Origin: Streptomyces griseiscabiei
GTDB lineage: Bacteria; Actinomycetota; Actinomycetes; Streptomycetales; Streptomycetaceae
Reading direction: 5' to 3'
NCBI RefSeq assembly: GCF_020010925.1
Contig: NZ_JAGJBZ010000002.1
Location: forward strand, 3,782,001-3,846,000
DNA length: 64,000 bases
Position 1 is the stretch's first letter, and each line of letters opens with the position of its first letter. Below the pieces are notes generated by a model. That model ran no database searches. It was not told the origin of the DNA and was given only the letters and a program-made list of their open reading frames with translations. Shown piece by piece: positions 1 to 64,000 of this stretch. The translations under genes and the position numbers were made by a program.

Positions 1-3000
1 CGCCGCGCGGGCATCTCCTCCTTCGGCTTCAGCGGCACCAACGTGCACGCCATCCTCGAACAGGCACCGCCCGCCCCCGAGGAGACCGAGGCCGGGACCG
101 AGCCCGAAACCGGGCCGCGGGACGTGCCCTGGGTGCTGTCCGCCAAGTCGGCGCAGGCCCTGGCCCACCAGGCCCGGCGTCTGCGCGACCGCCTCGCCCA
201 GGCGGACGCCCCCGGCCCGCTCGACACCGGCTGCTCCCTGGCGACAGGCCGCACCCCCTTCGAACACCGCGCGGTGCTCCTCGGCACGGAGGGCGGCGCC
301 CCGTCGGCCGCCCTGGACAGCCTGGCTGCCGGTGAGGACGTCCCCGGGCTGATCCGAGGCACCGCCGACACCGACGGCCGCCGCGTGTTCGTCTTCCCCG
401 GCCAGGGCGCCCAGTGGGCCGGCATGGCGGTGGAACTCCTGGACACCTCACCGGTTTTCGCCGCCTCCGTCGCCGCCTGCGAGCAGGCACTGGAGCCTTA
501 CGTCGACTGGTCGCTCGACGCCGTGCTGCGCGGCGCCCCGGACACGCCTCCCTTCGAACGGGTCGACGTGGTCCAGCCCGCGCTGTGGGCCGTGATGGTC
601 TCGCTGGCCGCGCAGTGGCGCTCCTGGGGCGTCGAGCCCGACGCCGTCCTCGGCCACAGCCAGGGCGAGATCGCCGCCGCCGTGGTCGCCGGGGCCCTCT
701 CCCTGGACGACGGCGCCAAGGTCGTCGCCCTGCGCAGCCGGGCCATCCTCGCCCTCGCCGGGCACGGCGGCATGGTCTCCGTGGCCGTCCCGCGCGAGCG
801 AGCCGTCGAACTCGTCGCCCGGTGGTCCGGGCGCCTGTCCGTCGCCGCCGTCAACGGACCGTCCGCCGTGGTCGTCTCCGGCGACGCGGAGGCGCTGCGC
901 GAGCTGATCGCCCACTGCGAGGAGGCAGGCGTACGGGCCCGCGCCATCGCCGTCGACTACGCCTCCCACTCCACGCACGTCGAACGCATCCGCGACGAGG
1001 TGTCCGAGGTGCTCGCCGGTGTCAAGCCCGTCACCGGACAGGTGCCGCTGTTCTCCACCCTCACCGGCGACTGGCTCGACACCACGGAGATGGACGCCGG
1101 GTACTGGTACCGGAACCTGCGCGAGACCGTCGAGTTCGACGGTGCCGTGCGCGCCCTCGCCGACCAGCGCCACCAGGTCTTCGTCGAGGTCTCGCCGCAC
1201 CCGGTGCTCACCATGTCCGTCCAGGACACCCTGGAGGCCGTAGAGGCCCCGCAGACCGTCGTGACCGGCACCCTGCGCCGGGACGAGGGCGGCCTCGCCC
1301 GCGCGCTCACCTCGGCCGCCGAACTGTGGGTGCGTGGCGTCCCCGTCCAGTGGCCGGTCCTCTTCGAGGGCACCGGCGCCCGCCGCGCCGACCTGCCCAC
1401 CTACCCGTTCGAGCACAAGCGCTACTGGCTCCAGGGCGCCGAACCCACCGCGCGGGCGGGCACCGGGGACGAGGCGGACTCCGAGTTCTGGCGGATCGTC
1501 GAGCGCGGCGACGCCGAGGAGGCCGCCGGAGACCTCGCCGTCGACGCCGAGACGCTCGGCACGGTCCTGCCCGCCCTGAACGCCTGGCGCCGCAGGCAGC
1601 GAGACGGCGCCGCCGTCGACACCTGGCGCTACCGCGTCGACTGGCAGCCGGTCACCGACCCGCCCGCCGCCGCCCTCTCCGGCACCTGGCTCGTCGTCCT
1701 GCCCGAAGGCCACCAGGACGACCAGCTCGTACGGGACGCCCTCCTGACCGTCACCGAAGCCGGCGCCGAGGCCGTCACCGTGCTCCTCACGGACACCGAC
1801 GTCGACCGGGTCGGCCTCGCGGACCGGCTCACCACCGCCCTGGACGGCCGCACCCCGCACGGCGTCCTGTCGCTGCTGGCGATCGCCGGACGGCCGCACC
1901 CCGACCACCCCGCCGTCTCCGCCGGTTCGGCCCTCACCCTCGTCCTGGTGCAGGCGCTCGGCGACCTCGGCGTCGAAGCCCCGCTGTGGTGCGTCACCCA
2001 CGGCGCGGTCTCCACCGGTGACAGCGACCCGCTCACCGCACCCGACCAGGCACTGGTCTGGGGCACCGGCATGGTCGCCGCCCTGGAGCACCCCACCCGC
2101 TGGGGCGGTCTGGTCGACCTGCCGCAGGCCCTCAACTCCCTGTCCCGCGACCGGCTCCGCGCGGTCCTCGCCGACGCCACCGGAGAGGACCAGCTCGCCG
2201 TCCGCTCCGCCGGACTGCTCGGCCGACGCCTGGTCCGCGCCCCCCGCCCGCCCGGCACCCGGCCCGCGTGGAAGCCCCGGGGCACCGTCCTCGTCACCGG
2301 CGGCACGGGCGCCCTCGGCCCCCACGTCGCGCGCTGGCTCGCCCGAGGCGGCGCCGAGCACCTCGTCCTTCCCGGGCGGCGCGGCGCCGACGTCCCCGGC
2401 GCCGACGAACTGCGGGCCGAACTCGCCGAACTGGGCACCCGGCTGTCGCTGCCCGCCTGCGACGTCGCCGACCGCGCCCAGGTCGCCCGGCTGCTGACCT
2501 CACTGGAGGAACAGGGCACCCCCGTCACCGCCGTGTTCCACGCCGCCGCCTACATCCAGCTGGCCTCCCTGGACGACACCCCGCTCGACGCCTTCGCCGA
2601 GGTCGTCGCCGCCAAGGCGGACGGCGCCCGGCACCTGGACGAACTGCTCGACCACGAACTCGACGCGTTCGTCATGTTCTCCTCCATCGCCGGCGTCTGG
2701 GGCAGCAGCAACCACGCCGCCTACACCGCCGGCAACGCCTACCTCGACGCCCTCGCCGAACACCGCAGGGCCCGGGGCCTGAGCGCCACCACCGTCGACT
2801 GGGGTGTCTGGTCGGCCGCCAACCCCTGGACCGTCCGCGACACCGTCGACGACTCCGACTTCTACCGTGTCCAGAAGCAGGGCCTGCCCCTCATCGAGCC
2901 CGACCTCGCGCTCACCGGCCTCCAGCAGGCCCTCGACGACGACGAGACCGTCATCGCCCTCGCCGACGTCGACTGGGAGCAGTTCGCGGACGTCTTCGGC

Positions 3001-6000
3001 TCCGTACGCCCCAGCCGCCTGCTCACCGGCGTACCCGAGGCCAGGCGGCAGCTGGAGGAGGCCGCCGCGCCCGGTACGGACGCCACCCCGGCCGCCAACG
3101 TGCTGCGCGAGCGCCTGGACGGGCTCGCCGAGGCCGAGCAGCGCCGCATCACCCTGGACCTCGTCCGCACCCACGCCGCGGCCGTCCTCGGCCATGACTC
3201 CCCGGAACAGCTGCGGCCGGGCAGGGCGTTCCAGGAACTCGGCTTCGACTCGCTGACCGCCGTCGAACTGCGCAACCGGCTCCGCGCCGCCACCGGCCTC
3301 CCGCTGCCCGCCACCCTCGTCTTCGACTACCCGTCCGCGGCCGTGCTCGCCGAGCACATCCGCGCCGAGCTGCTCGGCGAGCACCGGACGCCCGCCACAC
3401 GGGAGCCCGCGCCCGCCGGCACCGGGGCGGCCGACGAGCCGATCGCGATCGTCGCGATGAGCTGCCGCTTCCCCGGCGGGGTGCACACCCCCGAACAGCT
3501 GTGGCGGCTGCTGGAGGAGGGCGGCGACGTCGTCTCGGAGTTCCCGACCGACCGCGGCTGGCCGCTGGAGTCCATGTTCGACCCCGACCCGGACCAGCCC
3601 GGCACCAGCTATGTGCGGCACGGCGGATTCCTCTACGACGCCGGTGACTTCGACGCCGACTTCTTCGGCATCTCCCCGCGCGAGGCGGTCGCCATGGACC
3701 CGCAGCAGCGACTGCTCCTGGAGACCTCCTGGGAGACCTTCGAACGCGCCGGTCTCGACCCGGACCGCCTGCGCGGCACCGACACCGGCGTCTTCACCGG
3801 CGTCAACTACCAGGACTACGGCGCCTCCGTGGCCCAGACCCAGGAGAACGAGGGCCACCTCCTCACCGGCAGCGCGGCCAGCGTGATCTCCGGCCGGATC
3901 TCCTACACCCTCGGCCTGGAGGGCCCCGCGGTCACCGTCGACACCGCCTGCTCCGCCTCCCTCGTCGCGGTGCACCTGGCCGCCCAGGCGCTGCGCGCCG
4001 GGGACTGCTCCCTCGCCCTGGCCGGCGGCGTCGCGGTGATGTCCAGCCCGGGCGCCATCATCAGCTTCGCCCGCCAGCGCGGCCTCGCCGCCGACGGCCG
4101 CTGCAAGGCGTTCTCCGACGCCGCCGACGGCATGGGCATGGCCGAGGGCGTCGGCGTGATCCTCCTCGAACGGCTCTCCGAGGCACAGCGGCACGGGCAC
4201 CCCGTGCTGGCCGTCCTGCGCGGCAGTGCCGTCAACCAGGACGGCGCCAGCAACGGCCTGACCGCTCCCAACGGCCCCTCCCAGCAGCGGGTCATCCGCG
4301 CCGCCCTCGCCAACGCCCGGCTCTCGGCGGCCGACATCGACGTCGTCGAGGCGCACGGCACCGGCACCACGCTCGGCGACCCCATCGAGGCCCAGGCCCT
4401 GCTCGCCACGTACGGGCAGGAGCGCTCCGACGGGCGCCCCCTGCTGATCGGCTCCCTGAAGTCCAACATCGGCCACACCCAGGCCGCCGCGGGCGTCGCC
4501 GGTGTGATCAAGACCGTCCTGGCGCTCCGGCACGGGCAGGTGCCGCGCACGCTGCACGTCGACCGGCCCTCGACCCAGGTCGACTGGACGGTCGGCGCCG
4601 TGGACGTGGTCACCGACGCGACCCCGTGGCCGGCGACGGGCCGCCCGCGCCGCGCCGGGATCTCCGCGTTCGGCATGAGCGGCACCAACGTGCACGCGAT
4701 CCTGGAAGAGGCCCCGCAGGAAACCCCGCGGCAGACACCTGGTCAGGCACCGGACCGGCCCGTCGCCTGGCCGCTGTCCGCGAAGTCCCCGGACGCCCTG
4801 CACGGCCAGGCCGCGCGCCTGACCACCCATCTGACCGAGGCACCGGACGACACGCCCGCCGACATCGGCCGGGCCCTGGCCGCCCGCACCGCCTTCGAAC
4901 ACCGCGCCGTCCTCGTCGGCGACGGCACCCGGCTCCCCGCCGCGCTGACCGCGCTCGCCGACGGAGGCACCGCCCCCGACCTCGTACGCGGCGTCGCCGG
5001 CACCGTGGGCCGTACGGTCTTCGTCTTCCCGGGTCAGGGTTCCCAATGGGCCGGTATGGCACGGGAGCTGCTGGACGAGTCGCCGGTGTTCGCGGCCCGG
5101 ATGGAGGAGTGCGAACGGGCACTGGCGCCCTTCGTCGACTGGTCGCTGCTCGACGCCGTGCGCTCGGGCAGTGCCTGGGACCGGGTGGACGTCGTCCAGC
5201 CCGCGCTGTTCGCGGTGATGGTGTCGCTGGCCGAGGTCTGGCGGTCCTTCGGTGTCGTACCGGACGCCGTCGTCGGCCACTCCCAGGGCGAGATCGCCGC
5301 CGCCGTCGTGGCGGGGGCGCTGTCCCTGGAGGACGCCGCCCAGGTGGTCGCCCTGCGCAGCAAGACGCTCGACGCGCTGGCCGGTCGCGGCGGCATGGCC
5401 TCCCTGTCCCTGCCCGCCGACCAGGCCGAGGCCGCCCTCGCGCCCTGGTCCGGCGCCCTGTCGGTCGCCGCTCTGAACGGCCCCGCCACCACCGTGGTCG
5501 CGGGCGACGCGGAGGCCCTGGCGGCCCTGCTCGCGCGGTGCGAGGCCCAGGGCGTACGGGCCCGGCGCATCGACGTCGACTACGCCTCGCACTCCGAGCA
5601 CGTCGAGGAGATCCACGGCATCCTCATGGACGCCCTGGCGGGCATCAAGCCGCTGCCGAGCGAGGTCCCGCTGTACTCCACGGTGGACGGCGGCTGGCTC
5701 GACACCACCGGCATGCACGCCGGCTACTGGTACCGCAACCTGCGGCGGACCGTCGGCTTCGACCCCGCCGTCCGAGCCCTGGCCGCCGAGGGGTTCACCT
5801 CCTTCGTCGAGGTCAGCCCGCACCCCGTGCTCACCATGGCCATCGAGGAGACCACCGAGAGCGCCGGACGCGAGGCCGTCGTCCTCGGCACGCTCCGCCG
5901 CGACGAGGGCGGCCTGCGACGCGTCCTCAAGTCGGCGGCCGAACTGTGGGTGCGCGGAGGCGCGGTCGACTGGACCGCCGCGTTCCCCGGCGACAGCACG

Positions 6001-8850
6001 GCCGAGCTGCCGACGTACGCCTTCCAGCGGCGCCGCTACTGGATCCAGCCGCCCGCGGCGACGCCCCGCGGCCCTGGTGCCACCGGCCACCCGCTGCTCG
6101 GCACGGCCGTCGAGGTCGCCGACACCGGGGACCTCGTGCTCACCGGCAGCCTGTCGACCCGCACCCACCCCTGGCTGGCGGACCACGCGGTCTCCGGGGT
6201 GGTCCTGCTGCCCGGCACCGGCTTCGTGGAACTGGCCGTACGCGCCGGCGACGAGGCGGACTGCCCCCGGGTCGAGGAACTGACACTCCAGGCACCGCTG
6301 GTGTTCGACCGGGACGCCGTCCGGATCCAGGTACGGGTCGGCGCGCCCGACGACTCCGGGCGGCGCACCCTCGGCGTGTTCTCCCGGGCCGAGGACGGCA
6401 ACGGCACCCCGTGGACCGGCCACGCCACCGGCGTCCTCGCCCCCGCCGGGGCCGACGACGCGACGGCCCACCCGTACGGCCCGGCCTGGCCGCCCGCCGG
6501 AGCGGAGCCGGTGCCCGTCGACGGCCTCTACGACCGGTTCGCGGACGCCGGCTACGGATACGGCCCCGCCTTCCACGGCCTGCGCGCCGCCTGGCGCCTC
6601 GGCCAGGACGTCTACGTGGAGGTCCGGCTCCCGGAGGACCAGCACACGGGGGCCGCCGGCTTCGGTCTGCACCCCGCGCTGCTGGACGCGGCCCTGCACG
6701 GTCTGTGGCTGGCCGCCCCGGACGGCGCCGACCAGGACGACGCGCCCGGCACCGCCAGGCTGCCCTTCGCCTGGGAAGGCGTGCGCCTGCACGCCTCCGG
6801 CGCGACCGAACTGCGCGTACGGCTGAGCTACGACGACACCGGCTCGGTCGCCCTGTCCGCCGCCGACCCGGCCGGCCGGCCCGTCGCCGACGTGGCGGCA
6901 CTGGCCATCCGGCCCATCGCCGTCGACGCCCTGCGCGGCGCCGCGGCGCCGGGACGCGACGCGCTGTTCACCCTGGGCTGGACCGCCCTGCCCGCCACCA
7001 CCGAGCCGCCCGTCGGCCGGTGGGCCGCCCTCGGCACCGAGCGACTGCTGCCCGAGACCCACGAGAACCTCGACGCGCTCACCGCCGCCGTGGACGGGGG
7101 CGCCGCCCTGCCCGACGTGGTCGTCACGCTCTGCCCGCCCGGCGGGAACACCGCGGACGCGGCCCGTACCGCGCTCGCGGGCACCCTGCGCCTGCTGCAG
7201 ACCTGGCTGGCCGACGACCGCTGGGCCGACACCCGCCTGGTCCTCGTCACCCGGGGCGGTGTCGCCACCGCGCGCGGCGAGGACATCGGCGACCTGGCCG
7301 CCGCCGCCGTGTGGGGGCTCGTGCGCTCCGCGCAGTCCGAACACCCCGACCGGTTCGTCCTCGTCGACGCCGAGGACCCGGCCGAGGCGCTGAAAGCTCT
7401 GCCCGCCGCGCTGTCCGCCACGGAACCCCAGCTCGCGGTACGCGACGGACGGACCCTCGCACCCCGCCTGACCAGGACCCCGCCGACGGACGCCGAGGCC
7501 GCGGCCGGCAAACCCTGGGACCCCGAGGGCACGGTGCTCGTCACGGGCGCCTTCGGCGTCCTCGGCGGCCTGGTGGCCCGTCACCTGGTCACCGGGCACG
7601 GGGTACGGCACCTGCTGCTGACCGGGCGGCGCGGCGCCGACACCCCCGAGGCGACCGCCCTGGTCGACGAACTCACCGCCCTGGGCGCCCGGGTGGAGAC
7701 CGCCGCCTGCGACACGGCCGACCGGGACGCCCTGGCCGGACTCCTCGCGGGCGTCCCCGACACCCACCCGCTCACCGCCGTGGTCCACTCGGCCGGCGTC
7801 CTCGACGACGGGGTCATCGGCTCGCTGACCCCCGAGCGCCTCGACCGCGTCCTGCGCCCCAAGGCGGACGCCGCGCTCCACCTGCACGAGCTGACCCGCG
7901 ACCTGCCGCTGGCCGCGTTCGTGCTCTTCTCGTCCGCCTCCGGCACCGTCGGCAGCTCCGGGCAGGGCAACTACGCGGCGGCCAACGCCTTCCTGGACGC
8001 GCTCGCCCAGCACCGTCGCGCCCGGGGCCTGCCCGCGCAGTCGATCGCCTGGGGCATGTGGGCCGAGCGCTCCGCGCTGACCGGCACCCTCGACGAGGTC
8101 GACCTGCGGCGCATGGCCCGCGGCGGCGTGGGGGCACTCACCTCCGACGAGGGCCTCGCCCTGTTCGACGCCGCCCTCGAACGGGACGACGCCGTGCTGG
8201 TCCCGGTCCGGCTCGACCTGGCCAGGCTCCGCGCCAGGGCGGGCACCGGCGCCGTACCCGCCCTCTTCCGCGCACTGGTGCGCGGCGCCGCCCGCCGGAC
8301 GGCGGCCACCGGCGGCGCCGTCGACGGGGCGGACGCCCTGCGCGGGAGGCTCGCGGGCCTGGCCGCCGACGACGCCCGCGCCGTCCTCGCCGACCTGGTG
8401 TGCGCGCACGCCGCCGACGTGCTCGGGCACGCCGGAGCCTCGGCCGTCGACCCCGAACGCGCCTTCCGGCAGCTCGGCTTCGACTCGCTGACCGCGGTGG
8501 AACTGCGCAACCGCCTCAACGCGGCCACCGGACTGCGGCTCCCGGCCACCCTGGTGTTCGACTACCCGAGCCCGGCGGCCGTCGCCGGGTACTGCGCCGA
8601 CCGTCTCGCCCCGGCCGGCCCCCCGCGGGCCGCGGCGGCGCCGGCTCCGGCCGACGAGGAGATCACCCGTGCGCTGTCCACGATCCCGCTGGACAGACTG
8701 CGCGACTCCGGCCTGCTGGAGGCACTGCTGCGTCTGGCCGGACCGGACCGGGAGGGCGGCACACCGGAGTCGTCCGAACGGACGGCCGACATCCAGGAGA
8801 TGGACGTGGACGGCCTCGTACGGCTGGCACTGGGGAGCGAGAGTGCCTGA
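1..8850 (+). CDS. Modular type I PKS, 5' end outside window: (KS end)-AT-KR-ACP / KS-AT-DH-KR-ACP
   Basis: The reading frame is open from base 1, so the protein begins upstream; 2949 residues are visible. Residues 1-20 are a KS tail. The first module has AT (PGQGAQW near 132, GHSQG Ser 220, YASH 320-323, the methylmalonyl signature), KR (TGGTG near 766, Tyr 908) and ACP (GFDSL Ser 1084). Its KR has Trp 900 and His 905 at the positions called W141 and H146, and no LDD, which predicts an A2-type KR. The second module has KS (Cys 1317, His 1452 and 1492), AT (Ser 1761, YASH 1861, methylmalonyl), DH (His 2062 in HxxxGxxxxP, Asp 2229), B-type KR (LDD; Tyr 2658) and ACP (Ser 2829). The C-terminus is a helical docking region ending in acidic residues. 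A KR-only module followed by a DH-KR module fits the C6-C7 and C4-C5 units of a concanamycin/bafilomycin-type macrolide (inference). Confidence 0.95.
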
Positions 8851-8886
8851 CCGCGTACCGGCCCGGAACGGGATGTGAGGAGAGGG

Positions 8887-11800
8887 ATGTCCACGGACAA
8901 GGTGGTCGAGGCGCTGCGCGCCTCCCTGCTGGAGAACGAGCGGCTGCGGGGCGAGAACACGCGGCTGCGCGACGAGTCGCGGGAACCGGTCGCCGTCGTC
9001 GCCATGAGCTGCCGCTTCCCGGGCGGGGTCCGCACCCCGGAGGACCTGTGGCGGCTGCTCGTCGAAGAACGCGACGCGGTCGGCGAGTTCCCCGCAGACC
9101 GGGGCTGGGACGCCGCCGCGCTGTACGACCCCGACCCCGACACCCCGGGCACGTCCAACACGCGCGAGGGCGGCTTCCTGCACGACGCCTGCGGCTTCGA
9201 CGCCGGCTTCTTCGGGATCTCGCCCCGCGAGGCCCTGGCCATGGACCCCCAGCAGCGACTCCTGCTGGAGACCTGCTGGGAGGCCGTCGAGCGCGGCGGC
9301 ATCGACCCGCTGTCCCTGCGCGGCAGCCGCACCGGCGTCTACGCGGGCGTCATGTACAACGAGTACGGCGCCCGGCTGGCCCGGATACCGGAGGACGTCG
9401 AGGCGTTCATCGGCACCGGCACCGTGCCCAGCGTGGTCACCGGCCGGATCGCCTACACCCTCGGCCTGGAGGGCCCGGCCGTCACGATCGACACCGCGTG
9501 CTCGTCGTCGCTGGTCGCCCTCCACCTGGCCTGCCAGGCGCTGCGGGCGGGAGAGATCTCCCTCGCCCTGGCGGGCGGCGTCACCGTGATGTCCACACCG
9601 AGCCTGTACGTCGGATTCAGCCGCCAACGCGGCCTCGCGCCCGACGGCCGCAGCAAGTCGTTCGCCGCAGCCGCCGACGGCGCCGGCTTCGGCGAGGGCG
9701 TCGGCGTGCTGCTCCTCGAACGCCTCTCGGACGCCCGGCGCAACGGCCACCCCGTGCTCGCGCTGGTCCGGGGCTCGGCGGTCAACCAGGACGGCGCCAG
9801 CAACGGCATGACCGCGCCCAACGGCCCTTCCCAGCAACGGGTGATCCAGCAGGCCCTGGCGGCGGCCGGCCTCTCGCCGGCCGAGGTCGACGCGGTGGAG
9901 GCCCACGGCACGGGCACCCGCCTCGGCGACCCCATCGAGGCCCAGGCGCTGCTGGCCACCTACGGGCAGAACCGCCCGGCGGGCCGGCCGCTGCTGCTCG
10001 GCTCGCTCAAGTCCAACCTCACGCACACCCAGGCCGCCGCCGGGGTCGGCGGCGTCATGAAGATGGTGCTCGCGATGCGCCACGGCCTGCTGCCCCGCAC
10101 CCTGCACCTCGACCGTCCCACCCCGCAGGTCGACTGGACCGAGGGCGACATCGCCCTGCTCACCGAGGCCACCCCCTGGCCGGAGACCGATCACCCCCGC
10201 CGCGCCGGCGTCTCCTCCTTCGGCGCCAGCGGCACCAACGCCCACACCGTTCTGGAGGCGCCGCCCGCCGACGTACCCGCCGATGGCGCGATACGTGACG
10301 AGGTACCAGGCCCGGTCGCCTGGGCGCTGTCCGCGAAGGGCGAGGCGGCACTGCGCGGACAGGCCGCCGCCCTGCACGCCCATCTGACCGACACCCCGCA
10401 GGCGCACCCCCTGGACGTGGGCTTCTCGCTGGCCACCGCCCGGTCCGGGTTCGCCGACCGAGCCGTCGTCGTCGGCGACGACCGTCCCGCGCTGCTGTCC
10501 GGTCTGGCCGCGCTGGCCGCCGGACGGCCCGACCCGGCGGTCGTCTCCGCCCGCGCGCGGCCCGGACGCAAGGCCGTCTTCGTCTTCCCCGGCCTCGGCT
10601 CGCAGTGGCCCGGCATGGCCGCCGGGCTGCTCGACGAGTCACCCGTGTTCACGGCCAGGATGGCGGACTGCGCACAGGCACTCGCCCCGCACATCGACTG
10701 GTCGGTCACCGACGTCCTGCGCGGCGCGCCCGGCGCGCCGTCCCTGGACCGGGTGGACGTCCTCCAGCCCGCGCTGTTCTCCGTGATGGTGTCGCTGGCC
10801 GCGCTGTGGCGGTCGTACGGCGTCGAGCCCGCCGCCGTCGTCGGCCACAGCCAGGGCGAGGTCGCCGCCGCCTGTGTCGCGGGCGCCCTCACCCTGGAGG
10901 ACGGGGCCCGCGTGGTCGCGCTGCGCAGCCGGGCGCTGGCCGGACTCGCCGGTGGCGGCGGCATGGCCACCGTCGTGCTCTCCGCGGCCGAACTCGCCCC
11001 GTACCTGGAACGCCGCTCGGGCAAGGTCACGGTCGCCGCCGTCAACGGGCCGCGCGTGCTCGTCGTCGCCGGACCCGGCGACGAGGTCGGCGCCCTCGTC
11101 GACGAACTCTCCGCCGAGGGCGTCATGGCCTGGCGCATCCCGGTGGACTACGCCTCCCACTCGGACGACGTGAGCACCGTACGCGACCGGCTGCGCGAGG
11201 ACCTGTCCTCGCTCGTCCCCAAGGCCCCGGCCGTGCCCCTGCTGTCCACGGTGGACGCCGACTGGATCGGGGCCGGCGACCTCACCCACGCGTACTGGTA
11301 CCGCAACCTCCGGCAGACCGTCCGCTTCCACGACGCGATACGCCTGCTCCTCGACGCCGGGCACCGCACCTTCGTCGAGGTGAGCCCTCACCCGCTGCTC
11401 ACCTACGGCATCGGCGACACCGCGGCCGACGCCGGCGCGGACGACGCCGTGGTGCTGGGCACCCTGCGGCGCGACGAGGGCGGTCTGCACCGGATGTTGC
11501 TGGCGCTCGGCGAGGCGCACGCGAACGGCGTGGCCGTCGACTGGCGGCGCGTGTTCGACGGCACCGGGGCCCGTCCCACCGACCTGCCCACGTACGCCTT
11601 CCAGCGCACCCACTACTGGCTCGACGTGCCCGCACACGCCGGGGACCCCGAGTCGGCCGGCCAGACGGAGACGGGCCACCCGCTGCTCACCGCGGCCGTG
11701 GATCTGCCGGACGGCGACGGAGTCCTCTTCACAGGGCGCCTGTCACCGCGCACCCATCCGTGGCTGGCGGACCACGCGGTCTCCGGCACGGTGCTGCTGC

Positions 11801-14800
11801 CCGGCGTCGCCTTCGTGGAGATGGCCGCCCACGCCGCCGCCCACGTCGGCTGCGCCACGGTCGAGGAACTCACCCTGGCCGCACCCCTGGTCCTCGCCGC
11901 CGACGAGGCCCGACTGCTCCGCCTGACCGTGGACGCGCCCGATCCCGAGGGCCGCCGGGCCGTGGCGCTGTACTCCCGCCCCGACGACCCCGAGTCCACC
12001 GCACCGTGGGTACGCCACGCGGGGGGCACCCTGGCCGGGACGCCCGCCTCCGCGCCGGGTGACCCCGGCCGGTGGCCGCCCGGCGACGGCGCCGAACGCC
12101 TCGACCTCGACCACCTGTACACGGACTTCGAGGCGGCCGGGGTCCACTACGGCCCGCTCTTCCAGGGCCTGCGCGCCGCCTGGCGGGTCGGCGACGAGAT
12201 CCACGCCGAGGTGGCTCTGCCCGAGCCGGTGCCGGGGACCCGCGAGAGCGGCTTCGCCGTCCACCCGGCCCTGCTCGACGCCGCGCTCCAGACGGTCGCC
12301 CTGCGCCCCGAGGGCACCGACCCCGGCCGTACGGGAAGCGTGCCGCTGCCGTTCTCGTGGCACGACGTGACGATCGCCCCCACGGCGGACCCGGTCCTGC
12401 GAGTCGTGCTCGCTCCGGCGGAGCAGGGCGGCGACGCCGTGTCGGTACGGATCACCGACCGCACCGGCCGCCCGGTCGTCACCGTCGGCGCGCTGACCCT
12501 GCGGGCGGCGGCGGGTGCTCCGGCCGCCGCCGAGCGGTCTCTGTTCCGCCTCGACTGGACCCGGCTGCCCGGCACCGAACCGTCCACCGGAACCTGGGCT
12601 GTGCTCGGCACCTCCGACGGCGGTCTGCTGCCGGCCGGCTTCCGGGCCGCGCCGTGCCCGGACCTCGCCGACGTGCCCGCCACCTCCGACGCCGTGCTGG
12701 CCCTGTGCCCGCCCGCCGAGGGCGCGGGCCCCGAAGCGGCCCGAGCCACCCTGGGCGCCGTATTGGACCTGCTCCAACGCTGGCTGGCGGAGCCGAAGTT
12801 CACCGAGACCCCCCTGGTGCTGCTCACCCGTGGCGCGGTCGACCTCACCGGCGCCCCTGCGGACCTCGCGGGCGCCGCCGTATGGGGGCTGGTGCGCACG
12901 GCCCAGCTCGAACACCCCGGCCGCTTCGTCCTGCTGGACACCGACGGCGGTGACGGCCTCGAAGCGGCACTCGCCACCGCCCTGGCCGAGGGCGAGCCCC
13001 AACTGGCCCTGCGCGACGGCACCTTGTACGTACCCCGCCTGGCCCGCCCGCCCGTCGCCGACCGGCCCGCCGGGTTCGGCCCGGAGGGCACCGTCCTCGT
13101 CACCGGCGGCGCAGGCACCCTGGGCGGACTGGTGGCCCGTCACCTGGTCACCACCCATGGCGTACGGCATCTGCTGCTGCTCGGCCGCCGGGGTGCCGCC
13201 GCCGAAGGCACGGCCTCTCTCATCGAGGAGCTGAGCGCGGCGGGAGCCGAGGTCACCGTCGCGGCGTGCGACGTGGCCGACCGGGAGGCGCTCGCCGGCT
13301 GCCTCGCGGCGATCCCTCCCGAGCATCCGCTGCGCGCCGTGGTCCACACGGCCGGCGTGCTGGACGACGGGCTGTTGACCGCACTCACCCCCGAGCGCCT
13401 GTCGGCCGTCCTGCGCCCCAAGGCCGACGGCGCCTGGAACCTGCACGAGCTGACCCGGGACCACGATCTGACGGCGTTCGTCCTGTTCTCCTCCTCCGCC
13501 GGTGTCTTCGGCAGTCCGGGCCAGTCCGCCTACGCCGCCGCCAACGCCTTCACCGACGCCCTGGCCGCAGCCCGCCACCGGGCGGGGCTGCCCGGCACCT
13601 CCCTGGCCTGGGGCCTGTGGGAGCAGCGCACCGCTCTCACCGACGGCCTCGGCGACACGGATCTGCGGCGGATGGCCCGGAGCGGGGTGCGTGCCCTGCC
13701 CAGCGAGGAGGGCCTGGCGCTGTTCGACGCCGCACTGGCGGGCGACGACCCCGTCCTCGTCCCGGTGGGCCTCGACCTGCGGGTCCGCTCCGGCGGCCCG
13801 GTGCCCCACCTGCTGCGGTCACTGGTCCGGACCCCCGCCGCCCGTCGGCGTGGCCCGGAGACCGACGCGTCGCTGCGGCCCCGGCTGGCCGCCGCGCCGG
13901 AGGCCGAACAGGGCGAGATCCTGCTGCGGCTGGTGCGGACCCAGGCGGCCGAGGTGCTCGGCCACACCGACCCGGACGCGCTGTCCGAGGGGGACGCCTT
14001 CCTGGAGAGCGGGTTCGACTCGCTGACCGCCGTCGAGTTGCGCAACCGCCTCGCCGCCGCTCTCGACCTGCGGCTGCGCCCCACCGCCGTACTCGACTCG
14101 GGAACCCCCGCCCGGCTGGCCGAGCACCTGCGGGCGGAACTGACCCGCGGTACCGCTCCCGGAGCCGGGGGACAGGCCGGAGAACCGCCGTACGACCCGG
14201 TCAGCGCCCTGTTCCGGCAGGCGTGCGAGGTGGGCCGGATCCACGAGGGCATCCAGATCCTTCAACAGGCGGCGAAGCTCCGCCCCGACTTCGGGTCCGG
14301 CCCCGAGCTGCTGAGCTCGTCCGGACGCCGTCCGGAGCTGCTGCGGCTGCACGTCCGCGACGACGCGCCCGAACTGGTCTGCTTCGCCTCGGTGGTGGCG
14401 CTCGGCGGAGCCCATCAGTACAGCCGCTTCGCGTCCGCCTTCGAGGGCCGCTACGGCGTCAGCGCGCTGGACGCGCCCGGCTTCGCCCCCGACGAGCCGC
14501 TGCCCGCAAGCATGTCCGCCCTGCTGGACTTCCAGACCGAGGTCCTCCTGCGGCGCCTCGGCGACCGGCCGAAGGTGCTGCTCGGCTCCTCGTCGGGCGG
14601 CACCCTCGCGCACGCCGCCGCCGCCCGCCTGGAGGCGCTCGGCGCCGGCCCGGCCGCCGTGGTGCTGCTGGACACCTATCTGTCCGGGGACGAGGCGATG
14701 ACCCAGTTCGACGACGTCCTGGTCAGCGGCATGTTCGAGCGCGAGGACCGGGCCGCCCCGATGGACGGCACCCGGCTGACCGCCATGGGCCGCTACTTCC

Positions 14801-15042
14801 AGCTCCTGGACGACTGGGAGCCGCCCCCCGTCGCGGCGCCCGTGCTGCTGGTGCGCGCGTCGAGCCCCCTGGCGGAACCGGCACCGGACAGCGACATCGA
14901 CTGGCGGGCCTCATGGCCGTCCGCGCATTCCGTCCTGGACGTTCCGGGAAATCACTGGTCGATGATGGAAAAGCATCTCAAAACGACGGTCGAAGCCGTC
15001 GGTGGATGGCTCAGCAAAACTGTGAAAAATGAAGGGGAGTGA
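8887..15042 (+). CDS. Terminal modular type I PKS: docking-KS-AT-DH-KR-ACP-TE
   Basis: A 2051-residue last-module PKS. ATG 8887 follows GAGGAGAGGG; a GTG at 8875 is an alternative. Residues 1-32 form a heptad-rich N-terminal docking coil that should pair with the preceding PKS. KS: Cys 205, His 340, His 380; the last His lies in KSNLTHT instead of the usual KSNIGHT. AT: the usual GQGSQW is GLGSQW (Leu 570), active Ser 655 in GHSQG, YASH at 755. DH: His 963, Asp 1131. KR: LDD motif and Tyr 1549, B-type. ACP: Ser 1712. C-terminal thioesterase: Ser 1902 in GSSSG, Asp 1929, His 2023, for macrolactone release. In a concanamycin-like pathway this module would add methoxymalonyl and form the C2-C3 double bond; the methoxymalonyl assignment is inferred from pathway and neighbours, since YASH alone does not distinguish it. 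Confidence 0.95.
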
Positions 15043-15043
15043 A

Positions 15044-15916
15044 ATGCCGGAAAACAATGCCGGTGTTGCTGAAAAGGCGCCTCGTCTCACCGTCCTGGGC
15101 GCAGGCGTCATGGGCGTCGGCATCACCGCGCTGGCGGTCGGACACGGTGTCCCGGTGACACTCATCGACGTCGACCAGGCCAAACGTGCGGAGGCGGAGG
15201 CCCGCGTCGCCCACGAACTGCGGCTCGCGCGGCTGATGGGCGCCCTGCCGGACGATCTTCCCCTCGGGCCGCTCATCATCGGTGAATCGTTGTCGGAAGC
15301 GGCCGGGTCGACCGCTGTCATCGAGGCCGTCACGGAAATAGCGGAAATCAAGGAGAAAGTGATCGCGGAGGTTTCCGCGGTCGTTTCCCCTGGTACTGTC
15401 CTGGTGTCCAACACATCGTCCATTCCCATTGACGAACTGGCCTCGGCCGCCGTGCGTCCGGCGGAACTCGTCGGCACGCATTTCATGAACCCGTCCTATC
15501 TGATCCGTACGGTCGAGGTCATCCGCGGCGCCCGCACCGGCGAGGCCGCCATGGACTCCGTACGGGCCCTGCTCACCACCCTGCGCCGTCAGCCCGTCGT
15601 GGTCCGGGACGCCCCCGGCTTCGTGACCAGCCGGGTCCTGCACCCGATGATCAACGACGCGGCCCGGGTGGTGCAGGAGGGGACCGCGACCGTCGAGGAC
15701 GTCGACGCCCTGATGCAGGGCTGCCTGGGGCACGCCACGGGTCCGCTGCGCACCGCGGACCTCATCGGCATCGACAACCTCGTCGACTCGCTGAACGTGC
15801 TGTACGAGCGCACCGGTGACAGTGGCTGCCGTCCGTGCGACCTGCTGCTGGAGAAGGTGCGGGCGGGCCATATCGGCCGGAAGTCCGGCCGTGGTTTCTA
15901 CGAATACGAGGGATGA
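15044..15916 (+). CDS. 3-hydroxyacyl-CoA dehydrogenase-type enzyme of methoxymalonyl-ACP synthesis (FkbK-like)
   Basis: A 290-residue NAD-dependent dehydrogenase of the 3-hydroxybutyryl-CoA dehydrogenase family. The N-terminal Rossmann motif is LGAGVMGVG near residues 20-28. NTSS and a GTHFMNP stretch mark the active-site half, and the C-terminal half has the usual helical dimer domain ending GRKSGRGFYEYEG. ATG 15044 lies one base after the PKS stop and follows GAAGGGGAGTGA; an upstream ATG at 15029 overlaps the PKS end and is less likely. It is followed by a discrete ACP, an acyl-CoA dehydrogenase and FkbH, the standard methoxymalonyl set, where the family oxidises glyceryl-ACP at C3. It is not the crotonyl-CoA pathway enzyme, which is a second paralogue at 35944. 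Confidence 0.9.
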   Translation: MPENNAGVAEKAPRLTVLGAGVMGVGITALAVGHGVPVTLIDVDQAKRAEAEARVAHELRLARLMGALPDDLPLGPLIIGESLSEAAGSTAVIEAVTEIAEIKEKVIAEVSAVVSPGTVLVSNTSSIPIDELASAAVRPAELVGTHFMNPSYLIRTVEVIRGARTGEAAMDSVRALLTTLRRQPVVVRDAPGFVTSRVLHPMINDAARVVQEGTATVEDVDALMQGCLGHATGPLRTADLIGIDNLVDSLNVLYERTGDSGCRPCDLLLEKVRAGHIGRKSGRGFYEYEG

Positions 15917-16191
15917 AAGCCATGACCATGCCATCCGAGGGGACCGTGGAGAAGGAACTCCTCGACTTCCTGCACCTACGCACCAAGACCGTCTGGGAGG
16001 AGGACACCGAACTCTTCGCCGCCGGCGGGCTCTCGTCCCTGTTCGCCATGGAACTCGTCGTCCACCTGGAGAAGTCCTACGGCATCGCGATCCGGGGCGC
16101 CGACCTGCGGCTGGACAACTTCCGTACCGTCACGGGAATGGCGGCACTGGTCCGCCGTCTGCGCGCGGCAGCAGGGGACGGCGGTGAGTGA
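15913..16191 (+). CDS. Discrete acyl carrier protein for methoxymalonyl-ACP (FkbJ-like)
   Basis: A small acidic carrier protein of about 92 residues. ATG 15913 overlaps the previous stop by ATGA; ATG 15922 and 15928 are also possible. The phosphopantetheine site is the Ser in GGLSSLFAMEL, where Leu replaces the usual Asp before Ser, a variant typical of the stand-alone ACPs of methoxymalonyl loci. The overlap on both sides (ATGA upstream, 8-base overlap downstream) indicates translational coupling inside the operon. Its expected role is to carry the glyceryl unit made by FkbH through two oxidations and one methylation, then donate it to the methoxymalonyl-specific AT domains. Confidence 0.9.
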   Translation: MKAMTMPSEGTVEKELLDFLHLRTKTVWEEDTELFAAGGLSSLFAMELVVHLEKSYGIAIRGADLRLDNFRTVTGMAALVRRLRAAAGDGGE

Positions 16192-17299
16192 TCCCCTCGC
16201 CGAGGCGACGGCCTCGGTCACCGGCCTCGTCGGTGACCGGGCCGGTGACTGGGACCGCTCGGGCCTGCTCCCCGCCGAACTGCTGAGAAAGCTCGGCGCC
16301 GCCGGGCAGTTGTGCACCGGTGTGCCCACCGAGTACGGCGGCCTCGGCTGGGACAGCCGCACCGGCGGCGAGTTCACCGCCCACGTCGGCAGCCTGTGCA
16401 GCTCCCTGCGCAGTGTCATGACCTCCCAGGGCATGGCCGCCTGGACCGTCGAACGGCTCGGCGACCAGGCGCAGCGCCGCGCACTGCTGCCCCGCCTCAC
16501 CTCGGGCGAACTGGCCGCCGTCGGCTTCAGCGAGAGCCAGGCCGGCAGCGATCTGTCGGGCATCGACACCCGGATCACCGTCGACGGCGACACCGTCGTG
16601 GTCGACGGCCGCAAGGTGTGGATGACGGCCGCCCACTACGCCGACCTGCTCATCGTCTTCGGACGGATGGGCGACGGCGCCGCCGCCGTGGTCGTACCCG
16701 CCCGGGCCCCGGGCGTCGACGTACGACGGGTCGCCGACCCCCTGGGCTGCCGCGCCGCCGGACACGCCGAGGTCCGCCTGGACTCCGTACGCCTCCCCGC
16801 CGACAGCGTGCTGGGCGGCGAGGGCCTGTCCCTGCCCCTGCTCGTGACCACCGCCCTGGCCTACGGACGGATGTCGGTCGCCTGGGGATGCGTCGGAATC
16901 CTGCGCGCCTGCCTGGCCGCGACCACCCGGCACGCCGCGTCCCGCGAGCAGTTCGGGCAGCCGCTGGCCCGTCACCAGCTCGTCGCCAAGCACCTGGCCG
17001 ATCTCTTCGTCGCGGAACAGGTCGCCTCCCGCGCCTGCGAACACGCCAGCCATCGCTGGGACGACGGGTCTCCCGACATGGTGGTCGCCACCATCCTCGC
17101 CAAGCACGTCAGCGCCGGCCACGCCGCCCGCGGGGCCGCGTCCGCCGTACAGGTCATGGCGTCGGCGGGAGCCCAGGACGGCCATCCGGTGGCCCGCGCC
17201 TACCGGGACGCCAAACTGATGGAGATCATCGAGGGCAGCAACGAGATGTGCGAACTCCTGCTCGCCCAGCACGCGTTGACAAGTGTGGAGCCGACATGA
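16184..17299 (+). CDS. Acyl-CoA dehydrogenase of methoxymalonyl-ACP synthesis (FkbI-like)
   Basis: A 371-residue FAD-dependent acyl-CoA dehydrogenase. It starts at GTG 16184, overlapping the ACP gene by eight bases. Visible family features are the GFSESQAGSDLSG substrate/FAD region, the KVWMTAAHYAD strand and the C-terminal IIEGSNEMCELLLAQ helix; the family's usual R.YRDA is seen as RAYRDAK. In methoxymalonyl-ACP pathways this enzyme oxidises the 2-hydroxy-3-oxo intermediate to hydroxymalonyl-ACP or prepares the C2 position; the exact step is taken from characterised homologues, not visible here. The stop overlaps the next ATG (ATGA). Confidence 0.9.
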   Translation: MSDPLAEATASVTGLVGDRAGDWDRSGLLPAELLRKLGAAGQLCTGVPTEYGGLGWDSRTGGEFTAHVGSLCSSLRSVMTSQGMAAWTVERLGDQAQRRALLPRLTSGELAAVGFSESQAGSDLSGIDTRITVDGDTVVVDGRKVWMTAAHYADLLIVFGRMGDGAAAVVVPARAPGVDVRRVADPLGCRAAGHAEVRLDSVRLPADSVLGGEGLSLPLLVTTALAYGRMSVAWGCVGILRACLAATTRHAASREQFGQPLARHQLVAKHLADLFVAEQVASRACEHASHRWDDGSPDMVVATILAKHVSAGHAARGAASAVQVMASAGAQDGHPVARAYRDAKLMEIIEGSNEMCELLLAQHALTSVEPT

Positions 17300-18453
17300 G
17301 CGACAAGACCGGCCCCGGCACGCCGGCCCTCGTGAAGTGCCTGGTCTGGGACCTCGACAACACCCTCTGGCAGGGCACGCTGCTGGAGGACGCGGAGGTA
17401 CGGCTGCCCGAGGCGATACGGGCGGCGATCGTCGAACTCGACGCGCGGGGCGTCCTGCAGTCCGTCTGCAGCCGCAACGACCACGACCTGGCCTGGGCCC
17501 GACTCGAAGAGCTGGGCGTCGCCGAGTACTTCGTCCTGCCCGAGATCGGCTGGGGTCCCAAGTCCGAGGCGGTCCGGCGGATCGCCGAGGGCCTGAACTT
17601 CGCCCACCGGACCATCGCCTTCATCGACGACCAGCCCACCGAACGGGCCGAGGTCGCCTACCACCTCCCGGAGGTCCGCTGCTACCCGGCCGAGGAGGCG
17701 GTCACCCTCACCGGCCTGCCCGAGTTCAGCCCCGCCGTGAGCACGGTGGACTCCCGGCGCCGGCGCGAGATGTACCAGGCCGGTTTCCGCAGGGAGACCG
17801 AACGGTCCGCCCACGAGGGCCCCGACGAGGAGTTCCTCCGCTCCCTCGGCCTGGTCATGCGCATCGGACGGGCCACCGAGGAGGAGATCACCAGGGTCGA
17901 GGAACTCACCCTGCGCACCAGCCAGATGAACGCCACCGGCGTGCACTACTCCGACCGGACACTGCGCGAGCTGTCGGCCGACCCCGGCCACGAGGTCCTG
18001 GTCACGACCCTCACCGACCGGTTCGGACCGCACGGGGCCGTCGGCGTCACGCTGGTCGAGAAGCACGCGTCCGTGTGGCACCTGAAGCTGCTCGCCACCT
18101 CCTGCCGCGTGGTCTCCTTCGGCGCCGGATCGGTCATCCTGAACTGGCTCGTGGACCAGGCCGCCGCGGCCGACGTGCATCTCGTGGCCGACTTCCGGCG
18201 GACGGACCGCAACCGCATGATGGAGGTCGCCTACCGGTTCGCGGGCTTCGACGAAGAGCCCTGCGCCTGCCGCGACGCCGTGCGGACCGCGCCGGCACGG
18301 GCGGCGGAGACAGCGGAACAGCGGGAGACGACGGAGGTCGAACGTCTGCATCTCGTCGCCGCGCCCCGGACCCCCTCCACGACGGTCCGGCTGATCGCGC
18401 CCGATCTGACGGGGCGGCCCGCCACCGACACCTCGGTCGTGGCCCCTGCGTGA
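17296..18453 (+). CDS. fkbH: FkbH family: glyceryl-ACP synthase (HAD phosphatase/transferase)
   Basis: A 385-residue protein with the HAD nucleophile motif WDLDNTLWQG near residues 18-27, SRNDH, and the later acidic motif FIDDQPTERAEV, all diagnostic of FkbH. A second domain contains RTSQMNATG and FGPHGAVGV, the usual C-terminal acyltransferase-like half. The family takes 1,3-bisphosphoglycerate, removes phosphate and loads the glyceryl group on the discrete ACP. ATG 17296 overlaps the acyl-CoA dehydrogenase stop. The last roughly 35 residues are low-complexity and poorly conserved in appearance. This is the last gene of the plus-strand PKS operon; a strong hairpin follows within 30 bases. 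Confidence 0.93.
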   Translation: MSDKTGPGTPALVKCLVWDLDNTLWQGTLLEDAEVRLPEAIRAAIVELDARGVLQSVCSRNDHDLAWARLEELGVAEYFVLPEIGWGPKSEAVRRIAEGLNFAHRTIAFIDDQPTERAEVAYHLPEVRCYPAEEAVTLTGLPEFSPAVSTVDSRRRREMYQAGFRRETERSAHEGPDEEFLRSLGLVMRIGRATEEEITRVEELTLRTSQMNATGVHYSDRTLRELSADPGHEVLVTTLTDRFGPHGAVGVTLVEKHASVWHLKLLATSCRVVSFGAGSVILNWLVDQAAAADVHLVADFRRTDRNRMMEVAYRFAGFDEEPCACRDAVRTAPARAAETAEQRETTEVERLHLVAAPRTPSTTVRLIAPDLTGRPATDTSVVAPA

Positions 18454-18478
18454 GGTTCCCCCTGCCGAGGACAGCACA

Positions 18479-18516
18479 CGGCGGGCTCCCGGACTACCTC
18501 GTCCGGGAGCCCGCCG
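18479..18516. terminator. Bidirectional intrinsic terminator
   Basis: A perfect 16-bp inverted repeat with a six-base loop (tacctc): left arm 18479-18494 begins CGGCGGGCTCCCGG, right arm 18501-18516. It lies 26 bases after the fkbH stop and 59 bases before the end of the convergent rmlB gene. No U-tract, which is common in Streptomyces terminators. Confidence 0.85.
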
Positions 18517-18574
18517 CCGACTCGTACGAACATGGGCGCGGCCGGTCCGCCAGGAGCGCACCGGCCACGCGCTC

Positions 18575-19555
18575 TCAGGCGGGCTGCCGGCGCTTGAGGG
18601 GCTCCCACCAGTCCCGGTTGTCGCGATACCAGGCGAAGGTCTCGGCCAGCCCGGACTCGAAGTCGTGCCGCGGACGGTAGCCCAACTCGGTCCGCGACCT
18701 GGTGCAGTCGATCGCATAGCGCCTGTCGTGGCCCTTGCGGTCCGGTACCCGCCGTACGCGCGCCCAGGACGCGCCGACTGCCGCGAGCAGCCGCGCGGTC
18801 AGCTCCCGGTTGCTCAGCTCGATACCGCCGCTGATGTTGTAGACACGGCCCGCGACACCGCCGGCGCGGACCAGCTCGACGGCCGCGCAGTGGTCCTCGA
18901 CGTGCAGCCAGTCGCGCCGGTTGAGCCCGTCGCCGTACAGCGGGACGTCACCACCGTCGAGCAGCGTCGTGAGGAACAGCGGGATGATCTTCTCGGGGAA
19001 CTGCCGCGGCCCGTAGTTGTTGCTGCACCGGGTGACCCGCACGTCGAGGCCGTGGGTGCGGTGGTACGCCAGGGCCAGCAGGTCCGAGGCCGCCTTGGAG
19101 GCGGCGTAGGGGGAGTTGGGGTCGAGGGGGTCCCGCTCGGTGCGGGAGCCGCTCTCCACCGAGCCGTAGACCTCGTCCGTGGACACGTGCACGAAGCGGT
19201 CGACGCCGTGTCGCAGCGCGGCGTCCAGCAGGGTCTGGGTGCCCATGACGTTGGTGCGCACGAAAGCGTCGGCGGAGGCGATCGAGCGGTCCACATGGGA
19301 CTCGGCGGCGAAGTGCACCACCTGGTCGGCCTGTCGCATCAGCTTGTCGACGAGGGGGGCGTCGCAGATGTCGCCCCGGACGAATGTCAGCCGGGGATCG
19401 CCGAGATTGAGATTGTCCAGGCTCCCGGCGTAGGTCAGGCTGTCCAGCACCGTGACCTGGGACACCCCGCCGCGCTGTGCGGTGTCGCCCGCGAGCAGCA
19501 TCCGTACATAGGCGGAGCCGATGAAGCCGGCGGCGCCGGTGACCAGCAGATTCAC
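18575..19555 (-). CDS. rmlB: dTDP-glucose 4,6-dehydratase
   Basis: A 326-residue extended SDR enzyme that converts dTDP-glucose to dTDP-4-keto-6-deoxyglucose. It shows the NAD motif TGAAGFIGS near residues 5-13, the STDEVYGS catalytic segment and the SPYAASKAASD YxxxK motif, followed by NNYGPRQFPEK and GDGLNRRDWLHVEDH, all characteristic of RmlB. The start is GTG 19555, which overlaps the rmlA stop (GTGA), so rmlA-rmlB are translationally coupled. The 5' extension of the open frame beyond 19555 is inside rmlA and non-homologous. The enzyme feeds the deoxysugar branch read from the genes to the right. Confidence 0.95.
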   Translation of the reverse strand: MNLLVTGAAGFIGSAYVRMLLAGDTAQRGGVSQVTVLDSLTYAGSLDNLNLGDPRLTFVRGDICDAPLVDKLMRQADQVVHFAAESHVDRSIASADAFVRTNVMGTQTLLDAALRHGVDRFVHVSTDEVYGSVESGSRTERDPLDPNSPYAASKAASDLLALAYHRTHGLDVRVTRCSNNYGPRQFPEKIIPLFLTTLLDGGDVPLYGDGLNRRDWLHVEDHCAAVELVRAGGVAGRVYNISGGIELSNRELTARLLAAVGASWARVRRVPDRKGHDRRYAIDCTRSRTELGYRPRHDFESGLAETFAWYRDNRDWWEPLKRRQPA

Positions 19556-20460
19556 AGCCCCTCCGAAGGAAGCGGACGCACGATGCCCGCCTTGCGCAGG
19601 CGCGCCCGCTCCACGACGTACTCGCCGTAGGGCGAATTGCCCATGCTCGCACCCAGCGCTTGGCAGTCGTCCGGGTCGATGTATCCCATGTGCATGGCGA
19701 TCTCCTCGATGCAGCCGAGGCGGGTGCCCTGCCTGCGCTGCGTGTCCCTCACGAAAGTGCCCGCTTCGAGCAGGGATTCGTGAGTGCCGGTGTCCAGCCA
19801 CGTGACGCCCCTGCCGAGCCACACCAGTTCGGCGGTGCCCATCCTCAGGTAGACGCGCAGCAGGTCGGTGATCTCCAACTCGCCCCGGGGGGACGGCTCC
19901 AGGTCTCTGGCGATGTCCGTGACCTGGGCGTCGAAGAAGTACATCCCAGGGATGGCGAGCTTCGAGCGCGGATTGAGGGGCTTCTCCTCGATGGAGACGA
20001 GTTCGCCCTGCGCGTCGATCTCGGCGACTCCGAACCGCTGCGGGTCGGCCACCTCGTGGCCGAACAGCACACAGCCACCCATCTTGAGCGCCGTGCGCCG
20101 CAGCATGGCGGGCAGGTTGGCGCCGTGGAAGAGATTGTCGCCGAGGACCAGCGCGCACTGCTCGCCGCGGATGTGGTTCTCCCCCACGAGGAAGGCGTCG
20201 GCGATGCCGCGTGGCTCGTCCTGCGCGGCGTATTCGAGGGACAGCCCCAGCTGCCGGCCGTCGCCCAGAAGCGCCTGGAAGGCGGGGAGGTCGGCAGGGC
20301 GCGTGATGACGAGGATGTCCCGGATGCCCGCCAACATGAGCATGGAGAGCGGGTAGTAGATCATCGGCTTGTCGTAGACCGGCGCGAGTTGTTTGGAACC
20401 CGCGAACGTGAGGGGCTGCAGGCGGGTGCCGTTGCCGCCCGCCAGGATGATCCCCTTCAT
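19552..20460 (-). CDS. rmlA: Glucose-1-phosphate thymidylyltransferase
   Basis: A 302-residue nucleotidyltransferase. The N-terminus has GGNGTRLQPLT and the KQLAPVYDKPMIYYPLS stretch that defines RmlA; later FHGANLP, VEEKP-like SIEEKPLNPRS and WLDTGTHESL are also present. It makes dTDP-D-glucose from glucose-1-phosphate and dTTP. ATG 20460 begins with MKGIILAGG, the usual family start. It is upstream of and overlaps rmlB. The 160-base gap to the carbamoyltransferase contains a repeat-like sequence (20577-20626), so whether these genes share one transcript with the carbamoyltransferase is open. Confidence 0.95.
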   Translation of the reverse strand: MKGIILAGGNGTRLQPLTFAGSKQLAPVYDKPMIYYPLSMLMLAGIRDILVITRPADLPAFQALLGDGRQLGLSLEYAAQDEPRGIADAFLVGENHIRGEQCALVLGDNLFHGANLPAMLRRTALKMGGCVLFGHEVADPQRFGVAEIDAQGELVSIEEKPLNPRSKLAIPGMYFFDAQVTDIARDLEPSPRGELEITDLLRVYLRMGTAELVWLGRGVTWLDTGTHESLLEAGTFVRDTQRRQGTRLGCIEEIAMHMGYIDPDDCQALGASMGNSPYGEYVVERARLRKAGIVRPLPSEGL

Positions 20461-20621
20461 CGCGCCACGCTCCCTCGTGATCGGTGTTCGGCCATCGTCG
20501 GGACCCGTCCCAAGCCGTTCTCATGCGCGTCTCGGGGGAGCGGGGCCGACGACCGGCGCGGGGGACTTCGAGCAGGGCCATCGCGTGTTCGGGATCGGTC
20601 CGGTCTCTTACATGACGGGCG

Positions 20622-22634
20622 TCAGGCCGGGGTCAGCGTCAGGTACCGCTGCTGCCAGAGTTCGTACAGCTCGGCACGTACCTCGTCGGGGACGACGCCG
20701 GCCTCCTTCGCCAGCTCGCCGACGGTGCGCACGCCGTCCACGACGCTGAGCAGCGTGAACAGCTCCTCCGACATCCTGGCCACCGGAGCTCCGGCGTAGT
20801 CCAGGGAGATCTCGTGCCAGGCGGGACCTGCCGCGACGGCCCCGGTGCCGAGCCGACGCGCCAGCCTGGTCACCGGCCGCAACCGGGGAACCAGCGCGTC
20901 CAGGTCGGATGATGGGGCCGCCGAACGCCGGCGCACCAGGAAGTCCTCGACCACCAGGTGGTCCAGATCGGTGGTGAGGAAGCACGTCACCACGTCGTCG
21001 ATGGTCTGCACGATCGGCTCTGCGTTGTTGTTGAAGGATGTGTTGAGCAGCACCGGTGTCCCGGTGCGCTCGCCGAAGGCCGCGACGAGCCGGTGGAAGC
21101 GTTCGTTCGCGACCGGGTCGACGACCTGCACGCGCGCGGTGCCGTCGATGTGGGTGACCGCGCCCAGCTCCGGCCGGCGCTCCTCGCGGACGGGAACCAC
21201 GTAGGACATGAAGTCGTAGTTCGCCTCGGTGGCGGGCAGGTCGAAGTAGTCGGCGGCGGCCTCGGCGGTGACCACGGGCGCGAACGGCCGGTAGCTCTCC
21301 CGCTGCTTCACCATCGCGTTGATCCTGGTCTGGTTCTCCGCCGGCCGGGCGTCCGCGATGATGCTCCGGTTGCCCAGCGCCCGCGGGCCGAACTCCGAAC
21401 GTCCTTGCGCCCAGCCCAGGACGGCGCCGTCGGCCAGCAGTCCGGCCGCGACCGGCACGATGTCCTCGTGCCGCTCGAAGTCGAGCACCGCACCCCACGC
21501 GCCCAGGCGGTCGCGGACCTCCGCCTCGGTACCCAGCGCGGGGCCCGAGTTCGCGGTGCGGGACCGGCGGACCGGCCGGGCCGCACCGCCCAGCTGGTCG
21601 GCCGCGAGGAAGGCGGCACCCTCGCTCGCGCCGGCGTCGTGCGACGCGGGGTGCACGAACACCTCGCGGAACAGCCCGGAGCGCAGGATGTTGCCGTTCA
21701 GGGTGGAATTGTGGGCCACACCGCCGCCGAAACACAGCCGGGACAGGCCGGTCGACTCGGCCCAGTGCGTCAGCACGTGCAGCACGATCCTCTCCAGCGC
21801 CTCCTGGGTCGCGGCGGCGAAGTCCTTGTGCTGCTGGGTGAACGGCTCGCCCTTGCGGCGCGGTGTGATGCCCCTCGCGAGCATCGACGGGCCGACCAGG
21901 TCGGGCACCGTCATGTTCGGCAGCAGGTTGTAGTCGCCCTTGTCGCCCAACAGATACAGCGAGCTGACGGCGTCGCGGAAGGTCGCCGGGTCGCCGTAGG
22001 GGGCCAGGCCCATCACCTTGTACTCGTCGCCGAAGCCGTAGCCGAGCAGTTGGGTGGCGTTGAGGTAGAGCATGCCCAGTGACTTGAAGACCGGGTAGTC
22101 GGCCAGCTTCTCCAGCTGTCCCCCGCCTGCCCGGTAGACGGTGCCGGAGTTCTCCTCGCCGCGGCCGTCCAGGACCAGCACCAGCGACTCCGGTATCCCG
22201 GACCTGGCCACCGCCGCTACCGCGTGCGCGTCGTGGTGCGGGGTGAAGACGAGCTTGTCGTCGCCGAGATCCCAGTCGAACTCCTCGGCGAACCACTGCT
22301 TGATCAGCTGGCGGCAGTACACCGTGGGCACCTTCGGGTGGACGGTGTAGAAGAAGTTGAGCGTGGTGTCGACGAAGTCCTCAGGGAAGTAGTACGCCAC
22401 GCCGTCGAGCTGGTCGACCGTCACCCCCGCCACATCCAGGCACGCGCGGATCGCGTTGACCGGGAACTTGGTGGTCTTCTTGATCCGGTTGAACCGTTCC
22501 TCCTCGACGGCGGCGATCACCTCGCCGTCCCGCACCAGACACGCAGCCGAGTCGTGGAACAACTGGTCCGGCATGAGGGGGACCAGATCCGAGTCCCGCG
22601 CGGAGAAGTTTCCGCTCAACCCGAGCACCAACAT
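20622..22634 (-). CDS. O-carbamoyltransferase (NodU/NovN/CmcH family)
   Basis: A 670-residue protein. The N-terminal half has GLSGNFSARDSD, FHDSAACLV, EEERFNRIKKT and HHDAHA, the signatures of the family's YrdC/Kae1-like carbamoyladenylate domain; FGGGVAHNSTLNG and EFGPRALGNRSI follow. The C-terminal part after NNNAEPI is the carbamoyltransferase domain. These enzymes use carbamoyl phosphate and ATP to carbamoylate a hydroxyl. The context (complete olivose pathway plus glycosyltransferase) suggests the sugar 4-hydroxyl. ATG 22634 gives the usual MLVLGLSGN start; a longer open frame upstream lacks homology. A SARP-type promoter lies about 110 bases upstream. The last 37 bases recur at 27869-27909. 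Confidence 0.93.
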   Translation of the reverse strand: MLVLGLSGNFSARDSDLVPLMPDQLFHDSAACLVRDGEVIAAVEEERFNRIKKTTKFPVNAIRACLDVAGVTVDQLDGVAYYFPEDFVDTTLNFFYTVHPKVPTVYCRQLIKQWFAEEFDWDLGDDKLVFTPHHDAHAVAAVARSGIPESLVLVLDGRGEENSGTVYRAGGGQLEKLADYPVFKSLGMLYLNATQLLGYGFGDEYKVMGLAPYGDPATFRDAVSSLYLLGDKGDYNLLPNMTVPDLVGPSMLARGITPRRKGEPFTQQHKDFAAATQEALERIVLHVLTHWAESTGLSRLCFGGGVAHNSTLNGNILRSGLFREVFVHPASHDAGASEGAAFLAADQLGGAARPVRRSRTANSGPALGTEAEVRDRLGAWGAVLDFERHEDIVPVAAGLLADGAVLGWAQGRSEFGPRALGNRSIIADARPAENQTRINAMVKQRESYRPFAPVVTAEAAADYFDLPATEANYDFMSYVVPVREERRPELGAVTHIDGTARVQVVDPVANERFHRLVAAFGERTGTPVLLNTSFNNNAEPIVQTIDDVVTCFLTTDLDHLVVEDFLVRRRSAAPSSDLDALVPRLRPVTRLARRLGTGAVAAGPAWHEISLDYAGAPVARMSEELFTLLSVVDGVRTVGELAKEAGVVPDEVRAELYELWQQRYLTLTPA

Positions 22635-22741
22635 CGTGACCACCCCAACTCGTCGTTGACTTGGCAACCCGCCTGACGTCAGGCTGCGGCCCCTGCCGGA
22701 CCACGACACTGAGTGGATGCGGGCCCTGTGAGCGCTGCAGC

Positions 22742-22773
22742 AGCCTAGGTGGGACGGATAGCGGATGAATATC
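22742..22773 (-). promoter_or_regulatory. Putative SARP-dependent promoter of the carbamoyltransferase
   Basis: Read on the minus strand: GATATTC, four bases (ATCC), GCTATCC, eight bases, then TAGGCT as a -10. Heptamers 11 bp apart with the 3' repeat eight bases before the -10 is the known SARP geometry. The same module recurs at 27971-28002 with both heptamers and the -10 identical but the four-base spacer different. It is 108 bases upstream of ATG 22634. Confidence 0.75.
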
Positions 22774-22814
22774 GCGGTTCTGTCGACGATCTTGTGACCC
22801 GATGGGTTGGGGCA

Positions 22815-22845
22815 GGCCCGGGTCCCAGGTCCCAGGTCCCGGGCC
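22815..22845. terminator. Hairpin with three tandem GGTCCCA heptamers
   Basis: Eight-bp perfect arms GGCCCGGG (22815-22822) and CCCGGGCC (22838-22845) enclose tandem 7-base units (22821-22841). The stretch 22774-23183 has no gene. The hairpin is about 340 bases past the stop of the 4-ketoreductase and before the carbamoyltransferase promoter, so it may end the upstream sugar transcript; this is an inference. Confidence 0.4.
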
Positions 22846-23183
22846 GGGTGCGTGTCCGCGCCCGGTCCGGTAACGCCGCCGGCAGTGCTGGACAGCCAAC
22901 TCGCTTCCCGAGTGGCCGAGTTCGCGGATCTCCCGGTAGAGCGGACGCCGGTCGGGCTCCTGCCCGGCCGGCCAGGGCCGAGCCGATCTGCGTCAACACC
23001 ACGCGCAGCAGCGCGGTATGCCGACTGTGTCGGGTGGTCAGCCCCAAGACCTGCCCGGCAAAAGCCACCCGTGCAAGCAGGGTTGTCGCGGCGGAAGCGG
23101 CGCACGACTGACCGACATCGCCGACGGCTGGACCGGACGCGCCCGGTCAGGACGGCCATCCTGAAACACCGGCTGGGGCGCGC

Positions 23184-23927
23184 TCAGCCGGCGTAGTCGG
23201 CCACGTACCGGTCGAGCAGCCGATCGAGGTGGCCGGCGCCGCCCGGCAGGACGGCGGTCGGCAGCAGGGCCCGCAACCGGGCGGTGGAGACCGTCGTGCG
23301 CGCCGGCGGGGCGTCGACGACTTCGAGCCGGGCCGGCAGGCCCATCCGAGCCCGCACCCCGGCGGCGATCGCCGTCACCGGAACCGGTGTGCCGGAGGCG
23401 ACGTGCACCACCTCGCCGTGCACGCCGGCCGCCAGCAGACCGTCCACGGCGGACACGACATCGCGCACGTCGACCAGATCTCGGTAGGTGTCCCGGTACA
23501 GTCGGACGGTTCCCGACCGCACCTGCTCGACGAACGCGGGCAGCAGTTGGTGCTGCCGCTGTCGTGCGCCGACGACGTGCGTCAGCCGCAGCACGAGCCA
23601 GTTCGCGCCCGAGTCCGCCACCTGCCGCTCCAGCCCGAGTTTGTGCCGCCCGTAGGGCGAACCCGGCGCGACGGGTTCCCGTTCCTCCACGATGTGGTCG
23701 GTCGAGCCGTACATCGCGTGCGACGCGGTCGACAGCACCACCGCGGTCAGGTTCTCCCGCAGGCAGCGCCGCGTCACCTCGGCCATGAGCGCCCGCTCCC
23801 TGGCGAACTCCGCCGGATCGGTCACCCGTGTGCTGGAGACACCGGCAGCCACCACCACGGCGTGCGGGTGCCGGTCGGCGATCGTGCTGAGGTGGCTTGC
23901 GATGAAGCCCCGGCCGATGACGAGCAT
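23184..23927 (-). CDS. dTDP-4-keto-hexose reductase (NAD-dependent epimerase/dehydratase family)
   Basis: A 247-residue extended-SDR protein. The N-terminus LVIGRGFIASHL carries the nucleotide-binding glycines, and SPYGRHKLG supplies the YxxxK pair. It is short for the extended SDR class but in the range of deoxysugar 4-ketoreductases. The ATG overlaps the stop of the upstream 3-ketoreductase (ATGA), so it is the last gene of a four-gene unit: glycosyltransferase, 2,3-dehydratase, 3-ketoreductase, 4-ketoreductase. The expected role is reduction of the C4 ketone of the dTDP-2,6-dideoxy sugar, giving dTDP-D-olivose; stereochemistry cannot be read from the sequence. Confidence 0.85.
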   Translation of the reverse strand: MLVIGRGFIASHLSTIADRHPHAVVVAAGVSSTRVTDPAEFARERALMAEVTRRCLRENLTAVVLSTASHAMYGSTDHIVEEREPVAPGSPYGRHKLGLERQVADSGANWLVLRLTHVVGARQRQHQLLPAFVEQVRSGTVRLYRDTYRDLVDVRDVVSAVDGLLAAGVHGEVVHVASGTPVPVTAIAAGVRARMGLPARLEVVDAPPARTTVSTARLRALLPTAVLPGGAGHLDRLLDRYVADYAG

Positions 23928-24976
23928 CAGTGTCCTCCGGACACGGTGACGACGCGAGCGGATGCCCTGATGGCGTCAAGAAGTTCGGCGGTGCACAGGG
24001 TGTCGGCGTCGGACGCCGCTGCCGAGTCCGGCACGCCGGCTCGGCGGGCTCGGACCTCGGCGGCGAAAGCGGCAGCCGACCGGGCGAACTGGTCGGCGGC
24101 CGGCGTCACGATCTCCTCGGCATGGTCCTGTTCATCGATGCGCAGCACCGGCTGGTGGGTCGCGGGTGGGGTGAACGCGCGCTCCAGCAGCAGTTGGGCG
24201 GACGAGCCCCACAGCCGGTAGCGGGAACCGTAGCTGTGCCGGAAGCCGAACTCGGCCGTCACGACCACGTTGCCGGTCGTGAGCAGCACGCTGCCGGACA
24301 CGTCGACCCCGGTGACCGGATCCACCTGCAGCACCGCGCCGGCGACGTCGATCTCGTTGCCGAACAACAGTTGTGCCGCCCGGATCGGGTAGACACCGGC
24401 GTCCAGCAACGCGCCGCCGCCCAGTTCGGGCCGGTAACGCACGTCGGCGGCGGGAAGCGGCGGGAAGCAGAACGAGCCGGCGAAGTGCCGAGGCTCGCCG
24501 ATTCGGCCGGCGGTCACCAGGTTCCGCACGACGGCGTGCACCGGGTGGTGCAGGAACGTGAAGTTCTCCCGCAGCGCGAGGTTGTTCACTTCGGCCAGGC
24601 GCACCAGATCAGCGGTGTCGGCGGCGCACGTCGTCAGCGGTTTCTCCGCCAGGACGTGCTTTCCGGCCGCGAGCGCGGCGGAAGTCCACTCGTGATGGAG
24701 GGAGTTCGGCAGTGGGACGTAGACGGCGTCGATGTCGGCGCGCTCCAACAGCGCCGCGTACCCTTCGATCGGCTCGCCGCCGAACCGCTCGGTGAACGCC
24801 GCGGCCCTGGACCGATCCCGGCTCGCGACGGCCGCGACCGTCACCCCGGCCGTACCGGTCAGAGCGGGGAGCATGCGCCGCCACGCGATGGATGCCGCCC
24901 CCAGCACACCGATCCGCACCGTCGCCGCCGGGTCGAAGCCGGCTCCGGGGGCGGGTTCCGCGAGAGGCCGGACCAT
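23927..24976 (-). CDS. NDP-hexose 3-ketoreductase (Gfo/Idh/MocA family)
   Basis: A 349-residue oxidoreductase. The N-terminal Rossmann motif is IGVLGAASIAWRRM near residues 22-35. HVLAEKPLTT is the EKP motif with the conserved Lys, and GGGALLDAGVYPIRA carries the GxxxDxGxY signature with the catalytic Tyr. It pairs with the 2,3-dehydratase: together they remove the C2 hydroxyl and reduce C3. ATG 24976 overlaps the dehydratase stop (ATGA); the first about 18 residues precede the fold and are proline-rich. The stop likewise overlaps the next ATG. Confidence 0.92.
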   Translation of the reverse strand: MVRPLAEPAPGAGFDPAATVRIGVLGAASIAWRRMLPALTGTAGVTVAAVASRDRSRAAAFTERFGGEPIEGYAALLERADIDAVYVPLPNSLHHEWTSAALAAGKHVLAEKPLTTCAADTADLVRLAEVNNLALRENFTFLHHPVHAVVRNLVTAGRIGEPRHFAGSFCFPPLPAADVRYRPELGGGALLDAGVYPIRAAQLLFGNEIDVAGAVLQVDPVTGVDVSGSVLLTTGNVVVTAEFGFRHSYGSRYRLWGSSAQLLLERAFTPPATHQPVLRIDEQDHAEEIVTPAADQFARSAAAFAAEVRARRAGVPDSAAASDADTLCTAELLDAIRASARVVTVSGGH

Positions 24977-26475
24977 CAGGCGCCCCCACCCGGCGCGACC
25001 GGAGCGTCGTCGTCGAAGCGAGCCACGAGGCTGTGCAGGCACGCCACCAGACTGCGGGCCTGCACGTTCACGTAGTCGCTGTGCCGGAGCAACCCGACGA
25101 TCTGGGCCATGGTCATCCACCGGTGCCGGGCCGGTCCGGCACCGTTCGCCACCACCGGGTCGACCTCGACGATCATGTGCCGGGTACGGGCGTGGAAGAA
25201 CCGGCCGCCCTCCTCGGAGAGTTCGGTGTCGAACCGGATCCGGTCGTCCGGCGCGGCCAGCACGTCGTCCAGGAAGGGCGGCCTGGCCTCGGCCGGCAGG
25301 TGCTCGTAGTTGTCCGGCGTGCACCGCACCGTCGGCGCCAGCTCGACGAAGTCCAGGCCCGGTTCCACCTGGGCGCCGACCAGGATGTGCAGCACCCCGG
25401 AGAACCGGGCGACCAGGAACGCCACGAGGCCGATCCCGTGCGGGGCGAGGATCGGCTGCGTCCAGCTGTCGATCTCGCGGCCCCCGCCGTCCACCGCGAC
25501 CGCGCGGATGTCGAAGAAGGCGCCCGTGTCGTGAGTGATCCGGTCGGGCCGCCGGCGCCAGCCGCGCACCTCGCACAGCGGGATCGGGGTGGCCTCGACC
25601 TCGCGGCGGGACCGCAGGTCGGTGATCCAGCTCAGGATCTCGCCGTCGGTGTGCAGTGCGCCCCACTCCGTTCCGATCGACCGCACGAGGGCAGCCCGGA
25701 ACTCGGACGTGCCACGGCCCAGCTCGTCCACGAGGTTCGGTCCGGAGAAGGACAGGCAGGACAGCACCGTGCGCGTGTTCATGTTGACCACGTGGTCCTC
25801 GGTGAGCAGCGCGCGCACCTGGCCCAGCGACAGCCAGCAGAAGCCGGGCAGCACCTCGACGTCCGCGGTGGTCTCCACGACGATGTTGCGGTTGCGTTTG
25901 CGGTAGAACCACGAGCCCTGCTCGGACTGCAGCACGTCGGCGAGCACCGACCGCGGTGGCGCGGACAGGAACAGGTCCAAGTAGGGCACCGGGCGGCCGC
26001 GGTGTACGGCGGTGTAGTTGCTCTGCGTGGCCTGCACGGTCGGGGAGAGTTGCAGCACGTTGCAGTTGCCCGGCTCCATCTTGGCCTGCATCAGGCAGTG
26101 CAGCACCCCGTCGAACTCCTTGACCAGGATGCCCAGCACGCCGGTCTCCGGCTGATTGATGATCGGCTGTGACCAGCTCGCCACCGGGCCGTGAGCGGCG
26201 GCCACCGACAGGCCCTGGATGGCGAAGAACTTTCCGCTGTCGTGCACCAGGTTGCCGGTGCCGTCGGCGAAACGCCAGCCGACCAGGTCGGCGAAGTCGA
26301 TACCGGCGACCGTGGTGGTCCTGGCCATGGCCAGCCGTTCGGCGAACCAGGACCGGAAGTCCGGTGTGGCCGTCACGGTGCCCCGGGTGGACAGTGCTGA
26401 TCGGACGACACGCAGCGCCGCCGACGGGTCGTGGGTCCGAAGCAGACCACCGGGGGTGACCGGGGATGCGGTCAT
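24976..26475 (-). CDS. NDP-hexose 2,3-dehydratase
   Basis: A 499-residue protein built of two homologous halves, as is usual for the TylX3/EvaA family. Each half has a W-x-x-D/H-D-T/S-G-x-F-F motif (HDSGKFFAIQG in the first, HDTGAFFDIRA in the second), a QPI(I/L) segment (WSQPIINQPETG; WTQPILAPHGIG) and an (E)PG/QLSPTVQAT or ELAPTVRCT strand. It starts at ATG 26475 after GAAGGAG. The family eliminates the C2 hydroxyl from dTDP-4-keto-6-deoxyglucose. It is 107 bases downstream of the glycosyltransferase and overlaps the 3-ketoreductase. Confidence 0.95.
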   Translation of the reverse strand: MTASPVTPGGLLRTHDPSAALRVVRSALSTRGTVTATPDFRSWFAERLAMARTTTVAGIDFADLVGWRFADGTGNLVHDSGKFFAIQGLSVAAAHGPVASWSQPIINQPETGVLGILVKEFDGVLHCLMQAKMEPGNCNVLQLSPTVQATQSNYTAVHRGRPVPYLDLFLSAPPRSVLADVLQSEQGSWFYRKRNRNIVVETTADVEVLPGFCWLSLGQVRALLTEDHVVNMNTRTVLSCLSFSGPNLVDELGRGTSEFRAALVRSIGTEWGALHTDGEILSWITDLRSRREVEATPIPLCEVRGWRRRPDRITHDTGAFFDIRAVAVDGGGREIDSWTQPILAPHGIGLVAFLVARFSGVLHILVGAQVEPGLDFVELAPTVRCTPDNYEHLPAEARPPFLDDVLAAPDDRIRFDTELSEEGGRFFHARTRHMIVEVDPVVANGAGPARHRWMTMAQIVGLLRHSDYVNVQARSLVACLHSLVARFDDDAPVAPGGGA

Positions 26476-26582
26476 GCGGACTCCTTCGTGCGACTCGCGA
26501 GGGTCGGATCTCTCCGCTGCGACCGGGAGAGCGGTCAAGGTTCCTCCGGTTCCGGCTGGGGAGGGGCTGTCACCGGAAGCCG

Positions 26583-27836
26583 TCAGCGCCAGGTGACGGC
26601 GTGCTTCTCGATGACGTCCGCGGCGGCGGCCACGCCTCGATCGGCGAGCACCGCCGCCGCCAGCTCCGCGGCCCGAGTGGCGATCGCCGGATCGTCGATG
26701 GCGGTGCGCACGGCGGCGGCCAGCCGGTCGCCGGTCAACCGGGAGAACGGCACCGGCGGCGGTGCGACGCCCAGCGCGGCCATCCGGCTCGCCCACACCG
26801 GCTGGTCGGCAAAGCAAGGTACGACGACCTGTGGCACACCGGCGGACACCACGGCCGCGGTGGTGCCCTGGCCGCCGTGGTGCAGTACGGCGGCGGCGCG
26901 GGGCAGCAGCCAGACGAAGTCGGCGCTCTCGGTCCGGATCGCCTCGACGCCGGCGGGCAGCGGGCCGTCCGGGCCGCCGACGACCAGCAGCCGGTGTCCG
27001 GTCGTCGCCGCTGCCGCCACGCTCGCCGCGAGCAGGCCGGGACCGTCCACCGCCCAGGAGCTGCCGAAGGTGGCCACCAGCGGCGGATCGCCGCGTTCGA
27101 CGAACTCGGTCACCTCCGCCGGATTGTCCCAACGCATGTTGTCCGACCAGTACCCGGTGATGTGACAGTGCTCCGGCCAGTCCGCGGGCGGCGCGAACAC
27201 GTGCGGGCTGAACTGGTACAGCAGCGGCCGGGTGACCCCGTCGTCGCGGAACGGTGAGCGGAGCCCGAGCCGCGGCAGCCCGGCGGCGGTCCGGCCGCGG
27301 TTCACGCTGGGCCGGTACACCAGCCACTCCAGCGTGCCCATGGCCCGGTGGGTGAACCGGTTGTAACCGCCGCCCAGCGACAGCTCCGGCGCGCCCAGCG
27401 CGGGCCACGCGGCGGTCTCGGTCACCGGCCAGGACGCGACCGAACACCACGGCACGTCCGGCCGGGCCAGCGCGCCGATCCGGGTCAGCGTGGTGTTGAC
27501 GACCATGTCCGCGCCCTCACCGGCGGCCACCATCTCGTCGATCAGGGCCTGCTGCTGGGCACCGGTCAGCCGTGGCGCCGCCATGGCCATCCGGTACATC
27601 GACGGCCCACGCCGCAAGGCGGCCTGCACCTTCGGATCGCGCAGCACCGAGTCGGCGTACCCGGCGGGCAGCGCTTCGAGAGCCCGGAAGCCGAGACCGG
27701 CCCGGTCGGCCAAGCCCTTGAACTCCGCCCCGGCCGCCAGCACCACCTCGTGCCCGCGAGCCTTCAGCTCGACGCCGAGCACCACGAACGGCTGCACGTC
27801 ACCGCGCGAACCGATGGTCAGCAGGACGATCCGCAT
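26583..27836 (-). CDS. Macrolide glycosyltransferase (GT1 family)
   Basis: A 417-residue GT-B enzyme. The N-terminus LTIGSRGDVQPFVVLG is the family's first strand and loop, and the C-terminal donor site is HHGGQGTTAAVVSAGVPQVVVP followed by FADQPVWA. ATG 27836 lies six bases after GAGGAGA; an in-frame ATG at 27857 is less likely. It is first in the minus-strand unit with the 2,3-dehydratase and both ketoreductases, and has a SARP-type promoter 135 bases upstream. The expected reaction is transfer of D-olivose (carbamoylated before or after) to the macrolide aglycone. Confidence 0.93.
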   Translation of the reverse strand: MRIVLLTIGSRGDVQPFVVLGVELKARGHEVVLAAGAEFKGLADRAGLGFRALEALPAGYADSVLRDPKVQAALRRGPSMYRMAMAAPRLTGAQQQALIDEMVAAGEGADMVVNTTLTRIGALARPDVPWCSVASWPVTETAAWPALGAPELSLGGGYNRFTHRAMGTLEWLVYRPSVNRGRTAAGLPRLGLRSPFRDDGVTRPLLYQFSPHVFAPPADWPEHCHITGYWSDNMRWDNPAEVTEFVERGDPPLVATFGSSWAVDGPGLLAASVAAAATTGHRLLVVGGPDGPLPAGVEAIRTESADFVWLLPRAAAVLHHGGQGTTAAVVSAGVPQVVVPCFADQPVWASRMAALGVAPPPVPFSRLTGDRLAAAVRTAIDDPAIATRAAELAAAVLADRGVAAAADVIEKHAVTWR

Positions 27837-27868
27837 CGTTCTCCTCGAGTCCGTCACTCCGCCGGACA

Positions 27869-27909
27869 GGCGTCAGGCCGGGGTCAGCGTCAGGTACCGC
27901 TGCCGCCAG
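27869..27909 (-). repeat. Second copy of the carbamoyltransferase 3' end
   Basis: A 41-base stretch with 40 identities to 20618-20658, in the same orientation. It encodes the last residues and stop of the carbamoyltransferase (QRYLTLTPA) without the rest of the gene. It sits between the glycosyltransferase start and the promoter at 27971. Confidence 0.85.
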
Positions 27910-27970
27910 TGGTCCTCACCCGTCGATGAGCCGACAGCCCGCCCGCCACCGAGCACTCGCGGCCGGGCCG

Positions 27971-28002
27971 AGCCTAGGCGGGACGGATAGCGTCCGAATA
28001 TC
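27971..28002 (-). promoter_or_regulatory. Putative SARP-dependent promoter of the glycosyltransferase operon
   Basis: Minus-strand order: GATATTC, GGAC, GCTATCC, eight bases (GTCCCGCC), TAGGCT. Heptamers and -10 are identical to the copy at 22742-22773, the eight-base spacer differs at one position and the four-base spacer at most positions. The distance to ATG 27836 is 135 bases. The rest of the 27837-28533 gap holds the 41-base repeat, a 13-bp tandem repeat and a hairpin; no gene is visible in it. Confidence 0.75.
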
Positions 28003-28248
28003 GCCGGACAGCGGAACCCGGCGACCTTCGGCCGACGGGTCTCGTCGTGGTCGTGGTGCGGGTGCGGGAGCCGCGCACGGGGTCTCACCGCCGACCGAGG
28101 TCGCCCACGAGGTCGCCCACAGAGCGGGCTTCGAAGGCGGTTCGGACGGCGGTCGTGCACTGATCACCGGCGAGCGCCGTGCCTGTTCTGCTTCCCGGGG
28201 AACATCCCTGCCCAGGACGGGACATGACGCGACGTCATATACGGGACT

Positions 28249-28274
28249 GGCGAACCGGACCGGCGAACCGGACC
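28249..28274. repeat. 13-bp tandem repeat inside a longer inverted-repeat copy
   Basis: Two perfect copies of GGCGAACCGGACC. The surrounding 28226-28291 is an imperfect inverted copy of 20577-20626 (shared blocks CGTCAT, CGGACCGAT, GAACA, GCGATG). Confidence 0.8.
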
Positions 28275-28370
28275 GATTCGGAACATGCGATGACCCTGGG
28301 GACCGGCGTACGTCTCGACGTCCAGGACCGTGGGACGGTGACCTTGCGCCGCAGTTCTCCGGGCCCTGAC

Positions 28371-28416
28371 GGCGTCGGCCCGCCCGGCGCGGCACGTGGC
28401 CGGGCGGGCCGACGCC
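28371..28416. terminator. Strong intrinsic terminator hairpin
   Basis: A perfect 18-bp inverted repeat (arms 28371-28388 and 28399-28416, left arm begins GGCGTCGGCCCGCC) with a ten-base loop. It lies 118 bases past the O-methyltransferase stop and would end that minus-strand transcript; read the other way it would insulate the sugar genes. Confidence 0.75.
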
Positions 28417-28533
28417 TGGAGGCGACGTGCCACGGCCCCCGTGATGGTGGACCGGCCTGGACCCTTCTCCCGCGCAGATCCGTCAGAAGGGCCCTGTCCT
28501 CGCCCGGAGCCCGGAGCCCGGAGCCCGGAGCCG

Positions 28534-29202
28534 TCAGGCGTCCTTGCGCCGGGCGAGCGTGATGCCGTCGGCCATCGTGAGCATGCTCAGGTCCACCCGC
28601 TCGTCCGCGCGCAGGCGGGCGTTGAGTTCACGGATGCCCTCGGTGTCGGCGTCCGTGAACTGCGGATCGGTGACCCGGCCGAAGAAGAGCGTGTTGTCCA
28701 CGACGACGAGGCCGCCGGGTGCGAGCAGTTGCAGGGACAGTTCGTAGTAGCGCGGGTAGTTCGCCTTGTCCGCGTCGATGAAGACCAGGTCGAAGACGCC
28801 CTGTCCCTCGTCGGCGAGCAGCTTCTCCAGGGTCTCCGCCGCGTCGCCCACCCGGAGGTCGATCAGCTCGTCCACCCCGGCCCGCTTCCAGAACTCCGCG
28901 CCGATCGACGGCCAGCGGTCGGTGATGTCGCACGTCACCAGTCGTCCGTGGGCCGGCAGGGCGCGGGCCATGCACAGGGTGCTGTAGCCGGTGAAGGTGC
29001 CGATCTCCAGGACCGTGGCCGCCCGGGTGAGCCGGACCAGCAGCGCGAGCAACTGCCCTTCCTCCGCGGGCACCTGCAGGGCGACACCACCGGGCAGCCC
29101 GGCCGTCGCTTCGCGCAGTTCCAGCAGGATCTCGTCCTCGCGCAGCGAGGTCTGCCGGACGTACTCGAGAAGCCGAGGCGTCATGCCGATCTGCTCAGCC
29201 AT
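28534..29202 (-). CDS. SAM-dependent O-methyltransferase (FkbG-like, methoxymalonyl-ACP)
   Basis: A 222-residue class I methyltransferase of the Mg-dependent catechol/caffeoyl-CoA O-methyltransferase family. [11 protein letters not shown] is the SAM-binding motif near residues 66-76; [14 protein letters not shown] carries the metal-binding Asp and the conserved DADK, and [12 protein letters not shown] the following DN. It starts at ATG 29202 with GGAG seven bases upstream. The methoxymalonyl set at 15044-18453 lacks a methyltransferase, and FkbG belongs to this same family, so it most likely methylates hydroxymalonyl-ACP. A 7-base tandem repeat (CCCGGAG x4, about 28503-28530) follows the stop. 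Confidence 0.9.
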
Positions 29203-29329
29203 GGGGGATCTCCGTCCCGGTGGGAGTCGGTGGGAGTCGGTGTGAGCGGCACGCCGGGCGGCGGGGGAGCGCCGGACGACGAGCCGGGCGTGCTGGGGTA
29301 CGGACCCGCCTCGGCGTCGTTCCGCGCGG

Positions 29330-29653
29330 TCAGCGCCCGGCGTGCCCGGGAGCGGGGGAGACCTCGGGGCCGTGGCCGCCCACACCCTCGTCGTCCGCGC
29401 CGTGCCACAGCCTGACGTCGTAGGGGACGTCGGAGACCGCAATGGTGGCTCGTTCTCCGGCCGGCGGGCGGGCCGGCACGGCGTCGGCCGGTTCACCGAC
29501 GAGTGCGCGGACACGGAGGCGCAGCCTTTCCACGTCGTCGGCCAGTCCGCTGAGCGTGGGAGGCTCGCCGAATCCGGCGGACCGCAGCGAGCCGACGCAG
29601 CGCGCCAGCCGGTCGACGGTGCGAAGCAGTTCTCTGACGGCGGCTGGCGGCAT
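29330..29653 (-). CDS. Small hypothetical protein between thioesterase and O-methyltransferase
   Basis: A 107-residue protein not recognised from sequence. ATG 29653 has a good ribosome site (GGAGGAAG) about six bases upstream and lies 20 bases after the thioesterase stop, which supports translation. Residues 1-53 are Leu/Arg-rich with heptad-like spacing and could form a helical or coiled-coil segment; the remainder is Pro/Gly-rich with no cysteine pairs, signal peptide or membrane segment. Position between two pathway genes suggests a pathway-linked or structural role, but no function can be given. Confidence 0.6.
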
Positions 29654-29673
29654 CGAGCTTCCTCCGAGTCTGC

Positions 29674-30459
29674 CTAGTGAGCGCCCGCGCCGAAGACCGG
29701 AAGCGAGCTCAGTCGATCGCGGACCGTGCTGTGCACCGCGTCTGGATCGTCATTGAGAAAGAAGTGACCGCCCTTGAACACCTGCGTGGTGAACGGCCCC
29801 TCCGTGTACTCGCGCCACGCCTCGACCTCCGCCACGGCCGCACGCGGGTCGGCGTCCCCCGTCAGCGCCACCACCGGGCAGCGCAGTGACGGTCCCGGCA
29901 CATGCACGTAGGTCTCCGCCGCGCGATAGTCGCCGCGTATGGCGGGCATGACCATCTGGAGGATCTCCGGATCGGCCAGTGCCCCGGCGCCGGATCCGCC
30001 CAGCAGCTCCAACTCCCGCAGAATTCCCCGGTCGTCGCGCTGGTGGATGTACTCACTGCGTTCGAAGCGCGGCGCCCGGCGCCCGGAGAGAAACACGGTG
30101 ACCGGGCTGTTCGCCCCGCCCTCCCGTTCCAGCCGGCGCGCCACCTCGTAGGCGAGGGTGGCGCCCATGCTGTGCCCGAAGAGCGCCAGCGGCCGGTCGT
30201 CGGCCGACGCGGTCAGGACCGGCACCAGCCGGTCGACCAGCTCCGGAACGTTGTCGACGCACTTCTCGGCCCGCCGGTCCTGACGGCCCGGGTACTGCAC
30301 GGCCAGCACCTCCGCGACAGGCGGCAGCGCGCCCGCCATGGCGTGGTAGGCACTCGCCGATCCTCCGGCGTGCGGGAAACACACGAGCCGTGTCCGGGCC
30401 CGGGGGGAGGCCACGAAGGACCGGAGCCACAGGTCCGGTTCCTCGGCGCTTCGATCCAT
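29674..30459 (-). CDS. Type II thioesterase
   Basis: A 261-residue alpha/beta hydrolase. FPHAGGSASAYHAM is the oxyanion-side motif typical of TEII, GHSMG near residues 104-108 holds the nucleophile Ser, and GGHFFLN near the C-terminus holds the catalytic His. Such stand-alone thioesterases clear aberrant acyl groups from PKS carrier domains in the cytoplasm. ATG 30459 was chosen because homology begins shortly after it; an upstream ATG at 30486 is possible. It is first in a minus-strand unit with the small protein and the O-methyltransferase, and diverges from the metallophosphoesterase operon. Confidence 0.93.
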   Translation of the reverse strand: MDRSAEEPDLWLRSFVASPRARTRLVCFPHAGGSASAYHAMAGALPPVAEVLAVQYPGRQDRRAEKCVDNVPELVDRLVPVLTASADDRPLALFGHSMGATLAYEVARRLEREGGANSPVTVFLSGRRAPRFERSEYIHQRDDRGILRELELLGGSGAGALADPEILQMVMPAIRGDYRAAETYVHVPGPSLRCPVVALTGDADPRAAVAEVEAWREYTEGPFTTQVFKGGHFFLNDDPDAVHSTVRDRLSSLPVFGAGAH

Positions 30460-30534
30460 CGTCCGTCCTTCGCCCTGGCAGGTCATGTGCCTGTCGGCAA
30501 CGTAACGGAGGTTAGGCAGCCCGAATCGGCGGCG

Positions 30535-30567
30535 GCCACCCCTAGCCACCCCCTACAACCCCCAGAG
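30535..30567. promoter_or_regulatory. Candidate operator in divergent promoter region
   Basis: Three C-rich units with 11-bp spacing (ACCCCTA, CCCCCTA, CCCCAGA) lie between the divergent thioesterase and metallophosphoesterase genes (gap 30460-30629). The 11-bp phasing is like SARP-type sites, but the heptamers differ from those of the sugar promoters and the -10 placement is not convincing. Confidence 0.35.
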
Positions 30568-30629
30568 ATCTTTCCAGCCACCCCAGATCCGCTGCCTCGG
30601 CGCGGGCAGCAGCCGGTAGAAAGTGCTGC

Positions 30630-31484
30630 ATGAGATCTTCCGGACGGGTATCAGGCAGGCTCATGGCAACAAGTGATCTTCATGTGGCCTATCCGGAGAA
30701 CCGGCACATCGTGGCCGGCATGCGTGCCCAGTCCGACGACGACTGGCTCATCGTGGCCGGCGACGTCGGTGAGATTACCGAGGACTTCACGTGGGCGCTG
30801 ACCCTGCTGCGAGAACGATTCGACACTGTTATCTGGGCACCGGGGAATCACGAACTCTGGACCCCGCCCGGCGACCCCGTCCAGCTGCGCGGGGAGGAAC
30901 GCTACCGTCACCTCGTGGACATCTGCCGCAGGCTCGGCGTCCTCACCCCGCAGGACCCCTGTCCCGTGTGGGACGGACCGGGCGGCCCCGTCACCGTCGC
31001 CCCCCTCTTCGTCCTCTACGACTACAGCTTCCGCACCCCCACCGCCGCGACCAAGGAGCAGGCGCTCACCCAGGCATACGAGGCCGGTGTGGTGTGCACC
31101 GACGAGATGCTCCTGCACCCCGACCCCTACCCGAGCCGCGAGGCGTGGTGCCACGCCCGGCTGGTGGAGACCGAGCGCCGGCTCGCCGAGCGCGATCCCG
31201 AGCTGCCGACCGTACTGGTCAACCACTTTCCCCTGGTCCGGGATCCGACAAGGGTCCTGTACCACCCGGAGTTCGCCCAGTGGTGCGGAACCGAACAGAC
31301 CGCCAAGTGGCATGTGCGCTTCGACGCCAAGGCCGTGGTCTACGGCCATCTGCACATCCCCCGTACCACCTGGCACGACGGAGTCCGCTTCGAGGAGGTC
31401 TCGGTCGGTTACCCCCGCGAGCACCGGCAACGCGGCATGCCCCGAGGGGTCCTGCGCCAGATCCTTCCGGCGGTGACCGCGTGA
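30630..31484 (+). CDS. Calcineurin-like metallophosphoesterase
   Basis: A 284-residue protein with the full metallophosphatase motif set: SDLHV near residue 15, GDVGE, GNHELW, NHFPL and GHLHI. Start ATG 30630 keeps the first beta strand before SDLH; ATG 30663 would remove most of it. Its stop overlaps the GTG of the phosphopantetheinyl transferase, so the two are translationally coupled. Its substrate is unknown. The pairing with a PPTase invites a role in carrier-protein or coenzyme A metabolism, but that is speculation. Confidence 0.85.
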   Translation: MRSSGRVSGRLMATSDLHVAYPENRHIVAGMRAQSDDDWLIVAGDVGEITEDFTWALTLLRERFDTVIWAPGNHELWTPPGDPVQLRGEERYRHLVDICRRLGVLTPQDPCPVWDGPGGPVTVAPLFVLYDYSFRTPTAATKEQALTQAYEAGVVCTDEMLLHPDPYPSREAWCHARLVETERRLAERDPELPTVLVNHFPLVRDPTRVLYHPEFAQWCGTEQTAKWHVRFDAKAVVYGHLHIPRTTWHDGVRFEEVSVGYPREHRQRGMPRGVLRQILPAVTA

Positions 31485-32161
31485 TCGACCAGTTGCTGCC
31501 CGCCACGGTCGCCTCCGCCTGGGCCCGGGAGGACCTGCCCGACACCCGCCTGTTCCCCGAGGAGGAAGCGGCACTCGGCGACGCCGTCGACAAACGCCGC
31601 CGCGAGTACACCACCGTACGGGCCTGCGCCCGCAGGGCCTTCACCCGACTCGGCATGGAACCGGCCCCCGTCGTCCCCGGCCACCGCGGGGCGCCGCGGT
31701 GGCCGGACGGGCTGGTCGGAAGCATGACGCACTGTGCCGGCTACCGTGCCGCCGCCCTCGCCCGGGCGTCCGACGCCTTCGCCCTGGGGATCGACGCCGA
31801 GCCCCACCAGCCCCTGCCGGAGGGGGTCCTCGACGTCGTGGCCCGGCCCGAGGAACGCTCCTGGATCGCAGGTCGGGGCGGAGGTGCCGGAGTGTGGTGG
31901 GACCGGCTGATGTTCGGTGCCAAGGAAGCCGTCTTCAAGGTCTGGTACCCGCTCACGGGCCGGGAACTGGACTTCGACGAGGCCGTCGTCGACTTCCGTC
32001 CCCGGGACGTCGCCCCGGGACATGCGTCGGGTGCCTTCGACGCCCGGCTGCTGGTGCCCGGTCCACGCACGCTCACGGAACTCTCCGGCCGCTGGCTGGT
32101 GCGGGACGGCCTGTCCGTCACCGCGATCGTCCTGCCCGCCCGGCCACCCGGACACGGGTGA
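31481..32161 (+). CDS. 4'-phosphopantetheinyl transferase (Sfp/EntD type)
   Basis: A 226-residue PPTase. GSMTHCAGYRAAA is the substrate-side motif, GIDAEPHQP holds the Mg-binding Asp and Glu, and FGAKEAVFKVW is the WxxKEAxxK signature. It attaches phosphopantetheine from CoA to carrier domains; in this cluster the targets would be the PKS ACPs and the methoxymalonyl ACP. GTG 31481 overlaps the previous stop (GTGA). Confidence 0.93.
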   Translation: MIDQLLPATVASAWAREDLPDTRLFPEEEAALGDAVDKRRREYTTVRACARRAFTRLGMEPAPVVPGHRGAPRWPDGLVGSMTHCAGYRAAALARASDAFALGIDAEPHQPLPEGVLDVVARPEERSWIAGRGGGAGVWWDRLMFGAKEAVFKVWYPLTGRELDFDEAVVDFRPRDVAPGHASGAFDARLLVPGPRTLTELSGRWLVRDGLSVTAIVLPARPPGHG

Positions 32162-32275
32162 CGGCTGCGGAGAAGGTTCCACCCACTGTCGCGTCGGGTG
32201 GTGCGCGCCCAGCGTGCCACGGGGGAGCTCGCGATCGACGGAATCGCATCATGTTTTCGTAGGGGTGAGGCAGTT

Positions 32276-34381
32276 ATGGAGTTCTTGTTGTTAGGTCCCC
32301 TGGTCATCCGGTCGGGCGGGCACGAGCTGAGGGTGCCCGCCGCGAGGCAGCGGGTGATTCTCGCCGCTCTCGTGCTCAACGCGAACCGAGTGGTCCCGGT
32401 GGACAACATCGCGAGCTTTGTCTGGGACGGCACCCCGCCGCCCAGCGCCGTCGCCACGATCCGCACCTATGTCATGAGGTTGCGTCAGGTCCTGGGCCTG
32501 GCCGGGAGGGCGCGGATCACCACCCGGGCGCCCGGCTATCTGATCGAACTGGAGGAGGACGAGACCGACCTCGGGCGGTTCACCGTGCACCGGAAGACCG
32601 CCGACGCCCTCGTCCGGGCGGGCCGCACCGCGCAAGCCGCCGAGGAACTCCGCAAGGCGCTCGCCCTGTGGCGGCACGACCCGCTGATGGACGTACCCTC
32701 GCGCGCCCTTCAGGACATGGAGGTCTCGCATCTGCAGCGGCTCCATCTGCAGACCCGCATCTGGTGCGTGGACCTCGACCTCGATCTGCAGCGCCATGCC
32801 GAGATCCTGCCCGAGCTGTGGCAGATGGTGCGGGAACACCCGCTCCACGAGGGGCTCATCGGCCGTCTCATGCTGGCGCTGTTCCGCTCGGGCCAGCAGC
32901 CGGAGGCCCTCGACCTGTTCCAGCGGACCCGCGCCGCGCTCATCGACCAGCTCGGCACCGAGCCCGGCTCCGAACTACGGGCCGTCCAGCGGCGCATCCT
33001 GCGCGCCGAGGACGAGCCGCCGCGGCCCCGGGCCGCCTTCGAGGAGCGCCCCGAGGTGCACGGCGGCCCCGGCCGGGCCTGGCCCGGCTGGCCGACCCCC
33101 GCCCAACTGCCCCAGGGCGTCGCCGACTTCACTGCCCGAGACCGGGAGACCGCGGCGCTGGGACGGCTGCTGCGCGGCAGGGCGCCCGCCGCGGGCCCGG
33201 CCACCACGGTCGTGATCAACGGTGCCGCCGGCATCGGCAAGACCGCGCTGGCACTGCACGCGGCCCACGCCGTCCGCGGTGACTTCGCCGACGGACAGGT
33301 CTACGCGGACCTGGAGGGCAGCACGGGGAAACCCGCGCAACCCGCCGAGGTCCTCACCCGCTTGCTCGTCGGCCTCGGGGTGCCCGATGTCGCGGTGCCG
33401 AGAACGATGGTCAACCGCACCTCGCTCTTCCGGTCCCTGGTTGCCGACCGCCGCATGCTCATCGTGCTCGACGACGCCGTGAGCACCGCCCAGGTCCGCC
33501 CCCTCATCCCGGGCAGCGGCGGAAGCAGGGTGATCGTCACCAGCCGCCACCGGCTCGCCGACCTCGAAGGGGTCCACGACGTCACCGTGGACGCGCTCGA
33601 CGAGGAAGCCTCGCTGCACCTGCTGGAACGATTCGTCGGTCGTTCCCGTGTGAACGCCGAACGCGCCGCCGCACACCGGCTCGTCGAAGCGTGCGCCGGT
33701 GTGCCGCTGGCCCTGCGCATCGTCGGCACCCGGCTGCGCGCACGACCCCGCCGCGGCCTCGGAGCCCTGGCCCACCGCCTGCTCGAACAGCGGCGTCTGC
33801 TCGACGAGCTGCACATCGGCGACCTGTCGGTCCGCACAGGACTCGACGCGGGATACGCCGCCCTGCGCGACCGGTCCGTGCACGGCATCGATCTCGCGGC
33901 GGCGTTCCGCAGACTCGGCGCGGGCAACATGCCGTACGTCCGCGGCGAGACCGCCGCGGCGCTGCTCGGCTGCTCCCGGGAGAACGCCGAGGACGTGCTC
34001 GACGTACTGGTCGACGCCCACCTGCTGCGCGAGCACGACCACTTCCGCTACCGCCTCGACGCCCTGGTGCGCGCGTACGCCCGTGAACGCGCCGACGCCG
34101 AGGAGGGTCCGGAGTACCAGGTGGACACAGTGCGCTGCCTGCTCCGGTGGTATCTGCACACCCTCTTCCGGAGCGCTCGCCCGGACCGGACGGGGGAACC
34201 GGAAGGGACGTACCTCCTGCGCCCGCCGACCGTGAACTGGACGGACGACGACCGCGCCGGACTCGTCGAGGCCCTCGCCGAGGCGGACCGGATCGGCGTC
34301 GACCTGGTCGGCAGCCGACTGGTCGGTGAACTACGGGCACGGCTGCCACCCGTCGTGGCGTCCCGGGCCGCGTCCAGGTGA
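32276..34381 (+). CDS. SARP-family transcriptional activator with NB-ARC domain (AfsR/DnrI type)
   Basis: A 701-residue regulator. Residues 1-95 are the winged helix DNA-binding domain (MEFLLLGPLVIR start, RQRVILAALVL, RTYVMRLRQVLG), 96-245 the bacterial transcriptional activation domain, and about 290-560 a STAND/NB-ARC ATPase with Walker A GAAGIGKT and LIVLDD. The start is ATG 32276 after GGGGTGAGG; an upstream GTG at 32198 is unlikely. Codon 6 is TTA (32291-32293), the rare Leu codon read by bldA tRNA, so translation should be developmentally controlled. It is the obvious candidate to bind the heptamer promoters at 22742 and 27971. Confidence 0.93.
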   Translation: MEFLLLGPLVIRSGGHELRVPAARQRVILAALVLNANRVVPVDNIASFVWDGTPPPSAVATIRTYVMRLRQVLGLAGRARITTRAPGYLIELEEDETDLGRFTVHRKTADALVRAGRTAQAAEELRKALALWRHDPLMDVPSRALQDMEVSHLQRLHLQTRIWCVDLDLDLQRHAEILPELWQMVREHPLHEGLIGRLMLALFRSGQQPEALDLFQRTRAALIDQLGTEPGSELRAVQRRILRAEDEPPRPRAAFEERPEVHGGPGRAWPGWPTPAQLPQGVADFTARDRETAALGRLLRGRAPAAGPATTVVINGAAGIGKTALALHAAHAVRGDFADGQVYADLEGSTGKPAQPAEVLTRLLVGLGVPDVAVPRTMVNRTSLFRSLVADRRMLIVLDDAVSTAQVRPLIPGSGGSRVIVTSRHRLADLEGVHDVTVDALDEEASLHLLERFVGRSRVNAERAAAHRLVEACAGVPLALRIVGTRLRARPRRGLGALAHRLLEQRRLLDELHIGDLSVRTGLDAGYAALRDRSVHGIDLAAAFRRLGAGNMPYVRGETAAALLGCSRENAEDVLDVLVDAHLLREHDHFRYRLDALVRAYARERADAEEGPEYQVDTVRCLLRWYLHTLFRSARPDRTGEPEGTYLLRPPTVNWTDDDRAGLVEALAEADRIGVDLVGSRLVGELRARLPPVVASRAASR

Positions 34382-34384
34382 ACC

Positions 34385-34410
34385 CCGGGCGGGCGCGGAC
34401 CGCCGCCCGG
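34385..34410. terminator. Hairpin after the SARP gene
   Basis: Eight-bp arms CCGGGCGG (34385-34392) and CCGCCCGG (34403-34410), a ten-base loop, starting four bases after the stop. The following pyrimidine-rich 34411-34540 holds two copies of CGTCCCTCTCCCC 20 bp apart. Confidence 0.5.
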
Positions 34411-34558
34411 CCCGTTCCCCCGGACGCCGCCGCGTCCCTCTCCCCATCCCGCCGTCCCTCTCCCCGACCTCCCGCAGCCGGCCTCTCCGTGCTGCCGCCC
34501 CCTCGGCCCGTCCGCGCCCGCCCGCGGACCGCCCAGTGACGACACCTCAGGAGCCCCC

Positions 34559-35947
34559 ATGGACCCCTTGACCGAAGCGGTGCTCGCCGGCGCGCCCCCC
34601 GACCGGCTGGCCAAGGAACCCCTGCCCACCGAGTACACCGCCGCCCATCTGCGCGCCGAGGACGTGGACGTGTTCGGCGACGCCGCCGACCGGGACGTAC
34701 GCCGCACCCTCCGGGTCGGTCCCGTGCCCATGCCCGAACTGGCCGTGGACGAGGTACTGATCGCCGTGATGGCCAGCTCCATCAACTACAACACCGTCTG
34801 GTCGGCGACCTTCGAACCCGTACCGACCTTCACCTTCCTGCGCAGACTGGGCCGCCAGGGAGGATCCGCCGCCAGGCACGACCTGCCCCGGCACGTCGTC
34901 GGATCCGACGCCGCCGGAGTCATCGTCCGGACGGGCGCCGGGGTACGGCGCTGGCAGGTGGGCGAACACGTCGTCGTCAGCTGCGTCCAGGTGGACGACC
35001 AGGAACCCGCCACCCACGCCGACGGCATGCTCGGTGCCGAGCAGCGCATCTGGGGTTTCGAGACGAACTTCGGCGGACTGGCCCACTACGCGGTGGTCCG
35101 GGCCAGCCAACTGCTTCCCAAACCGGCCCACCTCACCTGGGAGGAGGCCGCCTCGACGATGCTGTGCGCCGCCACCTCCTACCGGATGCTCGTCAGCGAC
35201 CGGGGCGCCCGGATCAAACAGGGCGACATCGTGCTGATCTGGGGCGCCACCGGCGGACTCGGCGCCTACGCCGTCCAGCTGGTGAAGAACGCCGGCGGCA
35301 TCGCCGTCGGCGTCGTCAGCACGGAGGAGAAGAGCCGACGGGCGCGGGCGCTCGGCTGCGACGTCGTCGTCAACCGCGCCGACATCGGCCTGGACGGCGA
35401 TCTCGCCGACGACCCGGACGCGAGCATGGAGGCCGGCAAACGCCTCGGCAGGATCATCCGCGCCGAACTCGGCGAGGACCCGCACGTCGTGTTCGACTAC
35501 ATAGGCAGAGCCACCTTCGCCGTCTCGGTCTTCGTCGTCCGCCGCGGCGGCACCGTGGTCACCTGCGGATCCAGCACCGGCTACCAACACCGCTTCGACA
35601 ACCGGTACTTGTGGATGCACCTCAAACGGATCGTGGGCAGCCACGCCGCGAACCTCCAGGAACAGGCCGAGTGCAACCGGCTGTTCCGCCTCGGCCACCT
35701 CGTTCCCGTGCTCTCCGCCGTCCACCCGCTCGCCGAGGTGGCGCAGGCCGCCCGGCTCGTCCAGACCAACCGGCACACCGGCAAGGTCGGTGTCCTGTGT
35801 CTTGCGCCCCGGCCCGGTCTCGGAGTGACCGACCAGACCCTGCGGGACCGCGTGGGCGAGGACCGGCTGAACCTGCTGCGCGACGCCGCTCCGGCGACCC
35901 CCGCGCCCGGGCAGCTCGTCGCCGGACGAGGAGGGACCGGGCGATGA
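34559..35947 (+). CDS. ccr: Crotonyl-CoA carboxylase/reductase
   Basis: A 462-residue medium-chain dehydrogenase of the CCR type, much longer than ordinary quinone reductases. Seen: INYNTVWSATFEPV, HVVGSDAAGVI, GFETNFGGLAHYAVV, WGATGGLGAYAVQL as NADPH motif, and a CGSSTGYQH segment, all matching CCR. It makes ethylmalonyl-CoA from crotonyl-CoA, CO2 and NADPH. ATG 34559 follows AGGAG; the stop overlaps the next ATG (ATGA). An ethylmalonyl supply enzyme distinguishes concanamycin-type clusters from bafilomycin-type ones, which carry no ethyl branch. Confidence 0.95.
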   Translation: MDPLTEAVLAGAPPDRLAKEPLPTEYTAAHLRAEDVDVFGDAADRDVRRTLRVGPVPMPELAVDEVLIAVMASSINYNTVWSATFEPVPTFTFLRRLGRQGGSAARHDLPRHVVGSDAAGVIVRTGAGVRRWQVGEHVVVSCVQVDDQEPATHADGMLGAEQRIWGFETNFGGLAHYAVVRASQLLPKPAHLTWEEAASTMLCAATSYRMLVSDRGARIKQGDIVLIWGATGGLGAYAVQLVKNAGGIAVGVVSTEEKSRRARALGCDVVVNRADIGLDGDLADDPDASMEAGKRLGRIIRAELGEDPHVVFDYIGRATFAVSVFVVRRGGTVVTCGSSTGYQHRFDNRYLWMHLKRIVGSHAANLQEQAECNRLFRLGHLVPVLSAVHPLAEVAQAARLVQTNRHTGKVGVLCLAPRPGLGVTDQTLRDRVGEDRLNLLRDAAPATPAPGQLVAGRGGTGR

Positions 35948-36806
35948 ACGCCATCCAGAAGGTCGGAGTGGTGGGCTGCGGCACCATGGGCTCGGGCATC
36001 GCCCACGTCTGCGCCCTCGCCGGAGTCGACGTCATGGTCGCGACGTCCTCACCCGCGTCGCTCGCCAGGGGCAGGGCGCGTCTCACCACCTTGCTCGACC
36101 GCGCGCTGGGCAAGGGCCGGATCACCGACCGGGACCACGAGAACGCCCTGGCCCGGGTGTCGTACACCAGCGACCTGGCGGAACTGGCCGACCGGCAGCT
36201 GGTCATCGAGTCGATCAGCGAGGACGAGCAGGCCAAGCGCGACCTGTTCGCCAGGCTGGACCAGGTGCTCCAGGACCCCGAGACCATCCTCGCCTCCAAC
36301 ACCTCCTCCCTCTCGGTCCTCAGACTGGCCCGGGCCACCGCCGACGGCGGCCGGGTGCTGGGCGTCCACTTCTTCAACCCGGTGCCCGCCCTGCCGCTGG
36401 TCGAGCTGGTCCCCACGCTCCTCACCCGGGAGAAGACCGCGGTACGGGCGGAGGAGTTCGTGACGGACCTGCTCGGCAAGCGCGTCATCCGGTCCCCGGT
36501 CGCGCCGGCTTCACGGTCAACGCCCTGCTCATTCCGTACCTCCTGGCCGCGGTACGCATGGTGGAGGCGGGCCACGCGTCGGCGGAGACGGTGGACGAGG
36601 CCATGACTCTGGGCTGCTCCCACCCGATGGGCCCGCTCCGGCTCGCCGACCTGATCGGGCTCGACGTGGTCACCTCCATCGCGGAGGCCCTTCACGAGGA
36701 GTTCCGCGAGCCCCAGTACGCCCCGCCACCGTTCCTACGGCGCCTGGTCGAGGCCGGCATGCTGGGCCGCAAGACGGGCCGGGGGCTCTACGACTACGCC
36801 CCTTGA
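35944..36806 (+). pseudogene. 3-hydroxybutyryl-CoA dehydrogenase, frameshifted
   Basis: The first part (35944 to about 36498) encodes VVGCGTMGSGIAHV, SNTSSLSV and GVHFFNPVPALPLVELV, clear family motifs. After KRVIRSP one base is missing at about 36499-36500; the correct continuation (GFTVNALLIPYLLAA, HPMGPLRLADLIGLD, GRKTGRGLYDYAP) lies in the next frame and ends at 36806. Unshifted, the protein stops at 36606 with a nonsense tail. Full length would be about 287 residues. The enzyme would reduce acetoacetyl-CoA on the way to crotonyl-CoA for ccr. Everything else is intact, so this is either a recent mutation or a base error in the sequence. Confidence 0.85.
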
Positions 36807-37278
36807 CCGCCGCGCGGAGGAGGCGGGCACCGTCCACGAGCCGATGTCGGTCCCGGCGGCGGGGCTGTCGTGTCGTCCGCCTCAGTCCTTTCCTTGCCCC
36901 GCGCACCCGCGAGCCGCCGGCCCGAGTCGCAGGTCCTCAGTGCTGGTCAGCACTCGTTTGCCGGTCCCGGCTTCCCCGTCCGCCCGGAGCGTCCGGCTCG
37001 CGGCGAGTTCGACCCTGCTGCCGTTGCCGAAAGCTGGTCGTCGGCCGGGATGTCGCGGTCACCGGGGACGTCGAGGACGATCTCTGCCGAGGGGCGGAGA
37101 GTCGTCGGGTGGGTCGGGCCCGTCGAGCGCCTGCCGTTGCGTCAGGCACGTACCTTCACTCTCGTCCCAGCCAGTCGACACATATCGACACGGCTGTCGC
37201 CAGGGCGCCATGGGGAATCGTGGTGGCGAGTGATTGCTCAACGGCAGCGACAGGCCCGACCTCGCCTCTCCCCGCCGT
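36807..37278. other. Non-coding gap at the right edge of the PKS cluster
   Basis: About 470 bases with no frame showing homology or a good start. Base composition is less extreme than in the cluster. No IS end or strong hairpin was seen. Confidence 0.5.
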
Positions 37279-38067
37279 TCACATGCACAGTGGGTCGACC
37301 GGCGGCCATGGGTAGCCCAGTCGCTCGGCATCATGCGAACCTCCCCAGACCTCGGCGGTGGCACGGGGATCGGCTGCGGTCAGCCGTGCTTCAAGGCGCT
37401 CGGCCTGGTCCGACGGGGCGTCCGCGGAGACCGGGAGGGTCATCCCGAACTGGAGCCAGGGCAGATCCGCATCGGCCCGGTTACGGGGATGCCTCAGGAC
37501 GACGTGGATTCGATCGGGTTCCTTGCGGGAGGCCCAGACGCCTTCCACCTCGCAGTCCCACCGGACGAGCCAGTCCCCGCGTCCCCTCAGCCCCGCCTCA
37601 AGCAGCCGCGCCACCGCTCCTGCCGGCCACTCCCCACTGCGGTCCTCTTCGGCTCGCAGAACCTCGGCCTCGTACTGACCTGCGGTGAACCGAAGCTCCG
37701 GCAGATCGAAGTCCTGATGGGCCAGGTCGCGCCAGCCCGACCAGACAACGTGATCCCCGTTGCGCGTGATCGTCATGTACAGCGCGCCACAGCACTCCTC
37801 CACACCGCACCCGGACCAAGCGAGACGAACCTCGTGGGGCGTCGCCGTAGCATGCAACGGCCCGTCCTGGCCCAGCAGATGCCTGGGGCCCACTCCCAGG
37901 TAGTGGGAGCCTCCCACGCCACCGGGGACCGCTTCGGCCAGAAGATCCCGGCCATTGACGATCGGGCGGACCTCCACGCCCCCCTCGTCGGGTGGAGGGC
38001 ACGCGATGCTCAGACTGAGAAGGTCCGCTCTCGTGGTCATGGGCCCATGATCGCGGGGCTGGTTCAC
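37279..38067 (-). CDS. Hypothetical protein
   Basis: A 262-residue protein of unknown function with normal Streptomyces codon use over its whole length. It is rich in Trp (for example LAWSGCGVEECCGALY, VWSGWRDL, DWLVRWDCEVEGVW) with no signal peptide, membrane segment or recognisable catalytic motif; the CGVEECC cysteine cluster is notable. GTG 38067 has AGGACAGG just upstream; ATG 38040 is an alternative. It stands alone between the PKS cluster and the LLM operon. Confidence 0.7.
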   Translation of the reverse strand: MNQPRDHGPMTTRADLLSLSIACPPPDEGGVEVRPIVNGRDLLAEAVPGGVGGSHYLGVGPRHLLGQDGPLHATATPHEVRLAWSGCGVEECCGALYMTITRNGDHVVWSGWRDLAHQDFDLPELRFTAGQYEAEVLRAEEDRSGEWPAGAVARLLEAGLRGRGDWLVRWDCEVEGVWASRKEPDRIHVVLRHPRNRADADLPWLQFGMTLPVSADAPSDQAERLEARLTAADPRATAEVWGGSHDAERLGYPWPPVDPLCM

Positions 38068-38398
38068 ACCTGTCCTGTGAATTCGTGTGGCTTCCGCTCA
38101 GGGCGGCAGTTCGGGTCGCCTTCAGGTCGCCCCGGTCCCTGCCTTCCGCCCGACGCCCGCAGGCGACGAGGAACGGCACGAGGTCCATCCCCGCCGGGCC
38201 CGGCGAACGTGCCCCGGTACGCCCCAACACCGCTGACAAGACGGACGATCGACCGCCCGCACCACGCCGAGGGACACCACCTCGGCTCGGCGGACCCATG
38301 CCGTGGCGCATCCTCGTGGGGGACCGGATTCCGGGCGGGATGCGCGAGCGGAAGCCCCGGGGGCCGAACTTCGCTGCCCAGACTCCGGGTCGGCTCAG
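38068..38398. other. Non-coding gap
   Basis: About 330 bases upstream of the hypothetical gene and downstream of the LLM oxidoreductase. No supported gene, repeat or hairpin was seen. Confidence 0.4.
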
Positions 38399-39235
38399 TC
38401 ACCGGCTCTCGTCGACATCGGTTTCGGCCGGGCCGTCGCGGAGTACGCCTCGTACCTGGTCCAGTGTCACTGCTTCCGGATCGAATTCGGCCAGCCACCA
38501 GGTGGCGCCCGCCTTGATGTAGGGCGTCGGGTCGGTGCCGGGCGGGAGAGGGACGGCGATGTCGTACGGGGTCGTTTCCTGCCGGCGGAGATCGGTCAGG
38601 GTGGTGACGACGTCGGCGAGTTGGTCCGGGTGTTCGAGGTTGACCGGGAAGAACCCGTCATACCGGGAGGCGCGGCGCATCGGTTTGGCCTTGCCGGGAA
38701 AGCCCGCGGCCCACACGGGCACGCCGGGCCGCTGAACCGGTCGTGGAAGGAAAGTGACGCCGTCCACGGTGTAGTGCGGGCCGTGGTGACGCACCGGTTG
38801 GCCGGACCACGCGGCGGTGAGGATCTCCAGTGACTCGTCGAGCATCTGGCCCCGGAGCCGGTCGTCGAGTTCCTCGCCGGTCGTGCTCAGTTCGCCGGCG
38901 AAGCGATCGCTGCCGAGACCGACGCCGAGTGTGAGGCGGCCGTTGCCGAGCCGGTCCAGAGTCGCGGTTTCCCTGGCGACCTTGGTCGGCCGGCGGCGGG
39001 CGAGGGGGGTGACCATGGGGCCGAACCGGAGGCGCTCGGTCACGGTGGCGATCGCTGCCAGCGTGATCCAGGGGTCGGCCACCCGCGAGACCGGCTCTCG
39101 CCAGCGCAGGTGGTCCCATACGAACAGGCCGTCCCACCCCGCCTCCTCGGCCTCGGCGGCCAGCCGCGCGACCGCCACCGGGTCGGCGAGATCGTTGAAG
39201 AGCGGCAGCCAGAGTGCCGAACGCAACCGGGTCAT
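38399..39235 (-). CDS. LLM-class F420-dependent oxidoreductase
   Basis: A 278-residue luciferase-like (beta/alpha)8 protein. AEEAGWDGLFVWDHL near residues 28-42 and the GRLTLGVGLGSD segment are typical of F420-dependent LLM enzymes; LPRPVQRPGVPVWAAGFPGKA follows. Its ATG overlaps the stop of the alpha/beta hydrolase (ATGA), so it is the last gene of a LysR-hydrolase-LLM unit. The substrate is unknown. Confidence 0.88.
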   Translation of the reverse strand: MTRLRSALWLPLFNDLADPVAVARLAAEAEEAGWDGLFVWDHLRWREPVSRVADPWITLAAIATVTERLRFGPMVTPLARRRPTKVARETATLDRLGNGRLTLGVGLGSDRFAGELSTTGEELDDRLRGQMLDESLEILTAAWSGQPVRHHGPHYTVDGVTFLPRPVQRPGVPVWAAGFPGKAKPMRRASRYDGFFPVNLEHPDQLADVVTTLTDLRRQETTPYDIAVPLPPGTDPTPYIKAGATWWLAEFDPEAVTLDQVRGVLRDGPAETDVDESR

Positions 39236-40089
39236 CGTCGTCCCTTTTCCGTGTGCTGGAGCAGAGCCGGGACGAAGTCGTCCCACAGCGGCCTCGGCAG
39301 GTCGTGCCCGGCCCCTTCCAGGATCAGCAACTCGGCGCCAGGAACCGCGTCGCGCAGCGCATGACCGTGGGGGAGCGGGAGAACCGGGTCGTGGTCACCG
39401 TGCACCACGAGGGTCGGTGCCTTGAGAGATCCGAAATCGCGGGACGACCCCTCGAAGGTCATCGCGTAGTGGTTGACGAGGGTGGACGCGATGTGGCGGG
39501 TTCGGGCCACGTCCCGCTCGACCAGCGCGCGCGTGGCGGTCTCGTCGAAGTAGGGCGAGCCGCCCGAGCAGGCCTTCGCCGAGGCGACGACGTAGTCCAC
39601 CACCGCGTCGGAATCGGCGGGGTCCGGCTCGGCCGGGATGCCGTCGGCGAGCTGCTCCGACGGCGACGGGAGGCCGTCCGCGCCCGTGGATGTGGAGACG
39701 AACGTCAGCGACTCCACCCGGTCGGGATGGTCCACACCGAGGATGAGCCCGATGCCGCCCGACATGGACCGGCATACGACATGCGCGCGTTCGACGTGCA
39801 GGGCGTCCAGGACTCCGAGCGCGTCTCTCGCCAGGTCGGTGTACGCGTAGCCGGGCCGTCCGGGCGGATAGCTGGTGGATCTGCCGGTGTCCCGGTTGTC
39901 ATAGCGGATCACGAACCGACCGCCGTGCGCGATGCGTTCGCACAGGTCGGTCTCCCACCACAGCATCGAGGCGGTCGCACCGTCGATGAGCAGGACGGCG
40001 GGGTTCGCGGGGTCGCCGAAGGTCTCGACGCACAGCTCGACATCGTTGATCTCGACGAGCTGCTCGCCGTTCGAAGGATGAGAGGTCAT
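39232..40089 (-). CDS. Alpha/beta hydrolase
   Basis: A 285-residue hydrolase. The strand-loop RYDNRDTGRST and the nucleophile elbow CRSMSGGIG (Ser in SMSGG, first Gly of GxSxG replaced by Ser) are visible, with VHGDHDPVLPL holding the acid and GAGHDLP the His. The overall pattern resembles the aclacinomycin methylesterase/3-oxoadipate lactonase group. ATG 40089 was preferred; GTG 40107 is possible. It lies downstream of a LysR gene in the same direction, with palindromes between them. Confidence 0.85.
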   Translation of the reverse strand: MTSHPSNGEQLVEINDVELCVETFGDPANPAVLLIDGATASMLWWETDLCERIAHGGRFVIRYDNRDTGRSTSYPPGRPGYAYTDLARDALGVLDALHVERAHVVCRSMSGGIGLILGVDHPDRVESLTFVSTSTGADGLPSPSEQLADGIPAEPDPADSDAVVDYVVASAKACSGGSPYFDETATRALVERDVARTRHIASTLVNHYAMTFEGSSRDFGSLKAPTLVVHGDHDPVLPLPHGHALRDAVPGAELLILEGAGHDLPRPLWDDFVPALLQHTEKGRR

Positions 40090-40120
40090 GAACAGCACGC
40101 TAGACACTCTGATGAATCAC

Positions 40121-40162
40121 GAAAAGCGATATTTTCTTATCAAGTCAATCGCTCTGAGCGAT
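40121..40162. promoter_or_regulatory. Candidate LysR operator/promoter region
   Basis: In an unusually AT-rich 95-base gap, two inverted repeats are seen: GAAAA-N6-TTTTC (40121-40136) and ATCGCT-ctg-AGCGAT (40148-40162). They lie just upstream of the hydrolase start, where a LysR regulator would act. Confidence 0.45.
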
Positions 40163-40183
40163 GATTACGTGCCCTGATCGATG

Positions 40184-41077
40184 TCACATCTGGTCCACCA
40201 GTTCTTCGGCCACTTCGCGTGCGACGTCGATGGCTCGGGCGGCGAGCGGTGACTGAGTGCGTCCGGCCGGCCAGTACAGGTACCACGTGCTGACGGGCGA
40301 TGGCTCCAGCCGGTGAATGCTGAGCCGGTCATCGGACCAGGCCTCGGATCCGTGGAGGGCGAGTGCCGGCAGTACCGCCGAGCCGATGCCCGCCCGCACC
40401 ATCGACACGATGGACTCGTGACCGGCGGTTCGAAAAGCGATCCGAGGCCGCGCGCCACCGTCGGCCAGCGTCCGCTCCAGCCACCTCTGGTGAAGGGTGG
40501 AGGGCCAGGCGACCATCGGCGCACCGTCGAGCAGCTCTACCGGTACGGGCCCGACGGGGAACGCGCCGGCATGCGCCACCAGGAGATACGGCTCGTCGAG
40601 CAACACGACATGCTCGACGTCGCCTTCGAGCCGACCGTAGTGGAACAACAGGTCACGATCTCCGATCTGCGGATTCTCCGGTTGCACCTCGGACAGCCTG
40701 ATGTCGCAGCCGGGATGCTCGCTCAGCAGCCGACGAACGACCGCCGGCAGGATCGTGTTGGTCGCGCCCTGGAAGGTACCGATGTCGATCCGGCCGCTGC
40801 CCGCCCTGAAACGATCGACGGCGTCGCTCAGCGCTCCCGCCTTCGTGAGCAGATCGCGGCCGTAGGCCAGGACGATCTCGCCGAGAGGGGTGATCCGCAC
40901 CCGCCTGGGGCCCCCGGGCCTGTCGAAGACGGCACCGCCAACGGCCTTCTCCAGCGCGGCGATCTGCTGACTCACCGACGATTGCGTGTAACCGAGTCGG
41001 CCCGCCGCTCCCCCGAACGTTCCCTCGTCGGCGATGGCGGCCATGGTCCTCAGGTGGCGCAGTTCGACGTCAGTCAT
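40184..41077 (-). CDS. LysR-family transcriptional regulator
   Basis: A 297-residue LysR protein. The N-terminal helix-turn-helix is complete (LRHLRTMAAIADEGTFGGAA, GYTQSSVSQQIAALEKAVGG), followed by RVRITPLGE and a periplasmic-binding-like effector domain. ATG 41077 places the helix-turn-helix at residue about 5, as usual. It is encoded upstream of and codirectional with the hydrolase and LLM genes, rather than divergently as for many LysR pairs. Confidence 0.92.
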   Translation of the reverse strand: MTDVELRHLRTMAAIADEGTFGGAAGRLGYTQSSVSQQIAALEKAVGGAVFDRPGGPRRVRITPLGEIVLAYGRDLLTKAGALSDAVDRFRAGSGRIDIGTFQGATNTILPAVVRRLLSEHPGCDIRLSEVQPENPQIGDRDLLFHYGRLEGDVEHVVLLDEPYLLVAHAGAFPVGPVPVELLDGAPMVAWPSTLHQRWLERTLADGGARPRIAFRTAGHESIVSMVRAGIGSAVLPALALHGSEAWSDDRLSIHRLEPSPVSTWYLYWPAGRTQSPLAARAIDVAREVAEELVDQM

Positions 41078-41308
41078 GACATCCACTATGACGACCCGCG
41101 GAACTCCCACTCCGCATACGACCGTGTCCGATCGCCGGATGCCCCACCTTCGGCCGGACCTGCGGGTGGGGCGGACCGGGAACGAGTTCGTCAACCTGGG
41201 GCAGTTGCTGCGTGCGTGCCGCAGTGCAGATCCTTGATCCGCACGTTCGGAGCGCTTTGTTAGTCTCGGCAGCGTGATCAGTTCCTCACTGCCGGGTCAC
41301 GGCACACC

Positions 41309-42484
41309 GTGAGCGTCGTCGACTCCTTTCCGCTGGGTGGCGCGACCACGCTCGCCGAGCTCGCGCGAGATCCGCATCCGCGCCTGGCGCTGCTGCGTAC
41401 GCAGGAGCCGGTCTCCTGGATCCCCGCACTGGACGGCTGGCTGGTGACCCGCCGTGATCTCGCGCTGAGCGTGATGCGGGACGCCGAGACCTTCACCGTC
41501 GACGACCCCCGGTTCTCCACGGCACAAGTCGTCGGCCCCAGCATGCTGTCCCTCGACGGCGACCACCACACCCGGCACCGCGAACCCTTCACCGCCCCCT
41601 TCCGCCCCCGCGCCGTGCGGGACGGGTTCGCCGCGTTCATCGAGCGGGAGACGGACCGGCTCGTCACCACACTGGAGTCGGCGGGCGCCGCCGAGCTGCG
41701 ACGGGCCTTCGCCGGCCCCCTCGCAGTCGCGGTCGTGACCGAGGCACTGGGGCTGGTCGGCGCCACCGGGGACACGGTGCTCGCCTGGTACGACTCCATC
41801 GTTCTGTCGGTCTCGGACATCACCGCCGGCCACGAGGCAGGACCCGCGGGTGCGGCGGCGTACACGCAGCTACGACGTGCGGTGGAAGCCACCGTCGCCG
41901 ACCGGAATTCTTCGTCACTCCTTGTCTCGGCCGCCGGGCGGCTGACCGTGCCCGAGGTGGCATCCAATGCGGCGGTGCTGATGTTCGGCGGCATAGAGAC
42001 CACCGAGGCGATGATCACCAACGCGCTGCTGCACCTGCTGAGACACCCTGACCAACTCGCACTGGTCCGGGCCGACGTCGATCTGCTGGACGCCGCGATC
42101 GAGGAATCACTGCGCCTCGAACCCGGCGCCGCGGTCGTGGACCGCTACGCCACCCGGGACACGGTCCTGGGGCCGGCCGCGATCCACCGCGGTGACCTCG
42201 TCACCGTCTCCCTGACGGGAGCCAACCGCGACCCGGCCGTCTTCCCCGACCCCGACCGCTTCGACGTGCGCCGCGAGAACGCTCGTCTCCAACTGGCCTT
42301 CGCACACGGCCCGCACTACTGCCTCGCCGCACATCTGGCCCGCCTCGAAACCCGCATCGCGCTACAGCACCTCCTCGAACGCCTCCCCGCCCTGCGCCTC
42401 GACCCCGACCGCCCCGCGGCCCCGTACGGCCTGGTCTTCCGCAAGCCCACCACCCTCCATGTGCTGTGGGACAGGGCCACCTGA
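41309..42484 (+). CDS. Cytochrome P450
   Basis: A 391-residue soluble P450. The I-helix motif is FGGIETT (usually AGxDTT), the K-helix ExxR is EESLR, and the haem-binding segment is FAHGPHYCLAAHLAR with the ligand Cys. GTG 41309 gives the typical short N-terminus. It diverges from the LysR operon and stands alone; no ferredoxin gene is near. Whether it acts on the polyketide is unknown: the expected concanamycin route needs no obvious P450 at this point. Confidence 0.93.
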   Translation: MSVVDSFPLGGATTLAELARDPHPRLALLRTQEPVSWIPALDGWLVTRRDLALSVMRDAETFTVDDPRFSTAQVVGPSMLSLDGDHHTRHREPFTAPFRPRAVRDGFAAFIERETDRLVTTLESAGAAELRRAFAGPLAVAVVTEALGLVGATGDTVLAWYDSIVLSVSDITAGHEAGPAGAAAYTQLRRAVEATVADRNSSSLLVSAAGRLTVPEVASNAAVLMFGGIETTEAMITNALLHLLRHPDQLALVRADVDLLDAAIEESLRLEPGAAVVDRYATRDTVLGPAAIHRGDLVTVSLTGANRDPAVFPDPDRFDVRRENARLQLAFAHGPHYCLAAHLARLETRIALQHLLERLPALRLDPDRPAAPYGLVFRKPTTLHVLWDRAT

Positions 42485-42798
42485 CCGGACTGGCGCGGCG
42501 GGGATTGGCCGCGTGGCCGCAGAGGCGTTCGGCTTCGGTGATCCTCGCTCTGAGGTTGCCGCAGATCTTTTCCAGGCGGGGCTTCTCGTCCCTGGCCACG
42601 ATCGGGACCGGGCAGCGAACACAGGCGTGTTGATGGATGCAGTCGGTTCCGTAGGAGCGCCCGCACTCGCCCCAGAGCCAGCTTCCTCCGCTCGAAGTGA
42701 GATCGGCCCCGAGCGACAACTGGTGCCAGGTTCCGCCGACAAAGCCACCGTGCCCACGACGAAGGCCCTGACCGGTGATAGGGCTCTCTTGTGCCCGA
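42485..42798. other. Non-coding gap
   Basis: About 310 bases between the P450 stop and a decayed small gene. Nothing supported was seen. Confidence 0.4.
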
Positions 42799-43064
42799 CT
42801 ACACCTCGTTGAAGCCACGCGACGCGTCGTAGATGTCAGCCTCGATGACGACCACGAAGAGGCTCGTCACGACGTAGTGGACCATTACCTGGTCTTCCCA
42901 GGCCGCGCGTGTCACAGCGTCGCTCGTGTAGGCGAGGTGACTGTCGGCGCCTTCGGGCTCGGCTGCGATCCTGGCAACGAGACGCAGGAACTTTCCCGGT
43001 CCGCGGCCGGCATGTAGTCACGGAACCGGACAACCTTCTCGGTGAACTGCACGCGTCTCTTCAT
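42799..43064 (-). pseudogene. Decayed small gene (about 88 residues), one base missing
   Basis: From ATG 43064 the frame reads MKRRVQFTEKVVRFRDYMPAADR, then a one-base deletion moves the plausible continuation (GKFLRLVARIAAEPEGAD, AWEDQVMVHYVV, VVVIEADIYDAS) to another frame ending at TAG 42799-42801. The rejoined product has good codon use but no upstream start is available in the second frame because TGA precedes it. The family is not recognised; the size and basic start could suit a small toxin-like protein, but this is a guess. Confidence 0.4.
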
Positions 43065-43120
43065 CGAAGCAGGATTCTACGGACACGGTGAGGTCCCCTG
43101 CTGGGAACATCGGCCGGGGC

Positions 43121-43297
43121 CTACTCGCCCACAGGTAGCTCAGAGGGCGGTTTTCTCCCGGAGGTCGGAAACGAGGCCAGATTGTCGAACTCCAGGATGG
43201 TGCGGCAACGGCCGCACGTGTACTCGATGCCGCCGTTGCCTAGCTTCACGGCGTCCGTGTCGTCGTCGCAGCAGACCGGCGCTCTGCAACTGAGCAC
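43121..43297 (-). CDS. Small Cys-rich protein, possible zinc ribbon
   Basis: A 58-residue frame from GTG 43297 to TAG 43121. It contains CRAPVCC near the start and YTCGRCRTILEF after a 20-residue spacer, a spacing that could form a zinc ribbon. A TAG lies 15 bases upstream in frame, so the start is constrained. No strong ribosome site was seen. A 12-bp tandem repeat (CTGTGCCTAGTT, 43304-43327) lies directly upstream. Confidence 0.4.
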   Translation of the reverse strand: MLSCRAPVCCDDDTDAVKLGNGGIEYTCGRCRTILEFDNLASFPTSGRKPPSELPVGE

Positions 43298-43511
43298 GTT
43301 TGTCTGTGCCTAGTTCTGTGCCTAGTTGAGCACCTCTCAAGTACGCCGACAGGGGGCTGTTGCCTGAAGATCCGGGCGAGGCCGAGCACCCCGAGGCCGC
43401 GTCGCGTACCGGCGCGACGGCTGCCTGGGACGGCAGGCCTTGCCGGGTAGCCGCAGCTGAGACAACGCTCCACTCGGCGACAGCCCGCTGCGGGGCTCGT
43501 AGGATGCCTGA

Positions 43512-43802
43512 ATGCCTGAGCCGTTACGGATGAGCCGCCGCACATGGGTTGCCGCGTGGGCGGTGCTGTGCGTGGCCGGTATCGCTGCCACCGCCGCACT
43601 GAACGCCTTTCCGGCGCCTGACCCGCGGCCCGAGAAGCCGGTCAGCGCCGAGTGTGCCGAGCACATCGCGGATATCGAGGCGCAGTTGGCGAAGGCCAGG
43701 AAGAAGGGCAACGACGACGGCGTGCTGGCCTTCGCGCGGAGCCGGGGCCGCGCGGAGGACTGCAATGATGCAATTCTCGACCACTTCAACGGCGACCGGT
43801 GA
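43512..43802 (+). CDS. Small membrane-anchored or secreted hypothetical protein
   Basis: A 96-residue protein. After SRR there is one hydrophobic stretch (residues about 12-32, WVAAWAVLCVAGIAATAAL) followed by a proline-rich linker, then a charged helical region with two Cys (SAECAEH, AEDCND) that could form a disulphide. This suits an N-terminal anchor or signal with an extracytoplasmic domain. ATG 43512 has AGGA seven bases upstream. The family is not recognised. Confidence 0.6.
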   Translation: MPEPLRMSRRTWVAAWAVLCVAGIAATAALNAFPAPDPRPEKPVSAECAEHIADIEAQLAKARKKGNDDGVLAFARSRGRAEDCNDAILDHFNGDR

Positions 43803-43823
43803 GCCGCCGTACCGGTCTCGCCG

Positions 43824-44534
43824 TCATCGCGGGTCTACCCTGTCGTCCTGCTCGCTGTCCGACTGACCGTGTACGGAGAGTTCCGGGCCCCGTAGCTGCA
43901 TACGAGCGCGAGCGCCGCACCGCCGGCCGGTGAGCCACGGCGGACAGACGGTAACGCGAGACACCCAGTCGCTCGGCTCGCTTGTCGGGATGTTGGTGTC
44001 CGGGCCGTCGAGCGACCGGTCAAGGGTTGTACGACGTTGCCGGATGGCGGACGCGGGATGCCGGACGAGGTCATGATCAGTCATGCGGTCGGGGAAGGCT
44101 CGGTCCGGCCGGGGCGAGGGGCGGGGCCTGTGCCCCCGCGGCTTCCTGTCAACCTGATGTAGCAGTGCGTACGAGCCGCTACGAAGTACCTGGTCGGTCG
44201 CCAGCCCCTGCGGGGTGCGGTTCAGGACGGTCTCCAGATTGTGCCCGTCCAACAGTTCCAACACCAAGAACGGCTGCCCCTGATGGGTGCTCACGTCATG
44301 GACCGCGGCGATCGCGGGACGACTGAGCCGCGCGGCGGCCTTGCCCTCCCGCCGGAAGCGGGCCAGCGCCTCCTTGTCGGGGAACGGGCCGGGCCGCAGC
44401 AGTTTGATTGCCACCGGCCGTTCCAACTGCAGGTCCAGACCGCGCCAGACCGCGCCCATTCCGCCGCTGCCCAGCTGTTCCTCCAGCCGGTACCGGTCCG
44501 TCAACTCTGCTCCCGATCCCATCGGTTGGATCAT
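43824..44534 (-). pseudogene. Truncated Ser/Thr protein kinase (N-lobe only)
   Basis: ATG 44534 begins a Pkn-type kinase: RYRLEEQLGSGGMGAVW is the glycine loop, VAIKLLRP holds the ATP Lys, and FLVLELLDGHNLETVL is the hinge region. Homology stops near residue 130; the catalytic HRD, DFG and the rest are absent and replaced by about 100 residues of Arg/Pro-rich frame that looks non-coding. It is therefore a kinase fragment, probably cut by a rearrangement near 44140. Its start overlaps the stop of a small upstream gene (ATGA). Confidence 0.7.
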
Positions 44535-44671
44535 GGCGTCACGCCTTGAGGGTGCGGCGGCCGTGACTGTTGTGCGAGCTGTCTCACGACGGTGCTCTTC
44601 TTCGGCCGATGAGGCACGGCCTTGGTCTCGTCGAAGGGGAGCAAGCTGCGTTTCTTGATAATGTCTGTCAT
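44531..44671 (-). CDS. Putative 46-residue peptide coupled to the kinase
   Basis: From ATG 44671 a basic 46-residue peptide (begins MTDIIKKRSLLPFDETKA) whose TGA overlaps the kinase ATG. The 5' part and upstream region are AT-rich for this genome, and GAGAAAAGA lies just before the start. The tight overlap argues that it is real and cotranslated. No family is recognised; a kinase regulator or substrate is conceivable. Confidence 0.4.
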   Translation of the reverse strand: MTDIIKKRSLLPFDETKAVPHRPKKSTVVRQLAQQSRPPHPQGVTP

Positions 44672-45191
44672 TCTTTTCTCATCCCTGACCGGCCCGTGAT
44701 TGTTTGACGTCGCAGGCCGACTGGATTCGGTTGATGGCGGAATGAGACCTGTGCGCATTGCGGGCTCTGCCGCCTTCCGGTATTCCGCACCAGTCCGCGG
44801 GGCGGACGAAAATATAGACCAACTTCCAGGCTCACGCGAAACCACGATCTAGGCCACTGATCTGCACTTTTGACATAACGGACGACAGGACCCAACGGTT
44901 GCGGCCCAGGAAATCCGACGGCGGTAGGGGTGTGCGGTGTCGTGGTCTGGATCCGCGCCGGCTTCCTTCGAGGACCCATGCACGGAAGGCGCCGGAACCG
45001 ACGGCGCGCCCGCACGGAGCCGGCACTCGGAATCAGCTTTCCAGCCTCACCCTTGTGGGTGGCAAGCCGCAGGCGAGAACTGGGGGCGTACTTCAAGTCG
45101 ACGTATTCGCGGAGCTTGCCGCAGACGTGGGCCGATGATCGTCATTACGGACGCCGAGGGTGGGTAGCCGCTCGGTCATCCGCCAGGGCTG
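44672..45191. other. Gap without supported genes between kinase fragment and IS21 remnant
   Basis: About 520 bases of mixed composition with an AT-richer stretch near 44670-44880. Short open frames lack homology. It lies at the junction of two truncated genes and is likely rearranged DNA. Confidence 0.4.
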
Positions 45192-45493
45192 ATGCGTTCT
45201 CACTCGGTGCCGTGGGAGCTGATCGGCCGCAAGGTCGGTGTCCGCTCCACCGCCACGATGGTCCAGGTCTGCCACGACGGTCGGCTCGTCAAGACTCACA
45301 CCACACTTGGCCAGGGAAAGCGCACCGACAAGAGCCACTGTCCGCCGGAGGAGATCGCTTTCCGGATGCGCACGCCGGTCTGGTGCCGCAGCCAGGCGTT
45401 CGAGGTCGGTGACGCCTGCCGCAAGGTCGTCGACCAGCTGATGGAGGTCTATGTGCTCCATCGACTCCGCGCTGCCCACGACGTCATGCTCAT
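45192..45493 (+). pseudogene. IS21-type transposase (IstA) C-terminal fragment
   Basis: About 100 residues (VPWELIGRKVGVRSTATMVQV, PEEIAFRMRTPVWCRSQA, LMEVYVLHRLRAAHDV) match the C-terminal Mu/IstA region. The catalytic DDE core and the partner IstB are missing. The similarity ends where the convergent protease-STAND gene ends (45490), so this gene may have been cut during insertion of that block. Confidence 0.65.
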
Positions 45494-48400
45494 CCTCGGT
45501 GATCGCGCAGCCAGTCCGGTACGCCGCCGGTCAGTTCGCGGACGAGATCGGCCACAGTGGGATCAGCCTGGTACGCGTCGACCAGCGCCGCCGCCAGACG
45601 TAGACCCGTCTCCCGGTCCTCGGCCTCCTGGGCTCTGCCCAGTCCTTCCAGCAGCGGCCGTACGCTCTCCCGCGGGCGCAGTGCCGCCAGCACCATGCCG
45701 TGGAGCAGCAGGGCCTCCACCTCCTCGTAGGCGAAGGCTCCGGCGTCGTCGGTGGCGAGTTCCCTGCGGAGTGCGAGGGATCGCGCCGCGAACGGTTCAG
45801 CTTCGGCCGCCCGCCCCTGTTCCAGGAGTACCGCCGCGTGGTTGCGGGACGCGTCGGCCAGCGCGCTCCGCGTCCCGGGGCCGCCGTGCGCGTGCAGGTC
45901 CTCCAGTGCGTCGACGGCGCCGCGTCCCACCTCCACGGCCTGCCGGTCGTGACCGCACTCCGAGAGGGCGACGGCCCAGCCGTCGGCGGCCCGGGCCCAG
46001 GCGAAGCCATGAGTGCGCGGCGCGGCCGGTCGCAGCGCGCCGTAGAGTTCGACGGCTTCCCGGGAGCGCTGCTCCGCCTCCTCCCAGCGGCCGAGAGGCC
46101 CCAGACAGCGGGCTAGACAGTGCAGTGTGGCGGCACGGTCACCGGCGTAGGGGTCGGCCGGCCCCGTGGCCAGGCCTTCGTATGCCCGGTGAGCCTCGCC
46201 CGCGTCGTGGAGGGCGCGTTCGTAGGAGCCGGTGTCCACCAGGAGATCGGCGCGGGTCGCCAACGCGGCGGCGAGCGGGCGCACATGGGCATCGGGGTAC
46301 CGGCTGGCCAGTCGGCGGTAGTGGACGACCGCCCGGTCGACCGCGTCGATGGCGGCGTCGTACTCGGCCAGTTCCGCGAGGCACACGGCTTGGGCCAGCA
46401 GCGCGGCGGCGTTCTCGTCCTCATGGGCCGACACCGTCCGTGCGGGAAGTTCCGCGTAGATGGCGACGGATTCGGCGCTCGCCTCAGCGGCGTCCACGAC
46501 CTGTCCGAGGCTGGACAGGTGGTGGGCGTATCCGGTGAGGGCCACCGCGAGCGCGGCGCGGGAGACGGGTCCGTCGGCCAGTTCGCGCCGTAGGGCGACC
46601 GCGCGCTCGGCGGATGCCAACGCGTCCTGGCGACGGCTCTGCAGATGGAGCTGGTGGGCGTACCCCTCGTGCGCGGTGGCCAGATCGTGCGCGTAGCGGC
46701 CGGGTTCTCGACCGGCGATGCCCTCGTAGAGCCGTACCGCCATCGCGCCGCGCTCCAGTGCCTCGTCGTGCATGCGAACGGCGGTCAGCCAGTGGGCGTG
46801 GTCGTTGAAGGCGGCGGCCAGCCGCGCCCAGGCGGTGTGGTCCGGCTGTTCACCGAGTGTCTCTCCGGCCAGGGTGACCAGCGTCCCGGCGAGTTCGGCT
46901 CCCCACTCCGACAGGTTGCGGGAGTGCGCGGGCAGCCTGGTGAACATGGTCCGCAGGAGCGTGCCGTCGTCGGGGTGGTCGCGCAGGACCTCGGCGAGGG
47001 CGGTGTGCAGGGGGCCGGGTTCCGGTCCGCCGCTGGTTGCCGCGGTCACGGCCGGTCCGGCGAGCCGCTGAGGGTGGCGGACCACGACGGAGTGCAGGGG
47101 TCCGCCGAGCCGGTCGTGCCGAGGGGCTGCCCGGGCGGCCACCCGTAGAGCGTCGGTGGCCTGGGCGGGCGGCGCCGTGGCGAGCAGTTCGTCCAGCAGC
47201 TCCGGGCGATGCCCGACGGCGAGTCCTACGAGGTGCTCCCCGATGCGGTCGGGGCGCAGTGGCCCCCAGAAGGTGTTCGGGTCGGGATAGAGGGTGGCGA
47301 GCCAGTCCGCGGCGGGGCCGACGGGACCGGGTGGGGTACCGGTGTCGGTGACGTCCGGTGTCCCGGGCGTGAGGGTGGACAGGCGGGCCAGGATGTTCCG
47401 GGCCTCGTCCCGGTCGGCGGGTGAGCCGCACAGGGTGGCCGCGGCGACCAGCTCTCGCCGGGCGCTCAGGGTCAGGGCCCCCAGCCCGTGGCTGTGTGCG
47501 GTGTGCCGCCAGATCTTCTGCTCATGGCGCAGCAGTACGCCCTCGTACGGTTCGTCCGCCGGGCCGTCCTCGGGGTCGAGCGCCTGCAGCAGCGCGACCA
47601 GGGCCGCCATGTGCAGGTCCAGGGCCCGATGATGACGGGGGTCGCTCAGATCGGGAACCACCAGGGTGCGCAGGACGGCGGGGTCCACGGGCGCCGTGAC
47701 GCCGGGCAGGCCGGTCAGTGCCGCGGCGAGGTTCTCACCGATCTCACGGAAGGCGGTGTCGTCCAGTGGCTCTGTGCCGTCGCCGTAGAGGTCGAGCAGC
47801 TCCATCTCCGTCCCGGGTGGCGGGTCGCGCAGGGGAAGGGCCTCGCTGCACAGGTTCTCCCACCAGTCGCCGGCTTCCTTGTCCCGGGCGAGCAGCAGCA
47901 GCCGCAGAGCCGTGGTGCCGCTGTGTTCGTACCGGTCGACCAGGTCGAGGAGGGTCTGGAGTTGCTCGACCCTCGTTTCGGCGTAGTCGACGACGAGCAG
48001 CAGCGGGGTGCGGGTCTCGGTGGCCAGGGGCAGAAGGTCCGGGGCCGCTGCGGCGGCCAGGAAGCCTGCGCTCCAGTTCCGTAACCGCAGACGGCGGACG
48101 AGTTCCGCGGCAAGCCGGGTCTTGCCCTGACCGCCGGGTCCGGTGACCAGCCGTACGGAGAACCGGCCGGGCTGTTCGCACCAGGCGCCGAGGCGGGCCA
48201 GGACGTCCTCGCGTCCGGTGAACGGTACGACGGTCGCCTCCGGCCTGAGCAGGGAGACGGGGGTGTTGGCCGGTCGGGACGGCTCCCGTTCCAGCAGCGG
48301 CTGGAGTTCGGCCGGTTCGGTGACGGCGTGCGGGAACAGCGCGCGGAAACCGGGGTCGGCCAGGAGTTCCTCGGCCGGTATGGCACGGGCCCTGCCGTGA

Positions 48401-49035
48401 CCGGGTTCGTCCTTCGCCATGACGACGACACCGCACAGCAGGTCGTGGCTGAGCAGTGCCGCTCCGGAGGCCCCCTCCCAGCGGGACACGGCGGCGGCCG
48501 GCGAGTAGGGGATCGGCTGCGCGAGGACGATGTGGTAGCGCCTGGCCTTGACGGCTGTTCCGGCGTTCACGGTTCCCCGCACCCTGACGGTGTCGCGCAG
48601 CACGAGCCTGCCCGTGGCGTCGTCGCGTCGTACGCCCATGCCGGACGGGTAGCCGACGAGGTCGGCCGAAACCTCCGGCAGCCCGGTGACCAGCCGTCCC
48701 CAGCGCAGGGGCGGCAGACCGTCCTGAGGCGGCACCGTTGCCGACGGGGAGATCCGCAGGACTGCGGCGTCCATACGGGTGTCGGTGGGTTCATCGGCTT
48801 CGTAGCGGTACCACTCCACGTCGCACGGCAGGTAGTCCCGCGAGCCGGGCAGCCGCACGGTGACCTCGGCCTGTGTGGGGTCACCGCGGCTGACGACGTG
48901 ACCGGCGGTCAGCACGAGGCCGCCGTCGAGGAGATACCCGGTGCCGCTGCCCCGGCCTTCGGGTCGGCGGCTGTAGACCTCGACGACGCGGGGGTCCGTA
49001 CGGTGGTCGACGGATGCCGGGCCGGGTGGGATCAC
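45490..49035 (-). CDS. Trypsin-like protease-STAND NTPase-TPR protein (copy 1)
   Basis: A 1181-residue protein from GTG 49035, which overlaps the stop of the 66-residue partner (GTGA). Residues 1-235 are a trypsin-fold protease with an apparently intact triad: His 46 (LTAGHVV), Asp 89 (MDAAVLR), Ser 190 (GASGAAL). After an SLLRPE linker comes a STAND/AAA+ NTPase with Walker A GPGGQGKT (Lys 305) and Walker B LLLVVDYAE, then a helical segment (LLRHEQKIW) and a long C-terminal TPR array. It has no signal peptide, so it should be cytoplasmic. Such proteins fit the NTP-dependent conflict systems of multicellular bacteria: the repeats sense, the NTPase switches and the protease acts. Defence function is inferred. 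Confidence 0.85.
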   Translation of the reverse strand: MIPPGPASVDHRTDPRVVEVYSRRPEGRGSGTGYLLDGGLVLTAGHVVSRGDPTQAEVTVRLPGSRDYLPCDVEWYRYEADEPTDTRMDAAVLRISPSATVPPQDGLPPLRWGRLVTGLPEVSADLVGYPSGMGVRRDDATGRLVLRDTVRVRGTVNAGTAVKARRYHIVLAQPIPYSPAAAVSRWEGASGAALLSHDLLCGVVVMAKDEPGHGRARAIPAEELLADPGFRALFPHAVTEPAELQPLLEREPSRPANTPVSLLRPEATVVPFTGREDVLARLGAWCEQPGRFSVRLVTGPGGQGKTRLAAELVRRLRLRNWSAGFLAAAAAPDLLPLATETRTPLLLVVDYAETRVEQLQTLLDLVDRYEHSGTTALRLLLLARDKEAGDWWENLCSEALPLRDPPPGTEMELLDLYGDGTEPLDDTAFREIGENLAAALTGLPGVTAPVDPAVLRTLVVPDLSDPRHHRALDLHMAALVALLQALDPEDGPADEPYEGVLLRHEQKIWRHTAHSHGLGALTLSARRELVAAATLCGSPADRDEARNILARLSTLTPGTPDVTDTGTPPGPVGPAADWLATLYPDPNTFWGPLRPDRIGEHLVGLAVGHRPELLDELLATAPPAQATDALRVAARAAPRHDRLGGPLHSVVVRHPQRLAGPAVTAATSGGPEPGPLHTALAEVLRDHPDDGTLLRTMFTRLPAHSRNLSEWGAELAGTLVTLAGETLGEQPDHTAWARLAAAFNDHAHWLTAVRMHDEALERGAMAVRLYEGIAGREPGRYAHDLATAHEGYAHQLHLQSRRQDALASAERAVALRRELADGPVSRAALAVALTGYAHHLSSLGQVVDAAEASAESVAIYAELPARTVSAHEDENAAALLAQAVCLAELAEYDAAIDAVDRAVVHYRRLASRYPDAHVRPLAAALATRADLLVDTGSYERALHDAGEAHRAYEGLATGPADPYAGDRAATLHCLARCLGPLGRWEEAEQRSREAVELYGALRPAAPRTHGFAWARAADGWAVALSECGHDRQAVEVGRGAVDALEDLHAHGGPGTRSALADASRNHAAVLLEQGRAAEAEPFAARSLALRRELATDDAGAFAYEEVEALLLHGMVLAALRPRESVRPLLEGLGRAQEAEDRETGLRLAAALVDAYQADPTVADLVRELTGGVPDWLRDHRG

Positions 49036-49232
49036 CGCTCGGGCAGCTCGTCTTCTTCGTCGCCCACTTCGGAGAAGTTGGACCATGTCTCGCCGTTCAG
49101 TTCGTCGAGGTCCGTGTCCTGGAGGGTGGGGTCGGCGGCCTTCTGCGCGGGCGCGGCGGGCGTGGGCGCCGACGGCTGCGGGGTCGGAGCGGCTTGGGCG
49201 GCCTGCTCCGAAGTCCTGGGTTTCTTGGGCAC
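49032..49232 (-). CDS. 66-residue partner of protease-STAND copy 1, ending DELPER
   Basis: GTG 49232 with AAGGGAG seven bases upstream gives a 66-residue protein: a basic start (MPKKPRTSE), a Pro/Ala-rich linker (residues about 11-35), and an acidic C-terminus with WSNFSE and the ending DELPER. A longer frame to GTG 49280 lacks a ribosome site. Its TGA overlaps the GTG of the protease gene. No family is recognised. The last residues match the end of the Trypco2 partner at 52668 although the rest does not, so the tail may be recognised by the partner protease (inference). Confidence 0.65.
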   Translation of the reverse strand: MPKKPRTSEQAAQAAPTPQPSAPTPAAPAQKAADPTLQDTDLDELNGETWSNFSEVGDEEDELPER

Positions 49233-49419
49233 GTTCGAACTCCCTTGGCGGGGTGGCCGTTCACCGGGGATGCCGTTCACCCGGGGTGCGTCGGCCTCAG
49301 CCTAGCGGCGATATGCCGCAATGGTCTCCACCCGGACGACGCGGTGATCGCCCCTCTGCCCGAGTGATCCCACAGTGACAATTTCCCTGTCCGACCAATC
49401 ACGCAAAGGCGGTTGGCGG

Positions 49420-52400
49420 TCATGAGCCGGCGTGAATCCTGTCGATTTCCGTCAGACACCGTCGGAGCAGCGCGGTGTGCTGCCCGGTCCGGGCCGCGTC
49501 CGCAGCCTCCTCCAGGACCTTCACGGCTCGCCCGGGGTCCCTGGAGCCGAGAGCCAGACCGTGGACGCACAGGATGCGGGCCCGTTCCTCGTCCGCCGGC
49601 GTACCACCGCGTCCGGTCGAGTCGCGCAGGGCCAGGACCGATTCCTCCGAGGCCGCCACCGCCGCCTCGTCGTCGCCCACGCGACGCAGTGCCAGCGTCA
49701 GATCGGCGAGTGCGCAAGCCAGTTCGCCCACGGCCCGGGGGTCCCGGCCCCCGGCCAGCTCACGCCGCACGCGCACCGACTCCTGTGCGATCTCCAAGGC
49801 GCCGGACAGGCGACGCACCGCGGTCAGCCGCATGCTCAGCCCACCCAACAGCCTTGCCAGCAGCGCCAGTTGGGCGGGGGTGGGGTCGTCGTCCAGCAGA
49901 CCCCGCTGGATGGCGACGGCTTCCTCGGCCAGATCCAGCGCCGCCCTGTGCTCGCGCAGCATCGCGCTCAGGCGGGACTGGTTGTGCAGGGCTTCCGCCA
50001 GCCGTCTCAGGTAGGCGTCAGGGTGATCCTCCGCCAGCCCGCGCAGGATCGCCACGGCTCGCGCGGTCTCCCCGGCCGCCTCCGTGGTGCGACCGTTGTG
50101 CTGAAGGTAGAGCGCGAGCTGCAGGCGTGCGTCCGCCATCTCCACCGGGGGTCGCCGCGGGTCCCGGTGGAGCAGCCGTTCCCTCAACCGTACGCTTGCG
50201 GAGCCCAGGGCCAGAGCCTCGTCGTGGCGGCCCAACCGGTACGACCAGAGAGCCTGTTGGTGCAGTACGGTCGCCCGGCGCCCCTGAGCCTCGGGGGTGT
50301 CCGACGGGTTGTCCGGGCCGAGCGCGGTCAGCAGCCGCTCGCCGACGTCGACTGCCTCGCGCGTGCGGCCGGCCTCGTCCAACCGGGCGCCGTACCCCAG
50401 CAGAACGTCCATGAGCTCCGGGTCCTCCTCGGCGCCGAGAGTGTCGCCTCCCCGTACGCGGAGGCCCTCCTCGCAGGCCTGAAGTGCTTCGGCGTACCGT
50501 CCCGCCCGGGCGAGCCGATAGGCCAGGGCGTGGAGCGCCGAGGCCAGATCACGGGGTGCGCCGGTCGCGGCCCGGGCATGCGCCACCAGCTGTTCGGCCA
50601 TCCGCACCGCCCGACCGGCGAGCACGACCGTGTGGTGGGGTACCGCCGCGAGGAGTTCGGCGCAGAGCGGGCCTCGCCCCTGCGGCCCGTCCAGCACCGC
50701 GTCCACCGCGCGGCCCAGGGTGTCGTACCCCTCGCGGGCGAGCACGTCGACGGCGGCGGGCGCCAGCGGCCGGGGCCGGCCGGCGACCAGGCGGACGATC
50801 CGCTCGTCGAGTTCCGGGAAGCTCCGTCCGGTCCTGCACAGGACGCGCAGCAGGTGGCCCGCGTGCTCGGCGTCGGGCAGTTCGGCGAGAGCGGGCAGCA
50901 GTTCGGGGAAATCCCGCGCGGTCGTACCGACCAGATGCTCGCCCAGCAGGTCCGGCACCAGTCCCACCCAGTGGCCGTCGCGGCCGCCGTAGAGCTCGTT
51001 CAGCCACATCGCTGCGCCGAGGACCGTGTTCGCCGTCTCCCCGCGCAGGATCCCGCTTCTCTCCAGCAGTCTTCTCGCCTCGTCCGAGGTGCGGGCCCGG
51101 CACAGTGTCGCGGTGACGACCAGCTGCCGCAGGGTCTGCGTGTGCAGACGCCCGATCCGGTGTACGGACGTGGTCCGGGGCCAGTACGCCTCCTCGTGCC
51201 GCATGAGCAGATCCATGCCCTGCGTGAGAGAGGCGTCGGGCACCGGGAACAGATGCTGCAAGAGCGCGGCCAGCGCGGTGCTGTGCAGTTCCAGGGCCCT
51301 GGCGAACCGCGCGTCCGACAGCTGCGGAGGCAGGACCGACTCGGGGCGGAAGCCGGGCGGCGTCGCGGGCAGACCTGGCAGCCGGGCCAGAGCGTGCGCC
51401 AGGCCCTCGACCGCGTGGCGGAACGCCTCGGGCCGGGTCGCGGGATCGTCGGCGAGCGGACCCAGCTCCTCCACGGTTCCCGGCGGCGGTTCCCGCAGCG
51501 CACGGCTCTCTCGCCGCAGGTCCTGCCACCACTCCCCGGCGCTTCTGGCGAGCATCAGAAGACGCACCGGCGGCCCCGTCCCCTTGGCGGCCGACGTCCC
51601 GAACAGCCTCAGCAGTTCGATCAGTTGCTCGTGCCGTGCCTCTGCGTAGTCCACGACCAGCAGCAGGGGCGCGGACAGTTCACCTAGTGCGGCCAGGTCG
51701 GTGTCGGGGGCGACGTCCAGGAAGCCTGCGTTCCAGTCCAGGCCGGCGATGCGGTCCACCAGCTCGGCCGCCAGCCGCGTCTTGCCCTGGCCCCCGGGCC
51801 CGGTCAGCAGCTTCGGTGACCACGGGGACGGATCCAGGCACCACCGGAGGAACTCCTCCATCAGTGGTTCTCGGCCGTGGAAGCCGACCGGGCTGACCTC
51901 GGCCCGCAGCAGACCGACCGGTGACCGGGCGGGCGGCGGCGGGGGCTGCAGGACGGAGGGGAGCCCGACGTCGTACGCGCGCGGCCTCCCCAGCAGCTTC
52001 GTCACCCGCTCGTCCGCCAGCAACGCGGCCGACGGAACGGCGGTCAGCGCTCCGCCGGGCCCGCCCCGGTCGGGGTCGACCGCCACCAGTCCCACCACCA
52101 GCCCCCCGGAGGTCACCGCGGCCCCCGACATCCCGCTCCAGCGGGACACGTTCTCGGTGCCCTGCCCGGTGTGCCCCGCACGGACGACGGCGGGTACCGG
52201 GTTGTCCACCTTGATCTCGTGGCGGACGGACTTGAGCCTGCTGCCCGGTGCGATGGAGCCGGTGATGTGCGCGGTGTCCCTGAAGGCCGGTGCGCCCTCT
52301 TCACGCACCCGCATGCCGGCCGGGAATCCCACCGCCTCGACGGGACAGCGGGATCCCGTACCCAGTCGTCCCCAGAGCAGCGGTGGCAGCCCCTCGGGCT

Positions 52401-52671
52401 CCCGGAAGGAGTCGTCGTCGATCCGGAGCAACGCCGCGTCGATCCCGGTCCCGGCCGCGCTGTCGTAGCGCCACCAGACCACCGAGCAGCCCCACACCGA
52501 GCCGTCGTCGAGCAACCGGACACTGACCGTGGCCGCTCCGCCGACGGCATGACCGGCCGTCAGCACCAGCCGGTCGTCGAGCAGGTGGCCCGTGGCGATC
52601 CGGTGCCGGCCGTCACGGCTCCGGTAGACCTCCACCACGCGCCGGGCGACCGGTGGGACCCTCGGGCTCAC
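49420..52671 (-). CDS. Trypsin-like protease-STAND NTPase-TPR protein (copy 2)
   Basis: A 1083-residue paralogue of copy 1 with the same order: protease (LTAGHAV His, IDAALLR Asp, GMSGAAV Ser), linker VGLLRAE, NTPase (Walker A GPGGQGKT, Walker B LLLVVDYAE), helical segment (LMRHEEAYW, LGEHLVG) and C-terminal TPR array. GTG 52671 overlaps the stop of the Trypco2 gene (GTGA), giving tight coupling. The TPR region is shorter and differs strongly from copies 1 and 3, as expected if the sensor part diversifies. Confidence 0.87.
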   Translation of the reverse strand: MSPRVPPVARRVVEVYRSRDGRHRIATGHLLDDRLVLTAGHAVGGAATVSVRLLDDGSVWGCSVVWWRYDSAAGTGIDAALLRIDDDSFREPEGLPPLLWGRLGTGSRCPVEAVGFPAGMRVREEGAPAFRDTAHITGSIAPGSRLKSVRHEIKVDNPVPAVVRAGHTGQGTENVSRWSGMSGAAVTSGGLVVGLVAVDPDRGGPGGALTAVPSAALLADERVTKLLGRPRAYDVGLPSVLQPPPPPARSPVGLLRAEVSPVGFHGREPLMEEFLRWCLDPSPWSPKLLTGPGGQGKTRLAAELVDRIAGLDWNAGFLDVAPDTDLAALGELSAPLLLVVDYAEARHEQLIELLRLFGTSAAKGTGPPVRLLMLARSAGEWWQDLRRESRALREPPPGTVEELGPLADDPATRPEAFRHAVEGLAHALARLPGLPATPPGFRPESVLPPQLSDARFARALELHSTALAALLQHLFPVPDASLTQGMDLLMRHEEAYWPRTTSVHRIGRLHTQTLRQLVVTATLCRARTSDEARRLLERSGILRGETANTVLGAAMWLNELYGGRDGHWVGLVPDLLGEHLVGTTARDFPELLPALAELPDAEHAGHLLRVLCRTGRSFPELDERIVRLVAGRPRPLAPAAVDVLAREGYDTLGRAVDAVLDGPQGRGPLCAELLAAVPHHTVVLAGRAVRMAEQLVAHARAATGAPRDLASALHALAYRLARAGRYAEALQACEEGLRVRGGDTLGAEEDPELMDVLLGYGARLDEAGRTREAVDVGERLLTALGPDNPSDTPEAQGRRATVLHQQALWSYRLGRHDEALALGSASVRLRERLLHRDPRRPPVEMADARLQLALYLQHNGRTTEAAGETARAVAILRGLAEDHPDAYLRRLAEALHNQSRLSAMLREHRAALDLAEEAVAIQRGLLDDDPTPAQLALLARLLGGLSMRLTAVRRLSGALEIAQESVRVRRELAGGRDPRAVGELACALADLTLALRRVGDDEAAVAASEESVLALRDSTGRGGTPADEERARILCVHGLALGSRDPGRAVKVLEEAADAARTGQHTALLRRCLTEIDRIHAGS

Positions 52672-52994
52672 CGCTCCGGCAACTCCTCGGCCGCGTCCGA
52701 GACTTCGAGCGGTCCGCCGTCCGGGCCCCGGGGTGTCAGGGTGAGCCGGATGGTGTGGGTGGAGGTCCGCTCCCGGCGCTTGGACGCACCGCCCGACAGG
52801 ACGTAGAAACGGGCACCCCCGGTGACCTCGCTGCCACTCAGCAGGGCAACCTGGAACTCCAGTTCCACCGGCCCGACCTCGAAGGAGAGACCCCCCTCCG
52901 GCACCAGCCGCCGGGCCGTGTCCAGTTGGTCGCGCAACGAACCTATGGCCTGCGCGAGTTCGACGACGTTCTCCGCGGAGTCCTGATCGGACAT
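52668..52994 (-). CDS. Trypco2-type (trypsin-co-occurring domain) protein
   Basis: A 108-residue protein from ATG 52994 (GGGGG just upstream). A short helix (VELAQAIGSLRDQLD) is followed by a beta-rich domain (FEVGPVELEFQVAL, GARFYVLSGG, THTIRLTLTPRGPDG) that matches the Trypco2 family, known for being encoded next to trypsin-like peptidases in conflict systems. It ends EELPER, the same tail as the 66-residue partner of copy 1. It is coupled to protease copy 2 by GTGA, and divergent from copy 3 across a 152-base promoter region. Confidence 0.8.
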   Translation of the reverse strand: MSDQDSAENVVELAQAIGSLRDQLDTARRLVPEGGLSFEVGPVELEFQVALLSGSEVTGGARFYVLSGGASKRRERTSTHTIRLTLTPRGPDGGPLEVSDAAEELPER

Positions 52995-53146
52995 GTCATC
53001 CCCCTGTCGTACTGCGTCGGTCAAGCCATCGTTACCCACCGGAAGTACCCCGTCACCCTGTCTCACACGGTCTGCCACCCCGCCCCGCACTGTCTGTCAG
53101 GATGGGGCTCCGGAGCGTGCGTGGAACCGGTGGGGTGGGGGAGCGG

Positions 53147-56100
53147 ATGAGTGAGCGTGCCGTGGCGGCGGACCCGCGTGTGGTCGAACTGGCGTCACTG
53201 GGGGCCGGCGCGAAAGCCCACACCGCCGGATCCGGTTATCTGCTGCACGACGGACTGGTGATCACTGCCGCGCACACCGTGCCCGCGCCCGGAACCGGCG
53301 AGGTGCGGGTCCGCCCCGGCGGGACCGGCCCCTGGCTCCACGCCCGGGTCCTGCTGCGCCGCTACCCGGACCGGACCGCGCCCGAGGGCCAAGAACCCCG
53401 CGCAGTACGGGACTTCGCCGTACTGCGCGTCGAGGACGCGGCCGGGCTGCCCACCGAACTGCCTCCGGTCCGCTGGGGACGACTGGCCACCCGGCCGTGT
53501 CCGGCCCTGATCGAGGCCACGGGCTTTCCCGCGGGTCTCAAGGTGTACGAGGACCGGGGCGGCCCCCGACTGGCCACCGTACTGCGGGACACGGCTCACA
53601 TCAGCGGCACCATCGTCGCCTCGGACACCCATGGTTCACGGCACGTCGTCCATGTCGTCCATCCCGTCCCGTCGCCGCCCGAAGGAGCCGGGGCGAGCGG
53701 CAGGCGGAGAACACGCTGGGACGGCATGTCCGGCTCCGCCGTGGTGTGCGAGGGGATGCTCGTCGGTGTCGTGGTGCGCGCCGACACGCTCGCCGGTGTG
53801 GAGATCGAGGAGACGGCCGCGCTGTGGGACGACCCCGAGGCCCGCGCCCTGCTGGGTCTCCAGGGGCTGCGCCCCCGACCTGCCGAACTCTCGCGGGTGC
53901 TGCACCGGACCACCGCGCGCCCGGCGCTGTCCCCGATCTCACTGCTCAGGCCCGAAGTGGCCGCCGTCCGCTTCCACGGCCGCGAGAACACACTCCGCGA
54001 TCTCCGCGCCTGGCGGCACCGCGATGCCGATGCCTCGGTGCGCCTGCTCACCGGCCCTGGCGGCCAGGGCAAGACGAGAGTGGGCCTGGAAGCGGTGCGC
54101 GAGGCCGAGAGGGCCGGCTGGACGGCCGGTTTCCTCGCCGACCGCGCTGATGGCCGGTTACTGGCCCGCCTGGCCGCGCTCGACACACCGTTGCTGCTCG
54201 TCGTGGACTACGCCGAGACCCGCTGGTCACAACTTCACGAGCTGCTGGATGTGTTCGGACCGTCCGGCCGGGCTCACCACCGCCATCCGGTCCGGCTCCT
54301 GTTCCTGGCCCGCAAGGCCGGCCAGTGGTGGAGCGGACTCCAGGCGCACGCGCACTTCCCTCGTGACGCCTCCGTGAGTCCGCTGCCTCCCCTGGAGCAC
54401 ACCGCCGCACTGCGTGCCGTCGCCGTCAGCGACGCCATGGGCAGCCTCGGGGAAAGGCTGGCCGCCCTGTATCCGGGACGGTCGGCACAGAAGGCGATGC
54501 GCGCGGCGGTCCCGCCGTCCGTCGCCGAGGACCGCTACTCCGGTGCCCTCAACCTCCAGATGGCCGTCCTCGTCGCCCTGTTGCAAGCCGTCGACCCGGT
54601 GCGCGTCACGAACGGCGAACGCGACGAGGCGGTTCTCCTGCGTCACGAGCAGAAGGTCTGGAGGCGCACGGCGGACAGCCATGGCATCGGCGGCCTGCCC
54701 CTGTTCGAGTACCGGCGGATGGTCGCCGCGGCCACCCTGTGCCCGGCCGAAGACGAACAGGAGGCGCTCGCCGTCCTCAGCCGGCTCCGGCCGACCGGTC
54801 TCGTCCGGGAACCCGCGACACCACCGCCGGACCCCGCGGCCTGCGGACGGTGGCTGTCCGGTCTCCATCCGTCCGACGACGACTACTGGGGTCCGCTCCA
54901 GCCCGACCGGCTGGGCGAGTACCTCCTCGGAAACGTCCTCGCGGAGGACCCCGAGCTACTGGGACGTCTCCTGCCCACCACCACCGAACGCCAGACCTCG
55001 GCCGCGTTCCATCTGCTGTCCCGGGCCCAGCCCCACCAGCCGCACATCTGCGAACCTCTCCGCGTCGTCGTCACCGCCCACCCCGATCCGCTCGCCCTGC
55101 GGGCCGTCGACGCCGTGGTCGCGGTGGAGAACCCTGCCGCGCTCCGGCAGGCCCTGACCGCCGTCCTGGAGGAGATCCGAGGCGCGATGGACCAGTACGC
55201 GCCACTGGCGGAGCGGTTGTACGAGGCGGTGCCCCTGCCCTCGCTGGCGCTCGACGAGTGGGCGGCCGATCTCGCGGGCCTGCTGGCCCGGCACCCACCG
55301 AACGCGACAACGGCAGACCCTCACGAGGCGTCGGCCGAACACGCCCGGTGGCTGCACCGGTACGCCGTCCGGCTGGTCGAGATCGGACAGCTCACGGCGG
55401 CCCGCACCGTTGCCGAGAAGTCCGTCGCCCTGTGGCACGATCTCGGCGCACACGGTCGGCCAGGTGCCGAGAGCGGTCTCGGCCTGGCCCTCAACACCCT
55501 GGCACTGGCGAGTGACCACGACCGTTCCCGCCCGGAGGCGCTGTCGCTCTCCCAGGACGTACTGCGCCACTACCAGGACCTGGCGGAACGGGATCCCGAC
55601 ACCTACACGGCCGATCTCGCGATGGCCTGGCACAATCTTGCGAACCGGCTCGCCGACGCGGACCGGCTCGACGATGCCCTGCGAAGCGCGCTGACCGCCC
55701 GTGATCTCTACCGTGCTCTCGCCGACGACGATCCGGAACACCTGCCCGATGTCGCCCTTGCCGAGTACGGCCTCACCCGGATCCACAGCGCGCTCGGGCA
55801 GTTCGGGGCCGCGACGGCCGACGCCCGCCGGGCCACGGACCTCTACCGGGATCTCGCCGTCCGGTGGCCGGACCGGTACCGTTCGCGCGTGCCGGAAGTC
55901 CTCGGCTCCCTGGCCGAACTCCTCCGTACGACGGGCCTGTTCGCGGAAGCCCTGGAGGCGGTCGAGGAGTGCCTGACCGAGTCCCGGCGCCTCGTCGCAC
56001 TCGACCCGAAGCGCTTCGGGCAGGACCTCGCCGAGAGCCTCTCCGACGCCACGGCGGTCTTCGACGACCTCGGGGACGAGGAACGGGCCCGCGCGGCGGC

Positions 56101-57865
56101 GGAGGAGGCTGTGGAGCTGCTGCGGTCCCTGGCGGAACGGGACATGGGCGTGGCACCGTCGTTCGCCAACGCCCTGATCGCGCTGTCCCACCATCTTCCG
56201 GAGCGGAGCATCGACCTGCGACGTGAGGCGGTCGCGATCTACGAACGGGCGGAGGCGGCGGCCCCGGGCGTCCACGGTTCCGCCCCGGCCGTCGCTCGTG
56301 CCGCACTCGGGGAGGCCCTCACCGATGCCGGCCAGTACCCCGAAGGCCTACGCGCCTTCGACGCATCGATCGCCGCCCTGCGTCCTTACGCGGACCGTCT
56401 GCCCGCCGCGCACGGACCGGAGCTCGCCCGGGTACTCGATCTCCAGTCCTACGCCCTGTTCGACGCGGGGGACCCCGAGGGTGCCCTGAGCACGGCGACC
56501 GAGGCGTTCGAGGTGTTCGCGGTCGCGGTGACCGAGGAACCCGGGGCCTTCCTGGACGAGTTCGCCCGTGTCTCGGGGAACTTGGTGTTCCACCTGGCCC
56601 GGCGGGAGCGCTGGTCGGAGATCCTCACACGGACCGGGCGGGCACTGGCCCTGTGCGGCCCGCCTGCCGCCGAGGAGTTCCACCAGCGGTTCGACGCCAT
56701 GCTGGAGTTCCTGGACCATCGAAGCCTGGCGTTGGGGCAGCTGGGCCGTCACGAGGAGAGCGCGGACTGCGTACGGGACATGGTCGCCCTGCGCCGCCGG
56801 ATGGTGGAGGCCGATCCCGGCGACGACGGCCACCGCCTCTCGCTGGCCGGGGATCTGTCGCGTCTCTCCGACACGCTGGCCGAGGCGGGACGACCGTGCG
56901 ATGCCGTCGACCCCGTACGTGAGGCCCTCGCCCTGACACGGGGCGTGTCCGCGAACGCGGACAGCGGGGACGACGGTGACGAAGAAGCCGACGGAGAAGG
57001 CGAGTCCGAGGTGGATGAGGAGGTGAACGAGGGCGCGCTGCTCGTCCAGCTGGCCGTGGCGCTGCAGCGGGCGGGCGGCACAGGGGCGCTGGCCGCCGCC
57101 GTGGAGGCTGTTCGTCATCACGAGGATCCAGCAGGTCTGCCCATGGAGGGGTGTGAGGACGGCTACTGCCAGGCACTGCACCTGTACGCCGCCGCACAGT
57201 CGGCCGCCGGGCACTTCATAGCGGCGGTGGACGCCTGCCAGTACCTGGTGGTGCTGCGCGCCCAGTACACGGCCGGTGCGGCGGATCACGGTCAGGAGGG
57301 CCGACGTCTGGATCTGGACGAAGCCCTGACCTCACTGGCCTGGGCACTGCTGGACGCCGGCGCGTGGCCCCGGGCGCTGGGGCTGTCTCGCGGCGTACTC
57401 AGGTCACTCACCGCGCCGGAGGCCCCACCTGCGGACACCACACCGCAACACCGCGTCGCACTCGGGGGCGTCCTGCACGTCATGGCCCTGGCCCTCACCG
57501 CGGCGGGCCACCACCAAGAGGCCGTGCGCACCGCACGGCGGGCGTTCGCCGTCCGTCGCCGCCTGGCTGCCCGGTTCCCCGGAACACACATGGCCGAGTT
57601 GGCGGAGACGATAGGCGTTCTCGCGCTCACTCTCCACGCCGCGGGCCGCGCCACAGAGGCCGCGACCATGATCCGACGGGCCATCACCCTTTGTACCCGC
57701 CTCGCGACCGCCGCCCCCGCCGCCCACCGGGACGGCCTCCGCCAACTGCTCCGCCATCAGGCACACATCGAGGCGCCGGCACCTCGGAGCCGCTCGGCCG
57801 GACCGGTCTCCACGGGCACGTGTCTCGAAGCCGCCTGCGAGGGCCCGGAGGACGCTCTGGCCTGA
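53147..57865 (+). CDS. Trypsin-like protease-STAND NTPase-TPR protein (copy 3)
   Basis: The largest paralogue, 1572 residues from ATG 53147 (GGGGGAG upstream; an in-frame start at 53102 lacks a site). The protease has ITAAHTV (His), RDFAVLRV (Asp) and GMSGSAVV (Ser). The linker ISLLRPE, Walker A GPGGQGKT, Walker B LLLVVDYAE, LLRHEQKVW and LGEYLLG match copies 1 and 2. The C-terminal two thirds are TPR repeats with an acidic low-complexity insert (GDEEADGEGESE region). It is divergent from the Trypco2 gene and has no small partner of its own directly upstream. Confidence 0.87.
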   Translation: MSERAVAADPRVVELASLGAGAKAHTAGSGYLLHDGLVITAAHTVPAPGTGEVRVRPGGTGPWLHARVLLRRYPDRTAPEGQEPRAVRDFAVLRVEDAAGLPTELPPVRWGRLATRPCPALIEATGFPAGLKVYEDRGGPRLATVLRDTAHISGTIVASDTHGSRHVVHVVHPVPSPPEGAGASGRRRTRWDGMSGSAVVCEGMLVGVVVRADTLAGVEIEETAALWDDPEARALLGLQGLRPRPAELSRVLHRTTARPALSPISLLRPEVAAVRFHGRENTLRDLRAWRHRDADASVRLLTGPGGQGKTRVGLEAVREAERAGWTAGFLADRADGRLLARLAALDTPLLLVVDYAETRWSQLHELLDVFGPSGRAHHRHPVRLLFLARKAGQWWSGLQAHAHFPRDASVSPLPPLEHTAALRAVAVSDAMGSLGERLAALYPGRSAQKAMRAAVPPSVAEDRYSGALNLQMAVLVALLQAVDPVRVTNGERDEAVLLRHEQKVWRRTADSHGIGGLPLFEYRRMVAAATLCPAEDEQEALAVLSRLRPTGLVREPATPPPDPAACGRWLSGLHPSDDDYWGPLQPDRLGEYLLGNVLAEDPELLGRLLPTTTERQTSAAFHLLSRAQPHQPHICEPLRVVVTAHPDPLALRAVDAVVAVENPAALRQALTAVLEEIRGAMDQYAPLAERLYEAVPLPSLALDEWAADLAGLLARHPPNATTADPHEASAEHARWLHRYAVRLVEIGQLTAARTVAEKSVALWHDLGAHGRPGAESGLGLALNTLALASDHDRSRPEALSLSQDVLRHYQDLAERDPDTYTADLAMAWHNLANRLADADRLDDALRSALTARDLYRALADDDPEHLPDVALAEYGLTRIHSALGQFGAATADARRATDLYRDLAVRWPDRYRSRVPEVLGSLAELLRTTGLFAEALEAVEECLTESRRLVALDPKRFGQDLAESLSDATAVFDDLGDEERARAAAEEAVELLRSLAERDMGVAPSFANALIALSHHLPERSIDLRREAVAIYERAEAAAPGVHGSAPAVARAALGEALTDAGQYPEGLRAFDASIAALRPYADRLPAAHGPELARVLDLQSYALFDAGDPEGALSTATEAFEVFAVAVTEEPGAFLDEFARVSGNLVFHLARRERWSEILTRTGRALALCGPPAAEEFHQRFDAMLEFLDHRSLALGQLGRHEESADCVRDMVALRRRMVEADPGDDGHRLSLAGDLSRLSDTLAEAGRPCDAVDPVREALALTRGVSANADSGDDGDEEADGEGESEVDEEVNEGALLVQLAVALQRAGGTGALAAAVEAVRHHEDPAGLPMEGCEDGYCQALHLYAAAQSAAGHFIAAVDACQYLVVLRAQYTAGAADHGQEGRRLDLDEALTSLAWALLDAGAWPRALGLSRGVLRSLTAPEAPPADTTPQHRVALGGVLHVMALALTAAGHHQEAVRTARRAFAVRRRLAARFPGTHMAELAETIGVLALTLHAAGRATEAATMIRRAITLCTRLATAAPAAHRDGLRQLLRHQAHIEAPAPRSRSAGPVSTGTCLEAACEGPEDALA

Positions 57866-57928
57866 TCGCGTAGGCTCCCTGCCCGGCCCGGTGGGGCGGC
57901 GCGCCCGGCCGGGAGCGGTGATGCGGGG

Positions 57929-58177
57929 TCACCGGGAGCAGCCATGGTCCCATGGAGCACGGTGTCCGTTCCGGTGGCCGTGGTCCTCCGGACGGGACCG
58001 CCACCGATCCAGTGGGTATTCCGGTGCGAGCCGGGACAGTGCTGCCGTCAGGCGGTCGCTTGCCTCCTCGCTCTCCCGGAATGTGCGTTGCCGCTCGTTG
58101 ATGAATGCCGGGAGCACGAGAGTGGCCGGTGACACGGTGCCGTTGAAGGTTTGCGGGATGACCATCGGCGAGGGCAC
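57929..58177 (-). CDS. Possible small hypothetical protein
   Basis: An 82-residue frame with fair codon use (PATLVLPAFINERQRTF, LTAALSRLAPEYPLDRW) but a less convincing C-terminus and no strong ribosome site. It lies in the otherwise empty gap 57866-58435 and could be a gene fragment. Confidence 0.25.
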   Translation of the reverse strand: MPSPMVIPQTFNGTVSPATLVLPAFINERQRTFRESEEASDRLTAALSRLAPEYPLDRWRSRPEDHGHRNGHRAPWDHGCSR

Positions 58178-58332
58178 TGCCCGATGGCCGCTTCACCACC
58201 CGCCTGTGACCGGGGACGCTATCGCTCCCAGTGGTGCGCCGTAGGCGTAACCACGGTGCCCCCGGTCGCCGTTGGATTTGTGTGACGAAAACCAAGGAAC
58301 GCGCCGAGGACACCTGCCTGCTTGTTTACCAA

Positions 58333-58412
58333 TGAGCAGTGTGCATCGTGAAGTCGTAGGTCACGGGTCTGGCGTGAGTCGTCTTCGGGATGCTCGGGCT
58401 GGTCGTGGGCGG
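58333..58412 (-). repeat. Orphan IS5-type element end
   Basis: About 80 bases closely resembling, in inverted orientation, the 5' end at 59882-59961 that precedes the IS5 pseudogene. Here the matching sequence stops soon after the start region (TGCACACTGCTCA) and no transposase follows, so it is a solo end or the remnant of a deleted copy. Confidence 0.7.
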
Positions 58413-58435
58413 ATGCCTCTCGCGAAGATCATCGG

Positions 58436-59278
58436 TCAGCGGGCGATTTCGCGGTTGGTCAGCACCAGCAGGGCCCTGACCAGGACGGTCGCCGACTTCG
58501 GGTCGGTGCGGAGCTTGGTGAGGACGCGCCAGTTCTTCAGGTGGGCGAAGCCGTGCTCGACTGGGGCGCGGACTGCGGCCAGCACGGTGTTTGACAGTTT
58601 CTGGCCGGGGGTCAGGGGCCGGTTGCGGGCGGCCCTGTAGCCGGTGATCACGGCCGGGTCGGCGTCCGGGTCGTCGTTGTCATCGAGGCCGATGAAGCCC
58701 AGGTCGGCGATGGCGCCGAGGCCGGTCGCGCGCAGATGGGCGGTGAGGTGGTCGTGCCGGCAGGCGGTGATCTCCGAGGCGCGTCCGGGCCGGGCCGCGG
58801 AGACCCAGAGCAGCCGGCCACGATCGTCGGTGAGTGCGATCACGAGTAGTCCGTGGCATTTGCTCTTGCCGGAGTAGTTCTTCCGGTTCGCGTCTCCGGT
58901 GCGGCGCCGGGTGCGTATCAGCGAGCCGTCCAGCAGTACGATGCCGCCGCCCGTTCGGGCGATCTTCTTGAGCGCGCGGTCCAGGCGCGGGGCGCGGGCG
59001 GCCAGCAGGCCGACGACCTCGCGCACCCACCGGCTCACGGTGGTGCGGTGGATGCCGTTGCCGCCGGCCGGGTCGCCGGGCCGCTGGTCACAGCGCAGCA
59101 CCGCCAGCACGATCCCGGCGATCTTCCCGGCGGGCAGCGCCCGCCACGGCGAGCGGATCTTCTTGCAGTGGCCGCGGATCAGATCGGCGAGATAGTTCAA
59201 GGCGGCGCTCGACAGTGGCAGGCGGGCGGTGTAGACAAGGCCGTCAGGGCCCTCGACGGTTTCGTTGTTTTTCTTCAC
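58436..59278 (-). mobile_element. IS5-type transposase, apparently complete
   Basis: A DDE transposase of about 280 residues from GTG 59278. An N-terminal helix-turn-helix region (AGGNGIHRTTVSRWVREVV) precedes the DDE core: LLDGSLI (first Asp), AIADLGFIGL (second Asp) and PVEHGFAHLKNWR (Glu). The frame is intact to the stop at 58436. An upstream GTG/ATG extension to 59320 is possible. Its relative at 59969 on the other strand is broken. Confidence 0.85.
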
Positions 59279-59340
59279 ACCAAACTCAACTGCCGCCGGG
59301 GGCCCGCCGGTTACGCCCACTCGCTCTTCGAATCCGGCTA

Positions 59341-59796
59341 CTACGGGCGCACAGTGAACTTGCCGTCACCCCGCTTGTGCAGCCAGCCGCGATCGGCCAG
59401 CTTGGTCAACTTCCCGCGCAGCGGCTCCAGCTTGCCCCGCACCCCGGTGTCCAGACCCAACGCCTCGCCGACGGCCCGGGTGGCGACCGGCCCGCCGGCC
59501 CGCCGCACGACAACCAGGATGCGCTGGTAGTCCGCCGGCAGCGCGGACTCGGCCACCCCTGACGCCCGGTCCGGGACCAGCCGCACCCCCCGACCCGCCA
59601 CCTGCACCACCGGCGACCCGGCCGTTGCCCGATCATCAGCGAGCTGCTCGCTCATCCGCTGCCACACCCGCACCGCCACGGCCAGCTCGTCCCGCTCGGC
59701 CCGCACCTCGGACAACTGCTTGACCAACTGCTCTTCGAGTTCATCCAGCTCCGCGCGGCGCGCGGTGATCCGCTCATGCACCTCGGGGTCCACCAT
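59341..59796 (-). CDS. Hypothetical coiled-coil/winged-helix protein
   Basis: A 151-residue protein from ATG 59796. Residues 1-45 form a strong Glu/Leu/Arg coiled coil (ARRAELDELEEQLVKQL), and the C-terminal 65 residues resemble a winged helix (DYQRILVVVRRAGGPVATRAVGEALGLD then KLADRGWLHKRGDGKF). Proteins of this form are common and often multicopy in Streptomyces, sometimes beside IS elements, which fits the place between two IS5 copies. A DNA-binding role is likely but unproven. Confidence 0.7.
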   Translation of the reverse strand: MVDPEVHERITARRAELDELEEQLVKQLSEVRAERDELAVAVRVWQRMSEQLADDRATAGSPVVQVAGRGVRLVPDRASGVAESALPADYQRILVVVRRAGGPVATRAVGEALGLDTGVRGKLEPLRGKLTKLADRGWLHKRGDGKFTVRP

Positions 59797-59881
59797 GCGC
59801 CGGAGCGTACGAGCGCAACCCGAGACGGCGGGCGAGAAACCGCAAACCCCGCGCCTGCCAGACGATCTACACCTCAGACTG

Positions 59882-59961
59882 CCGCCCACGACCAGCACGA
59901 GTACGCCGAAGACAACTCACGCCAGACCCGTGACCAGCACCTTCACGCTGCACACCGCTCA
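59882..59961 (+). repeat. IS5-type element 5' end
   Basis: Inverted partner of 58333-58412, directly before the broken transposase at 59969. Shared blocks include CGCCCACGACCAGC and ACTCACGCCAGACCCGTGAC. Confidence 0.7.
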
Positions 59962-59968
59962 ATGCCGT

Positions 59969-60695
59969 ATGCCTCTGTCCACGCGCACCGTCAACCACCT
60001 CGCAGATCTCCTGCGTCGCCACCTGAAGGCGATACGGTCCCGGTGGCGGATCCTGCCGCCCGGGAAGATCGCGGTGATCGTCCTGGCCGTGCTCCGCCAC
60101 CACCAGCGCCTGGCCGACATGGCTGGCGGCAACAACGTCTCCGAGTCCACCATCCGCCATCCGCCGCTGGCGCGACGAGCTGACCGGACTGCTCGCCGCC
60201 CAGGCCCCGCGCCTGGACCGCGCCCTGAAGAAGGTCGCCAAGCAGGGCGGGGAGGTGGTCCTGATCGACGGTACCCTCATCCCCACCCAGCGCCGCACCG
60301 GAAAGGCCGACCGGCGCAACTACTCCGGTACGCACCACCATCACGGCCTTCGCTTCCTCGCCCTGACCGACGAGAGAGGCCGCCCGATCTGGATGTCAGC
60401 TGCCAGGCCCGGCCGCACCCACGACAACACCGCCGCCCGCCATGACCACATCCTGGCTCAGCTACGCGCCGCCGGCCTCGGATTCCGCGGCCTGGACAAC
60501 GACGTACGCAACCCCGTGATCGTCACCGGCTTTCACGCCAGCCGCACCCACAAACTCACCTCCGTCGAGAAAACCGCCAACCGAGTCCTCGCCGTCGGAC
60601 GCGCGCCGGTCGAGCACGGCTTCGCCCACCTCAAGAACTGGCGAATACTCACCAAGCTGCGCACCGATCCCGCTCGCGCAACGGGTCTTCTATGA
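59969..60695 (+). pseudogene. IS5-type transposase, frameshifted and internally deleted
   Basis: The first part (from ATG 59969) gives LSTRTVNHLADLLRRHLKAI and PPGKIAVIVLAVLRHHQRLAD. Near 60158-60165 the frame shifts; the continuation (ELTGLLAAQAPRLDRAL, VVLIDGTLIPTQRRTG, PVEHGFAHLKNWR) is in another frame to about 60695. In LRAAGLGFRGLDND the usual ALADL with the second catalytic Asp is missing. It cannot be active. Confidence 0.8.
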
Positions 60696-60874
60696 GCCCT
60701 GCTCATTTGACGAACCTCGAAGTCAACCGCTGACGGACGATCTGCTCAGCGGACTACCGCCCGCGAACAGCGTGAGCACCCAGAGGAGCGGTCACGCCAG
60801 CCCTTTTGACCTGTGTCTTCAGGCTGGCGGAGGCTCTGTCGACCACACCGTGGTGTATTTTGCCACCACCGCCC

Positions 60875-60890
60875 GGTAACGACTGTTACC
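60875..60890. promoter_or_regulatory. Palindromic operator of the toxin-antitoxin pair
   Basis: Perfect inverted repeat GGTAAC-gact-GTTACC, eight bases before the antitoxin ATG. Ribbon-helix-helix antitoxins usually bind such sites to autoregulate. Confidence 0.6.
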
Positions 60891-60898
60891 ATGCCGGT

Positions 60899-61138
60899 AT
60901 GGCGAAGACACAGCTGGGTGCGCGTGTGGATGAGGACGTGGCGGAGCTCGCGAAGAAACGAGCCGCTGACCTGGGACTGAGCATCGGGGACTACCTCGCC
61001 AGGCTGGTGCAGGACGATGCCAGCGGCCTGCGCGCCCGAGCGGTGGACGCGGCTGCCCGCTTCCTGGCCGAACACCAGGCGGTCTTCGACGACGCCGAAC
61101 AGGCCCAGCAAGCGCCAAGGGGGGCGCGTGCGGCCTGA
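60899..61138 (+). CDS. Ribbon-helix-helix antitoxin
   Basis: A 79-residue protein. LGARVDEDVAELAKKRAADLG then SIGDYLARLVQDD is the strand-helix-turn-helix of the RHH/CopG fold; the Arg/Ala-rich C-terminus would bind the toxin. ATG 60899 directly follows the palindrome at 60875. The stop overlaps the toxin ATG (TGATG), the classic antitoxin-first layout. Confidence 0.75.
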   Translation: MAKTQLGARVDEDVAELAKKRAADLGLSIGDYLARLVQDDASGLRARAVDAAARFLAEHQAVFDDAEQAQQAPRGARAA

Positions 61139-61515
61139 TGGATCTGCACATTGACGTTCCCTGGATCCTGCAGGTCGCCGAGGCTGCGGGGGCGGACGAT
61201 CCGGCCCCCGACGACTACGGTGTTCCCGTCTCGGCGGTCGCTCGCCACCGGGCCGAACTGTTCGAACAGCCCGTCTACGGCAGCCCCTACGCCAAGGCCG
61301 CCGCCCTGGTGCACACGCTGGGCCGGTGCCGCTGGCTGGAGCGCTCCAACATGGCCGTCGCCGCGGCGTCCGGCGTCATGTATCTCGAAGCCGCGGGCAT
61401 CTCCGTCAAGCCCGGCCGTGAGGACGCCATCGCCCTGAAGGACCTGCTCCTTGACCCCGCCTGCACCGCGGGGAAGATCGCCGCTCTTCTGCGGACCTGG
61501 CCCACCACCACCTGA
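61138..61515 (+). CDS. Doc/Fic-like toxin component
   Basis: A 125-residue protein that resembles the Doc-like toxins paired with RHH antitoxins in actinobacteria (MDLHIDVPWILQVAE start, AAALVHTLGR helix, MYLEAAG helix). At the position of the Fic motif HPFxxGNKR it reads CRWLERSNM, so the catalytic His and the anion-binding loop are missing. It may therefore be an inactive or mechanistically different member. Confidence 0.7.
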   Translation: MDLHIDVPWILQVAEAAGADDPAPDDYGVPVSAVARHRAELFEQPVYGSPYAKAAALVHTLGRCRWLERSNMAVAAASGVMYLEAAGISVKPGREDAIALKDLLLDPACTAGKIAALLRTWPTTT

Positions 61516-61845
61516 CGCCCACAGCCCGCCACTGCCCGAGGGCGGGGCTGAGGGAGCAGGTTTCTGTGATCGTCACCGGTTTGAAGGAGGCGTCAGCTTC
61601 CAGCACCTCTCTGCTGGAGCATGGGATACCGGCGAGGAAATGCGTTATGACCGCGTACTCGTGATTTCTTTATTAGCACCTTGCCCGGCTCGGTGGGCAG
61701 TTCGCCGCTCTGCTCAAGGTGAAGTCGGCTGTTCTTGTATAGCTACGACCAGGTGGTGTGTAGCGCTGAGTGACGGTCCGGGGGCCCGCCTGCGGACCCC
61801 CGGCCGGCATTGATCCCGCCACGCGCGATCCGGAGTGCGGCACGA
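61516..61845. other. Non-coding gap
   Basis: About 330 bases between the toxin stop and the end of the convergent secreted protein. No gene or clear hairpin was found. Confidence 0.4.
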
Positions 61846-62364
61846 TCATTTGTGGTCGACGTACCACTTCGTGCAGCTCTTGCCTCCGCTCTTCGGGAAG
61901 AGACAGGTCCGCACGGCGTAGCTGTAGCCGTCGCCGGTCTGCAGCCGCACAGCACGCGTCGCCAGCTGGTCCTCGACGTTTGCCTCGTAGGCGTTCGCTG
62001 TGTCCCCGCAACTGTCGTAACCGCCCACCGTGGCGGGATGCTGCGGCTTGCTGCTCATCTTGAACTTCTTGTCGCTGCGCTGGACCTCGACCCGGTCACC
62101 CTTCACGATGTCCTTGGCATAGGCGCGGGCCTTGTTGTCCTTAATCCGCTCGGTCCACAACTCGGCGTGCTTTCCCTTGTAGTCCAGCTCACCCGAGACC
62201 CCGTAGATCCCCGCGACGCTCCCGCAGAACTCCGCAGTCGCCCGCACCGACGTCCCCACGCCCTTGGCGACAGCGCTCGCCGGCGCCCCGGCCACAGCGA
62301 TCCCGGCGCCCGCGAGCAGGAACGACGACACCACCACGCCGCCGACCATACGCTTCTTCCTCAT
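61846..62364 (-). CDS. Secreted small protein (hypothetical)
   Basis: A 172-residue protein from ATG 62364 (GGGGGAGAG upstream). MRKKR followed by a hydrophobic run and AGAPASA is a Sec signal peptide, cleaved near residue 31. The mature part has four Cys (EFCGSV, YDSCGD, RTCLF, KSCTKW) likely in two disulphides and is Lys-rich. The family is not recognised. It is a codirectional neighbour of another small secreted protein. Confidence 0.7.
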   Translation of the reverse strand: MRKKRMVGGVVVSSFLLAGAGIAVAGAPASAVAKGVGTSVRATAEFCGSVAGIYGVSGELDYKGKHAELWTERIKDNKARAYAKDIVKGDRVEVQRSDKKFKMSSKPQHPATVGGYDSCGDTANAYEANVEDQLATRAVRLQTGDGYSYAVRTCLFPKSGGKSCTKWYVDHK

Positions 62365-62577
62365 AACTCTCCCCCGTACGTCCTGAATTGGGGCGCCCCC
62401 TCCGGGGACGCCCCGGCGGAACAACGCGTCCCTTGACCAACGCGTGATCCGCCATGGGCCACGTGAACGTGCTACGCCCGCCAGAAGGTCACTTCAGCGA
62501 CTTCGGAAACGGGCATTCAGGCATATCAGCTGGCGGGAAGCGGAAACCTGCACGCCAGCCCGCCTACGTTGATCGTC

Positions 62578-62967
62578 CTACCAGTACAGGAACCTGCCGG
62601 TGCACGGGTCATCCGCGTTGTTCACGTTCTCGCAGACCCGCGCTGCGTAGAAGCCACCGTCGTCGTACGCCTTGGTAGAGCAGCCGGCCGCTGATCCGTT
62701 GGCGTCATACGTCCGCTTGTGAAAGAGCGACGGCCCCCACCTGACTTCGACGTACGCCTGATTGCCATCAGCCTCCTTGTCGCAAATGGTGATGAGGCCG
62801 TTGCTGTCGAGCAGGGCAAAGTCGCTGCCCTGGTAGATGTACGTCGATTGTGCGTAGGCCGACGTCGCGGAGGTCACCGCGAGCGTGAGGGCTGCTCCAG
62901 CCACCCCAGCGGAGGTCAGCAGGGCCCGACGCTTGGACTGCAGCGCGGTTCTTACGGAAGTGCTCAC
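62578..62967 (-). CDS. Secreted small protein (hypothetical)
   Basis: A 129-residue protein from GTG 62967 with CAGGAG upstream. The N-terminus (SKRRALL, hydrophobic core, SAYAQ) is a typical signal peptide with cleavage after AYA. The mature part is about 90 residues with four Cys (TICDK, AGCST, RVCEN, DPCTG) and aromatic residues (YIYQGSDF, GRFLYW). Function unknown. Confidence 0.7.
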   Translation of the reverse strand: MSTSVRTALQSKRRALLTSAGVAGAALTLAVTSATSAYAQSTYIYQGSDFALLDSNGLITICDKEADGNQAYVEVRWGPSLFHKRTYDANGSAAGCSTKAYDDGGFYAARVCENVNNADDPCTGRFLYW

Positions 62968-63421
62968 AGATGCTCCTGTATGTGATCGTGGACAGAGGGA
63001 CCGGACTGGAACCTGGGCAAGTGCGCAGGCAGTCGGTCGCCATGAGTGTGTGGACGGTTTCAGTAACGCGGCGGCCATGGACGTCAGGGTCCCGGTTCCC
63101 GTGGCGGGCAGCACTATGACGGATGCCACCGAGTCGCTGCTTCAGCCTCATTCCCCCGATGTGTGTGGTGGGCGCACCCTGTGAGAGCCCGATGCGGCAA
63201 TGACAGCAGGTGAGTTCAGCAGGGTGCGGATCGGTTCAGTGCCTACACCTCATGTCGGCGAGATCAACTGTGCTATTCCGCCCCGGCCGAGGGCCAGTGG
63301 ACTCGCGTTCCAAGACGGCGTGGGACGCACGCTGCCTAGCTGACCTGGTGTGTTGCAAACAGAATGGGATGCGCGTGGAATGCTGAGCTTGACTCTGTCG
63401 GGGATCTTGGAGTTGCCGAGG
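62968..63421. other. Non-coding gap
   Basis: About 450 bases between the secreted protein start and the end of the IS1182-type transposase. It should hold the promoter of the secreted protein and the right end of the IS; no clear inverted repeat was recognised. Confidence 0.4.
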
Positions 63422-64000
63422 TCAGGTGCCGAGGGTTCGCCAGGACTTCGGCCGAGGTATCTCGCGCCGGTCGAGGTAGTTCTGGAAGGCAGTCGGCCGG
63501 CGGGGCGTGGGGGTTTCCTCGGTGGGCGGCAGTCCGCTGAGGCGCTCGATGTTGACGGCGATGGCGGTCAGGATGTGCTGGATGTGGGCCTTTCCCTGTC
63601 CTCGGTAGCGGCAGTGGCGCATGCCGTGTCCGTGGGCGAACTCGTTGACTGTTCCTTCCGCCCCGGAGCGGACCGCGTAGCGGGTCTTCCACTCGGGTGT
63701 CTGCTGCTCGGTGCGGACGCGGAGTTGCAGGTCGCGGAGTTCTCGTGGGGGAACCCCACGGTGCGGGTGCCTTCACGGGAGGCGGTGCACTGGGCGCGGG
63801 CCGGGCAGGGGTGGCACTGGCTCTTGGTGAACCTGGCCAGGGTCAGTGGGGCCGCGGTGGGTGAGGTAGTTCTCTGCACCATGATCTGGCGCAGGGCCTG
63901 GACACGAGGGCCCAACGCGCGGTCCGCTCCGGGACGGTAGAGGTGCTCCAGGAGCCGGACGGCGTCGTTTCCGGTGGCGAGGATCCTGGTCTTGGGCGTG
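63422..64000 (-). pseudogene. IS1182-type transposase, frameshifted, 5' end outside window
   Basis: From the window edge inward the minus strand reads RLLEHLYRPGADRALGPR and FTKSQCHPCPARAQCT (Cys cluster typical of IS1182 transposases), then after GFP a base is missing in a C run (about 63741-63752) and the rest (RELRDLQLRVR, NEFAHGHGMRHCRYRG, HIQHILTAIAVNIERL) is in another frame, ending at 63422. The 5' part lies beyond base 64000. Confidence 0.8.

Follow-up and report, generated by a model that had tools for sequence, protein, structure and literature searches.

Candidate ConR2-type SARP operators upstream of the polyketide and sugar operons of a concanamycin-type cluster in Streptomyces griseiscabiei

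The DNA analysed here, referred to as the window, is a stretch of 64,000 nt from S. griseiscabiei. Two candidate operator-promoters lie on its minus strand, each upstream of a set of deoxysugar genes, with a gene for a SARP regulator on the opposite strand:

18575..19552, minus strand, dTDP-glucose 4,6-dehydratase (rmlB type)
19552..20460, minus strand, glucose-1-phosphate thymidylyltransferase (rmlA type)
20622..22634, minus strand, carbamoyltransferase (CT), first gene behind the 22742-22773 operator
22742..22775, minus strand, candidate operator-promoter of the carbamoyltransferase operon: GC 22775-22774; GATATTC 22773-22767; ATCC spacer; GCTATCC 22762-22756; 8-bp gap; -10 TAGGCT 22747-22742
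23184..23927, minus strand, NAD-dependent epimerase/ketoreductase-type protein, last gene of its group, followed by a 550-bp gap and then the carbamoyltransferase
23927..24994, minus strand, Gfo/Idh/MocA-type sugar reductase
24976..26450, minus strand, NDP-hexose 2,3-dehydratase (start approximate; piece scanned 24976-26400)
26583..27857, minus strand, glycosyltransferase (GT), first gene behind the 27971-28002 operator
27971..28004, minus strand, candidate operator-promoter of the glycosyltransferase operon: GC 28004-28003; GATATTC 28002-27996; GGAC spacer; GCTATCC 27991-27985; 8-bp gap; -10 TAGGCT 27976-27971
32198..34381, plus strand, SARP with BTAD and NB-ARC domains, ConR2 orthologue; one TTA codon, at codon 32 of the open reading frame

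By gene content this is a concanamycin-type biosynthetic cluster, having polyketide synthase (PKS) and methoxymalonyl genes, a crotonyl-CoA reductase, a seven-gene carbamoyl-deoxysugar set, and both ConR1 and ConR2. The SARP is 93% identical to ConR2 of S. scabiei, and its true start is likely to be the ATG at 32276. It was the only SARP match found inside the cluster, in agreement with the first-pass annotation's count of exactly one; the nearest other match in the genome (31% over 121 residues) lies about 68 kb to the left of the ConR1-type gene. The ConR1-type gene, which lies outside the window, also belongs to the cluster, so that the cluster has more regulators than the SARP alone.

The first-pass annotation had described the two modules as sharing identical heptamers and an identical TAGGCT hexamer, with an 11-bp pitch, an 8-bp gap and unlike 4-bp spacers, and each of these points was confirmed at 22742-22773 and 27971-28002. 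The two heptamers have G-TAT-C in common, five of their seven positions, and start 11 bp apart in both modules. The likeness extends further than was then recorded, into the 8-bp gaps, which read GTCCCACC in the carbamoyltransferase module and GTCCCGCC in the glycosyltransferase module and are identical at seven of eight bases. The -35 region is poor and is overlapped by the repeats; judged by eye in both modules, the best match to TTGACA at a spacing of 16-18 bp is three of six bases. From the geometry of the afsS promoter, transcripts are predicted to start at about 27964 for the glycosyltransferase operon and about 22735 for the carbamoyltransferase operon.

The sites are more frequent than expected by chance. 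Allowing up to three mismatches over the 14 heptamer bases, the window contains four matches, against a mean of 0.72 in shuffled sequence, and none of 100 shuffles reached four. The exact module occurs only at these two places in the 10.6-Mb genome; with up to two mismatches there are 15 places, against one for a reversed control. One of the 12/14 matches in this genome (G000:C2:3720223) was rejected as it has no -10. Across 392 Streptomyces genomes, matches with at most one mismatch were present in 69, and exact matches in the present genome (two), in G296 (two), where the SARP has the same coordinates as in S. scabiei 87.22, and in G167 (one). The last was dropped as a chance occurrence, that genome having no close relative of the glycosyltransferase or the O-methyltransferase and a best SARP match of 41%. 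A possible third in-register repeat, GCTGTCC, 10 bp upstream of the glycosyltransferase GATATTC in the present cluster, S. neyagawaensis and MNU76, was also discarded, being absent from the other two clusters and from the carbamoyltransferase site.

When the motif was sought in related clusters, as had been suggested, the exact pair was found in all four named Streptomyces concanamycin clusters. However, the five Streptomyces clusters now compared are close relatives, in which even the leaders are conserved (140 of 146 bases at the carbamoyltransferase gene), so conservation of the exact pair is the weaker evidence; stronger support comes from a relaxed form of the site found upstream of the first PKS gene (PKS1) and in divergent relatives. 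The idea of a SARP site stood, but GATATTC and GCTATCC taken strictly proved too narrow, and were rejected as the operator because a Nocardia glycosyltransferase locus (L044) lacks any site with three or fewer mismatches yet has a relaxed one. The working operator consensus is C-GMTAYNS-N4-GMTAYSS-N8-NANNNT, with GMTAY in both half-sites, and was built from the very sites it describes.

The relaxed site with a -10 at 8 bp precedes PKS1, the glycosyltransferase gene and the carbamoyltransferase gene in five of five Streptomyces concanamycin clusters (15 sites), with no further full match in the concanamycin-cluster stretches examined; in the present genome the PKS1 copy lies outside the window, 56 kb to the left of its start. 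The earlier proposal that these promoters drive the sugar genes is therefore retained for the two sugar operons, but not with these as the sole targets, given the third copy before PKS1 in all five clusters. The thioesterase, ccr, SARP and ConR1 genes showed no such site, although loss of conR2 abolishes all product. In nine concanamycin stretches, 16 pairs of half-sites have a pitch of 11; a pitch of 12 comes second, with five cases at a single place, which was rejected as it lies within the Gfo/Idh reductase gene. The -10 is exactly 8 bp from the second repeat in all ten distinct promoters tabulated, a feature that was partly used in selecting the sites, and its A2 and T6 are invariant among them. 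Left out of the ten was G094:95176 (10/10 half-site bases, GAGAAT), to which no gene was assigned; a site outside the MNU76 cluster (L101:1166, 10/10, with the -10 TCTCAT) was dropped on the same grounds, and a 10/10 match in G165 has no -10.

A matrix trained on the PKS1, glycosyltransferase and carbamoyltransferase promoters of the concanamycin clusters alone was then applied to more divergent genomes. Its best match was the site upstream of PKS1 in two Streptomyces, G158 and G094 (SARP identity 62% and 53%, respectively), and on one Nocardia contig; on two further Nocardia contigs, the best matches were upstream of glycosyltransferase and O-methyltransferase genes. Against five column-permuted controls, the top scores were clearly higher in some stretches, barely higher in G158 (16.2 vs 16.1) and lower on Nocardia contig C33 (15.6 vs 16.3). 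A site upstream of a 5-aminolevulinate synthase gene in G158 ranked third (12.7), behind a match with no promoter assignment. The SARP and its sites share a contig stretch in the five Streptomyces concanamycin clusters, G158 and G094, except that the S. neyagawaensis PKS1 site is on another contig; in Nocardia they are within one genome, spread over several contigs. The O-methyltransferase was detected at an E value of 1e-95 in nine of the 392 genomes, and beyond the present genome and G296, 60 kb around the gene was examined in all seven others. PKS1 starts were inspected in the two with a SARP match; G091, G165, G245, G351 and G372 had no SARP match within that 60 kb, making them controls over this distance only.

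These matches bear on whether the likeness of the two sugar promoters might reflect nothing more than a recent copying of one from the other, with no function, as its reach into the gap and the -10 could suggest. That seems scarcely credible: the flanks and spacers differ, the spacer sequences are fixed per locus across the five clusters, and the relaxed site precedes non-homologous genes in divergent genomes. A fixed block of about 32 bp adjoining a -10-like hexamer might alternatively be a promoter for an alternative sigma factor, the heptamers acting as a -35-like element for an ECF sigma. This is highly improbable, given two equally spaced repeats, the invariant A2 and T6 typical of sigma-70-type -10s, and the fact that all eight clusters with sites have a ConR2-like SARP.

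The SARP contact residues (46, 48, 74, 79-81, 87, 88, 91, 92 and 94) are identical in all eight of the clusters compared, as is the DNA-recognition helix. The alignment also took in eight paralogues from the present genome, of which two (L011 and L027) were read in a wrong frame and carry no information. Together with geometry like that of the afs box and the occurrence of the relaxed site before orthologous genes at large divergence, this favours the original view of the modules as SARP sites. Published genetics show that concanamycin production requires ConR2, and put this regulator at the end of the cascade. In a Streptomyces that causes scab, concanamycins are among the contributors to virulence (PMC12648119). 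The literature searched yielded no operator for either ConR2 or BafG.

The LuxR-type (LAL) regulator ConR1 is essential too, and is found together with ConR2 in the Nocardia genome and all five Streptomyces clusters; hence the motif might be its operator, bound directly at these promoters. We regard this as unlikely, since direct repeats with starts 11 bp apart, followed 8 bp on by the -10, have the anatomy of a SARP site, and since a conR1 mutant is rescued by overexpression of ConR2, whilst the reverse rescue fails. Moreover, 120 kb of G094 gave no ConR1-type match at an E value of 1e-15, although the sites and a SARP like ConR2 are present there. In G091 there is a ConR1-type match (39%), no SARP match was found over 60 kb, and the best matrix matches lack a full -10.

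It is also quite unlikely that another host SARP, above all AfsR, reads these sites, which would place them in a global regulon instead of one belonging to the cluster. A TATCG/YATCG core is common to AfsR-type repeats, and the genome encodes an AfsR-like SARP (L010) with all 12 AfsR contact residues. However, in the alignment used, the T contacted by AfsR is matched by a G in ConR2-type repeats, and changing the contacted T stopped AfsR binding, although the substitution was to A, not G. In addition, exact sites occur nowhere in this genome outside the cluster, and among the clusters examined the relaxed form accompanies ConR2-like SARPs.

Hence both modules are very probably ConR2-dependent SARP promoters, operators of the ConR2 clade that would join the PKS and both sugar operons in a single regulon. 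Two 11-bp direct-repeat units, each with a GMTAYNS heptamer, would bind a side-by-side ConR2 dimer where a good -35 is missing; ConR2 might then hold region 4 of sigma-HrdB, and with it RNA polymerase, over the weak -10 (NANNNT) that follows after exactly 8 bp, in the manner of AfsR at afsS. With the relaxed operator before PKS1, a single SARP would activate the backbone PKS operon and the two sugar operons at once. Having two operators of its own, the sugar set would stay under ConR2 wherever it is located, a possible reason why this subcluster changes place and orientation between species yet remains under pathway control.

A wider reading, towards which we lean slightly, is that plecomacrolide clusters share one regulatory socket: SARPs of the ConR2/BafG clade, with a frozen recognition helix, would read C-GMTAYNS-N4-GMTAYSS at PKS1, and decoration cassettes of unrelated chemistry (a carbamoyl-deoxysugar, or a C5N ring from 5-aminolevulinate synthase) would have been captured as movable units bringing their own copies of the box. 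If so, the gain, loss or movement of a cassette alters the compound whilst control needs no rewiring. The site type itself, a SARP operator of the afs-box kind, is already known; what is new is a precise and unusually specific candidate operator for ConR2, presented together with a residue-level comparison to the solved AfsR complex. Of the other clusters examined, the virustomycin-like and bafilomycin-like ones agree with this operator as well.

The closest comparison is with AfsR at the afsS promoter of S. coelicolor (PDB 8hvr, 8jke and 8k60). Both regulators combine a SARP with an NB-ARC domain, although ConR2 is shorter at its C terminus (727 vs 993 residues). The afs box likewise consists of two 11-bp direct repeats, from -40 to -19, at an equal distance from the -10; provided that the afsS hexamer is placed at -12 to -7, eight bases separate it from the last conserved repeat base, as in the ConR2 sites. 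The -10 is weak in both (CACTGT at afsS, CAGAGT at PKS1). The base-contacting residues T88 and R92 are common to the two proteins, whereas contact positions 46, 48, 80, 81, 91 and 95 differ, and the first heptamer position is G in ConR2-type repeats but T in those of AfsR. The operators of PimR, SanG and PolR (CGGCAAG repeats; PMC3367932) are similarly heptameric direct repeats with 4-bp spacers, but differ in heptamer sequence, and PimR has three repeats, bound upstream of the -35 region. ConR2 in S. scabiei and BafG in bafilomycin clusters are both positive activators in the literature; the G094 SARP sits in a bafilomycin-like cluster, and we would guess that it is BafG.

The window (G000:C2:3782001-3846000 of the 10.6 Mb S. 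griseiscabiei genome, G000) contains the end of a modular PKS with methoxymalonyl genes alongside, as well as O-methyltransferase, thioesterase and crotonyl-CoA reductase genes and the features below; the remaining PKS and a LuxR-type regulator at the position of ConR1, its domain judged by eye, lie to the left.

22742-22773, minus strand: module upstream of the carbamoyltransferase gene
27971-28002, minus strand: module upstream of the glycosyltransferase gene
Minus strand: seven deoxysugar genes (rmlB, rmlA, carbamoyltransferase, ketoreductase-type, Gfo/Idh-type reductase, 2,3-dehydratase, glycosyltransferase)
32198-34381, inside the window: SARP gene (orthologue of ConR2)

Judged from its gene content, this is a concanamycin cluster. 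The common genes are 84-99% identical to those of S. neyagawaensis, S. scabiei 87.22, S. stelliscabiei and Streptomyces sp. MNU76, with the exception of one O-methyltransferase segment at 79%, and the ConR1-type regulator has orthologues 84-93% identical in these four clusters. The O-methyltransferase ORF (28534-29514, minus strand) is probably annotated too long, as relatives align from around residue 100 and suggest a frame of about 225 residues. A crotonyl-CoA reductase match is present behind the SARP in three relatives and absent from S. scabiei stretch L106 (to G394:C1:9408000). Both regulators may depend on the bldA tRNA, because TTA codons are found in each: five in the ConR1-type gene (G000:C2:3721231-3724092) and one in the SARP gene. 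Adjoining the cluster, 45490-57865 encodes three large trypsin-like, STAND NTPase/TPR-type proteins and one Trypco2-domain protein, perhaps a defence-type island.

The two minus-strand modules, GATATTC-N4-GCTATCC-N8-TAGGCT, match their first-pass annotation exactly. Their 14 heptamer bases have no other exact copy in the genome, and among 392 Streptomyces genomes the exact motif occurs only here (two copies), in G296 (two), S. scabiei to judge by its coordinates, and in G167 (one). This last copy (L074:11494, minus strand) appears to be a chance match in an unrelated Streptomyces: it lacks NANNNT at 8 bp, and in searches of G167 neither the glycosyltransferase nor the O-methyltransferase had a close relative. 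Relatives of the glycosyltransferase are encoded at five loci, four in Streptomyces and one in Nocardia. The exact motif is present at both sites of all four Streptomyces loci, with spacers fixed by locus (GGAC at the glycosyltransferase, ATCC at the carbamoyltransferase), but not at the Nocardia locus, where nothing was found at three or fewer mismatches.

Taken alone, this exact conservation is not a very strong argument, because conservation extends into the downstream leaders, where S. griseiscabiei and S. stelliscabiei share 140 of 146 bases at the carbamoyltransferase. Two natural breakpoints strengthen it: at both, the conserved block begins with the putative operator. At the glycosyltransferase, all five sequences resemble one another only as far as some 20-25 bp 5' of repeat 1, three of them sharing slightly more. 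In S. griseiscabiei the gap between the ketoreductase and carbamoyltransferase genes is split exactly at the operator by some 341 bp of foreign sequence (22776-23116), with GCGAT on either side and the operator starting at the second copy; this was probably an insertion within repeat 1, the duplication of GCGAT leaving a complete operator. Two parts of the piece are 77-78% identical to G000:C2:2379713-2380618, and it is perhaps the remnant of a mobile element. The same gap also lacks some upstream sequence present in S. stelliscabiei. The sugar set keeps both operators in S. scabiei (L042 / L104-L106), where its orientation is reversed, and in S. stelliscabiei (L043 / L107-L110), where it adjoins conR1; the two arrangements are also given in PMC12648119.

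A relaxed scan (GMTAYNN-N4-GMTAYNN) covered the S. griseiscabiei cluster end to end and the other four outside the PKS interior, a site counting as full when it matched at 10/10 half-site positions with a YANNNT -10 following at 8 bp. Each of the five clusters has three full sites: besides the pair at the sugar genes, a third precedes the first PKS gene, PKS1.

G000:C2:3725927-3725958, plus strand: PKS1 site, starting 92 bp ahead of the likely ATG

Between species this site varies at repeat 1 position 5 (C/T) and repeat 2 position 2 (A/C), which are among the positions where the two repeats of a sugar site differ from each other, as well as at one base of the spacer and individual bases in the 8 bp gap. 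Third-order Markov simulation of the 162 kb S. griseiscabiei sequence gave no full site in 60 runs, against three observed, a comparison that is not independent as the consensus derives from the same sites. Ahead of the thioesterase, O-methyltransferase, crotonyl-CoA reductase, SARP and ConR1 genes of this cluster, no match exceeded a matrix score of 9; these genes may be read through, be under another regulator, or have weaker sites missed by the scan.

Nocardia sp. SYP-A9097 has a glycosyltransferase 66% and a SARP 49% identical to those of S. griseiscabiei, and the relaxed scan detected two sites.

Upstream of the glycosyltransferase: 9/10 half-site positions, -10 TACGGT
Upstream of the O-methyltransferase: 10/10 half-site positions, -10 CAGCAT

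Its PKS1 (65%), sought as a test of the prediction, has GATATCG-ggac-GATATCG-8-AATGAT upstream. A matrix trained only on the Streptomyces concanamycin sites, with five column-permuted controls, placed its top matches on three Nocardia contigs at the PKS1, glycosyltransferase and O-methyltransferase sites, although on the O-methyltransferase contig the score (15.6) was not above that of the controls (16.3); a fourth contig, encoding the ConR1 homologue, gave no clear site in the matrix scan (top score 13.5).

Among seven further methoxymalonyl clusters, two have a ConR2-like SARP: G158 (62% identical), virustomycin-like at a guess from its gene content, with a crotonyl-CoA reductase and a ConR1 homologue, and G094 (53%), which we would guess on similar grounds to be bafilomycin-like. 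In both, over 140 kb and 120 kb respectively, the top-ranked match is upstream of PKS1, starting 103 bp from a start codon in G158 and 136 or 172 bp in G094. For the stretches scanned with the matrix in general, the chance of the top rank falling in a 200 bp target is around 0.0007-0.02 per stretch. The G158 score (16.2) is barely above all five controls (16.1), and its second-ranked match was not assigned to a promoter. Sites of ConR2 type also precede the 5-aminolevulinate synthase gene (TIGR01821), which is likely to serve C5N decoration.

L163:5004 region (G094): ranked second
L138:2051 region (G158): ranked third

In the other five clusters, where 60 kb contained no SARP match, top scores were 12.6-15.2.

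These sites could in principle be read by ConR1, since S. scabiei needs conR1 as well as conR2 for detectable concanamycins (PMC12648119). However, G094 has the sites and the SARP with no ConR1 match within 120 kb, and conR2 expressed from another promoter rescues a conR1 mutant, whilst the reverse fails (PMC12648119); both observations disfavour ConR1, and the rescue fits a putative operator read by ConR2 at the PKS and sugar promoters. Searches of the open-licence literature, the accessible part of PMC7827423 included, found no operator described for either ConR2 or BafG.

Ten different promoters agree in repeat 1 at G1, A4 and the C just ahead of it, in repeat 2 at G1, T3 and A4, and in the -10 at A2 and T6, some of these bases being favoured by how the sites were found. 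At the positions corresponding to AfsR DNA contacts (46, 48, 74, 79, 80, 81, 87, 88, 91, 92 and 94), base-contacting T88 and R92 among them, the eight clusters have SARPs without any difference, and the helix reads RTYVMRLR; position 95 varies. T88 and R92 do not single out the ConR2 clade, because AfsR has both; the SARPs of the clade depart from AfsR at 46, 48, 80, 81 and 91. AfsR binds as a side-by-side dimer to two 11 bp repeats from -40 to -19 and creates a new docking site for region 4 of sigma-HrdB (PMC10936776, part seen). Its repeat, CGTT(T/C)ATCGNN (PMC10972967, part seen), aligns with the C-GMTATCG of the ConR2 type across YATCG/TATCG, and the distance to the -10 is equal if, as we read it, the afsS -10 spans -12 to -7. 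AfsR seems a less likely reader: ConR2-type repeats carry G, which R92 may contact in ConR2, at the T contacted by AfsR, and changing that T to A abolished AfsR binding (PMC10936776, part seen).
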